A DNA stretch of 57,158 bases, taken from contig NZ_JACJSV010000023.1 in the NCBI RefSeq assembly GCF_014698335.1, positions 1-57,158 of the forward strand, given 5' to 3'. The translations under genes were made by a program, and so were the position numbers. Source of the DNA: Microcystis viridis FACHB-1342 (GTDB lineage: Bacteria > Cyanobacteriota > Cyanobacteriia > Cyanobacteriales > Microcystaceae). Shown piece after piece: positions 1-57,158 of the stretch. Below the pieces are notes generated by a model that was given only the letters and a program-made list of their open reading frames with translations, was not told the DNA's origin and ran no database searches. Every line of letters begins with the position of its first letter. Within the stretch, counting starts at the first letter, position 1.

Positions 1-109
1 GTTACAAATTACATGGGTACATTAAGAAAAGTTAAGGGGCGTATCCATTGATGGATAAGGGTTTTCGGCTATTATAGTATATATGTATGGGGGAAGTTCA
101 GTTATCAAT

Positions 110-270
110 CAAAAAGTACCAGAGATGGGAGTGATCGGGGGGAAAATTCAGGGACTTTTTCCCTGAAAATTAGGTAATTGACCAGGTGAAAATCGGTAAA
201 ACCCTACACCCCACACCCCACACCCCACACCCTGTCCCCACGAATAACTTTTTGCCGCAAACCCTAAATA
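110..270 (-). repeat. Partial copy of a 236-bp MITE family (family 2)
   Basis: Read on the minus strand this segment matches the element at 31952..32187. It shares the terminal TTAGGGTTTGC block, the GTGGGGTGT run, GGTTTTACCGATTTT, and TTACCTAATTTTCAGGG. One terminal inverted repeat is near 250-267; the opposite end is lost. A short CACCCCACAC microsatellite lies inside at about 207-235. The first 280 bases of the window hold nothing else that I recognise. Confidence 0.6.
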
Positions 271-279
271 GCCTCAAGG

Positions 280-1995
280 CTAAATCCTCTGAAAACAATC
301 GGCAATTTCCTGGGGAGTTAAAAGAGAATTAGGATAACCAGAAAGTTGTCCTAATTTTTGTGCCAATAAAACTGCTTGGGGTGGAGTTAGATAGGTTTTG
401 GCTAAGAGATCGGTTTGATGATAAGCTTGCCGGATTGGGGCATCTAAAAGGATAGTTCCTTGACCCATGATAATTACTCTTTCGGCGTATTCTGGCATTA
501 AATAGAGGTGATGGGTAATCACAATAACCGTTTTGCCCATCTGGTGTAATTGACGGCTCACCTCTAAAATTGCCTTAGCCCCTTGGTAATCTTGGCCGGT
601 GGTGGGTTCATCAAAGACCACTATACGCGGTTCCATGGCTAAAATTGCCGCAATCACTACCCGCGCTCGATCGCCTTTTGGTAAGGAGAGAGGATGATAG
701 GAGCGATATTCTAGCAATCCCATGGCTTCTAGACTTGCTTCCGTGCGTTGGGTGACGATTTCTGGAGGATAACCGAGATTAGTCAGGGCAAATGATACTT
801 CTTTCTCGACAGTGGTGTTAAAAATCTGATTATCGGGATTTTGGGCTACATAACCGATCGAGCGAGCTAAATCACTGACAGAAAAGCTACCGGTCGAACG
901 TCCGTCAATCATAACTTGACCAGTGGTTGCCGAGAGAAGATTGAGAAAATGCTTGACTAAAGTGCTTTTTCCTGCGCCATTTTGACCGATAATCAGCAGA
1001 TATTCCCCTTCGGCAATATCGAGGGACACATCCCGCAAAGCGGTAGTACCATCGGGGTAGGTATGGCAGAGATTTTTTACCCTCAGTATGGGGTTTAAGG
1101 GGTCAGAAACCGACGATAAGGGAGGGGTTGGGGTGACAAGATGATAAAAGGATTTAAGCTCGTTTAAACGGGCAAAACCGCGGTCTAGGGTGACAGGAAT
1201 GGACTCAATCGCCCCGATTTTCTGCTCGATCAAGGCAAAAGTAGTGGCCACTTGCGGGGGACGCAGAGCATTTTCCTGTAAAAGTTGTACTTGGGAGTAG
1301 ATCTCTGCTGGGGTTCCCATGGCTTCGATCGCACCCTCCCTTAATAGTACCAGGCGATCGGCATATTCGGCCATTTCCTCGGCTGCGTGGGAGACCATCA
1401 CAATGGTGACACCGAGATGGCGATTTAATTCCTTAATGGTGGCGAAAACTTCCTGGGAGCCTACCGGATCCAGTTGGGAGGTGGGTTCATCGAGAATTAA
1501 CAAAGCGGGCTGAACTGCAAGGGCAGCGGCGATCGCTAATCGTTGTTTTTGTCCTCCTGATAATTCCCCCGGCGATTTTTTTTCCATTCCCTCTAACCGG
1601 ACTGCCGCTAAAACTTTGGGAATACGCGCTTTAATTTCCTCTCGCGGTAGCCGTAAATTTTCTAAGGTAAAAGCGATTTCATTTTCTATCGAAGTGGCTA
1701 AAAGTTGCGTTTCGGGATCTTCAAATACTGCCCCCACATAGCGGGCCAAGGTGCTAACGGGATGGGTTAAAGTGTCTAAACCGGCTACTGTTGCATAACC
1801 AAAAAAACGCCCTCCGTAGAATTGGGGGACAATACCGTTAAGAGTTAAACAGAGAGTAGTTTTTCCCGCACCTGTGGGCCCGATAATACCTAAAAATTCG
1901 CCTCGATGAATTGCTAAAGAGATATTTTTAAGCACTAGATTGGAGGATTCGGGATAAATATAGGAAACTTTCTCTAATTGGGCGATGATTTCCAT
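280..1995 (-). CDS. ABC transporter ATPase with two fused nucleotide-binding domains (ECF/CbiO type)
   Basis: A 571-residue protein with two ABC ATPase domains. The first has Walker A GPTGAGKTTLC, signature LSGGQKQRL and Walker B LLILDEPTSQLD. The second starts near residue 300 with Walker A GQNGAGKSTLV and Walker B IVVFDEPTTGQD. Duplicated EcfA/CbiO-type ATPases of about 560 residues normally power vitamin or cobalt/nickel uptake through an EcfT membrane partner. No transmembrane partner or substrate component is in the window, so the substrate is unknown. The second signature is degenerate: LPKGDRARV stands where LSGGQ is expected, so one of the two composite ATP sites may be weak. The ATG at 1995 fits the family length. 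Confidence 0.85.
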   Translation of the reverse strand: MEIIAQLEKVSYIYPESSNLVLKNISLAIHRGEFLGIIGPTGAGKTTLCLTLNGIVPQFYGGRFFGYATVAGLDTLTHPVSTLARYVGAVFEDPETQLLATSIENEIAFTLENLRLPREEIKARIPKVLAAVRLEGMEKKSPGELSGGQKQRLAIAAALAVQPALLILDEPTSQLDPVGSQEVFATIKELNRHLGVTIVMVSHAAEEMAEYADRLVLLREGAIEAMGTPAEIYSQVQLLQENALRPPQVATTFALIEQKIGAIESIPVTLDRGFARLNELKSFYHLVTPTPPLSSVSDPLNPILRVKNLCHTYPDGTTALRDVSLDIAEGEYLLIIGQNGAGKSTLVKHFLNLLSATTGQVMIDGRSTGSFSVSDLARSIGYVAQNPDNQIFNTTVEKEVSFALTNLGYPPEIVTQRTEASLEAMGLLEYRSYHPLSLPKGDRARVVIAAILAMEPRIVVFDEPTTGQDYQGAKAILEVSRQLHQMGKTVIVITHHLYLMPEYAERVIIMGQGTILLDAPIRQAYHQTDLLAKTYLTPPQAVLLAQKLGQLSGYPNSLLTPQEIADCFQRI

Positions 1996-2190
1996 TATCG
2001 GTGGGGAATAGAAGACGGGAGTGGAGTAGATAGGGAGATATTTTTCAGGGAAATTTGAATGAGGGACGCTTCTATTTTCCGCTATTTCGATCGATGAACT
2101 TGATTATCACACAGGTGGCCTACTACTCTGTGATTTATCCCGCAATTTTATCAGTTACCCCTCGCCCGTTCGCATAAAAACTTAATATTT

Positions 2191-3531
2191 CTACTCTTGA
2201 CAAATTTGCTGTAAGGTGCTAAAAAAATCGGGGTAGGAAATGCCGGCCGCTTCAGCGCGATGGATAGTGGTGGGTTGACGGGAATTGAGGGCAGCGATCG
2301 CTAGACTCATAGCAATGCGATGATCGGTAAAACTGTCCACTTCCGTGCCGAATAGGCCTGTACCGCCGGTAATCTCTAAACCATCGGGTAATTCCGTTAC
2401 TTTTGCCCCTAGGCGATCGAGTTGGGTGGCCATCACCGTCAGGCGATCGCTTTCCTTCACCCGTAATTCCTCGGCATCCTTGATAATTGTCGTTCCTTGG
2501 GCAAAAACCGCCGCTACTGCCAAAATCGGAATTTCATCGATCAGACGGGGTATAATCTCACCAGCGATCGTGGTTGCCTGTAGTTGACTGGATTTCACCC
2601 GCAGATCCGCCACCGGTTCCCCCGTCACCACCCGTTGATTTTCGAGGGTGATATCTGCTCCCATTGCCTGTAAAACCTGTAAAACTCCGGTTCTAGTCGG
2701 GTTTATTCCCACATTTTCGATTAATAACTCGGAATTAGGCACAATTGCCCCCGCTACCAACCAAAAAGCTGCCGAACTGATATCCCCGGGTACAATCACC
2801 GTTTGTCCGGTTAAAGTGGGATAACCCGTCACCGTGACGCTATTAGTCTCCCCATCCACCTCAATATTTGCCCCAAAAGCGCGCAGCATCCGTTCACTGT
2901 GATCGCGAGATAAAGCGGGTTCCGTGATTGTGGTTTTCCCCTCCGTTAACAGTCCAGCGAGGAGAAGACAGGATTTCACCTGTGCAGAAGCAACGGGAGA
3001 ATAGTAGTGGATCGGTTGCAGAGATTCCCCAGAAACGGCTAAAGGAGCCAAAGAATTAGCTTTTCTGCCCCAAATTTGCGCCCCCATTTCTTTGAGGGGT
3101 TTCACCACCCTGGACATGGGACGCGATCGCAGGGAAGCATCACCGGTAACGACAAAAAAACGGTCCTGATGACCGGCCAATAATCCTAACATTAAGCGGA
3201 TCGTCGTGCCGGAATTGCCCGCGTCGAGGATTTCTAAGGGTTCCTCAAGATTGCCTAAACCCCTACCTTTGACGATCACTTTCTCGCTGTTGAGTTGGGA
3301 AATTTCCACACCCATGGCACGAAAACAACTAGCGGTACTGCGGGGATCTTCGCCCAATAATAACCCATGAATAACAGTTTCTCCTTCGGCGATCGCTCCT
3401 AACATCAGGGAACGATGGGATATGGATTTATCGCCAGGGATAGTGATTTTTCCGCGTAATCCCGTGATTTTGGCTGGATCGATGACTAAATCTTGATGGG
3501 ATTGAAGGGGGTTAAGGGTGACAATAGACAT
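2191..3531 (-). CDS. aroA: 3-phosphoshikimate 1-carboxyvinyltransferase (EPSP synthase)
   Basis: A 446-residue enzyme of the shikimate pathway that joins phosphoenolpyruvate to shikimate 3-phosphate in the cytoplasm. Diagnostic motifs are [12 protein letters not shown] near the N-terminus, [13 protein letters not shown] near residue 103, SRDHSERML, and [13 protein letters not shown] near the C-terminus. Length is normal for the family. It lies in the same direction as the preceding ABC ATPase, with about 195 bases between them. It supplies precursor for chorismate, which the chorismate lyase at 31258..31830 would use, but the genes are 28 kb apart and this is probably housekeeping. The coding sequence contains several HIP1 octamers. 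Confidence 0.96.
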
Positions 3532-3713
3532 GATCGTTAGGCAGATGAAGACAAGCTCGATCTATTTTCCCCCTTTACCTCGCCCTTTCCTTGTCAAGTT
3601 ATGTAAAGAATATTAAGCTAGAGTGACAGTTGATTTTCCCAGTGTGACAGGAACGAGGGAAAGGACACAAAGATCGATCGCTCCCGTATTAGGTTAAACT
3701 TATCACACCAAGA

Positions 3714-3748
3714 AACTGATAACTGATAACTGATAACTGATAACTGAT
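3714..3748. repeat. Heptanucleotide tandem repeat AACTGAT x5
   Basis: Five perfect tandem copies of AACTGAT end one base before the ATG of the peroxiredoxin gene at 3750. The repeat fills the place where a ribosome binding site should be. A related heptamer array is at 12661..12700. Such arrays can change length by slippage. Confidence 0.9.
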
Positions 3749-3749
3749 T

Positions 3750-4292
3750 ATGTCTCGTCGTCAACTGTTGAGTTTTTTAATTGCAGTAATTTTGGCATTT
3801 TTTGCCTTTATTCCCGATGCTAACGCTTTAGGTGGCCCCCAACCCCCTTTAAATCAACCGGCACCCGATTTTAGCCTACCGACTAACACGGGAGAAGGGA
3901 ATATTTCCCTATCGGATTATCGGGGTAAGTGGGTAGTTTTGTATTTTTATCCCAAGGATTTTACCCCCGGCTGTACCCTAGAAGCGCGGCGTTTTCAGCA
4001 GGATTTGCCGAAATATATGGCTAAAAATACGCAAGTTTTAGGGGTAAGTGCCGATGATGTCGATTCTCATGCGGAATTTTGTGACTCGGAGGGTTTAAAA
4101 TTTCCCTTACTGGCAGATACTACCGGAGATGTTAGTAAAGCCTATGGTTCTTGGATGGGTTATGTTTCCCTGCGTCATACCTATCTTATCGATCCGCAGG
4201 GGATTTTAAAAGAGATTTATTTAGGGGTAAATCCTGCCATTCACAGTGCCGAAGTTTTAGCGCGTTTAGAGGAATTACAGGCGAGTTCATAA
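3750..4292 (+). CDS. Peroxiredoxin, PrxQ/BCP type, exported
   Basis: A 180-residue thiol peroxidase of the AhpC/TSA superfamily that reduces hydroperoxides. An N-terminal hydrophobic segment (residues 5-26, ending in DANALG) looks like a signal peptide or membrane anchor, placing it in the periplasm or thylakoid lumen. The peroxidatic cysteine is Cys75 in FTPGCTLEARRF. In most PrxQ proteins a resolving cysteine follows five residues later; here that position is Arg/Phe. The only other cysteine is Cys111 (HAEFCDSEG), so an atypical pair or 1-Cys mechanism is possible. Translation starts immediately after a heptamer array and has no clear Shine-Dalgarno sequence. Confidence 0.9.
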   Translation: MSRRQLLSFLIAVILAFFAFIPDANALGGPQPPLNQPAPDFSLPTNTGEGNISLSDYRGKWVVLYFYPKDFTPGCTLEARRFQQDLPKYMAKNTQVLGVSADDVDSHAEFCDSEGLKFPLLADTTGDVSKAYGSWMGYVSLRHTYLIDPQGILKEIYLGVNPAIHSAEVLARLEELQASS

Positions 4293-4363
4293 AAAAAATC
4301 CCGACCACGATTTTTTTATCGGTGGGGGATATAGATTAACAACCTTAACCGAGATAATCAGGA

Positions 4364-4528
4364 CTAATTGCAATTATCGTCCTTATCACCCTTACAGTCA
4401 CGGTTTTGTAAAATTAGCGGCCAAGAGGAACGGTCAAAATGGTTATCCTGACTATTAACCGCTAAAGTGTGAGGAATTGAACCTAACAGCAAGGAGGCCA
4501 CAACAAAAAAGGTTAACGAGATTTTCAT
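4364..4528 (-). CDS. Small secreted peptide, 54 residues
   Basis: This short frame on the minus strand starts at ATG 4528 after a good ribosome binding site (GGGAG, 8-9 bases upstream). The product begins MKISLTFFVVASLLLG, a clear signal sequence with probable cleavage after THTLA-like residues (PHTLA). The mature part is about 30 residues, rich in Asp and Asn, with two cysteines (RDCKGDKDDNCN) that could form a disulfide. It lies convergent to the peroxiredoxin gene. I do not recognise the family. The ribosome binding site, signal peptide and in-frame stop together make it likely to be real. Confidence 0.55.
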   Translation of the reverse strand: MKISLTFFVVASLLLGSIPHTLAVNSQDNHFDRSSWPLILQNRDCKGDKDDNCN

Positions 4529-4672
4529 GGTTTTACTCCCTTAGACACCATCAGGTAATTGACCTACTTTTACCATAAGGCCTTCCTTCTCGGATGTCAG
4601 TCCCATTGCCAAGAGGGAAAAAGGGGTTAACATGGAAAAAAAGGGAATATAAGTAGAATAAAGTAGAACGGG

Positions 4673-6013
4673 ATGAAACCACAGGGATGGGACGAGTTTC
4701 TCAAACATCTAGCTAGAGAATACGGTGTTCAAGGCAAATTAAAGGAGATTTTTTTAGTTCGTTTTGCCTACGAAAATTGGCGCAAACCGGATGAGGAAAT
4801 TTGGGAAATGGCTGAGGCTGCCAGCCATGAAACCTATAAAAAACAAATGACTAAAATCTATAGCTATTTCTCGGCAGATAAAGATAATGGCTGTCCCGAA
4901 CTAGAATTAGGTAGTAAAGGGCCGGGTAAGTTCCAAATCCTCCGAGAATGGTTCAAAGATATCAAATATCCTCAATGGAAAAATCACCCCACCCCGATAC
5001 TAGCAGAAAAATCAGTTATAGATACTTATATTAGCCGCCCTCCCGTCGAAAGCGACTGTTATCAAGAAATTAATCGTCCAGGGTCACTCATTCGCATTAA
5101 ATCCCCTGAAAAGACCGGTAAAACTTCTCTGCTTAAACATCTGCTCGCTCAGGCAGATAGTTGGGGACATAGCACAGTTTATATCAATTGTCAAGTGGCA
5201 GAAAAGGCGATGTTTGCCAGTTTAGACCGATTTTGTCGCTGGTTTTCGGCCAATGTTAGCCGAGAATTGGGTTTAAAGCCTCAATTAGATGAATATTGGG
5301 ATGAGGAACTATTTGGCAGTTTAATCAGTTGTCAAACCTATTTTCAGTCCTATCTTTTGGAACAGATTAACGGGCCGCTCTTTTTGGCCCTAGATAATTT
5401 AGACAGAATTTTCGAGTATCCCGACATCGCTAGGGATTTTCTGCCGCTTTTGCGCTGTTGGCACGAAGAGGCTAATAATTTAGAAATCTGGCAGAATTTG
5501 CGGTTAGCGATTGCTAATTCCACGGAAATCTATATTCAATTGGACGCTAATCAATCTCCCTTTAATGTCGGTCGCGCGATTAAATTACCCGGTTTTAGCC
5601 TCGAACAACTGGAAAACTTGGCTAGTAGCTACGGATTGCCTAAAAATGAAGATAATCAGCGTTTTCTTAGCGATTTAATTGCTCTAGTCGCTGGTCATCC
5701 CTATCTTAGCCGTTTGGCCCTGGAAGCGCGGGTGCGCGGGGAAAAAAATATTCTCCCTAATGCTGCTACCCAAGGGGGAATTTATGCGGCACACCTGCGT
5801 CATCACTGGGATAGTCTGCAAAAACAGCCGGAATTATTGACAGCGATGGGGGAAGTGGTTAATTCTTCCGATAAGGGAGCGCGATTAGAACCGATTACTG
5901 CCTATAAACTGGAAAGTATGGGTTTAATTCAGTTAAAAGGCGATCTAGCCCAGCCTAGCTGTCAATTATATCAGCTTTACTTCCGAGAGGAACAGACCGG
6001 CAGCGATCTCTAG
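4673..6013 (+). CDS. AAA-like domain ATPase with N-terminal effector-associated domain
   Basis: A 446-residue protein. Residues 1-70 form a small helical domain resembling the N-terminal domain of cyanobacterial vWA-MoxR-associated proteins. From about residue 105 a STAND-type AAA-like ATPase follows (AAA_35-like), with Walker A SPEKTGKTSLLKHLL and a Walker B-like stretch GPLFLALDNLDRIF. This architecture is common in cyanobacterial conflict or signalling systems, where the N-terminal domain recruits a partner. No effector (protease, TIR, nuclease) is fused or adjacent, so the role is open. The gene stands alone on the plus strand. The start at 4673 is the first ATG; the Shine-Dalgarno is weak. 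Confidence 0.75.
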   Translation: MKPQGWDEFLKHLAREYGVQGKLKEIFLVRFAYENWRKPDEEIWEMAEAASHETYKKQMTKIYSYFSADKDNGCPELELGSKGPGKFQILREWFKDIKYPQWKNHPTPILAEKSVIDTYISRPPVESDCYQEINRPGSLIRIKSPEKTGKTSLLKHLLAQADSWGHSTVYINCQVAEKAMFASLDRFCRWFSANVSRELGLKPQLDEYWDEELFGSLISCQTYFQSYLLEQINGPLFLALDNLDRIFEYPDIARDFLPLLRCWHEEANNLEIWQNLRLAIANSTEIYIQLDANQSPFNVGRAIKLPGFSLEQLENLASSYGLPKNEDNQRFLSDLIALVAGHPYLSRLALEARVRGEKNILPNAATQGGIYAAHLRHHWDSLQKQPELLTAMGEVVNSSDKGARLEPITAYKLESMGLIQLKGDLAQPSCQLYQLYFREEQTGSDL

Positions 6014-6022
6014 TAGATAATT

Positions 6023-6114
6023 ATACTAAATCCGTTGAGTACAGGCTACATATCAGGACAGGCACTCATGCAAAGGGGAATAAATAATCAGTTTTTAATA
6101 ACCGGATTTAGTAT
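6023..6114. mobile_element. 92-bp MITE with TA-flanked inverted repeats
   Basis: Perfect 12-base terminal inverted repeats ATACTAAATCCG (6023-6034) and CGGATTTAGTAT (6103-6114) bound this piece. TA at the outer edges is compatible with an IS630/Tc1-type target duplication. It carries no gene and lies 10 bases after the AAA-like gene, so it may also fold as a hairpin in the 3' end of the transcript. Confidence 0.75.
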
Positions 6115-6203
6115 CACATTTGCAGAAATATCGACAATCAGCAATTATCAGTGACTCTTAAATTATTACAAATATATCAGCAGCCGCGTGTAAGCATCCC
6201 ACC

Positions 6204-6286
6204 GAAAAGCTCATGCGCAGGGGGTTCGGGGGAGGCGCTTCGTCCCCCGACGGGGGGTTTGGGGGGTAGAACCCCCCAAAAGCTTG
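6204..6286. repeat. GC-rich nested inverted repeats
   Basis: This G-rich stretch can form two hairpins: CGGGGGAGG...GTCCCCCG (about 6228-6250) and GGGGGGTAGAACCCCCC (6261-6277). Its composition contrasts with the AT-rich surroundings. An apparent open frame through it (6151..6342) is an artefact of the repeat. It is probably another small palindromic element. Confidence 0.55.
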
Positions 6287-6395
6287 GATTGAGTAATAAA
6301 ATCGGAAGTAACGATCAATTTTGGCAGATAGTTTCCCTTTAAAAATTCCAACTTAGTAGATTTACAAAAATGAGATGCACCCGCTCAAAGATTGC

Positions 6396-7490
6396 TCAAC
6401 TTGCTAAAGATTGTAGTTCGGAAGTGCCATAAACTCTCACGATTTTATCTTGGCAGGCCGTGGCGATATAATTACCATCGGGACTAAAACAAACGGAATA
6501 GATTTTCTGGGGATGGGGAATAGAAATAATCGCTTTTCCTGCTTTTAAATCCCATAATTTTAAGCTTTTATCATCACCACCACTGGCTAATAGTTGATTA
6601 TTAGGACTAACACTAACTGAATTGATATGATCACTATGTTCGCTGAGAGTTTTTACCTCTGTACCTCTTTTAATATCCCAGATTTTAATAGTTTTGTCTT
6701 TGCTGCCACTGGCTAAAAATTTGTTATTACTGCCGAAATCTACCGATAAAATACCTCCAAACCAATCGGAATGACCTTTTAAGGTAATACTGCTCTTTTC
6801 TCCCAGATTCCAAATAATTACCGTTTTGTCATTTTCGCCGCCACCACTGGCTAAAAGTTGACCATTTTGACTAAATTTAACTGTTAGGACTTTATCGCTA
6901 TGACCTTGTAAAGTGGCTAGAATTTCTCCAGTTTTTACTGACCATATTTTCACCGTTTTATCTTCACTACCACTAGCAATAATTTCCCCATCGGGATGAA
7001 CAGCTACTGCTGTAACTTTGTCTTGGTGTCCTGTTAAGGTAGAGATTAATTTTTTAGTTTCTAGTGACCAAATTCTTAGGGTTTGATCATCTCCTCCACT
7101 GACCAAAAATCCTTGACAGGGACTAAAAGCAACAGAGTTGATTCTTTTATGTCTATGTCTTGGAAATATATCATCAATCTCCAAAACCTTTACTTGAGGT
7201 GGTTTTGAGAACATATCATTAATTTTAGGTATAGCGATTCCACCCTTATTTCCAAATATATTGCTAATCCCCTCCTCTAGATCTCCAAATATTTTATTGA
7301 TATCATCTTCAAAAACTTCATCAATTTTTTTAGTTAAAGAAAACTTCTGATTTTTTCTCCATTCCCAGATTAGAATATTCCCATCATCTCCGGCACTAGC
7401 CAAAAGTTTACCATCTTGGGAAAAAGTTAGACATTTAACCTCACCTTCATGGCCTTCTAAGAATTTAAAAGATACTAAGCGATTAAACAT
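6396..7490 (-). CDS. WD40 repeat protein, seven blades
   Basis: A 364-residue protein built almost wholly of WD40 repeats, predicted to fold as a seven-bladed propeller. Repeats begin at EGHEGEV, HKRINSV, GHQDKV, GHSDKV, GHSDWFGG, EHSDHIN and HPQKIYS; each ends in an IW or LW pair such as VKIWSV or IKIWDI. About 70 residues rich in Asp, Lys and Ile are inserted between blades 1 and 2. There is no enzymatic domain or signal peptide, so it is likely a cytoplasmic scaffold. Partners are unknown. It is convergent with the AAA-like gene upstream. Confidence 0.9.
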   Translation of the reverse strand: MFNRLVSFKFLEGHEGEVKCLTFSQDGKLLASAGDDGNILIWEWRKNQKFSLTKKIDEVFEDDINKIFGDLEEGISNIFGNKGGIAIPKINDMFSKPPQVKVLEIDDIFPRHRHKRINSVAFSPCQGFLVSGGDDQTLRIWSLETKKLISTLTGHQDKVTAVAVHPDGEIIASGSEDKTVKIWSVKTGEILATLQGHSDKVLTVKFSQNGQLLASGGGENDKTVIIWNLGEKSSITLKGHSDWFGGILSVDFGSNNKFLASGSKDKTIKIWDIKRGTEVKTLSEHSDHINSVSVSPNNQLLASGGDDKSLKLWDLKAGKAIISIPHPQKIYSVCFSPDGNYIATACQDKIVRVYGTSELQSLAS

Positions 7491-7909
7491 AGTGAAAACA
7501 TTAGTTAATCAAGATTTTTCGGCATTACCCGATCTTGCTTGTTCTGTAGGGGACTAAGCCATCCCTGAGATAACTTTTGAGAAATCTCCGATCACCACAA
7601 GTACGAGGAAGCCATTCTTCCATGATTATAACTAATTACAGTGTTTTTCGTCAAGGAGATTCATAGCTGATAAGTACCCGTTGACAATCCTAGTCGTAGG
7701 GTGGGACAATAATCGAAAAAATTGCCCGATAAATTAAGTATTGACCGTAACCTAGCCCAAAAAGGCTGCTATTTAGGGGTGCTATAGGGTAAGATTAACT
7801 ATTAGGGTGGAGTTTATTGCCGATTTTAATCTTGTCCTAAGCGAGCAAAATTGACAATTGAATCTGTAATTTTTAAAATATCTATCCCGTCAATCTCATC
7901 TAACCACAA
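7491..7909. other. Intergenic region without recognised features
   Basis: About 420 bases between two divergent genes. I see no RNA gene, repeat or convincing small reading frame. It must contain the promoters of both neighbours, but no promoter could be assigned with confidence. Confidence 0.5.
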
Positions 7910-9040
7910 ATGCTTAAAATTTTAGTTGATGGTACACCGATAAGACAAAATCCTAGTGGAATTGGATTATATGCTTATCACCTGATTGCCGAATTAGCTA
8001 AATTACAAAACCAAGAAAACTTTTCCCTGTCCCTCTGTTTTCAACCATCGGTAAAAAACTGGCTGCGGGGTAATCTTTCTATTCCCGAAAAACTGCAATC
8101 CTATCCAGAGGTTAAATGTTTACCAATTCCCGTCAGTCTTAGCAATATCTTAACGAGATTTCCTAATCCTCTAATTCCCTATCTAGAAAACTTTCTTGAT
8201 TCTCCCGATATTCTCCACGGATTGGATCATGTGGTGTATCCTTGTCGTCAGAGTCGCAAAGTTATGACTATTCATGATGTTACTTTTATTAAATATCCTG
8301 AGTTTGTCACGGGGATTGTCAAAACCTACACCCAACGCATTAAACAATCTCTACAATGGACAGATTTAGTTATTGCTAACTCCGCAAGTACCAAACGAGA
8401 TATTATTGAATATTTAGATGTGAACCCAGAGAAAATTTTTGTTACTCCCCTCGCAAGTCGTTATTCTTCCCTCCCCAATCCTCCCTCATCTCTAACTATC
8501 ACTAAACCCTATTTACTCTTTGTTAGTACCCTAGAACCACGAAAAAATATTATTAATCTTATCGATGCTTTTAACTATCTTAAGGACAGGTATAAATTAG
8601 ACCATAATCTGATTCTGATTGGCAAAAAAGGATGGAAGTATGAACCAATTTTTGAGAAAATATCTCAGTCTCCCTTTCGAGATAGTATCCAACATCTTGA
8701 TTATCTTACCGATGACTTAGTTGCGGATTATTATCAAAAAGCCGATGTTTTTGTCTATCCTTCCTTTTATGAAGGTTTTGGATTACCAGTTTTAGAAGCG
8801 ATGACTTTAGGTTGTCCCGTGGTAACTGCTAATACTGCATCCTTACCCGAAGTCACCGGAGACTCGGCAATATTAATTAATCCCGATAATCCCCTAGAAA
8901 TTGCCGCAGCAATCTATCAAGTTATTAGTGATACCTCTCTCCGTCAAGAATTAATCACTAAAGGAAAAAAACAAGCGGCAAAATTCTCTTGGCAAAAAAC
9001 CGCACAAGCTACTATAAAAGCTTATCTTTCTCTTTTATAA
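7910..9040 (+). CDS. Glycosyltransferase, GT4 family
   Basis: A 376-residue GT-B fold glycosyltransferase. The C-terminal half has the nucleotide-sugar binding region, with FVSTLEPRKN near residue 205 and the GT4 E-x7-E motif in [19 protein letters not shown]. The N-terminal half starts MLKILVDGTPIRQNPSGIG, the glycine-rich acceptor loop usual in this group. No membrane segment is evident, so it probably acts at the inner face of the membrane in polysaccharide or lipid glycosylation. The next gene (9224..10294) encodes a related enzyme, with a repeat element between them. Donor and acceptor cannot be read from the sequence. Confidence 0.88.
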   Translation: MLKILVDGTPIRQNPSGIGLYAYHLIAELAKLQNQENFSLSLCFQPSVKNWLRGNLSIPEKLQSYPEVKCLPIPVSLSNILTRFPNPLIPYLENFLDSPDILHGLDHVVYPCRQSRKVMTIHDVTFIKYPEFVTGIVKTYTQRIKQSLQWTDLVIANSASTKRDIIEYLDVNPEKIFVTPLASRYSSLPNPPSSLTITKPYLLFVSTLEPRKNIINLIDAFNYLKDRYKLDHNLILIGKKGWKYEPIFEKISQSPFRDSIQHLDYLTDDLVADYYQKADVFVYPSFYEGFGLPVLEAMTLGCPVVTANTASLPEVTGDSAILINPDNPLEIAAAIYQVISDTSLRQELITKGKKQAAKFSWQKTAQATIKAYLSLL

Positions 9041-9222
9041 TAAGTAAGTAGTTATAATTAAATTGAAGATGGATCCCCCCTTAATCCCCCCTTGATAAGG
9101 GGGGTGCTGATCCCCCCTTAATCTTCCCTTGATAAGGGGGGTGCTGATCACCCCTTAATCTTCCCTTGATAAGGGTGGTGTCTGACAACTTTTAACACCT
9201 ACCTGCTTAACTAGCTAATATC
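9041..9222 (-). repeat. Family 3 dispersed repeat with internal direct repeats
   Basis: On the minus strand this begins with TTAAGCAGGTAGGTGTTAAAAG and TTGTCAGAC, the head of a repeat also at 38862, 40316, 54922 and 57012. Inside are about three direct copies of a unit around GATCCCCCCTTAATC...CCTTGATAAGGGGGGTGCT; each unit can form a CCCCCCTTA/TAAGGGGGG hairpin. It fills the gap between two glycosyltransferase genes. Confidence 0.8.
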
Positions 9223-9223
9223 T

Positions 9224-10294
9224 ATGAATAAAAACCATCAATTATTAATCAATCTCGCTTTTTTAGGTACTAAATATACTGGATTGACTACCTATACTAA
9301 AAATCTCATTCCTCAATTAGCTAACTTAAATCCTACCCTAATCACTTCTAATAGTTACCCAGATTTTAACACCTATCCTGTGTCGGCAAACCTCACCCAA
9401 GAGCAGGGAACCAAAGACAATATTAGGCGCTTAATTTGGACAGAAACCCAACTCTATCAAACCTATCAACAATTGAAATCCTCTCTGCTATTTACCCCTA
9501 TTCCAGAAGCACCTATTTATCGAAATTGCCGCTATATTGTCACAGTTCATGATTTAATTCCCCTGCGATTTCCGAAATTTTCTCCCCTAACTTTTTATAA
9601 TAAATACTATTTACCTCAAGTCCTGAAAAAAGCCACACATATTATCGCTGTTTCCCAAGCAACTGCCGCCGATATTAATAAGTTTTTTAACATACCTCTT
9701 GACAAAATAACCGTGATTCTTTCTGGATATGATTCTCATAATTTTCGTCCGCTAAATCTGGCGACTCGTCCCTATTTTCTCTATCTTGGTCGTTATGATC
9801 CTCATAAAAATCTCGGTCGTTTAATTACTGCTTTTTCCCAAATCGATCCCGAATATCAATTATTAATTGTCGGTCAATTTGACCCCCGTTTTACCCCTGC
9901 TCTACAGCAACAGGTAGAAGCATTATCAATCTCTCAACGGGTGCAATTTTTAAACTATGTTTCTTATGAAGAATTGCCGCAACTTTTAAACCAAGCAACT
10001 GCTTTAGTTTATCCTTCCCTTTGGGAAGGTTTCGGATTACCTGTACTAGAAGCGATCGCCTGTGGAACTCCTGTGATTACTTCTAATCTTTCCTCTCTCC
10101 CGGAAGTCACAGGAGATGCGGCAATTTTAATTAATCCCTATAGTATCGATGAGATGAGAGAGGCAATGCAGCAAATCGCTACTGATGAACAATTACGCCT
10201 AAAATTAAAGTCCCTCAGTCGTCAACGCGCCGAGCTTTTTAGTTGGGAAAAAACGGGACAAGAAACCGCCACAATTCTGCAAAGTTTTCTCTAA
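9224..10294 (+). CDS. Glycosyltransferase, GT4 family (second copy)
   Basis: A 356-residue GT-B enzyme related to the upstream glycosyltransferase. Shared blocks include [48 protein letters not shown] and [14 protein letters not shown]. The E-x7-E motif is intact. The pair probably arose by duplication and may act one after the other on the same glycan. They are separated only by a hairpin-rich repeat, so co-transcription is possible but would cross a strong secondary structure. The sugar specificity is unknown. Confidence 0.88.
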
Positions 10295-10413
10295 AAATGG
10301 TGACAAAAAAACTTATCGATTATTGCAGGATGGCTTAGACGGCACTAAGCATTAAAACCCAAGTATATGAAAGCAAAAACCTGTAATCTGCTGGGGAGAT
10401 TCAGTGTTAATTC

Positions 10414-11367
10414 CTATATATTATTGTGCCATTCTTCGGGAATTTGAGCAACTTTTTCCTTACCATTAGGCTGATGAATAGGTTTTCCTAAAGGACGAAT
10501 TTTGAGATTTCCTTGCAAATAAGCGGCGATTCTTTCCTTGGCAATTTTCACATATTCTGCTTCTTTTTCACTCCCCATCACTCGACGATTGTGCATAATA
10601 CTAGCAATCAGAGAAGTTCCAACCCCAGCAAAGGGATCAAAAACCCAATCCCCCTCATTTGTCAAGGCTAAAACACATCTTTCTACTAATTCGATCGGAT
10701 ATTGACAAGGATGGATAGTTTTCTCTGGATGATTAGATTTAACGTTAGGAATATCCCATAGTAACTCATCCCATTCTTGTGCTAAAAACTCCCAAACATC
10801 GCTGGGATTTTTTCCTAAAGGATTACCAGAGGGTTTACCGATATTTTTACCTTTAAAATGGCGCTTACCAGGGTATTTAGCGGGGATTCTCACTGGATCA
10901 AGATTAAAGATATATTTATCGGTTTTTGTCAACCACAAAATAGTTTCATACCTGCCAGAAAATCTTTTAGAGGTATGTAATCCATGGCCAAAATGCCAGA
11001 CAATTCTATTTCTTAAAAAGAAACCCATTTGTTTAAATAGCTGATAATAAAAAATATCTAAAGGATAAACTTCTCCCTCTTGAACGAAATTTCCCACCTG
11101 CCAGCAAATACTGCCATTATCTTGCAAGATTCTAGAGAATTCTCGCATAATTTTGGTTTGGGTTTCCAGATAAGTATCCAAAGAGATTTTTTTTTCGTAG
11201 TCTTTTCCTAAATTGTAGGGAGGAGAAGTAATAATCAAGCTCACAGAATTATCTGGTATAGTCTTGATAAAATTATTGCTATCTCCTTGATAAAGAATTA
11301 TTTCGGCATCAGGTTGATAAAAGTCTCGCACTGATTTTGACTGAGAAAATAAGGGCAATTGATTCAT
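10414..11367 (-). CDS. DNA methyltransferase (N4-cytosine/N6-adenine, beta-type order)
   Basis: A 317-residue site-specific DNA methyltransferase. Catalytic motif IV is SLIITSPPYNLG near residue 45 and the AdoMet-binding motif I is VFDPFAGVGTSLIAS near residue 245. This IV-before-I order defines the beta class. SPPY is typical of N4-cytosine enzymes but also occurs in some N6-adenine enzymes, so the modified base is uncertain. There is no restriction endonuclease gene beside it, so it looks like an orphan methylase. The C-terminal 40 residues (RPLGKPIHQPNGKEKV) are basic and may contact DNA. Confidence 0.88.
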   Translation of the reverse strand: MNQLPLFSQSKSVRDFYQPDAEIILYQGDSNNFIKTIPDNSVSLIITSPPYNLGKDYEKKISLDTYLETQTKIMREFSRILQDNGSICWQVGNFVQEGEVYPLDIFYYQLFKQMGFFLRNRIVWHFGHGLHTSKRFSGRYETILWLTKTDKYIFNLDPVRIPAKYPGKRHFKGKNIGKPSGNPLGKNPSDVWEFLAQEWDELLWDIPNVKSNHPEKTIHPCQYPIELVERCVLALTNEGDWVFDPFAGVGTSLIASIMHNRRVMGSEKEAEYVKIAKERIAAYLQGNLKIRPLGKPIHQPNGKEKVAQIPEEWHNNI

Positions 11368-11397
11368 AGAAAATTTAGCAGAGAAGAGCCACTTTTA

Positions 11398-11460
11398 ATT
11401 AGGGTTTGCTGAAAAAGTTTTTCCTGGGGGCAGGGTGTGGGGTGTGGGGTTTTACCCATT
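11398..11460 (+). repeat. Family 2 MITE fragment
   Basis: AGGGTTTGCTGAAAAAG followed by GGGGGCAGGGTGTGGGGTGTGGGG and TTTTACC matches the left end of the 31952..32187 element. Only about 60 bases remain; the right terminal repeat is absent. Confidence 0.6.
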
Positions 11461-11603
11461 TTACATCCAATATTCAAGAGAGCCAGTTTTTTAAAACAAT
11501 TAATGTTATCTGTAGCCAGCAAAGATATAACAAAAATTCTACTTTTTTAGATAAAAATCGGGAAGAAAGTTTTGACTTTTTTCTATTCTTCCCTTAACTT
11601 AGA

Positions 11604-12386
11604 TTAGCTCAAACCAGAAACGCACTCGCCTAATTCCACTGTAAAAGGTTGCCAAGGACGAGGATCAATTACTTTTGTCGGTAAATCATGGGATGTTAAT
11701 AATTCTTGAAAAGATTCGGGACTACCCTCCGCACTTAACACCGCCATTAATAATCCTTTAAACTCGATATCACCACCGGCAGCCGTAGAAATAATATATT
11801 CGGGCTGCAAGCGTTGACAGACTGCCAAGGCGCTTTCTTGTCCTTTGATTACCGGTCCGAGGAAAGGTATTTTTAAGTCAATCAAAGGAGTGATAATAAC
11901 ATCAATTTTACCGAGAGAATCGAGGCTAGGAGAATGATAACCGTGGGGTTCGTAGTAGATACTCTGATTTGTCGCTAATTCCTTGATAACATAACCATTT
12001 TCCACCAGAGTCGGCCCGACTGGAGAACCGGGGACAGCAGTAATTTTGATCGCATTGTCAAAGATATAACTAGAGCCGTGGGTTAAAGAAATGCGATGGG
12101 TATAATTAAGCGCTCGAACGACTTTTTCGGCATTTGGAGAAGCTACCACGGGAATTTGGCGATCGAGTACCTGTAAAGTGGGAGGATGAGCGTGATCTTC
12201 CAAACCTTGGGAGAGAAGAATCAGATCGATATTTTCGGGAATGGCATGATTAGCGGTTTTTTTGCCCTCAAATAGCCAAGTTAAATTACCAAAAGTCAGG
12301 GAACCTACCAACCAAGGATCGAGAAGCAGGCGTTTTGCCCCGATTTCGATTAACCAAGAATTACTATCAAGCCAAGTTAACTGCAT
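11604..12386 (-). CDS. Metallo-beta-lactamase-fold protein (UlaG-like), ligands partly lost
   Basis: A 260-residue protein with the start typical of the fold: MQLTWLDSNSWLIEIGAKRLLLDP. It resembles the UlaG-like metal-dependent hydrolases. The family's metal motif H-x-H-x-D-H appears as SQGLEDHAHP, so the first two histidines are replaced while D-H remains. Metal binding may therefore be changed or lost. The protein is short, cytoplasmic and without membrane segments. It stands between the DNA methyltransferase and gnd, with no shared operon that I can see for its role. Confidence 0.75.
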   Translation of the reverse strand: MQLTWLDSNSWLIEIGAKRLLLDPWLVGSLTFGNLTWLFEGKKTANHAIPENIDLILLSQGLEDHAHPPTLQVLDRQIPVVASPNAEKVVRALNYTHRISLTHGSSYIFDNAIKITAVPGSPVGPTLVENGYVIKELATNQSIYYEPHGYHSPSLDSLGKIDVIITPLIDLKIPFLGPVIKGQESALAVCQRLQPEYIISTAAGGDIEFKGLLMAVLSAEGSPESFQELLTSHDLPTKVIDPRPWQPFTVELGECVSGLS

Positions 12387-12794
12387 ATAAGCCGAGGAAT
12401 AATGGGGATTTTCTTAATTTAATTTAACATTAGCATTAACTTTTCTGCGCTTGGGGGTTTTTCAGTCATCAGTGAAAACACAGCACTGTTAATGCCATTT
12501 ATAGCAGTTATCTTAATGGTGAGGTAGGAAGTCTCTGGTTTTAGGGAACGGGCAACAGTAGCCAGTCGTCAGGGGGTGATACCAAATTAGGTTACACTTC
12601 ATCTTGAGGAGAAACGCTGTCACACTCCTCACTCAATGCCGGTCACTGAAAACCCAAATCTGATCACTGATTACTGATTACTGATTACTGATCACTGATT
12701 AGTCAAGGCTTAAGAAATAGGGAAAGTTTAGCTATCTTAGGGAAAGTAGGCGCTAAAAGGGGAAGAAGAACGCATCAGCCGAGACTGAATTTCT
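12387..12794. other. Intergenic region upstream of gnd
   Basis: About 400 bases between divergent genes. It holds a heptamer array (12661-12700) and otherwise no gene or RNA that I recognise. The gnd promoter should lie between the array and 12795. Confidence 0.5.
12661..12700. repeat. Heptanucleotide tandem repeat (ACTGATT/ACTGATC)
   Basis: About five and a half units of a seven-base repeat, mainly ACTGATT with ACTGATC variants. It is related to the AACTGAT array at 3714..3748 and lies about 95 bases upstream of the gnd start. Confidence 0.85.
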
Positions 12795-14222
12795 ATGACT
12801 AAACGTACCTTCGGTGTTATCGGACTAGCTGTCATGGGAGAAAATCTCGCTCTCAATGTGGAGAGTCGGGGTTTTCCCATCGCTGTTTACAATCGCACCG
12901 CCAGCAAAACTCAAGAATTTATGGAAACTCGCGCCGTCGGCAAAGATGTCAAGGCGGCCTATAGTTTAGAAGAATTCGTCCAAATTTTAGAGCGTCCCCG
13001 CAAAATTCTGGTCATGGTCAAAGCTGGCCCGCCGGTGGATGCCGTGATCGAACAATTAAAACCCCTTCTCGAAGAAGGGGATATGATTATCGATGGCGGT
13101 AACTCCCTCTACGAGGACACGGAAAGACGCACCCGGGACCTAGAATCGACCACTAAACTGGGTTTTGTCGGTATGGGGGTCAGTGGTGGCGAAGAAGGCG
13201 CTCTGCACGGTCCTTCCCTGATGCCGGGGGGTACAGAGTTCGCCTATCGGGAATTAGAGCCGATTTTAACCAAAATTGCCGCCCAAGTTGATGATGGTCC
13301 CTGTGTCACTTATGTGGGGGCCGGGGGGGCAGGCCATTATGTGAAAATGGTTCACAATGGCATCGAGTACGGCGATATGCAGTTAATTGCGGAAGCCTAC
13401 GATGTGCTGAAAAATGGTCTAGGACTAAGCAATCAGCAGTTACAGGAAACTTTCGCCGAGTGGAACCGCACCGATGAGCTTAATTCTTATTTAATTGAAA
13501 TTACCGCCGATATCTTTAAGTGTGTTGACCCAGAAACCGGTCATCATCTGGTAGATTTAATCTTGGATTCGGCGGGACAAAAGGGAACCGGACGCTGGAC
13601 TGTGTTAAGTTCCTTAGAGTTGGGGGTGCCAATTCCGACCATTTATGCTGCGGTTAATGCTCGCGTGATGTCCGCTTATAAGGATGAACGGGTGGCAGCC
13701 GCAAAAGAGTTACCCGGACCTGGGGAAACCTATCCGGGGGATGCGGCACTATTTGTGGATAAGGTGCGTGATGCTCTTTACTGCTCGAAAATGTGTTCCT
13801 ATGCCCAAGGTATGGCTTTAATCGCTAAAGCTTCTCAGGAGTTTAACTATAATATCAGTCTGCCGGAATCGGCCCGGATATGGAAGGGCGGCTGTATTAT
13901 TCGGGCCAGTTTCTTGGATAAAATTCGCAAGGCTTTTGCGGAAAATCCGGGCCTGCCGAATTTGTTGTTAGCGCCGGAATTTAAGCAAAGTATCCTTGAT
14001 CGCCAAGAAGCATGGCGTGAGGTGTTAGTCTTGGCTAATAAGTTGGGGATTCCCGTCCCGGCTTTTAGTTCTTCTTTGGACTATTTTGATAGTTATCGTC
14101 GGGCCAATTTACCGCAAAATCTCACCCAAGCACAACGGGATTATTTTGGCGCTCATACCTATGAACGTACCGATAAACCCAGAGGTGAGTTTTTCCATAC
14201 GGAATGGATGACTGAATCCTAA
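12795..14222 (+). CDS. gnd: 6-phosphogluconate dehydrogenase (decarboxylating)
   Basis: A 475-residue enzyme of the oxidative pentose phosphate pathway. It oxidises and decarboxylates 6-phosphogluconate to ribulose 5-phosphate, giving NADPH. The N-terminal Rossmann motif is GVIGLAVMGENLALN; the substrate loop is GVSGGEEGALHGPSLMPGG. The catalytic lysine lies in GAGHYVKMVHNGIEYGD, and the C-terminal tail is present (YFGAHTYERTDKPRGEFFH). Length is normal. It is followed by a clear intrinsic terminator, so it is probably monocistronic. Confidence 0.97.
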   Translation: MTKRTFGVIGLAVMGENLALNVESRGFPIAVYNRTASKTQEFMETRAVGKDVKAAYSLEEFVQILERPRKILVMVKAGPPVDAVIEQLKPLLEEGDMIIDGGNSLYEDTERRTRDLESTTKLGFVGMGVSGGEEGALHGPSLMPGGTEFAYRELEPILTKIAAQVDDGPCVTYVGAGGAGHYVKMVHNGIEYGDMQLIAEAYDVLKNGLGLSNQQLQETFAEWNRTDELNSYLIEITADIFKCVDPETGHHLVDLILDSAGQKGTGRWTVLSSLELGVPIPTIYAAVNARVMSAYKDERVAAAKELPGPGETYPGDAALFVDKVRDALYCSKMCSYAQGMALIAKASQEFNYNISLPESARIWKGGCIIRASFLDKIRKAFAENPGLPNLLLAPEFKQSILDRQEAWREVLVLANKLGIPVPAFSSSLDYFDSYRRANLPQNLTQAQRDYFGAHTYERTDKPRGEFFHTEWMTES

Positions 14223-14238
14223 AGCTATCTAATATTTT

Positions 14239-14277
14239 CTCCCCTTTTTATTTCCAGTAAAAAGGGGAGATTTTTTT
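14239..14277 (+). terminator. Rho-independent terminator after gnd
   Basis: A perfect stem, CTCCCCTTTTTA paired with TAAAAAGGGGAG, with a short loop (TTTCCAG), is followed by a run of seven T. It starts 17 bases after the gnd stop codon. Confidence 0.93.
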
Positions 14278-14359
14278 GCGATATTTTTCTGATTAAGAGT
14301 TAACTATCGGTCAAGAAATTGGTAGGGATACCAAATCAGTTTTTAATGGGATAATGGCT

Positions 14360-16048
14360 TTAAAAGTCAGACAGAGGAATAATTCCACAGGCTTGAATTT
14401 TGCTGAAAACGAGGTGAAGTTGCCACAATAACCAATTGCCAACTCTCCAGAAAGCCACGGAGTTTTGATGATCAGAAACCTCGGCAGATGGATCACCAAG
14501 ATTTTCCTCAAAAATCAACCAATGAACCGGTAAATGACCGAGGGGAGAATTCGGCTCTAATTGAAAGTTTAGTTGCTCATAATTGAGCCATTTACCTTCC
14601 TTCCGCCAACCTAGGCGATCGCCAAGTTTCTTTTGGGTTTCATAATCCACTAAACCACCGAGACTAGAGAAAATGGCCTGCTGAATACTAAACCCGAAAT
14701 GACCATTACTATAATGCAGCCAAAGTTGATCAATTTTTTTCAGTTCCGAACAAGGTAATTGAGCAATATCTTGAGGATAAACCTCATTCCAGTAGGTTCT
14801 ACCCAAAATTTTTAATAGTAGTTTGGTTGTTTGGCGATCAGCCGCTTGCCACTGTTGCTTTATTAGCAAATCTTGTAATTGATTATAATCAAGATCGGCC
14901 GATTCTTGAGTTAAGATATTTGGGGAAGTCGGGGGATTTTTAGAACTAGAAGATTTGTCAAGATTGTTTTGAGTGAATTGAGAGACAACTATTGCTAGGG
15001 GAGTTTTTGGGATAGCGTCTTTTTGACAAGCCTCTTGTTCTGCTAAATGATCAGATAATTTATTGATGGTTTTTTCTAGGGAAATGAATTGTGCTGACCA
15101 TTCACTTTCATTGAATAAGTAATCATTAAATTGATCAGAGGAAAAAGCCTCTTTTAACCTTGCTTCTTTCTCGTAACCAGTCGCTAGAAAATTTAGCAAA
15201 AACTCAGAACTTATGCTGGAATCTGACGTTTCTAAGAGATCAGGCTGAGGTTGAAAAATATTGTCTACCAAATACTTAATTTCTCCAACCGTTGCATAAA
15301 ATTCTTCGTCCACCTTAATGACTTCTTCTATTAATAATTGAAAAGGAGCAAAATAGTCCTGTAGGTAGTTTTCAAAATTAATCGCATTTTGGGCAAGATC
15401 AGCAATTTCTTGGCGAACTCGTTGAGATTTGAGTTGATAATGATTTAATTCCTCATAAATTTTGAGTTCTTGAATAATTGCTTGCACAATTTTTTTCTGC
15501 TTTTGAGTATCCTCGGCTAATTTCTGAACTCCTTCCCCTAGTAATTTAGTTTTTCTCAACATCAAAAAAGATGTTTTTCCCAGTAGCAAAATTGCCCGAA
15601 AATTTTCCTGTTTTTCTAGCTTGAGTTGATTGAGAATATTTTGATTATTATTATTTTTAATCTCTAACTTTATTCTCTCGTAGTCTAAGATTTTTAATTC
15701 TTGATATTTTTGGGAAAATAAAATTTTGAGATTGTCACTGAGTTGGAGTAAAAAACGATAATATCCGTCTTGATAGATTTCTAGCCCGTTAATTAATAAA
15801 TTATAGTCTTTAATTAATAACTGAGTCTCAATCAAGATTTCTTGTTGAGTAATTTTTTCTTTTCGTTTAATAATCTTACCAAAATAGTAATGGTAGCGAA
15901 CTCCTTCTTGAATTAATTTCCGACGTTCCTTGATGATTTTCTGAAAATTCTTTAAGTATCTATTTTTAAAAACAGGAATTTGATAGCTTTGCTCATAAAT
16001 GGCAATTTTTTTATAGGTCATCAGATGTGGAGAGTTCCTATTTAGCAT
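14360..16048 (-). CDS. Coiled-coil protein with C-terminal GUN4 domain
   Basis: A 562-residue protein. Residues 1-300 are strongly charged and helical, rich in Lys, Glu, Gln and Leu, and likely coiled coil. From about residue 390 a GUN4-like domain begins: LQDLLIKQQWQAADRQTT, then a LLKILGRTYW stretch and LGWRKEGKWLNYEQLNF near the end. GUN4 domains bind porphyrins such as Mg-protoporphyrin IX and stimulate Mg-chelatase; cyanobacteria also carry many GUN4 fusions of unknown role. There is no signal peptide. The fusion suggests tetrapyrrole sensing rather than the housekeeping GUN4, but this is inference. Confidence 0.75.
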   Translation of the reverse strand: MLNRNSPHLMTYKKIAIYEQSYQIPVFKNRYLKNFQKIIKERRKLIQEGVRYHYYFGKIIKRKEKITQQEILIETQLLIKDYNLLINGLEIYQDGYYRFLLQLSDNLKILFSQKYQELKILDYERIKLEIKNNNNQNILNQLKLEKQENFRAILLLGKTSFLMLRKTKLLGEGVQKLAEDTQKQKKIVQAIIQELKIYEELNHYQLKSQRVRQEIADLAQNAINFENYLQDYFAPFQLLIEEVIKVDEEFYATVGEIKYLVDNIFQPQPDLLETSDSSISSEFLLNFLATGYEKEARLKEAFSSDQFNDYLFNESEWSAQFISLEKTINKLSDHLAEQEACQKDAIPKTPLAIVVSQFTQNNLDKSSSSKNPPTSPNILTQESADLDYNQLQDLLIKQQWQAADRQTTKLLLKILGRTYWNEVYPQDIAQLPCSELKKIDQLWLHYSNGHFGFSIQQAIFSSLGGLVDYETQKKLGDRLGWRKEGKWLNYEQLNFQLEPNSPLGHLPVHWLIFEENLGDPSAEVSDHQNSVAFWRVGNWLLWQLHLVFSKIQACGIIPLSDF

Positions 16049-16132
16049 AGCTATCTTAGACCAAAAAATTCCTCAGTACTTAGCAATAATCATCCGCTGC
16101 TCCCAGCTATTACAAGAGGGAGCAATACCTAA

Positions 16133-16600
16133 TTAAACATTCTCAACTTCAACAACAACTGGTTCATTTTCAACAACTGGTTCATTTTCAACAACTGGTT
16201 CATTTTCAATAACTGGTTCCTTTTCAATAACAACTGTTTGAGGACTTTCAGGAGTTGGCTCAGTTACCGTTTCTTGCTGCTTTACTGTCTGTTCTTGATG
16301 GTCAGTCAAGTGTTTTTTGGTTTTTAATTTCAGGTCATCAGTCAGAGGTAAAGCATCAATTTCAGCCAAAAGTGTTTCCAGGGATTCTTTTTTACTTCGC
16401 TCAGTGTAAAAAGCATTCAGAACCGCTTCAATTCCGTACTGAGCGATCGCATCTCCTAGGACAGTAACCAACCCCATCGCTCCAATACCCATAAAAACTA
16501 CAAAGGGTTGTCCGAGGGTTAGAATTAGCACGATGACAGCAATAACAGCCGAAGCTAAATAAGCACCTGCCACTTTTTTGATAATGTTATCGAGTTCCAT
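16133..16600 (-). CDS. Small hydrophobic membrane protein (copy A of three)
   Basis: About 155 residues from ATG 16600, chosen over an upstream GTG because GAGGTGA lies six bases before it. Residues 10-60 hold one or two hydrophobic segments ending GDAIAQYGIEAVLNAFYTER. Then comes a charged helical block, ETLLAEIDALPLTDDLKLKTKKHL. The C-terminus is a Pro/Glu/Val repeat (VVENEP units). Two relatives occur in this window (34973..35560 and 52697..53176), sharing GxGDAxxxYGIEAxL and a xxEVEGLPIxxxLKLxLK block. Like the second copy, it sits beside a gene for a LamG-fused enzyme. The family is unknown to me. Confidence 0.7.
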   Translation of the reverse strand: MELDNIIKKVAGAYLASAVIAVIVLILTLGQPFVVFMGIGAMGLVTVLGDAIAQYGIEAVLNAFYTERSKKESLETLLAEIDALPLTDDLKLKTKKHLTDHQEQTVKQQETVTEPTPESPQTVVIEKEPVIENEPVVENEPVVENEPVVVEVENV

Positions 16601-16651
16601 AAAAATCACCTCAAATTTCTAGCGAAGGATTAGTTTAATTCTAAAGCAAGG

Positions 16652-18664
16652 TTAATCTATCTGTTGATCGCCGTCAAGTAAAGCTTGAAGAAAAGGTTCA
16701 AGACTTTTGGGACGATAATCGGAAAAAGCCTTTAATCGTTTTACCACACTGTGATGAACAGTGACAACTTTTGTATTGAAATATCGCCATTGCTCACCTC
16801 CCAAGGCCGACAATCCCTTAAGGGTATTATCGAACTTGATGGTGGGGTCTAGTTTAATTGGGAATTCCTCAAATTCAGAGGTGGTTGAGTCAAACTCTAA
16901 TCCCAATTTTTTGGCTTGATTAATCATCCATTGTAAGGGGTAGTCGGAAAGTCCTTGATATTCTTTTTTGCCACCACCTAGACAGGTATGTTCACCGACA
17001 AATAAAACTTCTTTGACAACTTGTTCAGGATTTTCGGGGTTGGCTTTGATCGGAGTGGAAGGGAAGTTTTTCCGTTTTTCATCAATGGCAACAGCATGAA
17101 AAGCATTTTGGATAATCGGACTTAATTTTGTGTTACTAAATTCATATTTTTTATGATAAAACTTAGCTAGGGGAAACCAAGGAGTTAAATCAGGAATACC
17201 AAAATGACCAACTGTATCCCAACAACCTAACATCTTGATTGGAATACGATCTTGAAAATCTTCCTTTTCTGTCTCAATTTTTTTAGCATTAGCGGCACGA
17301 AATTGTTGAGCTTTGGCACTATCGAAACTAACGTTGTGGTCTCGATAGAGTTGATAAGCTAGGGGAATTTCTTTAATCTTAGATCGTTTTAGGATTCCAC
17401 ATTTATCGATAAAACTAGCCAAACAACGAACGATATATGCTCCGCGACTAAAACCTAACAAATAAATTTCATCCTCGCTTTTGGGATTGTAGTTAAGGAC
17501 AAGAAAACGATAGGCATCTTGAATCATCCGATCGAGTCCCCAGCCAAAAGTTTCATTCCCTAAACTTTTAATAAATTCGTTATCTTCGGCGCTGCCAGAA
17601 CCTGACAAAAAGACGATTTGAGGGGTTTGATCCTCGGCAATATACTTAATAGATTCGGCGAATTTAACCACGTTGGTGGGGTAAGCACTGCCAGAGTTTT
17701 CCCAAGAACCATCACAACAAATAATTAACCGTTTTTTCTGGTTTGAATAAGTCAGTATATCCGGTTGAGAAATTGCCGTTTTAGTAATCTCCTCAATTTC
17801 ATTACTGGCAAGAGCAGCTTCTGCGGCAATTATAATTGATTCTGAATTATCTTCCCGGGAAGGTTCTTGATTTTCTGCTGGAGCATCCTGTTCAACCACT
17901 TCTTCTTCTTCAAGGGAGTTAAAAATTTCGTTGACCATTGTTATCCTTTTCGCACTCCTTCTAGCTTTACTGCTAGTCTGAGTTTTTGATTTAGGGATCG
18001 AGGTCGGTTTAGAGGGAAGACTATCTAGTTGCCAGGTTGTCCCATAAAGAATACCATGATTGCTATAACTTGTTTGATCCTCGGCATTGCCATTGAGTGA
18101 TAAATAAGTGACTAGGCCAAGGTCATCAACTAAGGGAGATTGATACATCGTTTTTTGTATTTCTTCTTGGCTACGCGCTTGATTCCAAAGAGAAAATTCG
18201 GCGAGACAACCTTGCCAATAATGGGAGAGATTAACAGAGGCTCCCAAGATGATTTTTTCAATCCCCGTTAAGGCACGGTTATGACCGTTGCCACGATGCC
18301 AAATGATCCCATTACGATAGATCAACATTCGGCCTGTGGTCGCATTTTTGACAAAGGCCCAATGAGTCCAATCACTATAATCCTTAAGCTTGACTTTTTT
18401 TTCAATTCGATCGAAACCTTCTTCATTTCCCGCATCCCAAAAAATTGCAGGTTTCACAGGATCGCCCCAGGGCAAAGTAATATGTAGGACGCGGTTATTC
18501 TCGCGATTAACAGCTTCTAAAAGAGTGGTTTCTGTGGATAAATTATTTTCTCCTTTTGCCCAAAATGTAATGGTAATACTCTGATCGATGTCAAGAAATC
18601 CCCGGGATAGCTCCATCTGATCATCAATGCCATTAAATTTTAGTACAGAGCGTTGTTCAGCCAT
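16652..18664 (-). CDS. LamG domain fused to DUF2235 alpha/beta hydrolase
   Basis: About 670 residues from ATG 18664; an upstream GTG at 18679 is possible. Residues 1-215 form a LamG/concanavalin-like domain (VLKFNGIDDQMEL, DWTHWAFVKN, LAEFSLWNQARS). A linker rich in Ser, Glu and Ala follows. From about residue 310 comes DUF2235, the catalytic domain also found in T6SS Tle1-type phospholipases: RLIICCDGSWENSGS, YPTNVVKFAESI, and the nucleophile elbow GFSRGAYIVR (Ser near 406). It would act on lipid or ester substrates. No signal peptide is seen. The gene for a small hydrophobic protein follows 50 bases downstream, probably in the same operon. Confidence 0.83.
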   Translation of the reverse strand: MAEQRSVLKFNGIDDQMELSRGFLDIDQSITITFWAKGENNLSTETTLLEAVNRENNRVLHITLPWGDPVKPAIFWDAGNEEGFDRIEKKVKLKDYSDWTHWAFVKNATTGRMLIYRNGIIWHRGNGHNRALTGIEKIILGASVNLSHYWQGCLAEFSLWNQARSQEEIQKTMYQSPLVDDLGLVTYLSLNGNAEDQTSYSNHGILYGTTWQLDSLPSKPTSIPKSKTQTSSKARRSAKRITMVNEIFNSLEEEEVVEQDAPAENQEPSREDNSESIIIAAEAALASNEIEEITKTAISQPDILTYSNQKKRLIICCDGSWENSGSAYPTNVVKFAESIKYIAEDQTPQIVFLSGSGSAEDNEFIKSLGNETFGWGLDRMIQDAYRFLVLNYNPKSEDEIYLLGFSRGAYIVRCLASFIDKCGILKRSKIKEIPLAYQLYRDHNVSFDSAKAQQFRAANAKKIETEKEDFQDRIPIKMLGCWDTVGHFGIPDLTPWFPLAKFYHKKYEFSNTKLSPIIQNAFHAVAIDEKRKNFPSTPIKANPENPEQVVKEVLFVGEHTCLGGGKKEYQGLSDYPLQWMINQAKKLGLEFDSTTSEFEEFPIKLDPTIKFDNTLKGLSALGGEQWRYFNTKVVTVHHSVVKRLKAFSDYRPKSLEPFLQALLDGDQQID

Positions 18665-18679
18665 TGGTTTTGTAATCAC

Positions 18680-18990
18680 CTAGGGGAGAAAGAGGTAATC
18701 AGGGGTTCAGGGACTCTGACTAATAAGAGACTGTCATATCTGTCGCGGTCTTTGTGAACGTTACCACCTAGTTTACCACATTTTAGTTATCTAGCGATAT
18801 AAGTGAGAAGTTTTCACAAAATTTAGCTTCAATAGCCTCTCATCCCATATTCTCGGTCAATTGTTGTTGGTAGAAACTGGCAGTTAAATTGCTGGCATCG
18901 TTAGACAGCCGGCGGGTTTGTCCAGGTTCTGGGGTCGATTCGAGGTCCGGCTATTGGCCTGATTATATCAATCTTTTCCAGCCAGAGAGC
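18680..18990. other. Intergenic region between LamG-DUF2235 gene and ABC exporter
   Basis: About 310 bases, downstream of the exporter gene and upstream of the hydrolase gene, both on the minus strand. I see no repeat, RNA or convincing small frame. It marks the probable left edge of the biosynthetic locus. Confidence 0.45.
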
Positions 18991-21003
18991 TTAAGGTGAG
19001 ATTTTAAGCCACTTTAAGATTTGAGGATTTTTGTCATAACGATAGGTAAAACCATCGTTGGCTACGATCAAATTTCCGCGACTAGCTTTACTACGAACAC
19101 TAGAGATCGATAAGTCGGTTAATAGTTTTATCTCTTGATGAGAAAGTCCCTCAAGAGACTGATGTGTTTCTGGGGATTCTGACTCATGATTAATGGTAAT
19201 ATCGGGTTTTACAGAATTGCCATTAGGGGTCTTAGTAAACATTTCTTGCGCTTTCTTAAGGCGATAATTTTCAACAGTCAAGAGTTCCCAACTAGAGTCG
19301 GCCGAGAGTTCTAGAACCCATTGATGGTAATTAAAGAGACTTTCTCGATGACCGACACTAATAAAAGTTGTTTTACGAGCTTTTAATTGCTCATATAGAA
19401 TCCTTTCGTTGACTAAATCTAGGGCGCTGGTTGCTTCATCTAAAATGATAAAACTGGGGGGATTAACTAAGAGCCGAGCAAAGGCTAGACGTTGTTGTTC
19501 TCCTAGGGAGAGAATGTTTTCCCAGGGTTTTTCAGAGTCAAATTCATCCACCCGACTTAGGGCGTTTTGTAAATTGACTTGTTGTAATACTGCTTGAATT
19601 TCGCTATTAGTTATCTGACGATCAGTCTGAGGATAGAGCAGTTGTTCGCGTAAGGTTCCTAAGATAATGTAGGGACGTTGGGGTAAAAAGAGAATTTCTT
19701 CAAGGGGTGGCCGTATTAAACGTCCGGTACCGGAATTCCATAAACCCGCGATCGCTCGTAGGAGGGAACTTTTGCCGCGGCCACTAGGGCCAACAATCAG
19801 TAATCCTTCACCGGGTTGAACAGAAAGAGATAGATCTTCGACAATTACCTGCTCATAGTCGGGAGTTTGTAAAGTAACTTTCTCAAAGGCAAAATGATTT
19901 TCTTCTATAGTTTTGATCGTGCTGATATTCTCCGGTTGTTGAGTGACGGTTTCTAGGGCAGTCGCAAATTCATTTAAACGTTCAACATAACTAGAAAATC
20001 GTCCCGAAATGCCAAATTCAGTGATCAGGTCGCCCAAAGAAGTAGCGAATATATAACAGGCTGTGGAAGCTTGTTCCACCTGTCCATAATCGATCTCACC
20101 TCTAATATACAAAGGTCCCAGAATTAAGAAGGGAAATACTTGAATAGCAGCTTGATAGCCCCTAGCAAACAGTTCGTTCCCTCTTTCCCAATCAATTTTA
20201 TCGAGAGTATCTTCTAATACCTTTTTAAATCTTCGCTGAATGATATTTAATTCTTCTTTCTCTCCCCGAAAAAAAGCGATAGATTCAGCATGATTGCGAA
20301 CGTGAGTTAACGCATAATTATAATCAGCTTTTGAAGCTAATTGCTTTTCATTGATCTTGATTAATTCTTGATTTAAATAAAGGGCGATAAAATTACCGAT
20401 GACTGTATAAATAAGTAGCGGAATAGCAATCCGCTCAGAAATCGTCCAAATCACCACTAAAAAGACAAGCATCTTCAGGCTTTTTTCTAGGAAAGATGAG
20501 AAAAAGCTAAGAGCATTACTGGTGATCGGTTCAATTTCTTGAGCAATGCGTTGATCGGGATTATCAATATCAGATTTGAAATTAATTTTATAATAGGCAC
20601 GCTTATGGAAATATTTAGTTAAAACCTGACCATTTAGCCATTCATACCAATCCAAAGCAATTTTTTTGGAAATATTTTTACTGTAACCGACTAGCAGTGT
20701 CACCAAGATCAGTCCAATCACATAGGCGATCAATTCCTGATTAAATCTGGCATAGTCTCCCTGTTGTACAATTGCGTCAATCAAGCGACGAATAGCAAAA
20801 CTATTAAAAAGCGTTACGACTACTAGACCGAGGATTAGAAAAATTAGCAAAAATAGCATTCCCCAGCCACGAATTACCTCGGGAAAGCTTCTTGCTCCTG
20901 GTTCGGTGGGATACCAGTAAGGTTGAGTGATCGCCTTGACATCTTTCAAAAATTGGTTAAAAGAAGCAAGTGCATTTTTATTTTCAGCAACTTGGGTTGA
21001 CAT
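18991..21003 (-). CDS. ABC transporter, fused membrane and ATPase domains (YddA/BacA/ALD type)
   Basis: A 670-residue half-transporter. Residues 45-340 form the membrane domain (ABC_membrane_2 type) with several hydrophobic spans (LLFLLIFLILGLVVVTLF, IAYVIGLILVTLLVGY). The ATPase has Walker A GPSGRGKSSLLRAIAGLW, signature LSLGEQQRLAFARLL and Walker B FIILDEATSALD. After the ATPase is an extra tail of about 100 residues ending DGFTYRYDKNPQILKWLKI. This type dimerises in the cytoplasmic membrane and moves peptides or acyl compounds. As the last gene of the left arm it is the likely exporter of the cluster product. Confidence 0.88.
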   Translation of the reverse strand: MSTQVAENKNALASFNQFLKDVKAITQPYWYPTEPGARSFPEVIRGWGMLFLLIFLILGLVVVTLFNSFAIRRLIDAIVQQGDYARFNQELIAYVIGLILVTLLVGYSKNISKKIALDWYEWLNGQVLTKYFHKRAYYKINFKSDIDNPDQRIAQEIEPITSNALSFFSSFLEKSLKMLVFLVVIWTISERIAIPLLIYTVIGNFIALYLNQELIKINEKQLASKADYNYALTHVRNHAESIAFFRGEKEELNIIQRRFKKVLEDTLDKIDWERGNELFARGYQAAIQVFPFLILGPLYIRGEIDYGQVEQASTACYIFATSLGDLITEFGISGRFSSYVERLNEFATALETVTQQPENISTIKTIEENHFAFEKVTLQTPDYEQVIVEDLSLSVQPGEGLLIVGPSGRGKSSLLRAIAGLWNSGTGRLIRPPLEEILFLPQRPYIILGTLREQLLYPQTDRQITNSEIQAVLQQVNLQNALSRVDEFDSEKPWENILSLGEQQRLAFARLLVNPPSFIILDEATSALDLVNERILYEQLKARKTTFISVGHRESLFNYHQWVLELSADSSWELLTVENYRLKKAQEMFTKTPNGNSVKPDITINHESESPETHQSLEGLSHQEIKLLTDLSISSVRSKASRGNLIVANDGFTYRYDKNPQILKWLKISP

Positions 21004-21059
21004 ATTTCCAAAAAAAAGGGGTTGACGCTATTGGTAGTCGGGCAGCAGTTGAGCCTCTG

Positions 21060-22262
21060 CTAGTTTAACATTTTTGTCTCATATTTTTTCCAAGCAAGTA
21101 AATAAGTATAGATCAGGGATAAATCGAGAGGATGACAAACGATGGAGCTATGGGCTAATCCCTCGATAGTTTGACAAGCATCGAAGCAAGGCTTTGTCTG
21201 ACTAATCATTTTAGCTGATTTTAAAATAATTGGGAACCAAGAACTAACGGCTTTTTCTCCTCCCTGCTCAAAAAGGTAATTTTCAACCATTACTAACCAA
21301 TTTTTATCGGATACCGCTTCAGTGGCATAACCACAGGCATTAATTAATTCAAAAAATCTCTGCCATGGAATTAATTCAGGATTAACTAAATGAAAGGTTT
21401 TTCCTAAAAGTTGCTTTTGCCTTGAGAGATAAACAATAGCTTTACTGGCATAGTCAATGGGAATAATATTGATATCCACATCAAAAGTGGGAAATTTTTC
21501 TAATTTAATACATATTTGAATAAACCGAAAAAAGAAATTATTCGATTTTCTATAAATTCCAGTTTTGCTGTCACCCATAATTCTTGTGGGTCGATAAATA
21601 GAGACGGGAAAACCTCTTTTTTGAGCTAGGTGTATTAATTTTTCAGCAACCCATTTGCTTTGTTTATAGCCCGTATTTAAACTGGGAGAAAATCGAGGAA
21701 ATTCTGTCTCTCTAATGGGTGTATCTTGTCTATGAGCCTGACTAAAAAAAATGGCCAGTGTCGAGATAAAATGAACTGGTTTAGTTTTTCTTAGTCCGGC
21801 TAACTTAAGAATTTCTTGAGTTCCCAAAACATTAACCGCTTTCATTTGATAGTAAGGGGGGATCAGGTCATTTTGTGATCCGTTATGATAAATAACATCA
21901 ATCTCGTTGGCTAATTGACAAAACTCTTTCTCAGAAAGACCTAACAATGGTTGAGCCAAATCGCCAAGCATTGGGATAATACGAGCATCAAAATGTTGCT
22001 GCCAAAGTTGGTAAGATTGGAGGTTTTCTTTTAGTCGCTGTTTACCAGTTTCTACAGTATGACAACGAATTAAACAATAGATATTAGCGGTGGTTTGATC
22101 GAGCAGTTCCCTGAGCAAATAAGCCCCTAAAAATCCAGTGGCACCAGTTAAAAAAATTGATTTTGGCTCGTCAAAATTGTCCTTGAGAGGACTGTCAAAA
22201 CTGATATCAGGATTAAGAATAGCTTCTGTTTTTAAATCTGGAATACATTCTTGATTGCTCAT
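21060..22262 (-). CDS. Stand-alone thioester reductase-like protein (SDR, NAD_binding_4)
   Basis: A 400-residue NAD(P)H-dependent reductase resembling the terminal R domain of NRPS and carboxylic acid reductases. The nucleotide loop is SIFLTGATGFLGAYLLREL, the catalytic pair is in TGYKQSKWVAEKLI, and IYRPTRIMGDSKTG follows. There is no carrier or adenylation domain attached, so it must act on a thioester held by another protein and release aldehyde or alcohol. It is 18 bases downstream of an O-methyltransferase gene. A paralog is at 43758..44972 (shared ILLTGATGFLGAYLLEELL). Which carrier each serves is unknown; one may reduce the aroyl-ACP to aldehyde. Confidence 0.87.
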   Translation of the reverse strand: MSNQECIPDLKTEAILNPDISFDSPLKDNFDEPKSIFLTGATGFLGAYLLRELLDQTTANIYCLIRCHTVETGKQRLKENLQSYQLWQQHFDARIIPMLGDLAQPLLGLSEKEFCQLANEIDVIYHNGSQNDLIPPYYQMKAVNVLGTQEILKLAGLRKTKPVHFISTLAIFFSQAHRQDTPIRETEFPRFSPSLNTGYKQSKWVAEKLIHLAQKRGFPVSIYRPTRIMGDSKTGIYRKSNNFFFRFIQICIKLEKFPTFDVDINIIPIDYASKAIVYLSRQKQLLGKTFHLVNPELIPWQRFFELINACGYATEAVSDKNWLVMVENYLFEQGGEKAVSSWFPIILKSAKMISQTKPCFDACQTIEGLAHSSIVCHPLDLSLIYTYLLAWKKYETKMLN

Positions 22263-22279
22263 GCTTTGCTAGGACATAT

Positions 22280-23317
22280 CTAATTTAATTTAGGGAGTGG
22301 ACTTGCTTCAATCAAACTCTGCACAGGCATAGTGTCAATAATTCTATCTATTTGAAATCCAGCACTTGTTAATAGGACTTTTAATTCATTTTCTGAGCGA
22401 ATTTTTCCTGAATGAAGCATCCATAACTGTAGATCAGCTAAATTGTCTCTCCAATAAATTTTGCGGATAATTCTTTCTGAAATTAATAATCGAGATGTGG
22501 AAGGCATATACTGGCGACAGTTTTTGAGAATATCAACAACTTGTCGATCATTCCAACTGAGCAAAACTTGCTTGAGTAAATAAACATCCGCTACGACGGG
22601 AACCGATTCAAAAAAATCTCCACTTATCAACTCACAGCGTTCGCTTACCCCTTCCTGTTTCAATAAATTTTTGGCTTTTTCAAGGGAGTATGACTGTTCA
22701 AAAAGTATCCCTTTTATTTGAGGGTAACGTTTTAAGATAGCAGCAATCAGTTTTCCCTGACCGCCACCAATATCTGCCAATACTTCTACGGAGGAAAAGT
22801 CATAAGCTTCTAATATTTTAGCTATTTGAAAGGTGGTTATATCATTCATTGATTGATCATAAACTTTATTGAGGCTAGGATTCTCTCGATGGTACTCCTC
22901 AATATCAAGACCATACATGGCTTTAAAAGCTCCTTCTCCAGTGGTTAAACTTTGGGTAAAATTGCCCCAACAAGCATAACTTTCTTCTATCTCGGTAATT
23001 AGCCAGTTGCGTAAAGTTCCCACTTGATCATCCCTTAGATAAGCCGCTAAGGGAGTATTTTGAAAATAATCCGGTTGATTTTCTTGTAAAATTTCTAAAC
23101 TGACCAAAGTTCGTAAAAGACGATAGAGAGAATCAGCATGAGTGTTAGTTTCCGTCGCTAATTCTTGATAGTGTTTTGAGCCATCTCCTAACAGATTAAG
23201 AATTCCTAATTTTACAGCAGCATAAATACATTGACTGATCTGAAACCCCCTAATCATCAGTAAAACGGTGTCTCTGGGAGATATTTGATTTGGGTTTTCC
23301 CCAGGAAGATTAAACAT
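22280..23317 (-). CDS. SAM-dependent O-methyltransferase (Methyltransf_2 type), copy 1
   Basis: A 345-residue enzyme with an N-terminal winged-helix dimerisation domain (residues 15-100, QISQCIYAAVKLGILNLL) and a C-terminal Rossmann methyltransferase domain with SAM motif EVLADIGGGQGKLIAAIL near residue 180. The usual catalytic His of plant-type enzymes appears to be replaced in LLKQVLLSWNDRQVVDIL (Lys-Gln-Val-Leu-Leu-Ser-Trp where LKxxxHxW is typical). It is very similar to 30178..31203, so a duplication within the operon. It could methylate a phenol, carboxyl or hydroxyl of the cluster product. Confidence 0.87.
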   Translation of the reverse strand: MFNLPGENPNQISPRDTVLLMIRGFQISQCIYAAVKLGILNLLGDGSKHYQELATETNTHADSLYRLLRTLVSLEILQENQPDYFQNTPLAAYLRDDQVGTLRNWLITEIEESYACWGNFTQSLTTGEGAFKAMYGLDIEEYHRENPSLNKVYDQSMNDITTFQIAKILEAYDFSSVEVLADIGGGQGKLIAAILKRYPQIKGILFEQSYSLEKAKNLLKQEGVSERCELISGDFFESVPVVADVYLLKQVLLSWNDRQVVDILKNCRQYMPSTSRLLISERIIRKIYWRDNLADLQLWMLHSGKIRSENELKVLLTSAGFQIDRIIDTMPVQSLIEASPLPKLN

Positions 23318-23390
23318 AATTTAATGACCTTTTTGATTGAGCTTACGGATTCCCTAAAAAGGGTATTTTTTGCTAAGAATAAATCCTTGG

Positions 23391-23603
23391 CTAAATTATT
23401 AACGATTTTACCTTACTTCTCAACAATTTTAGGCTTAACTGTATTATTCCCTCAGTTTGACCAGAAACAGCAAAAACGAGAGCTTCTTGATCAATTCTTT
23501 GGTCAGGGTGACTTACTGAATTAGCCGCGCCTTTGGAAATAGTAACCGCCGCCAGAGTCCGATAGGATTTAGCTGTTTGTAGCAGACTGTTTTGAGCGAT
23601 CAT
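23391..23603 (-). CDS. Hypothetical 70-residue protein inside the NRPS operon
   Basis: ATG 23603 lies two bases after the aminotransferase stop codon, the close spacing of translational coupling. The frame runs MIAQNSLLQTAKSYRTL, then ISKGAANSVSHPDQRIDQ, and ends in a basic hydrophobic helix, LSLKLLRSKVKSLII. It has no recognised domain, signal peptide or cysteines. It could be a small accessory protein or a chance frame between two operon genes. Reading on the same strand with tight spacing favours a gene, but there is no family evidence. Confidence 0.35.
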   Translation of the reverse strand: MIAQNSLLQTAKSYRTLAAVTISKGAANSVSHPDQRIDQEALVFAVSGQTEGIIQLSLKLLRSKVKSLII

Positions 23604-23605
23604 CT

Positions 23606-24970
23606 TTAACACACCTCAACCAATTTTAAAGACTGTTTTACCTGCTTGAAAGTTAACTCTAACTTTTCCACCAATTCATCACATTGACTTTCTGTGATAA
23701 TAAAGGGTGGCGAAATTAAGATATGGTCTCCATCAACTCCGACACCAGTACCAAACCTCCCTCTGAGGATTAATCCATTTTCTAAGCCTACTTGCATAAT
23801 TTTTTCAGTAATACCCAGGGAACGAGAAAAAGGTTGATGATTGTCTCGATTTTTAACAAATTCAATTCCTATTAATAATCCTTCCCCCCGAACATCGCCT
23901 ATGATTGGCTCCCGTTCAGCCAGTTTTTCTAATTGATGTTTGAGGTATTTACCCATCACTGCACATCGTTCTATTAAATTATGTTTAGCCATATAGTTCT
24001 GCACAGCTAAAGCCGCAGCGCAACTAATAGGATGACCGGCATAGGTAAACAATGACAGGGGTATATTTTTAGTTGCATTGTCAAATACTTCCCGAACCCG
24101 TTGATGAACAATAACTGCACCAATGGGAGCGTACCCGCTGCTTAAGGCTTTCGTGGCTGTAATTATATCGGGAATTGCCGCCCAATGGTCAACCCCAAAG
24201 TTTTTACCCGTTCGACCAAAACCTGTGATAACTTCCTCAGAAATCCAAAGAATATCATAGAAATCACAAATTTCTCGCACTTTTTCATAATAGCCAGGAG
24301 GCGGAACAATGGCACTCCCGGCACCGCCAATAATCGGTTCAGCCACGAAAGCTGCTATGGTATCTGCTCCTTCTTGTTCGATTATTCTTGCTAGTTCATT
24401 AGCACAAGTTAATTCACAACTGGGATAGGTAAGTTTATAGGGACATTGATAACAGTGAGGTGCTTGAATATGGGGAAAATTTAAGAGGTCAAAGGGTGAT
24501 AAACTTTCTCGCACAAACCTACTACCAGTCATGGCGAGAGTGGCAATTGTATGTCCGTGATAGCTATGCCAACGAGAAATAATTTTGTATTTGCTGGCTT
24601 TGCCTCGTAGTTTATGGTAATAAAGAGCTATTTGAAAAGCCATTTCATTAGCGGTTGAACCACTGGTGACAAAACCGACTCTATCCATACCTTCGGGAGC
24701 CATTGTTGTCACCACATTAGCTAACTTTTCTTGGGGTTCACTGGTAAATTGAGCCTTATGAATAAAACACAGTTGACGAGCTTGTTCTGCCATGGCATCG
24801 GCCACTTCTGTGACACCATGACCGATGGAAATAACATGAGTCCCCCCGATGGCATCTAGATAGGTTTTTCCCTCTGAATCATAAACATAAATACCTTTTC
24901 CCGATTCTGCCATTAAACAGGTATTATGCCAACGAGTTGTATTGAAAACGTGGGATTGATCGGTTTTCAT
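23606..24970 (-). CDS. Class III PLP-dependent aminotransferase
   Basis: A 454-residue fold-type I aminotransferase (omega-transaminase group). Landmarks are GKTYLDAIGGTHVISIGHG, VTSGSTANEMAFQIALYYH, WHSYHGHTIATLAMTG, the active-site stretch IWISEEVITGFGRTG, and the PLP lysine in ATKALSSGYAPIGAVIV. Length is normal. The start codon overlaps the NRPS stop (ATGA), so the two are translationally coupled. In the proposed pathway it would convert an aryl-acyloin ketone into the 1-aryl-1-hydroxy-2-propylamine unit. It could instead act on an aldehyde released by a thioester reductase. Confidence 0.92.
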   Translation of the reverse strand: MKTDQSHVFNTTRWHNTCLMAESGKGIYVYDSEGKTYLDAIGGTHVISIGHGVTEVADAMAEQARQLCFIHKAQFTSEPQEKLANVVTTMAPEGMDRVGFVTSGSTANEMAFQIALYYHKLRGKASKYKIISRWHSYHGHTIATLAMTGSRFVRESLSPFDLLNFPHIQAPHCYQCPYKLTYPSCELTCANELARIIEQEGADTIAAFVAEPIIGGAGSAIVPPPGYYEKVREICDFYDILWISEEVITGFGRTGKNFGVDHWAAIPDIITATKALSSGYAPIGAVIVHQRVREVFDNATKNIPLSLFTYAGHPISCAAALAVQNYMAKHNLIERCAVMGKYLKHQLEKLAEREPIIGDVRGEGLLIGIEFVKNRDNHQPFSRSLGITEKIMQVGLENGLILRGRFGTGVGVDGDHILISPPFIITESQCDELVEKLELTFKQVKQSLKLVEVC

Positions 24971-27900
24971 TGATTGACGATTACCTCTAATAAATTTTCA
25001 AAATTTGACGCTATCCTAGCGATGGTATCCGCTTCAAACAAATCTTTTTTATACTTCCACCATAGCTTAATAACAGTTCCGGAAGGGGTATTTTTTTTCC
25101 AGAACAATACTCCTAAATCTACTCTTGCCATTGATAATTTAAGCGGTATGGGGGTGACATTCAAACCCGATAATTCTAAATGCTCTGTGGGAGCTTTTTG
25201 CAAAAAGTCTAAATACACTCTAAAAAAGCGTTTATTTCGCTCTATCGGCGGGTCAAAGGTTTTGGCGATTTGCTCAAAAGGGACATCTTGGTGAGTGATG
25301 ACAGCAAGCATCTCCTGTTGAACCCGTTTTAATAGCTGGAAAAAGTGGTCATTTTCGCCAAAATCAAGTCTTAAAAGCAAGTGCTTACCAAAATCTCCCA
25401 TTACAGATGCAAATTGCTGCTGATTGCTATCAATCGCTGGAACGCCGATAACGAGACTTTCCTTCGGAGCGTACTGATGGAGTAAAAGTCCAAAGGTAGT
25501 GGCGATGGTGGTAAAAAAAGTCACTTTTTGTTTCTGACTCAAAATTTCTAACTGAGTAGTCAGTTCAGGAGAAATCTCTGTTTCTAGGGTGACTGCCTGG
25601 AAGCTTTGCACCTCTGGTAGCGGTCTGTCAGTGGGAAGATTTAAAGGCTGGGGTTCTTGACTTAACCACTGTTGCCAATAGTCGCGCCTTATTTTTAGTC
25701 CTTCTTCTGTAAGAGATTGACGTTCGGCAATCACATAATCGCCATACTGTAGGGGTAATTCGGGCAAAGGAGAAGGGTTATCAGAGAGGAAAGTATCGTA
25801 GAGAAGGCTCAATTCTGGCATTAATATTTCCGAAGATTGTTCATTGGCCAGCATCATGTGTAAACCGATCAGCAAAATATGAGATGTTTCTGACAATTGT
25901 AGTAGATTAACGAACAACCAAGGATCTTTGTCCAGAAAAACTTGTTTTTTGATTTTTTCTGCGGTTATTCTTTCTATTTCTTGCTGTTGTTCTACTTCTG
26001 AGCGGTTTCGCAGATCAATAATTTCAAGAGCTATCTTTGTATTGGGATAGACAACCTGCCTTAAAGAACCATTGATTTTTTCTAATTTTGTTCTTAGAAT
26101 TTCATGGCGACGAATAATCTCATTAAGACTTTTTTCCAAAACAGCTATATTAAGCTTTCCTTCCAGATGGAAGTAGTTAGGTAGATAATAAAAGCTACCT
26201 AAATGACGATAATCCCAAAATCGCTCTTGAGCAAAAGAGGGCGGATAATAACGAATTTCGTCGGCGGGTTGGAGATTTGTTGCTTCAATTCTGTTAAATG
26301 TTGATGATTTTTCTGACAGACAAGTTACTAATTCAGCAATGGTGGGTGACTGAAATAGGTCAAGCATCTGCAAGTTTTTATTCAACCTTTCTTGGATTCT
26401 ATTCAATAAAATAATGACCTTGAGAGAATTGCCGCCTAACTCAAAGAAGTTATCATTAATACCGATTTGCTCTAGTTGCAAAACTTCAGACCACAAGTTC
26501 GCTAATATTTCTTCTTCTCGATTACGAGGAGCTACAAAATTAGCTTTATTACTGGTTAATATATAACTCGGTTTTGCCAGTTTTGACAAGGCTAGACGGT
26601 CTATTTTATCATTAGGCGTAAGGGGCAATTTGTCTAAAATACTGATGGCATTTGGCCTCATATATTCTGGCAATTTGCTTTTAAGAAATTGACCGAGTTC
26701 TAATATTAATTGCTGCTTAAATTTAATCTCGATTGGATTATTGGCATAGGTAAATATATCTTCAATAGGAGAACTAATGGGAAAAATTGCTGGTTGGAAT
26801 GGTGCGGATTTATGGCTAAAAACTAGATCATAATATCCTCTGGCATCGGTGTTAATCCAGCTAATCTCTAGGTGATAAGGTAAGTCCTCCACAAGAGCCA
26901 TTATCCGATCAATTTCTACCCCATGCTTCGGCTGCTGACCTAGCCACTGGTTTAGTTGCTTAAGTGAGTCGCTTTGATCAGCTTCTTCTAACCATTGTTG
27001 AACCTTAACTTCCTTACTCAAACGAGCATTAGGAATACGAGAAATACCTAAATTTTTCGGTTGATCTTCAGTTAAAATACGTTTAACTTCGGCTAAGTTC
27101 AGTTGTTCTTTTTGCCAGTCTAACCAATCAATCTCTGTCAACGGTTCAACGGAACTATTGATAGATAAAATCGCCTCGTAACGAAAGCGAGTTAATTCAT
27201 TATCATAAACCCCAGTTTTGGGTTTTATTTGCACATGAGTAATTTCAGGAAATTGTTGTTGAAGTGCTAGGAAGAAAAAGGGATGTAATAACAACTCTTC
27301 TTCTGCTTGTTGTTTGCGGGTAATTCTTTCTCGCAATTGGCAGGCAAGAACATGATCATTAGCTCGATAAGCTTCTACCGAAGTACAATAGGTTGGCAAA
27401 AGGGCTAAATTACGAATATCTCCAACAAGAATATGACCTCCTTTTTTAACCCGTTTAATCAACCCTTCTAAAACTTGCAGTAGGTAGGCGGTACTGGGGA
27501 AATATTGCAGCACAGAGTTGATGATAATAGTATCAAAACTTTCTGACTCCAATCCCGCTAAGTCATCGGCGCTTCTTTCCCACAAAGTTACATGATCTAA
27601 ACCGCCTATTGTTTGCTGAATTTTCCGAATATGATCTAAAGCAGGACGAGAAAAATCAAGACCTACATACTCGGAACAATCGGGGGCAACTCGAGTTAAT
27701 AATAATCCCGTACCGCAGCCAACTTCTAAAACTTTTTCTGGGTGTAACTCTTGAATGCTTTCAACGGTTTTATCCACCCATTCGTGCATTTCTTCTTTGG
27801 GAATTGGCTGTCCGTCATAACTACTATCCCAACCAATAATATTAAAAGTAAGATCACTTTGAATAGGGGTTTGACTGTCAGTTTGCTGATTAACAGTTTT

Positions 27901-29472
27901 CCAAAGAGCCAGATATTCTTGTTGAGTTTTTTCCTGTTCTAAGGAATCCTCAGAAGTTAGATGAGGAACGACATAAGCGATTAACTGTTTATCCCCTAAT
28001 TGATCTTGGCTGAGGATAACCGCCGCCGACTCAATCGCCGAGTGTTGAATCAATACGTTCTCAATTTCTCCTAGTTCTACCCGAAAACCTCTAATCTTAA
28101 TTTGATTGTCAATGCGTCCTAAGTATTCAATGTCACCATCGGCTAAATAGCGACCCAAATCTCCAGTTTTATAAAGCCGTTCGGAGGGATTGAAAGGGTT
28201 ATTGATAAAGTTTTCTTGGGTTAATTCTAGCTGATTGAGATAACCTCTCGCTAAACTAATACCAGCAATATATAATTCCCCTTGAGTTCCTTGGGGGACA
28301 GGCTGTAAATTCTGATCAAGAATATAGATTTGTGTCTGATTGATGGGACGACCAATAGGGACAGAGGTACAGTTTTCTGTTAATTTATAATCAGATAAAT
28401 CACAATAGGTTGCTTCGACGGTGGTTTCTGTCGGTCCATAAGCGTTAATTAATTGGGGTACTCGGCGGAGTTTCCCGGTTTGTAACATTTCTTCTATATA
28501 TTGCTGCCATAGTTTGAGTTTTTCGGGTAATAAACTTTCTCCACCCACAAATAATAATCGCACCGATTCGGGGAAGAGTTCCTTAGTTCGTGCTAATTCG
28601 GTAATTAAAGCCTGCCAAAAAGCTGTGGGTAAATCTAAGATTGTCAGTTGCCATTCTCGACACTTTTGGATAAAGCTAGAAAATGAGCTTAACATCGCCT
28701 CAGTTCGCAAAACAACCGTGCCACCAACAGTTAAGCAAGGATAAATTTCCTCGACGGCAACATCAAAACTAATCGAGGCAAATTGTAAAATTCGATCGCT
28801 TTGACTGAGATTAGCAGTAGTCTTAACCACTTCAATAAAATTAACCACAGAGCGATGTTCAATCATCACGCCCTTGGGTTTTCCGGTGGAACCTGATGTA
28901 TAGATAATATAAGCGAGGTTTTCGGGGTTAACTTCAATATCGGGATTTTCTGGCTTTTCCAGGGCAATTAGCCCCCAATCTTCATCCAATTTCAGAATTT
29001 TAACTGTCTGATTGTCCCCGAATTTACCGATTAAATAACTGTTGGTGATTATGAGAGATAATTGAGCATCTTGTATCATATAATCCAAGCGCTCCGGGGG
29101 ATAGTCGGGGTCGAGGGGAACATAGGCACATCCGGCTTTTAGAATAGCCAAAAGGGCCATCACCATTTCCGGGGAACGTTCCACAGATAAACCGACGAGA
29201 CTTTCCGGTTTTAGCCCATATTTTTGTAAATAATAGGCCAGTTGATTGGCTTTTTGATTTAAGCTTTCATAGCTAATTTGCCAGTTTTCCCCAATCAGAG
29301 CTATCGCTTCAGGGGTGCGTTGTACCTGCTGTTCCAATAATTGATGAATAGATTGAGTCATGGGAACTAAAGTAATTTGATTTAACTCAGGTGCTATAGT
29401 TGGTTTAATTTGCTTGATCCTATTTTCCAAAGCGACGCTCGCGATTTTGAAACCAGTGGATAGCTTCTTCAA
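24967..29472 (-). CDS. NRPS module A-(N-methyltransferase)-PCP-C
   Basis: A 1501-residue single-module synthetase. The adenylation domain (about 45-520) has IIYTSGSTGKPKGVMIEH, NAYGPTETTVEATYCD, YKTGDLGRYL and KIRGFRVELGEIE. An N-methyltransferase (about 545-820, EKVLEVGCGTGLLLTRVAP) is inserted between A8 and A10 (PLTPNDKIDRLAL, about 990). The PCP is NDNFFELGGNSLKVIILL; a condensation-like domain ends the protein. Pocket residues ending G-A-V-E resemble cyanobacterial arginine-activating domains (inference). The C-domain motif HHxxxDG reads HMMLANE, so the catalytic second His is missing. There is no thioesterase. The first 18 codons overlap the prenyltransferase gene; ATG 29361 is an alternative start. 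Confidence 0.93.
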   Translation of the reverse strand: MKKLSTGFKIASVALENRIKQIKPTIAPELNQITLVPMTQSIHQLLEQQVQRTPEAIALIGENWQISYESLNQKANQLAYYLQKYGLKPESLVGLSVERSPEMVMALLAILKAGCAYVPLDPDYPPERLDYMIQDAQLSLIITNSYLIGKFGDNQTVKILKLDEDWGLIALEKPENPDIEVNPENLAYIIYTSGSTGKPKGVMIEHRSVVNFIEVVKTTANLSQSDRILQFASISFDVAVEEIYPCLTVGGTVVLRTEAMLSSFSSFIQKCREWQLTILDLPTAFWQALITELARTKELFPESVRLLFVGGESLLPEKLKLWQQYIEEMLQTGKLRRVPQLINAYGPTETTVEATYCDLSDYKLTENCTSVPIGRPINQTQIYILDQNLQPVPQGTQGELYIAGISLARGYLNQLELTQENFINNPFNPSERLYKTGDLGRYLADGDIEYLGRIDNQIKIRGFRVELGEIENVLIQHSAIESAAVILSQDQLGDKQLIAYVVPHLTSEDSLEQEKTQQEYLALWKTVNQQTDSQTPIQSDLTFNIIGWDSSYDGQPIPKEEMHEWVDKTVESIQELHPEKVLEVGCGTGLLLTRVAPDCSEYVGLDFSRPALDHIRKIQQTIGGLDHVTLWERSADDLAGLESESFDTIIINSVLQYFPSTAYLLQVLEGLIKRVKKGGHILVGDIRNLALLPTYCTSVEAYRANDHVLACQLRERITRKQQAEEELLLHPFFFLALQQQFPEITHVQIKPKTGVYDNELTRFRYEAILSINSSVEPLTEIDWLDWQKEQLNLAEVKRILTEDQPKNLGISRIPNARLSKEVKVQQWLEEADQSDSLKQLNQWLGQQPKHGVEIDRIMALVEDLPYHLEISWINTDARGYYDLVFSHKSAPFQPAIFPISSPIEDIFTYANNPIEIKFKQQLILELGQFLKSKLPEYMRPNAISILDKLPLTPNDKIDRLALSKLAKPSYILTSNKANFVAPRNREEEILANLWSEVLQLEQIGINDNFFELGGNSLKVIILLNRIQERLNKNLQMLDLFQSPTIAELVTCLSEKSSTFNRIEATNLQPADEIRYYPPSFAQERFWDYRHLGSFYYLPNYFHLEGKLNIAVLEKSLNEIIRRHEILRTKLEKINGSLRQVVYPNTKIALEIIDLRNRSEVEQQQEIERITAEKIKKQVFLDKDPWLFVNLLQLSETSHILLIGLHMMLANEQSSEILMPELSLLYDTFLSDNPSPLPELPLQYGDYVIAERQSLTEEGLKIRRDYWQQWLSQEPQPLNLPTDRPLPEVQSFQAVTLETEISPELTTQLEILSQKQKVTFFTTIATTFGLLLHQYAPKESLVIGVPAIDSNQQQFASVMGDFGKHLLLRLDFGENDHFFQLLKRVQQEMLAVITHQDVPFEQIAKTFDPPIERNKRFFRVYLDFLQKAPTEHLELSGLNVTPIPLKLSMARVDLGVLFWKKNTPSGTVIKLWWKYKKDLFEADTIARIASNFENLLEVIVNQ

Positions 29473-30112
29473 TATCTGCCGGAGTTAGATCGGGAAAGAA
29501 GGTATTTGTAAAGTAGAGTTCACTATAACAACTCTGTAGGGGCATAAATCCAGATAACCGACATTCTCCAGAGGTCCGAATAATCAGATCTGGCGGCGGA
29601 CAAAATTGATCCATTAGCTGATGAGGTTCGATCTCTTCCGGTTTAACCCCCTTTTCTACTAGGCGGCGGACTGCGCGGATTATCTCATCTTCACCACCGT
29701 AGTCTAGGGCAAAATTGAAGATGTGACCGGTCATTCCTTTGGTGCTATGCTCTACCTCCTCAACCATAGACAAGAGATTTTCAGGAAGGCGATCTTTTCT
29801 ACCTAAATGTCGCAACTGTACTGAGTATTTACCCGATAAAGGCAATAAATTGCTGAGAAACTGACTAAAAACATCCATTAAGTTGTCAACTTCGCTATCG
29901 GAACGCTTCCAGTTTTCGGTGGAGAACAGCCACAATGTCGCAGCGTAAATTTCCTTATCCCAAAGCGTTTTTAATAGGGAAGGTGCCACCTCTATAAATG
30001 CTTTTCTGTGACCTTCTTGGGGAGATAAGCCCTGATTTTTTGCCCATCTTCTGTTACCGTCTGGAATGATGGCAATATGCTTGAGAGGTTTAGTAGAGAT
30101 GTTGTTAGTCAT
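29420..30112 (-). CDS. cis-Prenyltransferase (undecaprenyl diphosphate synthase family), probably short-chain
   Basis: A 230-residue member of the Z-isoprenyl transferase family. Motifs are HIAIIPDGNRRWA (residues 12-24), LWLFSTENWKRS, and the IPP-binding end RTSGECRLSGF plus NRERRFGK. It is intact and slightly short. Chromosomal UPP synthases usually read MDGNGRWA; DGNRRWA is found in some short-chain cis-enzymes and in eukaryotic relatives. Lying inside an NRPS operon and overlapping the NRPS gene by about 50 bases, it is probably specialised. It likely makes a C10-C15 Z-prenyl diphosphate for the pathway (inference). A housekeeping UPPS should exist elsewhere. Confidence 0.9.
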   Translation of the reverse strand: MTNNISTKPLKHIAIIPDGNRRWAKNQGLSPQEGHRKAFIEVAPSLLKTLWDKEIYAATLWLFSTENWKRSDSEVDNLMDVFSQFLSNLLPLSGKYSVQLRHLGRKDRLPENLLSMVEEVEHSTKGMTGHIFNFALDYGGEDEIIRAVRRLVEKGVKPEEIEPHQLMDQFCPPPDLIIRTSGECRLSGFMPLQSCYSELYFTNTFFPDLTPADIEEAIHWFQNRERRFGK

Positions 30113-30177
30113 AAAATTTTTCCTAATAAGGTTGAATTGAGTAGTTTGGCAAACAGAGCGGTATTTAAGTTTCTGGT

Positions 30178-31203
30178 TTAGAGTGGAGTAGCTTCAATTA
30201 AACTCTCTATAGACTGAGTGTCAATAATTTTAGTTATTTGAAAGCCAGCCGTTTCTAATAATACCCTAAATTCAGATTCCGATCGAATTTTTCCTGAACC
30301 TAGCATCCATAAATTGAGATCAGCTAAATTATCCTTCCAACGATTTTTGTGCAAAATTCGATCCACGATTAACAATCGAGAGGATGGGTCCATAGCCTGA
30401 CGACAGTTTTTGAGAATTTCAAGGGCTTTTTGATCATCCCAATTGAGCAGAATTTTCTTCAATAAATAAATGTCTGCTTTAAGGAAAATGGGGTCAAAAA
30501 AGCTCCCAGAAATCAAACTACAACGGTCGATCACTCCCTCTTGTGTTAGTAGATATTTCCCCTGCTCAATACAATAGGGTTGTTCAAATAGCACCCCTTG
30601 AATCTGGGGATATTTTTGTAAAATAGCAGCCAGAAATTTTCCATATCCTCCACCAATGTCTGCGACAATTTCCCCGACAGAAAAATCATAAGCGGCCAAA
30701 ATCAGGGGGTTTTGAATTGCAGTTATATCAACCATTGCTTGATCAAAAACTTCAGCTTGATCGGAATTTTGTTGATGAAACTCTTCAATATTGACACCAT
30801 ACATAGACTCAAAAGCACCTTGACCTGTGGTTAAACTTTGAGTAAGATTTCCCCAACTAGCATAACTTTCTTCTATTTCGGCCATCAGAAAATTGCGAAC
30901 AGTTCCCTGTTGCTTATCTCTTAAATAAGTTGCTAAAGCAGTGTTTTGGAAATAGTTGGGTTGGGTTTCTTCTAAAATCCCCAGACTGGTTAACGTCCGC
31001 AAAAAACGATAAAGTAAATCAGCATGAGTATTGGTTTCAGTGGCTAACTCTTGATAAGATTTTGTTCCATCTGCCAACAGATCAACAATTCCTAATTTGG
31101 CGGCCGCATAAATACATTGGCTAATCTGAAAACCCCTTACCATCTGCAAGACAGTGTCTCTATCAGACATTTGCCCGGGATTTTCTCGCTGAAGATTAAA
31201 CAT
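30178..31203 (-). CDS. SAM-dependent O-methyltransferase (Methyltransf_2 type), copy 2
   Basis: A 341-residue paralog of 22280..23317, with the same layout: dimerisation domain with QISQCIYAAAKLGIVDLL, then SAM motif EIVADIGGGYGKFLAAIL. The two share long stretches along their whole length, including the identical ELATETNTHAD and EIEESYA. The expected catalytic His is again replaced (LLKKILLNWDDQKALEIL). Retention of both suggests two methylation sites or different substrates. It lies 55 bases after the chorismate lyase gene and 65 bases before the prenyltransferase gene. Confidence 0.87.
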   Translation of the reverse strand: MFNLQRENPGQMSDRDTVLQMVRGFQISQCIYAAAKLGIVDLLADGTKSYQELATETNTHADLLYRFLRTLTSLGILEETQPNYFQNTALATYLRDKQQGTVRNFLMAEIEESYASWGNLTQSLTTGQGAFESMYGVNIEEFHQQNSDQAEVFDQAMVDITAIQNPLILAAYDFSVGEIVADIGGGYGKFLAAILQKYPQIQGVLFEQPYCIEQGKYLLTQEGVIDRCSLISGSFFDPIFLKADIYLLKKILLNWDDQKALEILKNCRQAMDPSSRLLIVDRILHKNRWKDNLADLNLWMLGSGKIRSESEFRVLLETAGFQITKIIDTQSIESLIEATPL

Positions 31204-31257
31204 GATTGAATGAGCAAAGTTGAGATGGTTGTTAATGGAATGACTCCAGAGATATTT

Positions 31258-31830
31258 TTAGACGAAATAACTCTCGGGAAATTTTTCTGTAATCATCATA
31301 ATCGCTTGCTTCTGAGAGAAAACACGATAGGTACGAGAAAAAAGTTTTTCTTCTGGACTGATTTTAAAATCCTCAGCCAAATCCCCCGCAGGTTCTTGAG
31401 ATAAATCAACGATTTCCTTAAAGGTTTCCATCCGATTTTCTAACCAAAGCTTACCGATGGGTTTTCCTGAATTGATTAATTCGTCTTGAAACTTGGTGTC
31501 TAGTCTATCAATAACAATAATAGACTCGGCATAAACTAATTTTTTTTGGCTGACTGTACTGCAAAGAAATATTTTTCTTTTGATAATTTTGCTACCTTTT
31601 TCAAGATCTAAAACCGGCAAGTCTTCCTCTAAATATACCGCTTCTTCAGACAGTTTAACAATTGACATTTTTTCCAACAAATAAATCTCTAAAATGTCGG
31701 TCAGAGTCCCATCGGTTATTAAAATGATTCGCTGGAGTGTGCTTAACTCCGAAAGATTAAGAGGGGTTTTGCTAAAACTATTTTTTAGCAACTCGATTTT
31801 ACACCGATTCGGTAGTTTCGCTGGCATCAT
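31258..31830 (-). CDS. Chorismate pyruvate-lyase (UbiC/DUF98 type), makes 4-hydroxybenzoate
   Basis: A 190-residue protein of the chorismate lyase superfamily, which cleaves chorismate to 4-hydroxybenzoate and pyruvate. It shows the family pattern LQRIILITDGTLTDILEIYL near residue 33, YAESIIVIDRLD near 105, GKPIGKLWLENRMETFKE, and SRTYRVFSQKQAIMMITE near the C-terminus. It most resembles the DUF98 branch used in mycobacterial phenolic glycolipid synthesis. It is the first gene of the left arm. It would supply the aromatic starter of the product. The reaction also gives pyruvate, a possible partner in the ThDP step. Confidence 0.85.
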   Translation of the reverse strand: MMPAKLPNRCKIELLKNSFSKTPLNLSELSTLQRIILITDGTLTDILEIYLLEKMSIVKLSEEAVYLEEDLPVLDLEKGSKIIKRKIFLCSTVSQKKLVYAESIIVIDRLDTKFQDELINSGKPIGKLWLENRMETFKEIVDLSQEPAGDLAEDFKISPEEKLFSRTYRVFSQKQAIMMITEKFPESYFV

Positions 31831-31951
31831 GGCACAATTCCTTAATTTGCTGGATAGATTTAAAGTTAGCCGATCGATGTGCCTAAGCGCTCTCTGGGCA
31901 TCTTGTTATAACTGGGTAAACACAACCTTAAGCTGGACAATCTACTAAGTA

Positions 31952-32187
31952 GGGTCTGCTGAAAAAGTTTGTTGGTGGGGGCAGGGTGTGGCCCCCCCAA
32001 CCCCCCCGACATCGGGGGGGCAGGTGGGGTGTAGGGTTTTACCGATTTTGAGGTAGTCAGTTACCTAATTTTCAGGGAAAAAGTACCTGAATTTTACCCC
32101 CGATCCCTCCAATGGTCGGCACTTTTTGAGGTCAAAAAAGTCTAAAAGCCTTATCCAACAAGGTTTTTAGATTTATTCAGCAAGCCC
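31952..32187 (+). mobile_element. 236-bp MITE (family 2) with 6-bp target duplication
   Basis: Ends GGGTCTGCTGAA and TTCAGCAAGCCC are inverted repeats. TAAGTA is duplicated on both sides (31946-31951 and 32188-32193), which fixes the borders. An internal C/G hairpin lies near 31990-32021. It has no gene. It sits between the chorismate lyase and the sulfatase gene. Related fragments are at 110..270, 11398..11460 and 53363..53390. Confidence 0.85.
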
Positions 32188-32283
32188 TAAGTAGGTTGGT
32201 CTCATTGAATGTAAGACCCAGTGTGGGCGGTATGCTCCCATTACAGGTGGGTGCAAATCAATGGCACCCACCTACTTAGTTGT
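32188..32283. repeat. Short element with AAGTAGGT inverted ends
   Basis: TAAGTAGGTTGGT at the left and CACCCACCTACTTAG at the right are inverted repeats about 95 bases apart. The middle (GGGCGGTATGCTCCC and GGTGGGTGCAAATC) can also pair. The family 2 MITE has landed at its left edge. It ends just before the stop codon of the sulfatase gene. Confidence 0.65.
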
Positions 32284-32301
32284 TTTGCCGCGGCGCTTTG
32301 A

Positions 32302-34857
32302 TTAGATTCCCAACCACCACATATCGGGATCAACATCTTTTGCCTGGGCTTTGATCACCTCCTTGTGATCTCGGTGCCGGTAGGAAGACTGAGCTTGGTT
32401 AGCCGCATAATCCATGATGGCTTCATATTCGGCCTCGTCTTCCGTCGGCCAATACAGAGGAGGAATAAAATTCTGTTGCTTCATCTCTTCTGTATAGATA
32501 GAAAAACGACCCGGAACAGTTTTTAACTTAACCATCTGGGTGATCAATTGCGCGTGTAGTTGCCGGAATTTTTCTAAATATTCTGGTTTACCCGCAACAT
32601 TGGTTTTTTCCAGAGGGTCATTGACTAGGTCGTACATTTCGTACTCGTAATTAGTCCCCTCGTCGTTAAAGTAAACAGAATATTTCCACTCTTTGGTGCG
32701 GATAGTACGGATACGTCGGGGAATGGTTTTGAAAAACCGGGGAGGCAGCGTACCATCATCAAAAGTAAAATGAATGGCATCGCGGACTTCCTGATGGGGA
32801 TTGGTGAATAAAGGCGTTAGGTCACAACCCTGAAAGGCAAACTGGAACAGATCATATACCCCAGCAAATTTAGCCAGAGTTGGCACTATATCCAAGGTCG
32901 TGGCAAAGGAATCGGTACTAACGGCGTTGGGGAACAGATTCGGGTTAGAAATAATCAGAGGAACCCGAAGCACTTCCTCGTAGGCATTGAAAGGCTTTTC
33001 TCGCTGACGGTCGTGGGCCAGGCACATTTCCCCATGGTCGGAAGTCCGCACGATTAAGGTATCGTCAATTAATCCCTTAGCTTCAAGGGCATTCAGCACT
33101 TCATTGATTTGGTTATCTGCCAGTTTTTTCAGATAGCCGTAGAAGTTAACAAACATCTGCTGAACTTGCTGACTATTGGTAGCGAATTGACCATCTTTTA
33201 GTTCTGGTAAATCTTCATACCACACCTTTTCGTCGCTCAGTTCTAAGCGTCGCGCTTCCTTGATCCGTTTTAAGCGTTGATCTTCCTTGACTTGACAGCC
33301 TTGTTTAAAAATTTCTTGGACGCTTGGTTTAAAGGATAGATCCTCGAAGACAGTTTCGGGAATGGGAAGATTAAAATCTTTAAAGTCCTCTAGGGAATAG
33401 CCAGCATCTTTCTCAAAGGTAGGAGCCACATGAATATCATGGGGATTGACCAAAGACACCACCAAGCAAAAAGGACCGTCCTCGGATTTGTAATTTTCAA
33501 TAAATTCGAGAACCCCTTGTTCTTCCCGGGGAATGGCCTTGTCAATTCTATCCAAGATCTTTTGCTTTTTCTCTTCCTTTTTCTCCGGGGAAAGTCCACT
33601 AAAAGCTCCGCGTCCTTCCTTGGCATCTTGCTCAATGACTTTTTTGACCCCTTCTACACCCCGTAGATAGCGTTCATCATTGTAAAAAATTCCTTTGCCA
33701 AACTTGGTTAAATCATTGCGGGCAACTCCCGCATCAAGCGGAGTCCAGCCATCGAAACCGTAGGACTGTTTCATGTATTCGATGTCTTCGCTTGACCACT
33801 TATCGGTGTCACTCTTGGGAACGCTCAAGTGCCATTTGCCTTTCCAATAGACCTTATAACCAGCCGCTTTCAGAACCCGAGCTAGGTTCACCTGGGTGGG
33901 ACTAAGAAGCTTTTGTTCTAGGGATTGTCCGTAGCTATCCTCATAGCGGTTGATAATATCGGAAAAAGGCTCGGCAATGGTGTTGATGACACCGTGTTGG
34001 TTGGGATAGGTACTGGTGAGCAGAGTAGCCCGACTGGGAGAGCAGGCCACCGTTACCGTGAACATTTTGTTGAAGGTCAGCCCGTTCTTTTTCAGTCGTT
34101 TCAGGGCCGGTAGATGCTCATCTTCAAAGCTTTGCGGCCAGCGTTCAGCAACGGCGGCACTGTCTTGGTCAGTGAGGAAAACGACAATATTGGGTTTAGA
34201 GGCTTTGGCAGTTAAGGGGAGTTGTTCTTGCTGCCATGTTGCCCCGTTAATTGTGCCATTACTGCCCTTACCGGTTTTGTCAGTGACGATATTACCTGAA
34301 CCTTCATTAAGGGGCCAATAGCCCACCAGGCCTGGTTCATTGCCCTTTAGTCGCCGGTACATATCCCCTTTGATATCCTGTTCCCTTCGGGCAATGTTCC
34401 ATAGACACACTTCTGTTATTTGTCCATTAAAATACCGTCCCCCTATTCCATCATCCCAACCGATAAACAAGGAGCCGTTATCTGCTTGAATTTTTCCCAC
34501 ATAGTCTTTTCGGGCTACTTCTTCTCCATCAATATACAAACGGATACTCTTACCGTCAAAGGTTCCTGCATAATGATGCCATTGAGTGATGTCTATTTTC
34601 GGGTCAACTGCTGTTTCTTGCCAACCCTGGGAAGGGATGCAGAACCTGATTGATTTACCACCAGCAACGGGATATAATACGAAGGCATCCCGTTTACTGA
34701 CTAAACATCCAGTCTGGTTCCAAGTGGGAGTATTGCTCTTAGCCCAAACAGAAATGGTCATAGATTCAGTTGGGTTAGGATAATTAGGTATCTCTACATA
34801 ATCTCCTTTACCATCAAAGAACAAAACATTGGACACAACACTTTGTTGAGCGGACAT
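32302..34857 (-). CDS. LamG domain fused to type I sulfatase
   Basis: An 851-residue protein. Residues 1-215 are a LamG-like domain (NVLFFDGKGDYVEIPN, WHHYAGTFDGKSIRLYIDG, GYWPLNEGSG). From about residue 222 a sulfatase of the alkaline phosphatase superfamily follows: PNIVVFLTDQDSAA, the formylglycine signature CSPSR at 272-276 (ACSPSRATLLTSTYPNQHG), and the later metal site VRTSDHGEM. Such enzymes need Cys converted to formylglycine and hydrolyse sulfate esters. No signal peptide is seen. Placed between two arms of a locus with three sulfotransferases, it may trim sulfate groups. An unrelated carbohydrate sulfatase role is possible. Confidence 0.9.
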   Translation of the reverse strand: MSAQQSVVSNVLFFDGKGDYVEIPNYPNPTESMTISVWAKSNTPTWNQTGCLVSKRDAFVLYPVAGGKSIRFCIPSQGWQETAVDPKIDITQWHHYAGTFDGKSIRLYIDGEEVARKDYVGKIQADNGSLFIGWDDGIGGRYFNGQITEVCLWNIARREQDIKGDMYRRLKGNEPGLVGYWPLNEGSGNIVTDKTGKGSNGTINGATWQQEQLPLTAKASKPNIVVFLTDQDSAAVAERWPQSFEDEHLPALKRLKKNGLTFNKMFTVTVACSPSRATLLTSTYPNQHGVINTIAEPFSDIINRYEDSYGQSLEQKLLSPTQVNLARVLKAAGYKVYWKGKWHLSVPKSDTDKWSSEDIEYMKQSYGFDGWTPLDAGVARNDLTKFGKGIFYNDERYLRGVEGVKKVIEQDAKEGRGAFSGLSPEKKEEKKQKILDRIDKAIPREEQGVLEFIENYKSEDGPFCLVVSLVNPHDIHVAPTFEKDAGYSLEDFKDFNLPIPETVFEDLSFKPSVQEIFKQGCQVKEDQRLKRIKEARRLELSDEKVWYEDLPELKDGQFATNSQQVQQMFVNFYGYLKKLADNQINEVLNALEAKGLIDDTLIVRTSDHGEMCLAHDRQREKPFNAYEEVLRVPLIISNPNLFPNAVSTDSFATTLDIVPTLAKFAGVYDLFQFAFQGCDLTPLFTNPHQEVRDAIHFTFDDGTLPPRFFKTIPRRIRTIRTKEWKYSVYFNDEGTNYEYEMYDLVNDPLEKTNVAGKPEYLEKFRQLHAQLITQMVKLKTVPGRFSIYTEEMKQQNFIPPLYWPTEDEAEYEAIMDYAANQAQSSYRHRDHKEVIKAQAKDVDPDMWWLGI

Positions 34858-34972
34858 AAAACTGATCCTTTCTTTACTTAGGGGTTAATTCAATTCAAGG
34901 CAACCAACTTAGTTGATGTCATCAAAGACGAAGACGAAATCAGAGTAAAAAACAAGGCATGACTTGAAGTCA

Positions 34973-35560
34973 TTACTCTACAATTTCAATTTTTCTTGGG
35001 GAACCAACATCCTCAGACACAACTTCTACCGACTCTATTTGCTGCTTGAGCTTCAGTTTCAGTGCTTGGGTAATCGGTAAACCTTCAACTTCTTTGATTA
35101 AGTCTTCCTGAGCTTCCTGTTTACGACGATCTTTATAGATAGCGGCAAGAACCGCTTCAATTCCATAGTTCGTCAAGGCATCTCCCACAACAGTGGTTAG
35201 GCCAAGCAGTCCTAATCCGCCGAGAACGCCAAGGGGACCCCCTAAAGCTGCCAAAGCGAAGGCAATGGGATAAGTGGTAGCTCCCGAGGTGGATACCGTG
35301 ACCACGAGAATTACGCCTGGGAGTCCCAAAGAACCAATTCTCTTGGCTACTTCGTCTAAAGAAACCCCCCAGGATGCCAGTTTTTTGCTGATTTCACCCG
35401 GGGCAGCCTTTAGTTTTTTGCTGATTTCCTCCCAAGAAAATTCCGAAGCGGCAGCTTGTTCGTTGACATTCTGGGATGAAGATTCATCAGCGCCAGCCTG
35501 TTCGTTAACATTCTGGGATGAAGATTCATCAGCGCCAGCCTGTTCGTTAACTTCGTCCAT
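34973..35560 (-). CDS. Small glycine-rich membrane protein (copy B of three)
   Basis: A 195-residue protein. The first 40 residues are a tandem repeat (VNEQAGADESSSQN, about 2.5 units). Then comes an amphipathic block, KKLASWGVSLDEVAKRIGSLGLPG, and a hydrophobic Gly/Leu/Ala-rich region (residues 80-130, LGGPLGVLGGLGLLGLTTVVG). The end is YGIEAVLAAIYKDRRKQEAQ and EVEGLPITQALKLKLKQQ. It is closely related to 52697..53176 and more distantly to 16133..16600. It lies upstream of, and probably in operon with, the LamG-sulfatase gene (115 bases). The family is unrecognised; a membrane-anchoring or pore-like role is only a guess. Confidence 0.75.
   Translation of the reverse strand: MDEVNEQAGADESSSQNVNEQAGADESSSQNVNEQAAASEFSWEEISKKLKAAPGEISKKLASWGVSLDEVAKRIGSLGLPGVILVVTVSTSGATTYPIAFALAALGGPLGVLGGLGLLGLTTVVGDALTNYGIEAVLAAIYKDRRKQEAQEDLIKEVEGLPITQALKLKLKQQIESVEVVSEDVGSPRKIEIVE
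35469..35552 (-). repeat. 42-bp direct repeats inside the small membrane protein gene
   Basis: Two nearly identical in-frame 42-base units, plus a partial third, encode the N-terminal VNEQAGADESSSQN repeats. In-frame slippage would change the length of the hydrophilic N-terminus without breaking the gene. Confidence 0.85.
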
Positions 35561-35798
35561 GAGAAACTCCTAAAAATCAATCTCCCGGAGTCTAACACAC
35601 TTTTACCGAGGGATAAACCTATTTTAAAAATCCTTGACAATTCGTAAATATTCTGATTGACTGGTAGCATTTGAAATGCCTAGACAGCAGACCAACGGCC
35701 GACAAAATTGACCAATTATCAATAGCGTTTGAGCTGGGTTTGCCCTGATTTCTCCTGCCACTACGCCACTCCCCATGTAACCTTCCATACCAATGTAA
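35561..35798. promoter_or_regulatory. Divergent promoter region between small membrane protein and acyl-AMP ligase
   Basis: About 240 bases separate two divergent transcription units: the membrane protein/sulfatase pair (minus) and the middle biosynthetic arm (plus). Promoters for both must lie here. No clear regulator site or riboswitch is visible, and I cannot assign -10/-35 boxes with confidence. Confidence 0.4.
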
Positions 35799-37217
35799 AT
35801 GTTGAACAGCTTATTTATAGCCCGCATCCCCTCTCTAGACTCGTATCAGTCCAACGTGCTTACCGATGGATGTTTAACCTATTCTTGGCAAGATGTTGGG
35901 GAAATATTTGACAATTTGTCAAGCTTTTTCAGGCAAGAAAAAATCGATCTAGCAGACTGCTTGGCCCTGGAATGTGAAAATTCTCTTCCCAGTGCTTTAA
36001 CCCTGTTATTTTTGTTAGAAAAGGGCTATAGTTTCTTTTTGCAGCCTCAGTCAAACTCGCCCTCTATTATTCCTGAGTTTTGTCGCTATTGCCTCACTCC
36101 CAAACTAGAAAAAACTGACAATTTAGATCAGATTAGCAATTGGCTAAAAATTACCGAAAATCATCAATACAAAACCATTGATGATAAAGGTAAAAGGCTG
36201 TATATGAGGACTTCTGGGAGTACAGGAACACCCAAAATAGTGGTTCATTCTCAGACTAAATTGCTAGAAAATGTGCTTAACTGTGTGGAAAGATTGAGAT
36301 TAAATTCAGAGGCGAGAGTGGCGATTCCAGTCCCGATTTATCATCTCTATGGTTTAGGGGCTGCTTTTCTTCCTAGTGTGGCTGTTGGAGCCTCTATTGA
36401 TTTACAGAAAGGTGCTAACCTTTTACGCTATCTTCAGAGAGAAAAAGACTTTAATCCTAATGTTGCTTTTATGACTCCTAGCTTTTGTGAAACCTTAGTT
36501 AAAGGCAGAAAATCAGCCAGAGAGTATAAATTAACAGTGGTGGCGGGAGATCTGATCAAAGAAAACACTTTTATTAAATATGAAGAGAATTTCGGCCCCC
36601 TGGTTAAGTTATATGGCAGTACAGAAATGGGGGTAATTGCCGCAGGTAATCCCCAAGAAGAATTATCCCTCCGTTGTCAAACAGTCGGTTTACCTATGCC
36701 AAGTGTGCGATTGCGTCTTAATAAATCTTTAAACTCGGAAATGTCAGAAGTTGGGGAAATTTGCTGTCAGCATCCCCTAGGTTTTGATGGTTATGTTGAT
36801 CCGGCAGGAGTGCCGCTGATGTCAACAAATTCCGATGATTGGTTCCCTACTAAAGACTTAGGTAAGCTACATTTAGACGGTCATCTAGAAGTTTGGGGAA
36901 GATGCGATCGCAGTATTAACCGGGATGGTCTATTGGTCTTGTTTTCTGACATCGAGAAAAATATGGAAACCTTAGGGGAAATTGAAGCGGTTGCGGTTCA
37001 ATGCCATGGAGAGAGTCAAAGAGGCAAAGGTATAGTCGCTTTTTGTGTCTTGACAAAAGGGAGTCATCTGTCTGAGAATGAAATCAGAGAATTGTGCTTT
37101 GATATACTACCGAAAAGAGCGATTCCAGACCGCATTGTCACTTTGAAAACCTTACCGATGTTACCCAACGGGAAGATCGACCATCAGCAATTAGTCAGTT
37201 TTTTACCCAAAGCTTAG
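35799..37217 (+). CDS. Acyl/aryl-AMP ligase (ANL superfamily)
   Basis: A 472-residue adenylate-forming enzyme. The AMP motif is LYMRTSGSTGTPKIVVHS near residue 132, then KLYGSTEMGVIAAGNP, the hinge region LEVWGRCDRSINRDG, and the C-terminal lysine in LPMLPNGKIDHQQL. It has no carrier domain, but the ACP gene starts four bases downstream. By context it should load a carboxylic acid onto that ACP, and 4-hydroxybenzoate from the chorismate lyase is the best candidate (inference). The domain is shorter at the N-terminus than NRPS A domains. It is the first gene of the middle arm. Confidence 0.88.
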   Translation: MLNSLFIARIPSLDSYQSNVLTDGCLTYSWQDVGEIFDNLSSFFRQEKIDLADCLALECENSLPSALTLLFLLEKGYSFFLQPQSNSPSIIPEFCRYCLTPKLEKTDNLDQISNWLKITENHQYKTIDDKGKRLYMRTSGSTGTPKIVVHSQTKLLENVLNCVERLRLNSEARVAIPVPIYHLYGLGAAFLPSVAVGASIDLQKGANLLRYLQREKDFNPNVAFMTPSFCETLVKGRKSAREYKLTVVAGDLIKENTFIKYEENFGPLVKLYGSTEMGVIAAGNPQEELSLRCQTVGLPMPSVRLRLNKSLNSEMSEVGEICCQHPLGFDGYVDPAGVPLMSTNSDDWFPTKDLGKLHLDGHLEVWGRCDRSINRDGLLVLFSDIEKNMETLGEIEAVAVQCHGESQRGKGIVAFCVLTKGSHLSENEIRELCFDILPKRAIPDRIVTLKTLPMLPNGKIDHQQLVSFLPKA

Positions 37218-37220
37218 AAA

Positions 37221-37502
37221 ATGGCGACAAATATTTTAAATCAACTCAAGACAATTATTGCCGAACAACTGGATGTCAATCTCAAAATCGAGGAAATTGA
37301 CGAAACCGCCTCCCTATTTGAAGACGGGTTAGGATTGGATTCCATCGCAGTAGTTGAATTAATTGCTTTGACAGAACAGCATTTCGAGGTTGAGTTTGCG
37401 GAATCGGATTTAAATCTAGAATCCTTTAGCAATCTTAACGTTTTAGCTAGTTGTATTGCCCAGAAAATGCCGGCAAGTGAACAATTAACGGTCACAGCTT
37501 GA
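37221..37502 (+). CDS. Acyl carrier protein
   Basis: A 93-residue stand-alone carrier protein. The phosphopantetheine attachment site is Ser41 in FEDGLGLDSIAVVELIAL. Length and helix pattern are normal. The start lies four bases after the ligase stop codon, so the two are co-translated. It should carry the aroyl starter for the radical SAM enzyme and a thioester reductase. A phosphopantetheinyl transferase must act from elsewhere. Confidence 0.93.
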   Translation: MATNILNQLKTIIAEQLDVNLKIEEIDETASLFEDGLGLDSIAVVELIALTEQHFEVEFAESDLNLESFSNLNVLASCIAQKMPASEQLTVTA

Positions 37503-37547
37503 TCTAGAGTTAATGCAACCTCAATAACAATATCTCAGTCAAAAACC

Positions 37548-38861
37548 ATGACTTTAACCATCGAACTTCCGAAAACCCAAACGCCGCAACGTTTACCCTT
37601 AAATCCTAACTATCCCCCCTTTCGCCAGTGGAAAGCAGGGGTAATCGCCGAAAAACTAGAAGAACAGCCAGTCTGTCTCTATGTTCATATCCCCTTTTGT
37701 ACTCAACGCTGTGCTTTTTGTTATTACAAAACCGTTGACCTAAAAGAGAGCCAAGTACAGGCCTATGTAGATACGCTTTGCCAAGAAATTAAACTCGTTT
37801 CCGAAAGATTCAATTTGAAAAACCGACGGATTCAGGCGGTTTATTTTGGCGGAGGAACTCCCACTACCTTAACCGGAAACCAGTTAGTCCAAGTTGTCGA
37901 GAATTTACGCGAAAATTTCTCCTACTTTGAAGAAAAGAAACAGTTTTCCGTAGAAGCAGAACCCTTGAGTGTTTCCCCATCAAAAATGAGGGTACTCAAA
38001 GAATTAGGGGTAAATCGCCTAAGTTTAGGTGTTCAATCTTTTAATGATCAAATCATCAAACTGAGTGGCAGAGGTCATGACGAAAAACAAGCTTATCGAG
38101 CGATCGATGTAGCTCAAAAAGCTGGCGAGGGGCAATGGTCAATTAATATTGACCTATTGAGTGGACTAGCCGGAGAAACTGTAGAAACTTGGCAAGAAAG
38201 CTTAGAATGCGCTCTGAAAACCGGAGTAGAAAGCATCACCGTTTATAAAATGGAAGCTTTTGCCAATACCCAAGTATTTGATCAAGGGGTTCGCCAAGAA
38301 ATTATAGAATTGCCATCAGCAGAGCTAGAAATGCAGTTTATGCAGTTGGCCATGGAGCGCTTTGCCCAAGCAAATTATAATCCTTGGAGTCATTTTACCT
38401 ATGTTAAAAATGACAGCGATTTGGCCACAAGTATCAAACAATATCGCAGTGAATACATTTTTAATATTTGGCACGGAATGGAGTTTTATGGTCTGGGAGT
38501 CTCTGCTTTTGGCTGTTTAGGGGATTCTCTGTTACAAAATACTAGCGATATGGAAAAATATGCGACCCTTCTGGCCCAAGGAGAACTACCCTTATCTCGC
38601 GGTTATAAGCTGACTAGCTTGGACCAGATGGTGCGGGAAGTTTTACTAGGAATCAAGACATTACGTTTTGATTTAATTGCATTTCAGCAAAGACATGGGT
38701 TTAAATTACAATCCCTTTGCGCGGAAACTTTGTCCACACTTGAAAGAGATGGTTTTGTCACCGTATCTACCCAAGAAATTGAATTAACCGCTAAGGGGAT
38801 TCTTTATGGGGACTATGTGGGCGAAACTTTAGCAGCATCTCTCAAAAAACTCAAAAGTTAG
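37548..38861 (+). CDS. HemW/HemN-like radical SAM enzyme, possibly an aryl C-methyltransferase
   Basis: A 437-residue radical SAM protein. The 4Fe-4S motif is CX3CX2C at Cys51, Cys55 and Cys58 (HIPFCTQRCAFCYYK); the SAM loop is VYFGGGTPTTL. The C-terminal part resembles the HemN_C winged domain (VREVLLGIKTLRFDL). HemN-like proteins in biosynthetic clusters include class C radical SAM methyltransferases and cyclopropanases, besides true HemW and coproporphyrinogen dehydrogenases. Directly after the ACP gene, it may methylate the ACP-bound aromatic ring at C3 (inference). True heme function is unlikely from the context. Confidence 0.88.
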   Translation: MTLTIELPKTQTPQRLPLNPNYPPFRQWKAGVIAEKLEEQPVCLYVHIPFCTQRCAFCYYKTVDLKESQVQAYVDTLCQEIKLVSERFNLKNRRIQAVYFGGGTPTTLTGNQLVQVVENLRENFSYFEEKKQFSVEAEPLSVSPSKMRVLKELGVNRLSLGVQSFNDQIIKLSGRGHDEKQAYRAIDVAQKAGEGQWSINIDLLSGLAGETVETWQESLECALKTGVESITVYKMEAFANTQVFDQGVRQEIIELPSAELEMQFMQLAMERFAQANYNPWSHFTYVKNDSDLATSIKQYRSEYIFNIWHGMEFYGLGVSAFGCLGDSLLQNTSDMEKYATLLAQGELPLSRGYKLTSLDQMVREVLLGIKTLRFDLIAFQQRHGFKLQSLCAETLSTLERDGFVTVSTQEIELTAKGILYGDYVGETLAASLKKLKS

Positions 38862-38965
38862 TAAGTAGGTGGGTGTTAAAAATTGTCAGTTTCCCCCCTG
38901 AGTAAGGGGGGTCAGAACTCCTTACTCAGTTAAAATCTAGAAACTGGATAATCGCTAACTAATAA
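38862..38965 (+). repeat. Family 3 dispersed repeat
   Basis: Begins AAGTAGGTGGGTGTTAAAAA, then TTGTCAG and a short C/G hairpin (CCCCCCTGAGTAAGGGGGG), and ends near CTAACTAATAATTG. It separates the radical SAM gene from the sulfotransferase gene within the middle arm. Confidence 0.75.
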
Positions 38966-38995
38966 TTGTTCATTGTTGAAAATGACCCAGATGAG

Positions 38996-40318
38996 ATGTG
39001 CAGAACAAACAGTTTAGCTCAGGTCCCACTTAACGATTTACCCGTGCTTACTGCTACGGAAATTGAGGAGCAAGTAGCCGCTATTTATGGTCTTCTCGAA
39101 AATTGCTCGCTTCCCCAGGGACAACTAGAGCAACTGACCGAAAAACTGGCAGAATTTCAAAGCCAATGGCAAGCGGTTTTTGCCAAATTTGGACAGAACT
39201 ATCGAGGAGAATTAGCCTATCGAGATTTAATCGGGGAATTTAGCCGAAAAATTGCACCATTATTACAAAAATGGCTATCTTCATCGGTGGCAATCCAAGA
39301 AATAATTAATCCTATTACTTCCATGCTTTCAACCCTATCGCCTTCCCCACCCCTGAGGGGAAAAGATGGCGAGATGCTTTCTCTGATGCAGAGAAAGCGT
39401 TTGTTAATTGTCAAAAAAAAGCACCAATCTCAGCTAGAAGTAGAAGATAAAAACCTCTCAATCCCAGAGTTTGAAAAGCCGATTTTTATTGTTTCTGCAC
39501 CCAGAGCAGGAAGTAGTTTATTGTTTGAAACCCTGGCTAAATTCCCCGATTTATGGACGATTGGAGATGAAAGTCACGAAATTATCGAAGGAATACCCGC
39601 TTTACATCCAGCTGCACGCAATTTTAGCTCTAACCGCTTGGATGAAGGCGATGCTACCCCAGAAATTAGCGCAACTCTAAGAAAAGGTTTTACCCAACAA
39701 TTACAAAATCGGGAGGAGGTAAAATATTTAAACATTGCTGAAAATGAGCGTCCTAACAAAATTCGTTTTTTAGAAAAAACGCCCAAAAACGCCCTAAGAG
39801 TTCCTTTCCTAATGGCTTTATTTCCCGATGCTCTCTTTATCTATCTTTATCGAGATGCTAGGGAAAATATTAGTAGTTTATTAGAAGGATGGCGATCGCA
39901 ACGTTTTATTAGCTATCAACCCTTACCCGGTTGGGAGCATAGTCAGTGGAGTTTTCTGCTCGTACCCGGTTGGTCATCTCTCCAGGAATCTTCTCTGGTA
40001 GAAATTGCCGCCTATCAGTGGAAAATGGCTAATTCCTACCTAATAGAAGACCTTCAGTCCCTCAACCCTTCCTGTTGGTGTTCGGTCAATTATCGCGATT
40101 TAATTGAACATCCCGGGCAAACCATTAATCATATTGCCCAATTTGCCCAACTGCATCAAGACAAACAAATCGAGCAAATTCTCTCTCAACCCTTACCCAT
40201 CGCTCAAAGAACCCTATCTGCTCCTAGACAAGAAAAATGGCGCAAACATGAACGGGAATTGGCCACAGTGTTACCAGACTTAGAAAACATAATTGATTTT
40301 TTGCAGTATCTTAAGTAG
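38996..40318 (+). CDS. Sulfotransferase with N-terminal extension (440 residues)
   Basis: Residues 1-150 from ATG 38996 are helical and unassigned; a TTG at 38966 could also start it. The sulfotransferase domain begins at KPIFIVSAPRAGSSLLFETL, the 5'-phosphosulfate loop binding PAPS. The 3'-phosphate loop is ALFIYLYRDARENISSLLEGW. It would transfer sulfate from PAPS to a hydroxyl of the product. It lies between two repeats in the middle arm, before the NRPS gene. Two other sulfotransferases (48529..49416, 51297..52010) belong to distinct branches, so the three are not recent duplicates and probably act at different positions. Confidence 0.87.
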   Translation: MCRTNSLAQVPLNDLPVLTATEIEEQVAAIYGLLENCSLPQGQLEQLTEKLAEFQSQWQAVFAKFGQNYRGELAYRDLIGEFSRKIAPLLQKWLSSSVAIQEIINPITSMLSTLSPSPPLRGKDGEMLSLMQRKRLLIVKKKHQSQLEVEDKNLSIPEFEKPIFIVSAPRAGSSLLFETLAKFPDLWTIGDESHEIIEGIPALHPAARNFSSNRLDEGDATPEISATLRKGFTQQLQNREEVKYLNIAENERPNKIRFLEKTPKNALRVPFLMALFPDALFIYLYRDARENISSLLEGWRSQRFISYQPLPGWEHSQWSFLLVPGWSSLQESSLVEIAAYQWKMANSYLIEDLQSLNPSCWCSVNYRDLIEHPGQTINHIAQFAQLHQDKQIEQILSQPLPIAQRTLSAPRQEKWRKHERELATVLPDLENIIDFLQYLK

Positions 40319-40457
40319 GTAGGTATTGAAAACTTTCAGATGCCCCCCTTATTAAGGGGGGACTAAGGGAGGATCGGCACCCCCCTTATTAAGGGGGGAC
40401 TAAGGGGGGATCGAACCTAAAATCCATTTTTAATTTAATTATAACCAGCTACTTAAA
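40316..40457 (+). repeat. Family 3 dispersed repeat, longest copy
   Basis: Starts TAAGTAGGTAGGTATTGAAAA, overlapping the sulfotransferase stop, and ends TTAATTATAACCAGCTACTTAA. Inside are two direct units of CCCCCTTATTAAGGGGGGACTAAGG, each able to form a hairpin. The NRPS gene starts two bases after it, so the repeat contributes the bases just before that start codon. Confidence 0.85.
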
Positions 40458-40459
40458 TC

Positions 40460-43400
40460 ATGATTGAAGTACAATTACAGCCAATTGAGGAGAATTTTAG
40501 GGGAGAAAATTATTCTTATTCCACCACAATTCATCAATTATTTGAAACCCAGGTGGAGAAGACCCCTAATCAGATTGCGGTAAGTTTTGAAGATTGCTGC
40601 TTAACCTATAAGCAGTTAAATGACCGCGCCAACCAAATCGCCCATTATTTAATTGAATTAGGAGTAAAACCAGAACAATTAATAGGAATCTGTGTTGAGC
40701 GTTCCCTAGAAATGATCATCGGGGTTTTAGGTGTTCTCAAAGCGGGAGGGGGTTATGTACCCCTGGATCCTGCTTACCCCCAAGAACGGCTAAAATTCAT
40801 CCTAGAAGATGCCGGTATATCTATCTTATTGACACAGGAAAAACCCCTTATAAATTTACCCCTTGACCAGATAAAAGTAATTTTTCTCAATAAAGATCAG
40901 TCCCTAGTTCAACAAAGTCAAGAAAACCCTAAAACTACTGTAAACTCGGACAACTTAACCTATATTCTCTATACTTCTGGCTCCACCGGGCTACCTAAGG
41001 GGGTTTTAATTACTCATAAAGGAGTAGTTAATTTAGTTCAAACAGAAATTAAACTATTTAATTTAGATACCTCAAGTCGTGTTCTGCAATTTGCTTCCTT
41101 AAATTTTGATGCTTCCGTTTCGGAAATCTTCACCGCTATTTCTTCGGGAGCGCAACTTTGTCTAGGAAATTCTAACTCCTTACTTCCGGGGGATAACTTG
41201 CTTAATTTTCTGCAAAAAAAAGCTATTACCCATGCACAAATTCCCCCATCAGTATTAGCCGTCCTCCCTCAAGCACCCTTAAAACACCTACAGGTATTAA
41301 TTGTCGGCGGAGAAGCTTGTCCCCCTGCCTTGATGGCCCAGTGGTCAGTGGGAAGACGCTTTTTTAATGCCTATGGACCCACCGAGGCCACCGTTGATGC
41401 CACCATAGCAGAATGTAGCCCTGATAGTCCCTTAACCATCGGTCGTCCTCTTGCCAATACGCAAGCTTATATCCTCGACCAGTCTCTCAAAAAAGTGGCT
41501 GTGGGGGTTGCGGGAGAATTACATATTGGGGGAGTAGGTTTAGCTAGGGGATATCTCAATCGTCCCGAATTAACTGCGGCAAAATTTATTCCCCATCCTT
41601 TTGATGATAATCCATCGGCGAAGTTATACAAAACCGGCGATTTAGCCCGTTATCTTCCCGATGGTAATATTGAATGGTTAGGGCGTATAGACTTTCAAGT
41701 TAAAATTCGTGGTTTAAGAATTGAATTAGGGGAAATTGAAGGCATCTTAAACGAAAATACCGCCATTCACCAAGCGGTAGTCATTGTCCGTCAAGAGCAG
41801 TTAAATGATCCTCAATTAATCGCTTATGCTGTTATTAACCCCACCGTTAAAGTCGAGCAAGTCCTCGCTCAATGGCGCGACTATCTCAAAGAAAAGTTAC
41901 CCCATTATATGATTCCCCGGGCATTAGTAATTTTAGAAAAGATGCCTTTGACCCCCAATGATAAAGTTGACCGTGTAGCTTTAGCTAAATTGCCTCTAAA
42001 TTATGACACTTCTCGTCTGGTTACACCGCCACGAAACCCAGAGGAAGAACTATTAACCGCAATTTGGGCGGAGGTTTTGGAATTAGAAAAAGTAGGAATT
42101 GATGAGAACTTTTTTGAATTGGGGGGACATTCCCTCAAAGTTATTGCCCTCTGTAAGAGGCTAGAGTCTTATTTTGAAAAAAAGTTTGCTGTAGAAACTA
42201 TTCTTGATGCCGCAACGGTGGCTGAATTTGCCGAATATTTACGGAAAAATCATCCAGAACTAATCGAAAAAATTGACAAGATAAAATTTAATGAGGTAAT
42301 CAATCCCTTAATCATAGACGAGGATTTTATTGCCGATTCTTCCCTGGAGATTGATTCCTTATCTGGCTGTCCTTATTTTCCCTTATCTTTGACTCAACAG
42401 AAAAGATGGTCCTATGAAAAATCCAACACAGTCATCCATTTTTCAGGTAATTTTAGACGACACTACCTTAAAGGAGACCTCAATTTAGCAGTTTTAACAG
42501 CCAGCTTGAATGAGATTATCTATCGCCATCAAATATTGCGTGTCACCTTTCGAGAAGTCAACGGTTCCCCCGTTCAGTTAATTAACCCCTACACCGAAAA
42601 AAACCTACCCATAATTGATTTACAACCCTGGCCAGAGAACCAGAAAAGTGAGGAATTAGCAAGATTATTACAAGAGATTATTAATCAACCCTTCGACTTG
42701 ATTAATGGCCCCTTAATCAGACTGATATTAATTCGTTTGGATGAGAAGGAGCACATTCTCCTCACTCACATCCACGATATTATTATAGACAATTCATCAT
42801 TGACGCTCTTTTTTAAAGAATTGGAGCTACTTTATCAGGCTTTTGTCTTAGGTGATTCCTCCCCTTTACCTCCCTTACCTATCCAGTATGTTGATTATGT
42901 TCAATGGCAACTAAAATCCTTTAGTTCTCAACTAATTGAGCCGAAAATTAACCACTATAAACGTATTTTAGAAGCGGGAGAGTCACCAACCTTAAAAATT
43001 CCCCCACACCTGATTTCGCCGTCTAAATCTAGTGATAAATTATCCGATTCATCGGTTTCAAGTCTAGGGACTAATTTTGATTTTGAAATTCCTAGGGATT
43101 TCACAGAGAAATTAAACATTCTCTGTCAAGAGCAAAGAATCACTTTATTTATGACTGCACTAACAGCCTTTGCTGTTTTACTCTATAGCTATAGTGGCTG
43201 TGAAGATATTATCATCCGCGCTCCCCGTGACGCTCGTAATCATCCACACCTGAAGCCTCTAATCGGTTTAATTAGTAATATAATGTTGCTCCGAGTTAAT
43301 TTAAGTGGTAATCCTACTGTTAAAGAGTTACTAACGCAAGTGAGAAGGGTAGTATTAGAAGCTTTAGAGTATCAAGATGTTCCCTTTGAGCATTTAGCCA

Positions 43401-43738
43401 AAGTCATCAAACCAGAATATCGCCTTGATAATTCTAGTTTTAAAGCAGTTATTACGGTTTTGTCAGAGTCCCCCGAAGAAGAATTGAAACTACCTGGGTT
43501 AGAGGTGACATCTTGGGAAATGGAAGAGTTTGAAGTTAGGCCCGACTTAGAGTTAATACTCTGGGAAAATAAAACTTCCCCAAAACCCTCTCTTAAGGGT
43601 TGGTGGCAATATAAAAAAGATTATTTTGAGCTTGATTCAATGACTCAAATTAACCGAGATTTCATGCAGATATGGTCGGAAATTGTTACGAATCCTCATC
43701 AGCCAGTTACTATCTTCCAAAATCTTAAAAATGTATAG
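40460..43738 (+). CDS. NRPS module A-PCP-C
   Basis: A 1092-residue single-module synthetase with no N-methyltransferase. The A domain (about 20-520) has LTYILYTSGSTGLPKGVLIT, NAYGPTEATVDATIAE, YKTGDLARYLPDG, KIRGLRIELGEIEGI and the A10 lysine in PLTPNDKVDRVAL. The PCP is DENFFELGGHSLKVIALC near residue 555. The rest is a condensation-like domain. Pocket residues ending G-A-V-D suggest a basic amino acid, perhaps arginine (inference). The HHxxxDG motif reads HDIIIDN, so the catalytic second histidine is Asp. There is no thioesterase or reductase domain. It is the last gene of the middle arm, convergent with the right arm. Confidence 0.93.
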   Translation: MIEVQLQPIEENFRGENYSYSTTIHQLFETQVEKTPNQIAVSFEDCCLTYKQLNDRANQIAHYLIELGVKPEQLIGICVERSLEMIIGVLGVLKAGGGYVPLDPAYPQERLKFILEDAGISILLTQEKPLINLPLDQIKVIFLNKDQSLVQQSQENPKTTVNSDNLTYILYTSGSTGLPKGVLITHKGVVNLVQTEIKLFNLDTSSRVLQFASLNFDASVSEIFTAISSGAQLCLGNSNSLLPGDNLLNFLQKKAITHAQIPPSVLAVLPQAPLKHLQVLIVGGEACPPALMAQWSVGRRFFNAYGPTEATVDATIAECSPDSPLTIGRPLANTQAYILDQSLKKVAVGVAGELHIGGVGLARGYLNRPELTAAKFIPHPFDDNPSAKLYKTGDLARYLPDGNIEWLGRIDFQVKIRGLRIELGEIEGILNENTAIHQAVVIVRQEQLNDPQLIAYAVINPTVKVEQVLAQWRDYLKEKLPHYMIPRALVILEKMPLTPNDKVDRVALAKLPLNYDTSRLVTPPRNPEEELLTAIWAEVLELEKVGIDENFFELGGHSLKVIALCKRLESYFEKKFAVETILDAATVAEFAEYLRKNHPELIEKIDKIKFNEVINPLIIDEDFIADSSLEIDSLSGCPYFPLSLTQQKRWSYEKSNTVIHFSGNFRRHYLKGDLNLAVLTASLNEIIYRHQILRVTFREVNGSPVQLINPYTEKNLPIIDLQPWPENQKSEELARLLQEIINQPFDLINGPLIRLILIRLDEKEHILLTHIHDIIIDNSSLTLFFKELELLYQAFVLGDSSPLPPLPIQYVDYVQWQLKSFSSQLIEPKINHYKRILEAGESPTLKIPPHLISPSKSSDKLSDSSVSSLGTNFDFEIPRDFTEKLNILCQEQRITLFMTALTAFAVLLYSYSGCEDIIIRAPRDARNHPHLKPLIGLISNIMLLRVNLSGNPTVKELLTQVRRVVLEALEYQDVPFEHLAKVIKPEYRLDNSSFKAVITVLSESPEEELKLPGLEVTSWEMEEFEVRPDLELILWENKTSPKPSLKGWWQYKKDYFELDSMTQINRDFMQIWSEIVTNPHQPVTIFQNLKNV

Positions 43739-43757
43739 CAAGAATTGAAGATTTTTC

Positions 43758-44972
43758 CTATAAATTATGGTCTAGAATAGGGGGAAAATAGCCAACTTTC
43801 TGAAAGTAAGAAAAATATAAACTGAGCAATTTTTCATCAATAACGGGACAGGAGATAGATAGCTCTGTTAATTCTATCAATGTTCGAGTTGCGTCAAATT
43901 CTAGCTTATCAGGGGAAAATAGTTTTGACAGTTTCAAAAGCAGTAATAAAGATGAATATAGTGTATTCTTGGGAGACTGGGACAATTGATATTTTAATTC
44001 GGCATAAAAATTATCATAATCAACTTTTTCTAAGGAATAGCCTAAAAGTTGAAGAGAATTAAAGAAAGTTTCCCAGGAAATTAGCTGAGAATTAATTAAA
44101 TGAAATACTTTGCCAGCATGGTTTTTTTGCTGGGATAAACCGACAATTGCCCCACTGACATAATCAACGGGAACGATATCTATTTGTGTGTTTAAATCGG
44201 GGAATTTTTTTAATTGAATACAACCCTTTAGCAAAATACACAGGAAATCTTGGAAATTACCGTTAATCCCCGTTTTACTATTCCCGATGATTCTTGAAGG
44301 ACGATAAATACAAGCAGGTAATCCTCTTTTTTGTGCGACCATCATTAATTGTTCTGCCACCCATTTACTTTGGCGATAACCTCCTTGCAGATTAACAAAA
44401 TTAGGGCTATCCATTTCAGTGATTCTGCCAATTTCCTCCTGATTATCACCGAGAAAAACCCCAAGAGTCGAGACAAAATGAACGGGTTTAGTTTGCTCCC
44501 TACTAGCTAACCTTAGCACTTCCTGCGTCCCCAAGACATTTACCGGTTTTAAGGTGGAGTAGGGACGAGCAGAGTTAACCCAAGCTCCATTGTGATAAAT
44601 AATATCAATTATTACTGCTAATTCATTAAATGCTAGTTGAGAAAGACCGAATAAATGTTTCCCTAAATCTCCAACAATAGGAATAATACGAGAATTAAAA
44701 CCATCTTGCCAAAGAGAATAAAACTCTAAGTTTTTTTGAAGACGATTTTTACCCTCTTCTATATTAGAACAGCGAACTAAACAATAAATATCTGCGCTGG
44801 TTTTCTGGAGAAGTTCTTCGAGTAAATAAGCACCAAGAAAACCAGTTGCTCCTGTCAATAAGATAGCTTTTGGCTCTAGTACATTCTTGGAAAGCGATTG
44901 CTCAAATTGAATCGAGGAATCCAAATTTACTTCCGCTTTCAGGTCTAACTGTTGAGTCACAGGTTTAGTCAT
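43758..44972 (-). CDS. Stand-alone thioester reductase-like protein, copy 2
   Basis: A 404-residue paralog of 21060..22262. The nucleotide loop is AILLTGATGFLGAYLLEELL and the catalytic Tyr-Lys pair is in GYRQSKWVAEQLM, followed by CIYRPSRIIGNSKTG. The whole protein aligns with copy 1, with strong identity in the first 270 residues. It would reduce a carrier-bound acyl thioester to aldehyde or alcohol using NAD(P)H. It is the last gene of the right arm, eight bases after paralog D. Its stop is only 20 bases from the NRPS stop on the other strand. One copy may free the aryl aldehyde and the other may release the peptide. Confidence 0.87.
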   Translation of the reverse strand: MTKPVTQQLDLKAEVNLDSSIQFEQSLSKNVLEPKAILLTGATGFLGAYLLEELLQKTSADIYCLVRCSNIEEGKNRLQKNLEFYSLWQDGFNSRIIPIVGDLGKHLFGLSQLAFNELAVIIDIIYHNGAWVNSARPYSTLKPVNVLGTQEVLRLASREQTKPVHFVSTLGVFLGDNQEEIGRITEMDSPNFVNLQGGYRQSKWVAEQLMMVAQKRGLPACIYRPSRIIGNSKTGINGNFQDFLCILLKGCIQLKKFPDLNTQIDIVPVDYVSGAIVGLSQQKNHAGKVFHLINSQLISWETFFNSLQLLGYSLEKVDYDNFYAELKYQLSQSPKNTLYSSLLLLLKLSKLFSPDKLEFDATRTLIELTELSISCPVIDEKLLSLYFSYFQKVGYFPPILDHNL

Positions 44973-44979
44973 GTGTTTT

Positions 44980-45789
44980 TTAAATCCCTTCTAGAGCAAC
45001 CTGATGAATAAGTTCGGCATCGGAGAGATAGGGAAATCTTTGCCAAAAACGAGACCATGTTACTAAATATATCTCTTGTTCTTCTTGAGGAAATCGCTTA
45101 AGTTTCTCCTCAAATAGATTTTTATAACGGTCTATTTCTGCTTTTAAATAATGATGCGCTTCCTCTCCATACAATTTCTGAAACATCCAGTAGGTATTGT
45201 AATTACCAGCTGCCATATCCTTTTTGTAGGAAATAAGATCATCATTAAATTCTATTAAAACTTCCCTAGGTTCCATCAGGTCAAAAATTTCACTTCTGTA
45301 GGGTTTATCTGAAATCTGAACTAAAGCAGAATGTACAACCCTAAAATCACAAGACCGTAATTCAGAAGCGCGAATCACGTCTTCATGAGTTACTTTTTCA
45401 GAAGTGACTAGCTTATTTTCTAGTTTAACAAATTCTGTCACCTTTTCTAGCTTATTGACGATTGTATTATGTTCTAAGTTGTGTTCTTTTAAAAAAGACT
45501 GAATGATTCTCTTTCTAGAATCCCAGGGAGAAGTTTGAGTTAATAGTGAACCATCTTTTTGATTACTCTCTACTTCCATATCGGCTTCATAGATCACAGC
45601 TTCAATAAATAGGAGTAATGGATAATAAACAAAAAATTCATCATCACAAATATTATAAATTGGACAATATATTTTGGAAAAAGGCTTTAAAAATGCAGTA
45701 GCTTTATAGATACTATAATAGGAAATATAAGGCATTTGACTAACGGTTTTTTTTCTTTCAATCATCCCAGGGGACATTGGCGGGTTCAT
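44980..45789 (-). CDS. Terpene-synthase-like paralog D (subtype 2)
   Basis: A 269-residue all-helical protein, last of four tandem paralogs, with a good ribosome binding site (AAGGAG). A first acidic motif is in EAVIYEADMEVESN. The second, FNDDLISYKKDMAAGNYNTY, matches the pattern NDxxSxxxE...G...N of class I terpene synthases. RASELRS lies between. It then runs MFQKLYGEEAHHYLKAEIDR, identical in all four. It is closest to paralog B (YLSxAEL at the end). It may be a prenyltransferase or cyclase using prenyl diphosphates, perhaps acting on arginine guanidines; this is inference from motif and context. Confidence 0.7.
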   Translation of the reverse strand: MNPPMSPGMIERKKTVSQMPYISYYSIYKATAFLKPFSKIYCPIYNICDDEFFVYYPLLLFIEAVIYEADMEVESNQKDGSLLTQTSPWDSRKRIIQSFLKEHNLEHNTIVNKLEKVTEFVKLENKLVTSEKVTHEDVIRASELRSCDFRVVHSALVQISDKPYRSEIFDLMEPREVLIEFNDDLISYKKDMAAGNYNTYWMFQKLYGEEAHHYLKAEIDRYKNLFEEKLKRFPQEEQEIYLVTWSRFWQRFPYLSDAELIHQVALEGI

Positions 45790-45851
45790 TTTAGTTTCTC
45801 CTTTTTGAATTTTTAAACAAATAAGTTAGTTTGTACAGTCAAATAACAGGT

Positions 45852-46655
45852 TTAAACCCCTTCTAAAACAGCTTGACGAAGAAGTTCACCACTAGAGAAA
45901 TAGGTAAATACATCTTGCCATAAACGAGACCATTTTGCTGAATAAACTTCTTGTTCTTGTTCAGATAATCCTTTCAGGGTTGCCTCAAATAGATTACTGT
46001 AACGGTCTATTTCTGCTTTTAAATAATGGTGTGCTTCCTCTCCATACAATTTCTGAAACATCCAGTAGGTGTTATAGTTACCAGCTGCTCTATCCTCTTG
46101 ATAGGAACGAAAATCATCATGAAATTCTAGCAAAATGTTGATCGGTGACATAAGCTCAAAAACTTCAGTTTTGTAAGGTTTACCTAGTATTGAAATTAAA
46201 GTAAAGTAAAGCATATTAATATCGGAAGACTGCAATTCAGAAGCACGAATCACCTCTTGATGAGTTATTGTTTCAGAAGTCACTAACTGACTGCCAAGGT
46301 GAAAAAATTCTCCTAAGTTCTCCATAGCATTTAGGATAGTAGGATGTTCTAAGTTAAATTCCTTTAAAAAAGATTGAATAATTTTCTTTCTAGCATCCCA
46401 TGATAAGTTATTCTGTTGATTGCTTCCTAGATCAATATTGACTTCGTGGATTAAAGATTCAATCAATGCTAAAACTGGATAACATAAAAGAAACTCATCA
46501 AGAGAAACGTCATCAATCATATTATATTGCTTAAAAATAGATTTAAACATAAAAGCAGTTTTGTATAGACTATGATAAGAGATGTAACGGGTTTGACTGC
46601 TTGGTTGTTTGCTTTTAAGACTCTCATACAAAATCTCTAAGTCCTGTATATTCAT
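45852..46655 (-). CDS. Terpene-synthase-like paralog C (subtype 1)
   Basis: About 267 residues from ATG 46655, chosen because AGGAG precedes it; an upstream TTG at 46685 is less likely. The second motif is FHDDFRSYQEDRAAGNYNTY and the first is ESLIHEVNIDLGSN, weaker in acidic residues than in its sisters (Asn and Gly replace two). RASELQSSD lies between. The C-terminus (EVYSAKWSRLW and LLRQAVLEGV) nearly matches paralog A. The upstream neighbour is paralog B; the 60-base gap to paralog D resembles the A-B gap. If the first motif binds magnesium, this copy may be weakened or have a different role. Confidence 0.68.
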   Translation of the reverse strand: MNIQDLEILYESLKSKQPSSQTRYISYHSLYKTAFMFKSIFKQYNMIDDVSLDEFLLCYPVLALIESLIHEVNIDLGSNQQNNLSWDARKKIIQSFLKEFNLEHPTILNAMENLGEFFHLGSQLVTSETITHQEVIRASELQSSDINMLYFTLISILGKPYKTEVFELMSPINILLEFHDDFRSYQEDRAAGNYNTYWMFQKLYGEEAHHYLKAEIDRYSNLFEATLKGLSEQEQEVYSAKWSRLWQDVFTYFSSGELLRQAVLEGV

Positions 46656-46732
46656 TTTTGATGCTCCTAATTTTGAATTTTCCAATGAATAGTGATGCAG
46701 ATTTTAATAATAGCAGGCTATGGGATGGCTAA

Positions 46733-47554
46733 TTATTCATTATTTTCGACCCCTTCCAGAGCTACTTGACGAATAAGTTCAGCACTAGAGAGATAAGAAT
46801 ATCTTTTCCAGAAACGAGACCATTTTTTTGTATATCTTTCTTGTTCTTCTTCAGGAAATAGCTTGAGTTTCTCTTCAAATAGATTTTTATAACGGTCTAT
46901 TTCTGCTTTTAAATAATGGTGTGCTTCTTCTCCATACAATTTCTGAAACATCCAGTAAGTATTGTAATTACCTGCTGCCACATCCCTTTTATAGGAACAA
47001 AAATCATCCTGAAATTCACTCAAGATTTCTGTCGGTGAGAGAATTTCAAAAATTTCCGCTCTGTAGGATTTACCTGACATCTGAACTAGAATAGTGTGGA
47101 TAATCCTCAAATCAGATGAACGCAATTCGGAAGCACGGATTACATCCTCTAATGTTATTTTTTCAGAAGCTACTAGCTGACTTTCTAATTCAATGTATTC
47201 ACCTAGATTCTCCATGTGATTTAAAATCATAGGGTTTTCTAAATCAAATTCTTTTAAAAAAGATTGAATGATTATTTTTTTGGAATTCCATAGAGAACGT
47301 TGAGTTAATGGGGTGCTATCCTTGGGATTGCTCTCTAACTCCATATCAGTTTCATAGATCAGAGATTCCACAAGTGCTAAGAGTGGAGAAAATTCAAAAA
47401 ACTCATCATCAGAAATATTATAAATCGGACAATATAGCCTTAAAGAAACGTGGATTACAGAAATAGCTTTGAATAGACTATGATAGGAAATGTAAGGGAT
47501 TCGACTAATAGTTTGTTTGCTCTTAAGCCGCTCAATGGATATCAATGGGGTCAT
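46733..47554 (-). CDS. Terpene-synthase-like paralog B (subtype 2)
   Basis: About 273 residues from ATG 47554, which follows AAGGAG; a TTG at 47587 is an alternative. The first motif is VESLIYETDMELESN and the second FQDDFCSYKRDVAAGNYNTY. The conserved MFQKLYGEEAHHYLKAEIDR block follows, then KNLFEEKLKLFPEEEQERY, as in paralog D. It ends with four extra residues (ENNE). There is no signal peptide or membrane span. It is probably a soluble isoprenoid-binding enzyme; direct evidence of activity is lacking. Confidence 0.7.
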   Translation of the reverse strand: MTPLISIERLKSKQTISRIPYISYHSLFKAISVIHVSLRLYCPIYNISDDEFFEFSPLLALVESLIYETDMELESNPKDSTPLTQRSLWNSKKIIIQSFLKEFDLENPMILNHMENLGEYIELESQLVASEKITLEDVIRASELRSSDLRIIHTILVQMSGKSYRAEIFEILSPTEILSEFQDDFCSYKRDVAAGNYNTYWMFQKLYGEEAHHYLKAEIDRYKNLFEEKLKLFPEEEQERYTKKWSRFWKRYSYLSSAELIRQVALEGVENNE

Positions 47555-47615
47555 TTGGTTTTCTCCTTGTTTTGAATTTTTAAGCAAATAAGTTTATGCG
47601 GTCAAATAATCAGGT

Positions 47616-48428
47616 TTAAACCCCTTCTAAAACAGCTTGACGAAGAAGTTCAGCACTAGAGAAATAGGGAAATACATTTTGCCATAAACGAGACCATTTT
47701 GCTGAATAAACTTCTTGTTCTTGTTCAGATAATTGTTCAAGAGTTGCTTCAAATAGCTTACTGTAACGGTCTATTTCTGCTTTTAAATAATGGTGTGCTT
47801 CCTCTCCATACAATTTCTGAAACATCCAGTAGGTATTATAATTACCGGCTGCCCTATCCTCTTGATAGGAACGAAAATCATCATGAAATTCTAGCAGAAT
47901 ATGTATAGGTGACATAATCTCAAAAATTTCATCTCTATAAGGTTTACCTGACATAGCAATCAAGGTACAGTGGAGAATTAACTCGTCAGAAGACCGCAAT
48001 TCAGAAGCACGAATTACATCTTCTAATGTGATTTTTTCAGAGGTGACTAGCTGACTTTCTAATTCAAAATACTGACCCAAATTCTCTATGTGCTTTAAGA
48101 TTGTAGGATCTTCTAAATCAAATTCTTTTAAAAGAGATCGAATGATGATTTTTTTAGAATCCCACAGAGAAGACTGACTTGATGGGTTGCTATCCTTTTG
48201 ATTGCTTTCGATCTCCGCATCAGTTTCATAGACAAGGTATTCAATAAATGCTAAAAGGGGATAATATTCAAAAAACTCATCTAGTGAAATATGATAAATC
48301 GGGCAATAATGCTTGAATATGAATTTGAGAATGGGAGTAGCTTTGTATATACTACGATAGGAAATATAATGATTGCGACTGATGGGGTGTTTGCTTTTAA
48401 ATCTCTCAAGATTTGCTTGTAAGTCCAT
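47616..48428 (-). CDS. Terpene-synthase-like paralog A (subtype 1)
   Basis: A 270-residue protein, first of the four. Residues 67-76 are YETDAEIESN and residues 183-191 are DDFRSYQED, followed by AAGNYNTYWMF. The spacing of about 115 residues between the two acidic motifs is shorter than the roughly 140 residues usual in bacterial terpene cyclases. The protein is all helical. The N-terminal YISYRSIYKA is shared by all four. Alternative folds, such as heme-oxygenase-like enzymes, cannot be excluded. It lies about 100 bases downstream of a sulfotransferase gene, in the right-arm operon. Confidence 0.7.
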   Translation of the reverse strand: MDLQANLERFKSKHPISRNHYISYRSIYKATPILKFIFKHYCPIYHISLDEFFEYYPLLAFIEYLVYETDAEIESNQKDSNPSSQSSLWDSKKIIIRSLLKEFDLEDPTILKHIENLGQYFELESQLVTSEKITLEDVIRASELRSSDELILHCTLIAMSGKPYRDEIFEIMSPIHILLEFHDDFRSYQEDRAAGNYNTYWMFQKLYGEEAHHYLKAEIDRYSKLFEATLEQLSEQEQEVYSAKWSRLWQNVFPYFSSAELLRQAVLEGV

Positions 48429-48528
48429 TTTTGTGTTTCCTTATTTTAAGTCGTGGAAGGATCGTACCATATCTAGGAAAATAATCACCAATAAACTGGG
48501 AATTTATCAGACTAATCCTAGGTATAAC

Positions 48529-49416
48529 TCAAGACATTTCATAACCCGCCTCTTGACATAATGGTTGACAATAGGTGTTTAATTTTTCGATATCTGCCGG
48601 CTCTATTGAGTCTTTCCATCCGTCTATTTTACCCATTCTAAATGTTCTAGCAGAAGGGTTATAAATCTCCCCCAACTGAGAAGCAATAGTTTCACTAAAA
48701 GGAATATCCAAATGGTGGCAAATTTTTTCCATCGTCTCCCTTTGTTTTTCCGACTTGCCACCTCCCTGTTCTCCCACCAGATCCTCAAAACGGATAAATA
48801 AACAATTTTGCTCTTGAGACCAAGCTAACATAGAACGGAACACTTCAGCAAAATTTCTGATTTCTACTCCCGCTTTTGCCCCATAGCCTCCCACTAAAAT
48901 AAAATCTAATCTTTGGCTAGGAGACATGGACTTAAAATCCTCTTCTAGAAAGTGTCTTGCTGGCATTTTTCCCGTATCTAAAACAAAGGGAATTGAGGAA
49001 GCTATAACAGCACGAGGATCACGAATAATGAAGATATGCTGATAATTCAATTCCTGAAGAATTGGGGTTAACAGAGGTGTCCAAGGAATATGACCTAAAA
49101 TGTATTGCTTTTGGGCAATCAGAGTTAACCAATGTCGAACAATCGCCAAATCTACATAGTAGGGGGTTAAGGCCCCTATGCTAATCTGTTGTTGGCTAAA
49201 TTGAGTTTGATGCTCGATTCTTTTTTTAACTTCTCGATAGTTAAAAAATAGAGGCACTTCTTGAATTTCTTGATCCTCAAAATGCTCTCTATAGCCCAGA
49301 ATTTCAACGGACTTAGCCAACAAATGAGTGCCACTTTTAGGCAAAGAATTAATTAGTAATCGCTTGGCGGGTAACTCGGTATAGGACATCGCTTTTGAGT
49401 TAAAGGTATTGATCAT
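48529..49416 (-). CDS. PAPS-dependent sulfotransferase (Sulfotransfer_1 type)
   Basis: A 295-residue enzyme. The 5'-phosphosulfate loop is RLLINSLPKSGTHLLAKSV and the 3'-phosphate loop is HIFIIRDPRAVIASSIPFVL. Later blocks are LFIRFEDLVGEQGGG and ARTFRMGKIDGWKDS, the latter resembling the C-terminal FRKGxxGDWK of cytosolic sulfotransferases. It would sulfate a phenol or alcohol. ATG 49416 gives the full frame; ATG 49389 is possible. It is 12 bases downstream of the ThDP enzyme gene, so co-transcribed with it. Confidence 0.9.
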   Translation of the reverse strand: MINTFNSKAMSYTELPAKRLLINSLPKSGTHLLAKSVEILGYREHFEDQEIQEVPLFFNYREVKKRIEHQTQFSQQQISIGALTPYYVDLAIVRHWLTLIAQKQYILGHIPWTPLLTPILQELNYQHIFIIRDPRAVIASSIPFVLDTGKMPARHFLEEDFKSMSPSQRLDFILVGGYGAKAGVEIRNFAEVFRSMLAWSQEQNCLFIRFEDLVGEQGGGKSEKQRETMEKICHHLDIPFSETIASQLGEIYNPSARTFRMGKIDGWKDSIEPADIEKLNTYCQPLCQEAGYEMS

Positions 49417-49427
49417 TGTTCGTGGCT

Positions 49428-51236
49428 TTAAAACATTCCTATGGGGGGAACATATTCCGAATCAATTCGCACATCTAAGACGGTAGGTTTGCCATCCCGA
49501 TAAATTGCCTCATAATCTAATCCCTGCAAGTCTTGACTATTACGAATAATATAACCATTCGCTCCCATTCCTCGAGCAATTTGACTAAAATCTACTGACG
49601 GTAAAGCAAACTCTAGGGGTTCTACTCCCGTTTGAAGATGTCGGTGTTTAACCATACCAAAAGATTGATCATTAAGAATGATAAAAATAATCGGTAATTT
49701 TTCAGCAACAGCAACAGCAAGTTCGTTGCCGTGCATTAGGAAACATCCATCACCCGTCAGACAAACAACCGGGGTATTTTTTGCCCCCATAGCTGTTCCA
49801 ATCGCACTGCCAATTCCCCAACCCATGGGGGCAGTGGCCACAGCTAAACGGAAATTTTCCGGACGGGGTGGGAAGAAATAGTGAATTGTCCAAGCTAACC
49901 AATTACCTACATCCACTAAATAGCGGGTTTCTGGAGGCAAATGTTGTAGGAGTTCACCGATTAATTGCTGGGGTTTAACGGGGGAATTATCCTCTGAAAG
50001 TCGATAGCTATCCGGTTGTTTAACGGTAATTTGAGCGGGTTGATAAGGCGGGGAAATTTCAGGGAATAAGCTCGCTGATAACTCTGGTTTTAATTGTCCC
50101 CTTTGCCGAGTTTTCTGTAATCTTTTTAGTAATTCTGCCAAGGTGGTTTTGATTGTACCTTGAATGTGTAAACTGGCCATCGGAGAACTTTTAAAATAGT
50201 CCCTTGCGTGATGAATATGAACTATTTTTTTAGTTAACAATGCCTGATCCCAAGCCGAGGTTTCCCATTGCCCTAAGTTCATCCCAGCCGCTAAAATTAA
50301 AGCAACAGAATCATCGGTTAAAGCTTGACGAGCCGTTTGATGTCCAGCGAAACCAAAGACACCTTTTACTAAAGGATGATAAGGATTAACACAGGTTTTA
50401 CCACCTTGAGTTGTGACAATAGAAGCGTTAATTAATTCGGCTAATGCCATAATTTCTGGGGTGGCTTCCCTACAATCTTGACCAACCCAGATGGCGATGG
50501 TTTGACCTTGGTCTAAGATATTGTTTATGGTACTATCAAGCTCATCTAAGGCTTTTAAATCAACTAATGCAGCAGCTTGAGTCGTTACCTGGGGATAAGC
50601 AAGGGATGAGGGAGACTCAACCCGGAAAATATTCACAGGAATACTAAGATGAGCCGGTCCAAAAGGTGAATGTAAAACTGTTGTTAATGCCGCTGCCAAT
50701 TTTCTTTCTAATTGATTAGGGTGGGTAACGAGGGTATTATAACGGGTACAGTGCTTAAACATGGCCACTGTATCAATGGTATCAGGCGATGATTCTTGAA
50801 AGGCACTCCAGCTAAAATGAGGTAGGGCAGTTTGTGCGGTGATAACAAGTAGAGGTATCCCTTCAGCATAAGCTGAGGCTAATCCTGTAATGAAATTGGT
50901 GCTACCGGGTCCAGTTGTGCCGCAGCAAACCCCGATTTTTCCGGTTTCACGAGCATAACCATCAGCCATAAAAGCGGCGCCGGTTTCGTGACAAGTCAAA
51001 ACGGCACGAACCCCCCCGCGTCTTTCGCTGCGTGCTAAGGCTTCGTAGAAGGCACTATTATGTCCTCCCGGGATGCCAAAAACGTATTCTACCCCTAATT
51101 GCTCTAAATAATCGACAATTAGGTCACTCATATTTCTTGGCTGGATTTGTTCTGGCTCTGTCAAGGTAATGGGAGAAGAGGCTTGTGAAATCATTAGATT
51201 TTGTCTTGTCAATGGACTATTGTTAGAATATCTCAC
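49428..51236 (-). CDS. Thiamine diphosphate enzyme, acetolactate synthase/benzaldehyde lyase-like
   Basis: A 602-residue ThDP-dependent enzyme with the PYR, central and PP domains of the acetolactate synthase family. The catalytic Glu is Glu84 in TCHETGAAFMADGYAR. The ThDP motif runs from GDG at 495-497 to Asn522 (IILNDQSFG). Central-domain motif: VKGVFGFAGHQTARQAL. ATG 51194 (MISQASSP) may be the true start. No small regulatory subunit is nearby, so it is probably not the housekeeping enzyme. In context it could join an aromatic aldehyde to pyruvate with loss of CO2, giving an aryl acetyl carbinol. This is inference. Confidence 0.88.
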   Translation of the reverse strand: MRYSNNSPLTRQNLMISQASSPITLTEPEQIQPRNMSDLIVDYLEQLGVEYVFGIPGGHNSAFYEALARSERRGGVRAVLTCHETGAAFMADGYARETGKIGVCCGTTGPGSTNFITGLASAYAEGIPLLVITAQTALPHFSWSAFQESSPDTIDTVAMFKHCTRYNTLVTHPNQLERKLAAALTTVLHSPFGPAHLSIPVNIFRVESPSSLAYPQVTTQAAALVDLKALDELDSTINNILDQGQTIAIWVGQDCREATPEIMALAELINASIVTTQGGKTCVNPYHPLVKGVFGFAGHQTARQALTDDSVALILAAGMNLGQWETSAWDQALLTKKIVHIHHARDYFKSSPMASLHIQGTIKTTLAELLKRLQKTRQRGQLKPELSASLFPEISPPYQPAQITVKQPDSYRLSEDNSPVKPQQLIGELLQHLPPETRYLVDVGNWLAWTIHYFFPPRPENFRLAVATAPMGWGIGSAIGTAMGAKNTPVVCLTGDGCFLMHGNELAVAVAEKLPIIFIILNDQSFGMVKHRHLQTGVEPLEFALPSVDFSQIARGMGANGYIIRNSQDLQGLDYEAIYRDGKPTVLDVRIDSEYVPPIGMF

Positions 51237-51296
51237 ATAGACGCTGCTTTTAAACCCCTGGGCAGAAAATTGGTTTAGCTAAATTTTTGTAAACTC

Positions 51297-52010
51297 TCAA
51301 TAACCCCCGGCAGCTGTGAGGAAAAATTTTTCCGATGCAATTTGGGATTGATAACTATCAAATGTGTAGCCAAATAGGGCGATGTCATCCTGAAAGTGTT
51401 TTTCTACTAATTTTCTGGTTCTGTTGTTGTAATATTCTCGATAATCACGATGTTTTGACTTGTTTAAACAGGGCAGAGAAGCTTTAATATTTAGCCTTTG
51501 ACAGACCAGATCAAAATCAGCTTCTAAAGTTTCATATCTACCAACAAAGTCAACTATTATTTTGCCTTCTAAGTCAGTAATAAGGTCTTTTTGTAGTTTA
51601 GTTGCTCCTTTGGGAAAGGGATTTTTGGTACTAATAACCCATTCCAAGTATTCTTCAAAACCGTCCAGAGATTTAACCAATTCATGTCTGACATGATCTT
51701 TCTCCTTAAGAATAAAATGATAATAGGATACCTGCCAATCCCAAGGATTTCTGACAAAAGAAAATTTATAAAAATTATTATATACTTCCTCTGACAGTTC
51801 TTTTTGCATATCTCTGGCTTTAGCGTGCCAAAGAGAGGATTCCCACATTTCATACAGGGGATTGATTTGCTCTCCTAACATTCTGGGAGGGCGATTAATT
51901 TTGAATTTTTCAGGTTGTTGTGCATAAGGTTCTAAGACTGCTTTAACGCTTGTCCCCGCAGCTTTCGTGACATGAAAAAAAATGAACTGATGACTGTAGG
52001 ATATTAACAT
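51297..52010 (-). CDS. PAPS-dependent sulfotransferase (Sulfotransfer_2 type)
   Basis: About 237 residues from ATG 52010; the frame extends to a TTG at 52088, but the upstream part has no conserved features. The 5'-phosphosulfate loop is HQFIFFHVTKAAGTSVKAVL, and the 3'-phosphate loop is SFVRNPWDWQVSYYHFIL. These match carbohydrate-type (HNK-1/chondroitin) sulfotransferases, a branch different from the other two in the window. It is the first gene of the right arm; the promoter should lie within 52011-52200. The substrate is unknown; a hydroxyl of the aryl-propanolamine unit is plausible. Confidence 0.87.
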   Translation of the reverse strand: MLISYSHQFIFFHVTKAAGTSVKAVLEPYAQQPEKFKINRPPRMLGEQINPLYEMWESSLWHAKARDMQKELSEEVYNNFYKFSFVRNPWDWQVSYYHFILKEKDHVRHELVKSLDGFEEYLEWVISTKNPFPKGATKLQKDLITDLEGKIIVDFVGRYETLEADFDLVCQRLNIKASLPCLNKSKHRDYREYYNNRTRKLVEKHFQDDIALFGYTFDSYQSQIASEKFFLTAAGGY

Positions 52011-52088
52011 TGATCTGGCGGTGTGATAACAATAGCTCTGCCCGAGATCGGTAGGCGTATCAATTTTAGTATAAATTGAACTTGACAA

Positions 52089-52696
52089 AAGAGACAGTAT
52101 CTAAAATGTCAGCTTGTCCATTCTGGCTGCCCTCTGGGAGATGCTCTACTACTGCTGATGCTCGTATTAAATTAAAAAAACTCTGGTTCTTCCGAACTTA
52201 CACTGTAGAAAATTCCCCAAGCTCCCTCTCTGTACAGCAATGCTCTAAAGTTGATAAATATCAATCTAACAAAAACTCAAAGCCTTGCTGTACAAGCTTT
52301 ACAAGCATGAGTTGTTAATAGTTTTGCATGACAGATTCGGTAGAGCCAAAACTCTATCCCTCAATTCAAACTTGACAGACTACTAGGGGTTAACCCGAAA
52401 ATGCACAGAAATGGCTATTTCCCTAAGAACTGAGGATTTTCTACAAGTTCTGTGAACAGTAAGACTGATGTAAGTACCTAAGCAAAATTAATTACACATA
52501 TCTAACCACCTCTTGCCTCCTGCCTCTTGCCCTTTGCCTATCTTCACTAGGAAATTAATTTTGCACGACTACTTAGAATGCTGCCAGGCATCTGATTGCT
52601 AGACAGCCGATTTGTATTCTTTTGCCTTACCATGGATTTTATATGACTGAAATCCCCACCAACCAATCCAACTTAGTGATTTTAGGAGTCTCATCA
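52089..52696. other. Intergenic region between right arm and small membrane protein
   Basis: About 600 bases. It should contain the promoter of the right arm (minus) and that of the downstream gene (plus). CCTCTTGCCTCCTGCCTCTTGCC near 52508-52530 is a short degenerate tandem repeat. An 80-codon frame at 52076-52318 has no family features and is probably chance. No RNA gene was seen. Confidence 0.45.
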
Positions 52697-53176
52697 ATGA
52701 CGGAAACTACTGAAACGGCCATTCCCAATGATTTTCTCGGAATTAATCCCACAGAAATCAACAAAAAACTTGTCTCCTGGGGAATTTCTCTGGATGAAGT
52801 TGTTCAAAAACTTGCTTCTCTGGGACTCCCTGGCATTATTTTCATTATTGCTGTTGCCGCATCCGGTGGTACTGCCTATCCGATGATTTACGCACTTTTT
52901 GGGTTAGGCGGTCCGCTGGGACTAATTGGTGGACTTGGGGTCTTAGGCCTCTCTACCATTATTGGCGACATTGTGACGGGTTATGGCATTGAGGCACTGC
53001 TTAAAACGGTCTATCTCAAACGTCGTGAAACAGAAACTCAAGAATATCTCATCAATGAGGTGGAAGGTTTACCAATTTCTCAAGTTCTAAAACTTAACCT
53101 GAAAAAGGCTATTGAAGTAGAAATTACTGCCGAAGAACCCATTGCTCCCAAAGAAGTCGAAATTGCTGAAGAGTAG
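52697..53176 (+). CDS. Small glycine-rich membrane protein (copy C of three)
   Basis: 159 residues from ATG 52697, selected because TTAGGAG lies eight bases before it; earlier TTG and ATG codons in frame (52622, 52643) lack this. It has KKLVSWGISLDEVVQKLASLG, then a hydrophobic Gly-rich region with GGPLGLIGGLGVLGLSTIIG, then YGIEALLKTVYLKRRETETQ and EVEGLPISQVLKLNLKK. This closely follows copy B (34973..35560) and lacks its N-terminal repeat. Unlike copies A and B it has no LamG enzyme next to it; its neighbours are a MITE and the microviridin precursor. Function unknown. Confidence 0.72.
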   Translation: MTETTETAIPNDFLGINPTEINKKLVSWGISLDEVVQKLASLGLPGIIFIIAVAASGGTAYPMIYALFGLGGPLGLIGGLGVLGLSTIIGDIVTGYGIEALLKTVYLKRRETETQEYLINEVEGLPISQVLKLNLKKAIEVEITAEEPIAPKEVEIAEE

Positions 53177-53229
53177 TTGTGACTTGACTAAGCACTTTCT
53201 CCCCCCGCTGCCCTCACCGGCAAATTGAC

Positions 53230-53362
53230 GGCTCTTCTCGACTTTGTGTGATAATTTTTGCTTATGGAATCGTGAAATGCTTATCGGGTAACACTTTTAG
53301 GACTATTTTGTCGAAGAAACTATCAGTATAGACCTCGTTTCCACACAGAAACCAGAAGAGCC
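53230..53362 (-). mobile_element. 133-bp MITE, copy 1 (family 1)
   Basis: Ends GGCTCTTCTCG and CCAGAAGAGCC are imperfect inverted repeats. The 7-base target AATTGAC is duplicated on both sides (53223-53229 and 53363-53369). It is the reverse complement of 55875..56007 and nearly identical to it. No gene inside. Confidence 0.92.
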
Positions 53363-53390
53363 AATTGACTTTTTCAGCAAACCCTAAATA
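53363..53390 (-). repeat. Family 2 MITE end fragment
   Basis: GACTTTTTCAGCAAACCCTAAAT equals the terminal inverted repeat of the 31952..32187 element read on the minus strand. The rest is missing, and the 133-bp MITE is inserted next to it. Confidence 0.55.
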
Positions 53391-53398
53391 CAACAAAA

Positions 53399-53440
53399 AC
53401 CGCCATAAATCTTACTCCTGCTTGACTTATGGCGGCGGTT
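53399..53440 (-). terminator. Rho-independent terminator after the microviridin precursor
   Basis: On the minus strand, AACCGCCGCCATAA pairs with TTATGGCGGTT around a loop of about 19 bases, then TTTTTGTTG follows. It begins about 40 bases after the precursor stop, so the precursor is probably a single-gene transcript. Confidence 0.75.
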
Positions 53441-53479
53441 GTTTTCTGTGTGAATTACTGAAAGCAATCTTTAAATTAA

Positions 53480-53638
53480 TTAACTATCTTCCCAGTCAGA
53501 AGGCCATTTCCAAGTCCAAACGGGAGCGGGTTCAGAATCGGGGGGGGAATCAGGAGTCGGAGCCTCGTCTTGGTCTACAGATAAAAAACGAGCAAAGAAG
53601 GGGATTGCTTTACTTTGTTCGCTATTGGGATAATTCAT
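53480..53638 (-). CDS. mdnA: Microviridin-type precursor peptide (orphan)
   Basis: A 52-residue frame from ATG 53638 to TAA 53480, preceded by TAGGAACG as ribosome binding site. The leader has PFFARFLSV at residues 13-21, the hallmark helix recognised by the ATP-grasp ligases of microviridin systems. The core TWKWPSDWED (residues 42-51) keeps all cross-linking residues: Thr42, Lys44, Ser47, Asp48, Glu50 and Asp51. Cyclised products are tricyclic depsipeptide protease inhibitors. No ATP-grasp ligase, acetyltransferase or exporter gene is in the window, and a terminator follows, so maturation would need enzymes from elsewhere. Trp43 and Trp45 in the core look unusual; Phe/Tyr are more common there. 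Confidence 0.88.
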   Translation of the reverse strand: MNYPNSEQSKAIPFFARFLSVDQDEAPTPDSPPDSEPAPVWTWKWPSDWEDS

Positions 53639-54120
53639 GGTCGTTCCTAGTTTTGAGTAGCAGCTTTTTCAATATAGCTGCGATTACCCTGTGATAGTAA
53701 CATATATTGCCGTCTTACTCAAGTCAAATCCTCACCTTACCCGCACTCCCATCGGTGACACTTATAGCGGTATTCAGAGTCATCAGGTACGCCTGTTTCC
53801 TTCCCTGTTCTCCGCTCCCCATTCCTAATTCAAAAGCGATAACTTCTGTCCCTGACCAGACATGATAATATAGATTGATGGTTATAGGTTAATTGATAAA
53901 AACTTTTTTTACCATTAAATTGGGCTGTTAGTTGAACCTCTCAGGGAAATTTATCGGTATCTAAGGTAAAAGGTGCGGCTCCTTTTTTTTCTATCGCCTC
54001 AGCCACGCGGTCAATATCTAGCACCTTAACAGGAGTTGGGTAAGCCTTGCTATAACCCACTTCCCGCTCTACTAAGCCCAATCGTGTTAGACTAATGTAG
54101 TTTTTTGCCGAAAGAGTTAA
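53639..54120. other. Region with the microviridin promoter and a degraded reading frame
   Basis: About 480 bases. The part near 53640 should hold the precursor promoter. Minus-strand bases 53941-54130 encode the remnant listed separately. The rest (53700-53940) shows nothing recognised. Confidence 0.45.
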
Positions 54121-54130
54121 GTGAGTTTAA
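53941..54130 (-). pseudogene. C-terminal remnant of an unrecognised protein
   Basis: A start-less frame reads LTLSAKNYISLTRLGLVERE, continues VGYSKAYPTPVKVLDIDRVA, and stops at 53941 after FTLDTDKFP. The pattern looks protein-like (alternating charged and hydrophobic residues, perhaps a winged-helix end). An in-frame stop cuts it off upstream and no start codon exists. It is probably the 3' end of a deleted gene. Confidence 0.4.
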
Positions 54131-54921
54131 AAATGGATAAAAATGAATGGATTAGTAGATTCGATGATTTAATTTGTAGTCCTTCGATTCGAGAGTTTTA
54201 TGGTGAAAGAGAGTTTTTTAATGTCGGTTATTGGCTCTCCCATACCCAAGATCAACAGGAAGCATCCTCTACTCTGATGGAGAAACTTTTAGAATTTATT
54301 CCCAACAAACAGGGAACAATTCTTGACGTTGGCTGAGGTTTAGGAGCAACTACCCATTATTTTCTCAAATATTATCCATTGACAGCAATTGTGGGGATTA
54401 ACATTTCTCCGACACAAATTGCCAGAAGTCTCTTGAATTTTCCCGAGGGTAAATTTCTGTTAATGGACGCGGTAGAGATGGATTTTGCCGATCATTCTTT
54501 TGAGCAAATTATTTGTGTAGAAGCGGCTTTTTATTTTAATACTAGACAGCAATTCCTCCGAGAAGCTTGGCGAGTATTAAAGCCGGGGGGAACCTTAATT
54601 CTCTCAGATCTGAGTTTTGCCACAACGGAACTTTTAGGGGATTGGACAGTTCCCCAAGCAAACACGGTCAAAGATAGGGCAGAGTATCAAAATCTTTATC
54701 AACAGGCAGGGTTTAAAGATGTTCAATTTGTCGAGGTGACGGAGGAGTGCTGGTTCAGACATTTTCGCCATCTTAAGTCTTGGTTAACAGAGGAATTGCA
54801 ATCAGGAAAATTAGACGAAGAGATCTATAATTTAAACATTAAGCCTCTGGATAATTTGCTAAGTTCCTCGGTCATAACTTATTGGTTAGTTGCTGCTCAA
54901 AAACCAGTCAATATGCTGTAA
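54121..54921 (+). pseudogene. SAM-dependent methyltransferase broken by an in-frame TGA
   Basis: Read as one frame, 54121-54921 encodes a class I methyltransferase of about 266 residues. The SAM motif would be ILDVG-x-GLGATTHYF, but codon 72 is TGA (54334-54336), where relatives usually have Cys (DVGCG). The frame stays open on both sides: DRAEYQNLYQQAGFKDV and WRVLKPGGTLILSDLS follow. A single base change from TGC or TGT explains it. The first ATG is at 54133; a GTG at 54121 is possible. The upstream fragment alone lacks the SAM site. Selenocysteine is very unlikely. It may once have served a biosynthetic pathway. Confidence 0.8.
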
Positions 54922-55045
54922 TAAGTAGGTAGATGTTAAAAATTGTCAGACACCCCTTTATTAAGGTAGCAGGGGGGATCGGCATCCCCCTTACCAAGGG
55001 GGGATTAAGGGGAGATCGAACCCAACATCTATCTTCGATTTAGTT
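54922..55045 (+). repeat. Family 3 dispersed repeat
   Basis: Starts AATAAGTAGGTAGATGTTAAAAA, then TTGTCAGACACCCC, with a CCCCCTTACCAAGGGGGG hairpin, and ends near CATCTATCTTCGATTTAG. It matches the 40316..40457 copy and separates the methyltransferase pseudogene from the SDR gene. Confidence 0.8.
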
Positions 55046-55078
55046 GTCAGTTTTTCTTGAATTTTTGGAGACAAAAAA

Positions 55079-55813
55079 ATGTTTGATTCCTTATCGGGTA
55101 AAAAAGTCGTTATTATTGGCGCAAGCTCCGGGATTGACCTAGCGATTGCTCAAAAATTGCTCTCCCTAGTGGCAAAAGTGGTGCTTTCCCATGCTTCTCA
55201 AGAGAAATTAGCTGCCGCCGTTGCCCTAATTTCCGGGGAGATTGAAGCTAAAACTGTTAATTTTTTACAAGAAGATTCTGTTAATACCTTTTTTGCAGAA
55301 ATTGGCAACTTTGACCATTTAGTAGTCACCTCTCTGGGAGACAGAAATATGCCGCGAGCCTTATTAACTGAAATGACCACAGAAACGGCCCGGGGAGGTA
55401 TGGAGAAATTCTGGGCAACCTTTTTAGCCGTGCGTAGCTCCCTGAAAACTTTGGCCAAGGACGGTTCTATTACCCTGACATCCAGCGTCACTATATTCAA
55501 ATATTCCAAAATGGGCGGAATTTCCGTCATAGCCGCCGCTAATAGTGCTGTAGCCGTATTTGGACGCGCCCTCGCCCTAGAAATCGCTCCTATTCGCGTT
55601 AACGTTGTTGCCCCCGGATTAATAGAAGATACAAGTATCTGGAGCAGTCAAGGTGATTCAGAACGCTCGGACTTGAGCAAATGGGCGGTTTCTGCCCTAC
55701 CTGTCGAACATTTAGGGCAACCCGAAGAAGTCGCCCTAGCAGTATTGAGTTTGATTATCAACCCCTATATGACAGGTGTGGTTTTACCTGTGGACGGTGG
55801 AGTTACTCTTTAA
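55079..55813 (+). CDS. SDR-family protein without classical catalytic residues
   Basis: A 244-residue short-chain dehydrogenase-like protein with GGAG as ribosome binding site. The nucleotide loop is IIGASSGIDLAIAQKLL, where Asp replaces the last Gly of GxxxGIG. The active site expected as YxxxK is ISVIAAANSAVAVFGRAL, so Tyr and Lys are absent. IRVNVVAPGLIED and the C-terminal TGVVLPVDGGVTL are typical. A group of SDRs (PRK07041-like) shares AAxN at this position, so it may be a real noncanonical subfamily rather than a dying gene. It follows the broken methyltransferase and a repeat. Substrate unknown. Confidence 0.82.
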   Translation: MFDSLSGKKVVIIGASSGIDLAIAQKLLSLVAKVVLSHASQEKLAAAVALISGEIEAKTVNFLQEDSVNTFFAEIGNFDHLVVTSLGDRNMPRALLTEMTTETARGGMEKFWATFLAVRSSLKTLAKDGSITLTSSVTIFKYSKMGGISVIAAANSAVAVFGRALALEIAPIRVNVVAPGLIEDTSIWSSQGDSERSDLSKWAVSALPVEHLGQPEEVALAVLSLIINPYMTGVVLPVDGGVTL

Positions 55814-56225
55814 AAGAAATGGTGAAAAAAGACCGACAAATCCTCGAGAACAAAAAATCTGGTGTCAGAGCAGAGGCTCTTCTGGTTTCTGTGTGGAAAC
55901 GAGGTCTATACTGATAGTTTCTTCGACAAAATAGTCCTAAAAGTGTTACCCGATAAGCATTTCACGATTCCATAAGCAAAAATTATCACACAAAGTCGAG
56001 AAGAGCCGAGCAGAAGAGCGAAAATAACAAAGTGAGCAGAAAAATGCAGGAAAATTAATAAGTACCCTATCCCTTATAGGGATATTTCTTAACAATTTTG
56101 TCAGTAAGCATTCTAACCCTTATCCTGACTTGATTTCAGTTTTTTCTTTGTCAGTAAGGGTGTCAACAAGGAATATTATAGATTGTTAACCGAGTCTTGA
56201 AAGCCCTGTGCTACAAAGGGTTAAA
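55814..56225. other. Accessory intergenic region with a MITE
   Basis: Contains the second 133-bp MITE (55875-56007). CAGAGCAGAGG and GAGCAGAAGAGCG flank it. TTATAGGGATATTTCTTAAC and similar AT-rich sequence follow. No gene was recognised. Confidence 0.5.
55875..56007 (+). mobile_element. 133-bp MITE, copy 2 (family 1)
   Basis: Starts GGCTCTTCTGGTTTCTGTGTG and ends CAAAGTCGAGAAGAGCC. The 7-base target GAGCAGA is duplicated (55868-55874 and 56008-56014). It is inverted relative to copy 1 and almost identical, indicating recent activity. Confidence 0.92.
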
Positions 56226-56355
56226 ATGTTAAGAAAGATGTGACTAATGGATAAGACCGTATTCATAGTGATAGAGAGAGAAACGGTATATTAGAGAGAT
56301 AATTTTTAATCTCTTCGGGTCTAATTCCCCGCCGCTCGCGGCGTATAATAGAAAA

Positions 56356-56939
56356 ATGAGTGAATACATCCATAAGAGCCATAATGTAAGTGTTTTGCTA
56401 TATCATTTAGTGTTCCCAGCCAAATATCGTAAAGCCGTTTTCGACGAACAGGTAGATAGCTTGTTGAAAGAAGTCTGTCTAGAGATGGAAAAACGATACG
56501 AGATCAAGTTTGTAGAAATTGGAGTGGATAAAGATCATGTGCATTTTCTGGTGCAATCAGTACCGACTTATAGTGTGACAAGGATCGTGACAATGATTAA
56601 AAGTATAACGGCGAGAGAAATTTTCAAAAAGTGTCCTCAAGTGAAAAAGCAGGGCTCTTCTGGTTTCTGTGTGGAAACGAGGTCTATACTGATAGTTTCT
56701 TCTGCAAAATAGTCTTAAAAGTCTTGTCCAGTAAGCATTTCACGATTCTATAAGCAAAACTTATCACACAAAGCCGAGAAGAGCCAAAGCAGTTGTGGGG
56801 AGGAGAGTTTTGGAGTGATGGATATTACGCAAGTACGGTAGGAAAGCATGGGGATGAAGGTATGATAGCGAGATATGTAAAAGAACAAGATAAAGAATAC
56901 CTGCAGCTACACCAAAATCTACAATTGAGTCTATTTTGA
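56356..56939 (+). pseudogene. tnpA: IS200-like transposase tnpA, interrupted by a MITE
   Basis: The left part (56356-56652) encodes 99 residues, including the HUH motif DKDHVHFLVQS. The frame then enters the MITE and stops at 56712. After removal of the MITE and one target copy, the frame resumes at 56793 (LWGGEFWSDGYYASTVG, IARYVKEQDKEYLQ) and ends at 56939, giving a normal 147-residue TnpA. The presumed nucleophilic Tyr (ARYVKEQ) lies beyond the insertion, so the truncated product should be inactive. An intact copy elsewhere could still move it. Confidence 0.92.
56653..56785 (+). mobile_element. 133-bp MITE, copy 3 (family 1), inside tnpA
   Basis: Ends GGCTCTTCT and AGAAGAGCC. The target AAAGCAG is duplicated (56646-56652 and 56786-56792). 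It differs from copies 1 and 2 at several positions (for example GTCTTGTCCAGTAAGC). Confidence 0.93.
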
Positions 56940-57011
56940 TTCTGATACCCCGTCCGCTTGCGGCGGGGTAGTTCATTTTTTTCACTACTACCGAATCACC
57001 ACCTTAAAATA

Positions 57012-57059
57012 ATTAAGTAGGTAGGTGTTAAAAGTTGTCAGACACCCCCCTTATCAAGC
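57012..57059 (+). repeat. Truncated family 3 repeat
   Basis: AATTAAGTAGGTAGGTGTTA, then AAAGTTGTCAGACACCCCCCTTATCAAG, matches the head of the family 3 copies. It is cut off where the 27-base inverted repeat begins at 57060. Confidence 0.75.
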
Positions 57060-57158
57060 TATCCATTAGTCACATCTTTCTTAACATAAAATTTGACAAA
57101 AAGAGAAAAGTGTGCAAGATGGCTCAAGGGGGTTCTATGGGGGGACTAATTTGATGAG

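Follow-up and report, generated by a model that had tools for sequence, protein, structure and literature searches.

Guanidine prenylation is, to our knowledge, rare, and the modification alters both the charge and the lipophilicity of arginine peptides. AgcF transfers a prenyl group to a guanidine nitrogen, and the ABBA prenyltransferases form a β-barrel of alternating ABBA elements. A different protein, Aer3/BslB of the aeruginosin and suomilide clusters, is reported as an agmatine N-prenyltransferase in those passages of PMC13122637 that cite Zhang, Ushimaru, Kanaida and Abe (JACS 2025). The available excerpts of PMC12105684 and PMC13010261 describe GroH as the proposed arginine hexaprenyltransferase of the gromomycin clusters, acting by guanidine prenylation; they state that homology models of GroH resemble terpene synthases and prenyltransferases and mention groD/groF/groH loci in cyanobacteria. 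The agd (aeruginoguanidine/microguanidine) cluster is given in a review as 34 kb in size and as present in 11 Microcystis strains.

The window (the whole stretch of DNA analysed, 57,158 nucleotides from the bloom-forming cyanobacterium Microcystis viridis FACHB-1342) contains four tandem minus-strand open reading frames at 44980–45789 (copy 1, 269 amino acids), 45852–46685 (copy 2), 46733–47587 (copy 3) and 47616–48428 (copy 4). For copies 2 and 3, internal ATG codons at about 46655 and 47554, respectively, are more probably the starts. The other three copies are 52, 63 and 58% identical to copy 1. All four frames are open, and DDxxSYxxDxAAGNYNTYWMFQKLYGEEAHHYLKAEIDRY is present in each, in copy 1 as NDDLISYKKDMAAGNYNTY, which bears out the four paralogs with a common second motif and the invariant block described in an earlier note. 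Synonymous change between the paralogues is low in the KLYGEE block, and its invariance can therefore be accounted for by gene conversion as well as by constraint. An acidic motif does lie upstream, but its assignment as ETDxExESN 'in most' copies was slightly generous, since the exact motif is found only in copies 3 and 4. Copy 1 has EADMEVESN, while copy 2 has a degenerate EVNIDLGSN that carries Asn70, Asp72 and Gly74. Copy 3 retains the acidic residues of both motifs.

The AF2 model of copy 1 (pLDDT 87.8) is all-helical and matches solved members of isoprenoid synthase class I, the best match in the VIA-align structure table being the diterpene cyclase BjKS. The fold comparison proposed in the earlier note thus points to this class and not to an unrelated fold. 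The conserved motif residues lie on helices 49–78 and 166–194 of the model, which has no strand of at least three residues and so does not fit an ABBA β-barrel. None of the four copies matches any Pfam or NCBIfam model, including the terpene synthase models at E ≤ 1, the cis-prenyltransferase model PF01255 (UPPS) and the trans-isoprenyl diphosphate synthase model PF00348; their second motif is DDxxSYxxD and not DDxxD. PF19086 has no match anywhere in the genome, and a PDB sequence search with profiles of the four copies and of the family returned nothing relevant. Using hhalign, the family profile was compared with cyanobacterial terpene synthases, phytoene and squalene synthases, and trans- and cis-prenyl synthases. 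The scores (12.9–16.8) do not rise above column shuffles, 21 of 60 of which reach the real score for the terpene synthases and 11 to 44 of 60 for the other five families; profile similarity to these synthases is not significant. The best local alignment, which is non-significant and was not counted as evidence of homology, sets motif 2 against the NSE motif found in a terpene synthase from cyanobacteria.

Phylum-wide profile searches recovered the family in seven of 386 genomes, all from the order of the window, with identical results for a narrow (four-copy) and a broad (27-member) profile. With one doubtful exception (G599, E = 2.2e-4), the matches have E-values of 7.6e-33 to 7.9e-145, which rules out chance as the origin of the likeness. 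In-frame TAG codons in several relatives are, where inspected, natural gene ends overrun by the profile. A tblastn search of plasmids with one family member gave no match. Among 27 diverse members, only Asp184, Tyr188, Asp191 and Asn198-Thr199-Tyr200 of the second motif are invariant. All four window copies carry DDxxSxxxD, close to the NDxxSxxxE pattern noted earlier and to the terpene synthase triad (N/D)Dxx(S/T)xxxE, but Asp183 and Ser187 vary across the family; the literal NSE match is thus a trait of the lineage and not of the family.

The window copies are 34–40% identical over their full length to proteins at the BslB position, which has the aeruginosin/suomilide NRPS on one side and the AerC/BslD Rieske oxygenase on the other (L016–L019, L048 and L049). 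Family relatives also lie near isoprenoid-supply and guanidine-making genes. In the window, references for the Rieske oxygenase, IDI-2, amidinotransferase, DXS, IspG, IspH, GGPPS and Pyr4 have no match at E ≤ 1e-3. The single IDI-2 of the genome is on another contig.

The surrounding NRPS cluster spans about 33 kb (18991–52088) with the borders chosen here, compared with the 34 kb of the agd cluster in the review. On the minus strand, an ABC transporter (18991–21003, ABC_membrane_2) is the probable border and is followed by a thioester reductase-like protein (21060–22262, NAD_binding_4), an O-methyltransferase (22280–23317) with a paralogue at 30178–31203, a class III aminotransferase (23606–24970) and an NRPS with domains A-MT-PCP-C according to the domain scan (24967–29472). 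Also on this strand are a cis-prenyltransferase (29420–30112, PF01255, E = 9.6e-64) and a chorismate lyase-like protein that is likely to supply 4-hydroxybenzoate (31258–31830, PF01947, with an NCBIfam chorismate lyase match below the cut-off). The plus strand encodes a stand-alone AMP-binding ligase (35799–37217), a radical SAM/HemN_C protein (37548–38861), a sulfotransferase (38966–40318, PF13469) and an NRPS for which the scan gives A-PCP-C (40460–43738). Minus-strand genes flank the array: a second thioester reductase (43758–44972, TIGR01746) adjoins copy 1 and a sulfotransferase (48529–49416, PF00685) adjoins copy 4. Beyond these are a TPP-dependent enzyme resembling acetolactate synthase/5-guanidino-2-oxopentanoate decarboxylase (49428–51236; below the cut-offs of the 25 families listed) and a further sulfotransferase (51297–52088, PF03567). 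The cis-prenyltransferase, one of two PF01255 genes of which the other is the housekeeping UPPS, is the likely maker of an isoprenyl diphosphate donor. It is real, as the earlier note says, but lies about 15 kb from the array.

We consider it very probable that the array codes for soluble Aer3/BslB-type guanidine N-prenyltransferases, because of the homology to proteins in that position, the predicted fold, the two acidic motifs and the location in an NRPS cluster that includes a cis-prenyltransferase. The suggestion of a guanidine prenyltransferase made from the DNA sequence is well supported by this fold and gene position and by the isoprenoid and guanidine genes near the relatives. Most probably, isoprenoid chains are put on the arginine guanidine in an aeruginoguanidine-type peptide. 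Glu63, Asp70 and Glu74 together with Asp184, Asp191 and Asn198 would bind Mg2+ together with the diphosphate group of an allylic isoprenyl donor, a longer donor presumably being supplied by the cluster cis-prenyltransferase. The allylic donor would ionize as in terpene synthases, and the allylic cation would be caught by a nitrogen of the arginine guanidine without cyclizing, which is expected to give the prenylated arginine of the aeruginoguanidines and microguanidines. Less firmly, copies 1, 3 and 4 might each be specialized for a chain length or a nitrogen position, whereas copy 2, judged from its motif 1 sequence, is possibly altered or inactive.

The same fold and its best match to BjKS could also speak for true class I terpene cyclases that close a prenyl or farnesyl chain into a ring, either as a free substrate or once it is attached to arginine, with transfer carried out by another enzyme. 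The NSE-like motif in all four copies, its non-significant alignment with the cyanobacterial NSE motif, and the GGPP synthase and Pyr4-like cyclase beside some relatives fit this view. We nevertheless regard it as improbable, and the cyclase alternative raised earlier is not favoured: relatives occupy the position of Aer3/BslB, a transferase according to the cited passages, Asp183 and Ser187 are not conserved, L163 and L167 possess a separate Pyr4-like cyclase, and a Pfam scan of 28 ORFs of the window (those from 14360 onwards) brought up no other N-prenyltransferase candidate. It is more improbable still that the cluster cis-prenyltransferase carries out the guanidine transfer, leaving the four proteins to bind, edit or gate substrates. 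Its gene is full-length in the same four of 12 Microcystis genomes as the array family and its catalytic loop reads PDGN instead of the MDGN of the housekeeping enzyme, but the PDB entries that it matches are synthases of neryl, Z-farnesyl (Z-FPP) and undecaprenyl diphosphate, and it has no match at E ≤ 1e-10 in 16 other family regions, where an Aer3-type protein is present.

Compatible with guanidine N-prenyl transfer by the array, and overlapping with it in probability, is the rather unlikely case that catalysis is confined to copy 4 and perhaps copy 1, the rest being paralogues without catalytic activity or by-products of recombination in the array. In each of three other Microcystis genomes there are just two copies, which group with copies 4 and 1 in the tree, and copy 2 has a degenerate motif 1 and a long branch. 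Against this stand the four open frames with motif 2 kept in all, and the acidic residues of both motifs in copy 3. Copy 4 is the conserved copy, with 91–92% identity to its counterparts in these genomes (G251, G355 and G390). Copy 1 reaches 75–76%, and copies 2 and 3 have no counterpart above 67 and 66.3%, respectively. The four side-by-side copies are fast-diverging. On the favoured reading, the array evolves by duplication and gene conversion, the C-terminal third being homogenized while the middle segment, including the first acidic motif, diverges.

The missing aeruginoguanidine prenyltransferase becomes testable as four defined genes, and the mosaic array offers a natural experiment on the evolution of donor and acceptor choice in a terpene synthase fold. 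A single family without a Pfam or NCBIfam match would join aeruginosins, suomilides, aeruginoguanidines and perhaps gromomycins and cybastacines. A family member together with an amidinotransferase, or with a GGPP synthase and a Pyr4-like cyclase, provides a search handle for further prenylguanidine products.

Compared with class I terpene synthases (BjKS, an ent-kaurene synthase, and bacterial sesquiterpene synthases), the array lacks a Pfam match and significant profile similarity, and the wider family departs from them in motif 2. The proposed reaction resembles that of AgcF, but the strand-free model separates the array from AgcF/LynF-type cyanobactin prenyltransferases. With GroH, known here by description in the excerpts, the array shares the arginine guanidine as proposed target, and L163 and L167 resemble the gromomycin clusters in combining family member(s) with GGPPS and a Pyr4-like cyclase; the C30 donor and cyclized product belong to the GroH pathway. 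The family is new in matching no Pfam or NCBIfam model, but by gene position it contains Aer3, reported in 2025, and perhaps GroH (PMC12105684, as excerpted). Tentatively, and at somewhat less than an even chance, Aer3, the agd array, GroH and the cyanobacterial members form one unrecognized guanidine-specific prenyltransferase family that reuses the terpene synthase ionization machinery to let a guanidine capture the cation, in Microcystis as a recombining cassette in which duplication and middle-segment swaps change the pairing of chain and guanidine nitrogen, with little change in most of the cluster. Relative to Aer3/BslB, there are four copies here instead of the one seen per cluster, neither IDI-2 nor a Rieske partner of the AerC type lies in the cluster, and the presumed acceptor is arginine instead of agmatine, possibly with longer donors made by the cis-prenyltransferase. 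The similar length, the invariant DxxxYxxD...NTYxxF residues, the nearly invariant E..D..E residues and the setting in an NRPS guanidine pathway are common to both.

The array comprises four tandem open reading frames on the minus strand, as the earlier note described and the ORF listing bears out: copies 1 (44980–45789), 2 (45852–46685), 3 (46733–47587) and 4 (47616–48428). It is flanked by a thioester reductase (43758–44972; TIGR01746) and a sulfotransferase (48529–49416; PF00685). In the alignment, copies 2, 3 and 4 are 52, 63 and 58% identical to copy 1, respectively. The NSE-like motif DDxxSYxxDxAAGNYNTY recognized in that note is indeed present in all four copies, as is KLYGEEAHHYLKAEIDR. 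The upstream acidic motif (ETDxExESN type), said to occur in most copies, is well preserved in three of them (1, 3 and 4), but is degenerate in copy 2, where N70, D72 and G74 replace Asp, Glu and Glu and the NSE-like motif is intact. Copy 2 may therefore no longer bind metal and is possibly a pseudo-enzyme. Searches of Pfam, NCBIfam and the PDB sequences gave nothing meaningful for any of the four.

In profile searches for this protein family, 18 of the 388 genomes searched in the order had a match (four of them Microcystis), as did 25 of the 217 searched in one taxonomic family (only partial in G769, G685 and G757) and seven of the 386 in a phylum sample. The match in genome G599 (E = 2e-4, 74 residues of a 541-residue open frame) is probably due to chance, and with it set aside the order and family searches leave 34 non-Microcystis genomes with a family member. 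Neighbourhoods of about 9–20 kb per member or member pair, from 16 of these 34 genomes picked for variety and not randomly, were scored uniformly by one script. An AerC-type Rieske oxygenase is found in six of the 16 loci (L016–L019, L048 and L049). The family member lies directly between an NRPS and the Rieske gene in L017, L019, L048 and L049, and because it is the sole ORF of at least 100 amino acids there, it is taken by gene position to be BslB/Aer3, the reported agmatine N-prenyltransferase of aeruginosin/suomilide clusters. This identity would explain the nearby IDI-2 as a supply of DMAPP. Isoprenoid-supply genes occur in nine loci: IDI-2 in L016, L017, L018 and L045, DXS with IspH in L044, DXS at the contig edge in L166, and DXS, IspG and IspH in L163, L167 and L168, the last with a truncated family member. 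In genomes G042 and G249 the sole IDI-2 above the family cut-off is at most 4 kb from the family member. SxtG- or AGAT-like arginine amidinotransferases are present in three loci (L043:3063–12725, L046:32–9929 and L047:9213–13857), with PUFA/PKS-like, NRPS or MFS-like genes near the Aer3-type genes; these loci may make undescribed prenylguanidine products. L165 has no Rieske oxygenase, isoprenoid-supply gene or arginine amidinotransferase. Support from the window itself is limited: none of the references for Rieske, IDI-2 or amidinotransferase proteins matched there, so that the argument from neighbours rests on the relatives.

It is highly probable that the copies are guanidine N-prenyltransferases. 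The earlier note had left the choice between guanidine prenyltransferases and cyclases; the neighbours of the relatives and the position of Aer3/BslB probably decide it for a prenyltransferase, and a cyclase is improbable. Most likely, Mg2+ held by Asp70/Glu74 and Asp184/Asp191/Asn198 of an active copy would bind an allylic isoprenyl diphosphate, which would then be ionized, and a guanidine nitrogen of arginine, either free or bound to an NRPS carrier, would attack C1. The cis-prenyltransferase of the cluster (29420–30112) would supply a cis chain.

The surrounding cluster, for which we drew limits at about 18991–52088, encodes two NRPS proteins, two thioester reductase-like proteins, three sulfotransferases, a sulfatase, a chorismate lyase-like protein, a free-standing ligase, a radical SAM protein, two O-methyltransferases, an aminotransferase, a TPP enzyme, an ABC transporter and the cis-prenyltransferase. 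We infer that it is the aeruginoguanidine/microguanidine (agd) cluster. The abstract of the defining agd paper (Pancrace, 2019) reportedly mentions farnesylated arginine. A review tabulates agd with a length of 34 kb and an occurrence in 11 Microcystis strains (PMC10304443), and according to another paper aeruginoguanidines 98-A to 98-C and microguanidine AL772 are N-prenylated (PMC4413215). The array was found in four of 12 Microcystis genomes, exactly those in which the cis-prenyltransferase, a second PF01255 gene, is full length; one further genome, G097, has it as two short fragments. Its PDB matches are neryl, Z-FPP and undecaprenyl synthases. Compared with the housekeeping enzyme, its catalytic loop reads PDGN rather than MDGN and internal gaps total eight residues. 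The sulfatase (32302–34857), which lies in a cluster rich in sulfotransferases, has a Laminin_G_3 domain; this domain is also fused to a T6SS Tle1-like phospholipase domain in a 675-residue protein (16652–18679) beyond the ABC transporter. Two mutually related small ORFs without a Pfam match (34973–35560 and 52622–53176) flank the cluster core and have more copies in relatives; they are possibly a mobile element or cluster-border repeat.

Three relatives in the named collection (match 75–76%) are two M. aeruginosa and one M. wesenbergii. Most other cluster proteins are 92–99% identical to their counterparts in the array-bearing Microcystis genomes G251, G355 and G390. Exceptions are ORF 34973–35560 (85.6% in G390), the sulfatase (counterpart in G355 only), the aminotransferase (23606–24970; no counterpart found in G355), the O-methyltransferase 30178–31203 (in two pieces in G251) and 51297–52088, absent from the G251 stretch, which ends there. 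Another locally diverging gene encodes the protein 6396–7490, 76% identical to its G251 counterpart versus 97–98% for its neighbours. These three genomes have two prenyltransferase copies each. Copy 4 is 91–92% and copy 1 75–76% identical to counterparts there, and nothing above 67% was found for copies 2 and 3. In the tree, copies 4 and 1 each group with their counterparts, copy 2 falls next to the group of copy 4, and copy 3 branches separately.

Segment comparison points to a mosaic. Copies 2 and 4 share 94–96% nucleotide identity in the C-terminal third and 67–73% before it, and copy 1 matches its counterparts at 90–98% at both ends and at only 69–79% in the middle, which contains the upstream acidic motif. 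Across the four window copies, the KLYGEE block has synonymous differences at 5–8 of 38–44 identical codons, versus 10–17 of 32–48 just upstream. The block, invariant in all four as had been claimed, thus reflects gene conversion at least in part. We infer that the array is a cassette whose recombination changes which donor or acceptor is used; a division of labour between the copies is a tentative reading, somewhat less probable than its opposite.

The array does not encode a new kind of enzyme, since such an enzyme was already described in 2025. What is new is the mosaic array of four copies, its placement in an agd-type cluster and the proposal to unite Aer3, agd and the gromomycin protein GroH. 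A literature search confined to open-licence papers, and hence a weak negative, found no text naming the agd prenyltransferase.

In the gromomycin papers (PMC12105684, PMC13010261), GroH is described as a hypothetical protein without which no gromomycin is made. It is proposed there to transfer a hexaprenyl chain onto the arginine guanidine, homology modelling gave structures like those of terpene synthases and prenyltransferases, and Rieske enzymes and the cyclase GroF act after it. A single sentence mentions groD, groF and groH homologues at cyanobacterial loci, and PMC12105684 names the cyanobacterial cybastacines as the sole similar guanidine terpenoids. At two loci from genomes of one family, L163:5276–16976 (G722) and L167:1012–10337 (G745), one or two Aer3-type proteins are encoded together with DXS, IspG, IspH, a CrtE-type GGPP synthase and a Pyr4-like transmembrane cyclase, and L163 also has a Rieske protein. 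The cybastacines are C25 sesterterpenes, whereas the synthase of both loci scores as a C20 enzyme, which counts against a simple link to them. From the likeness of this set (polyprenyl synthase, Pyr4-like cyclase, family member and, in L163, Rieske protein) to that of gromomycin, we propose that GroH may belong to the Aer3-type family and that both loci possibly make guanidine terpenoids akin to gromomycin or the cybastacines.
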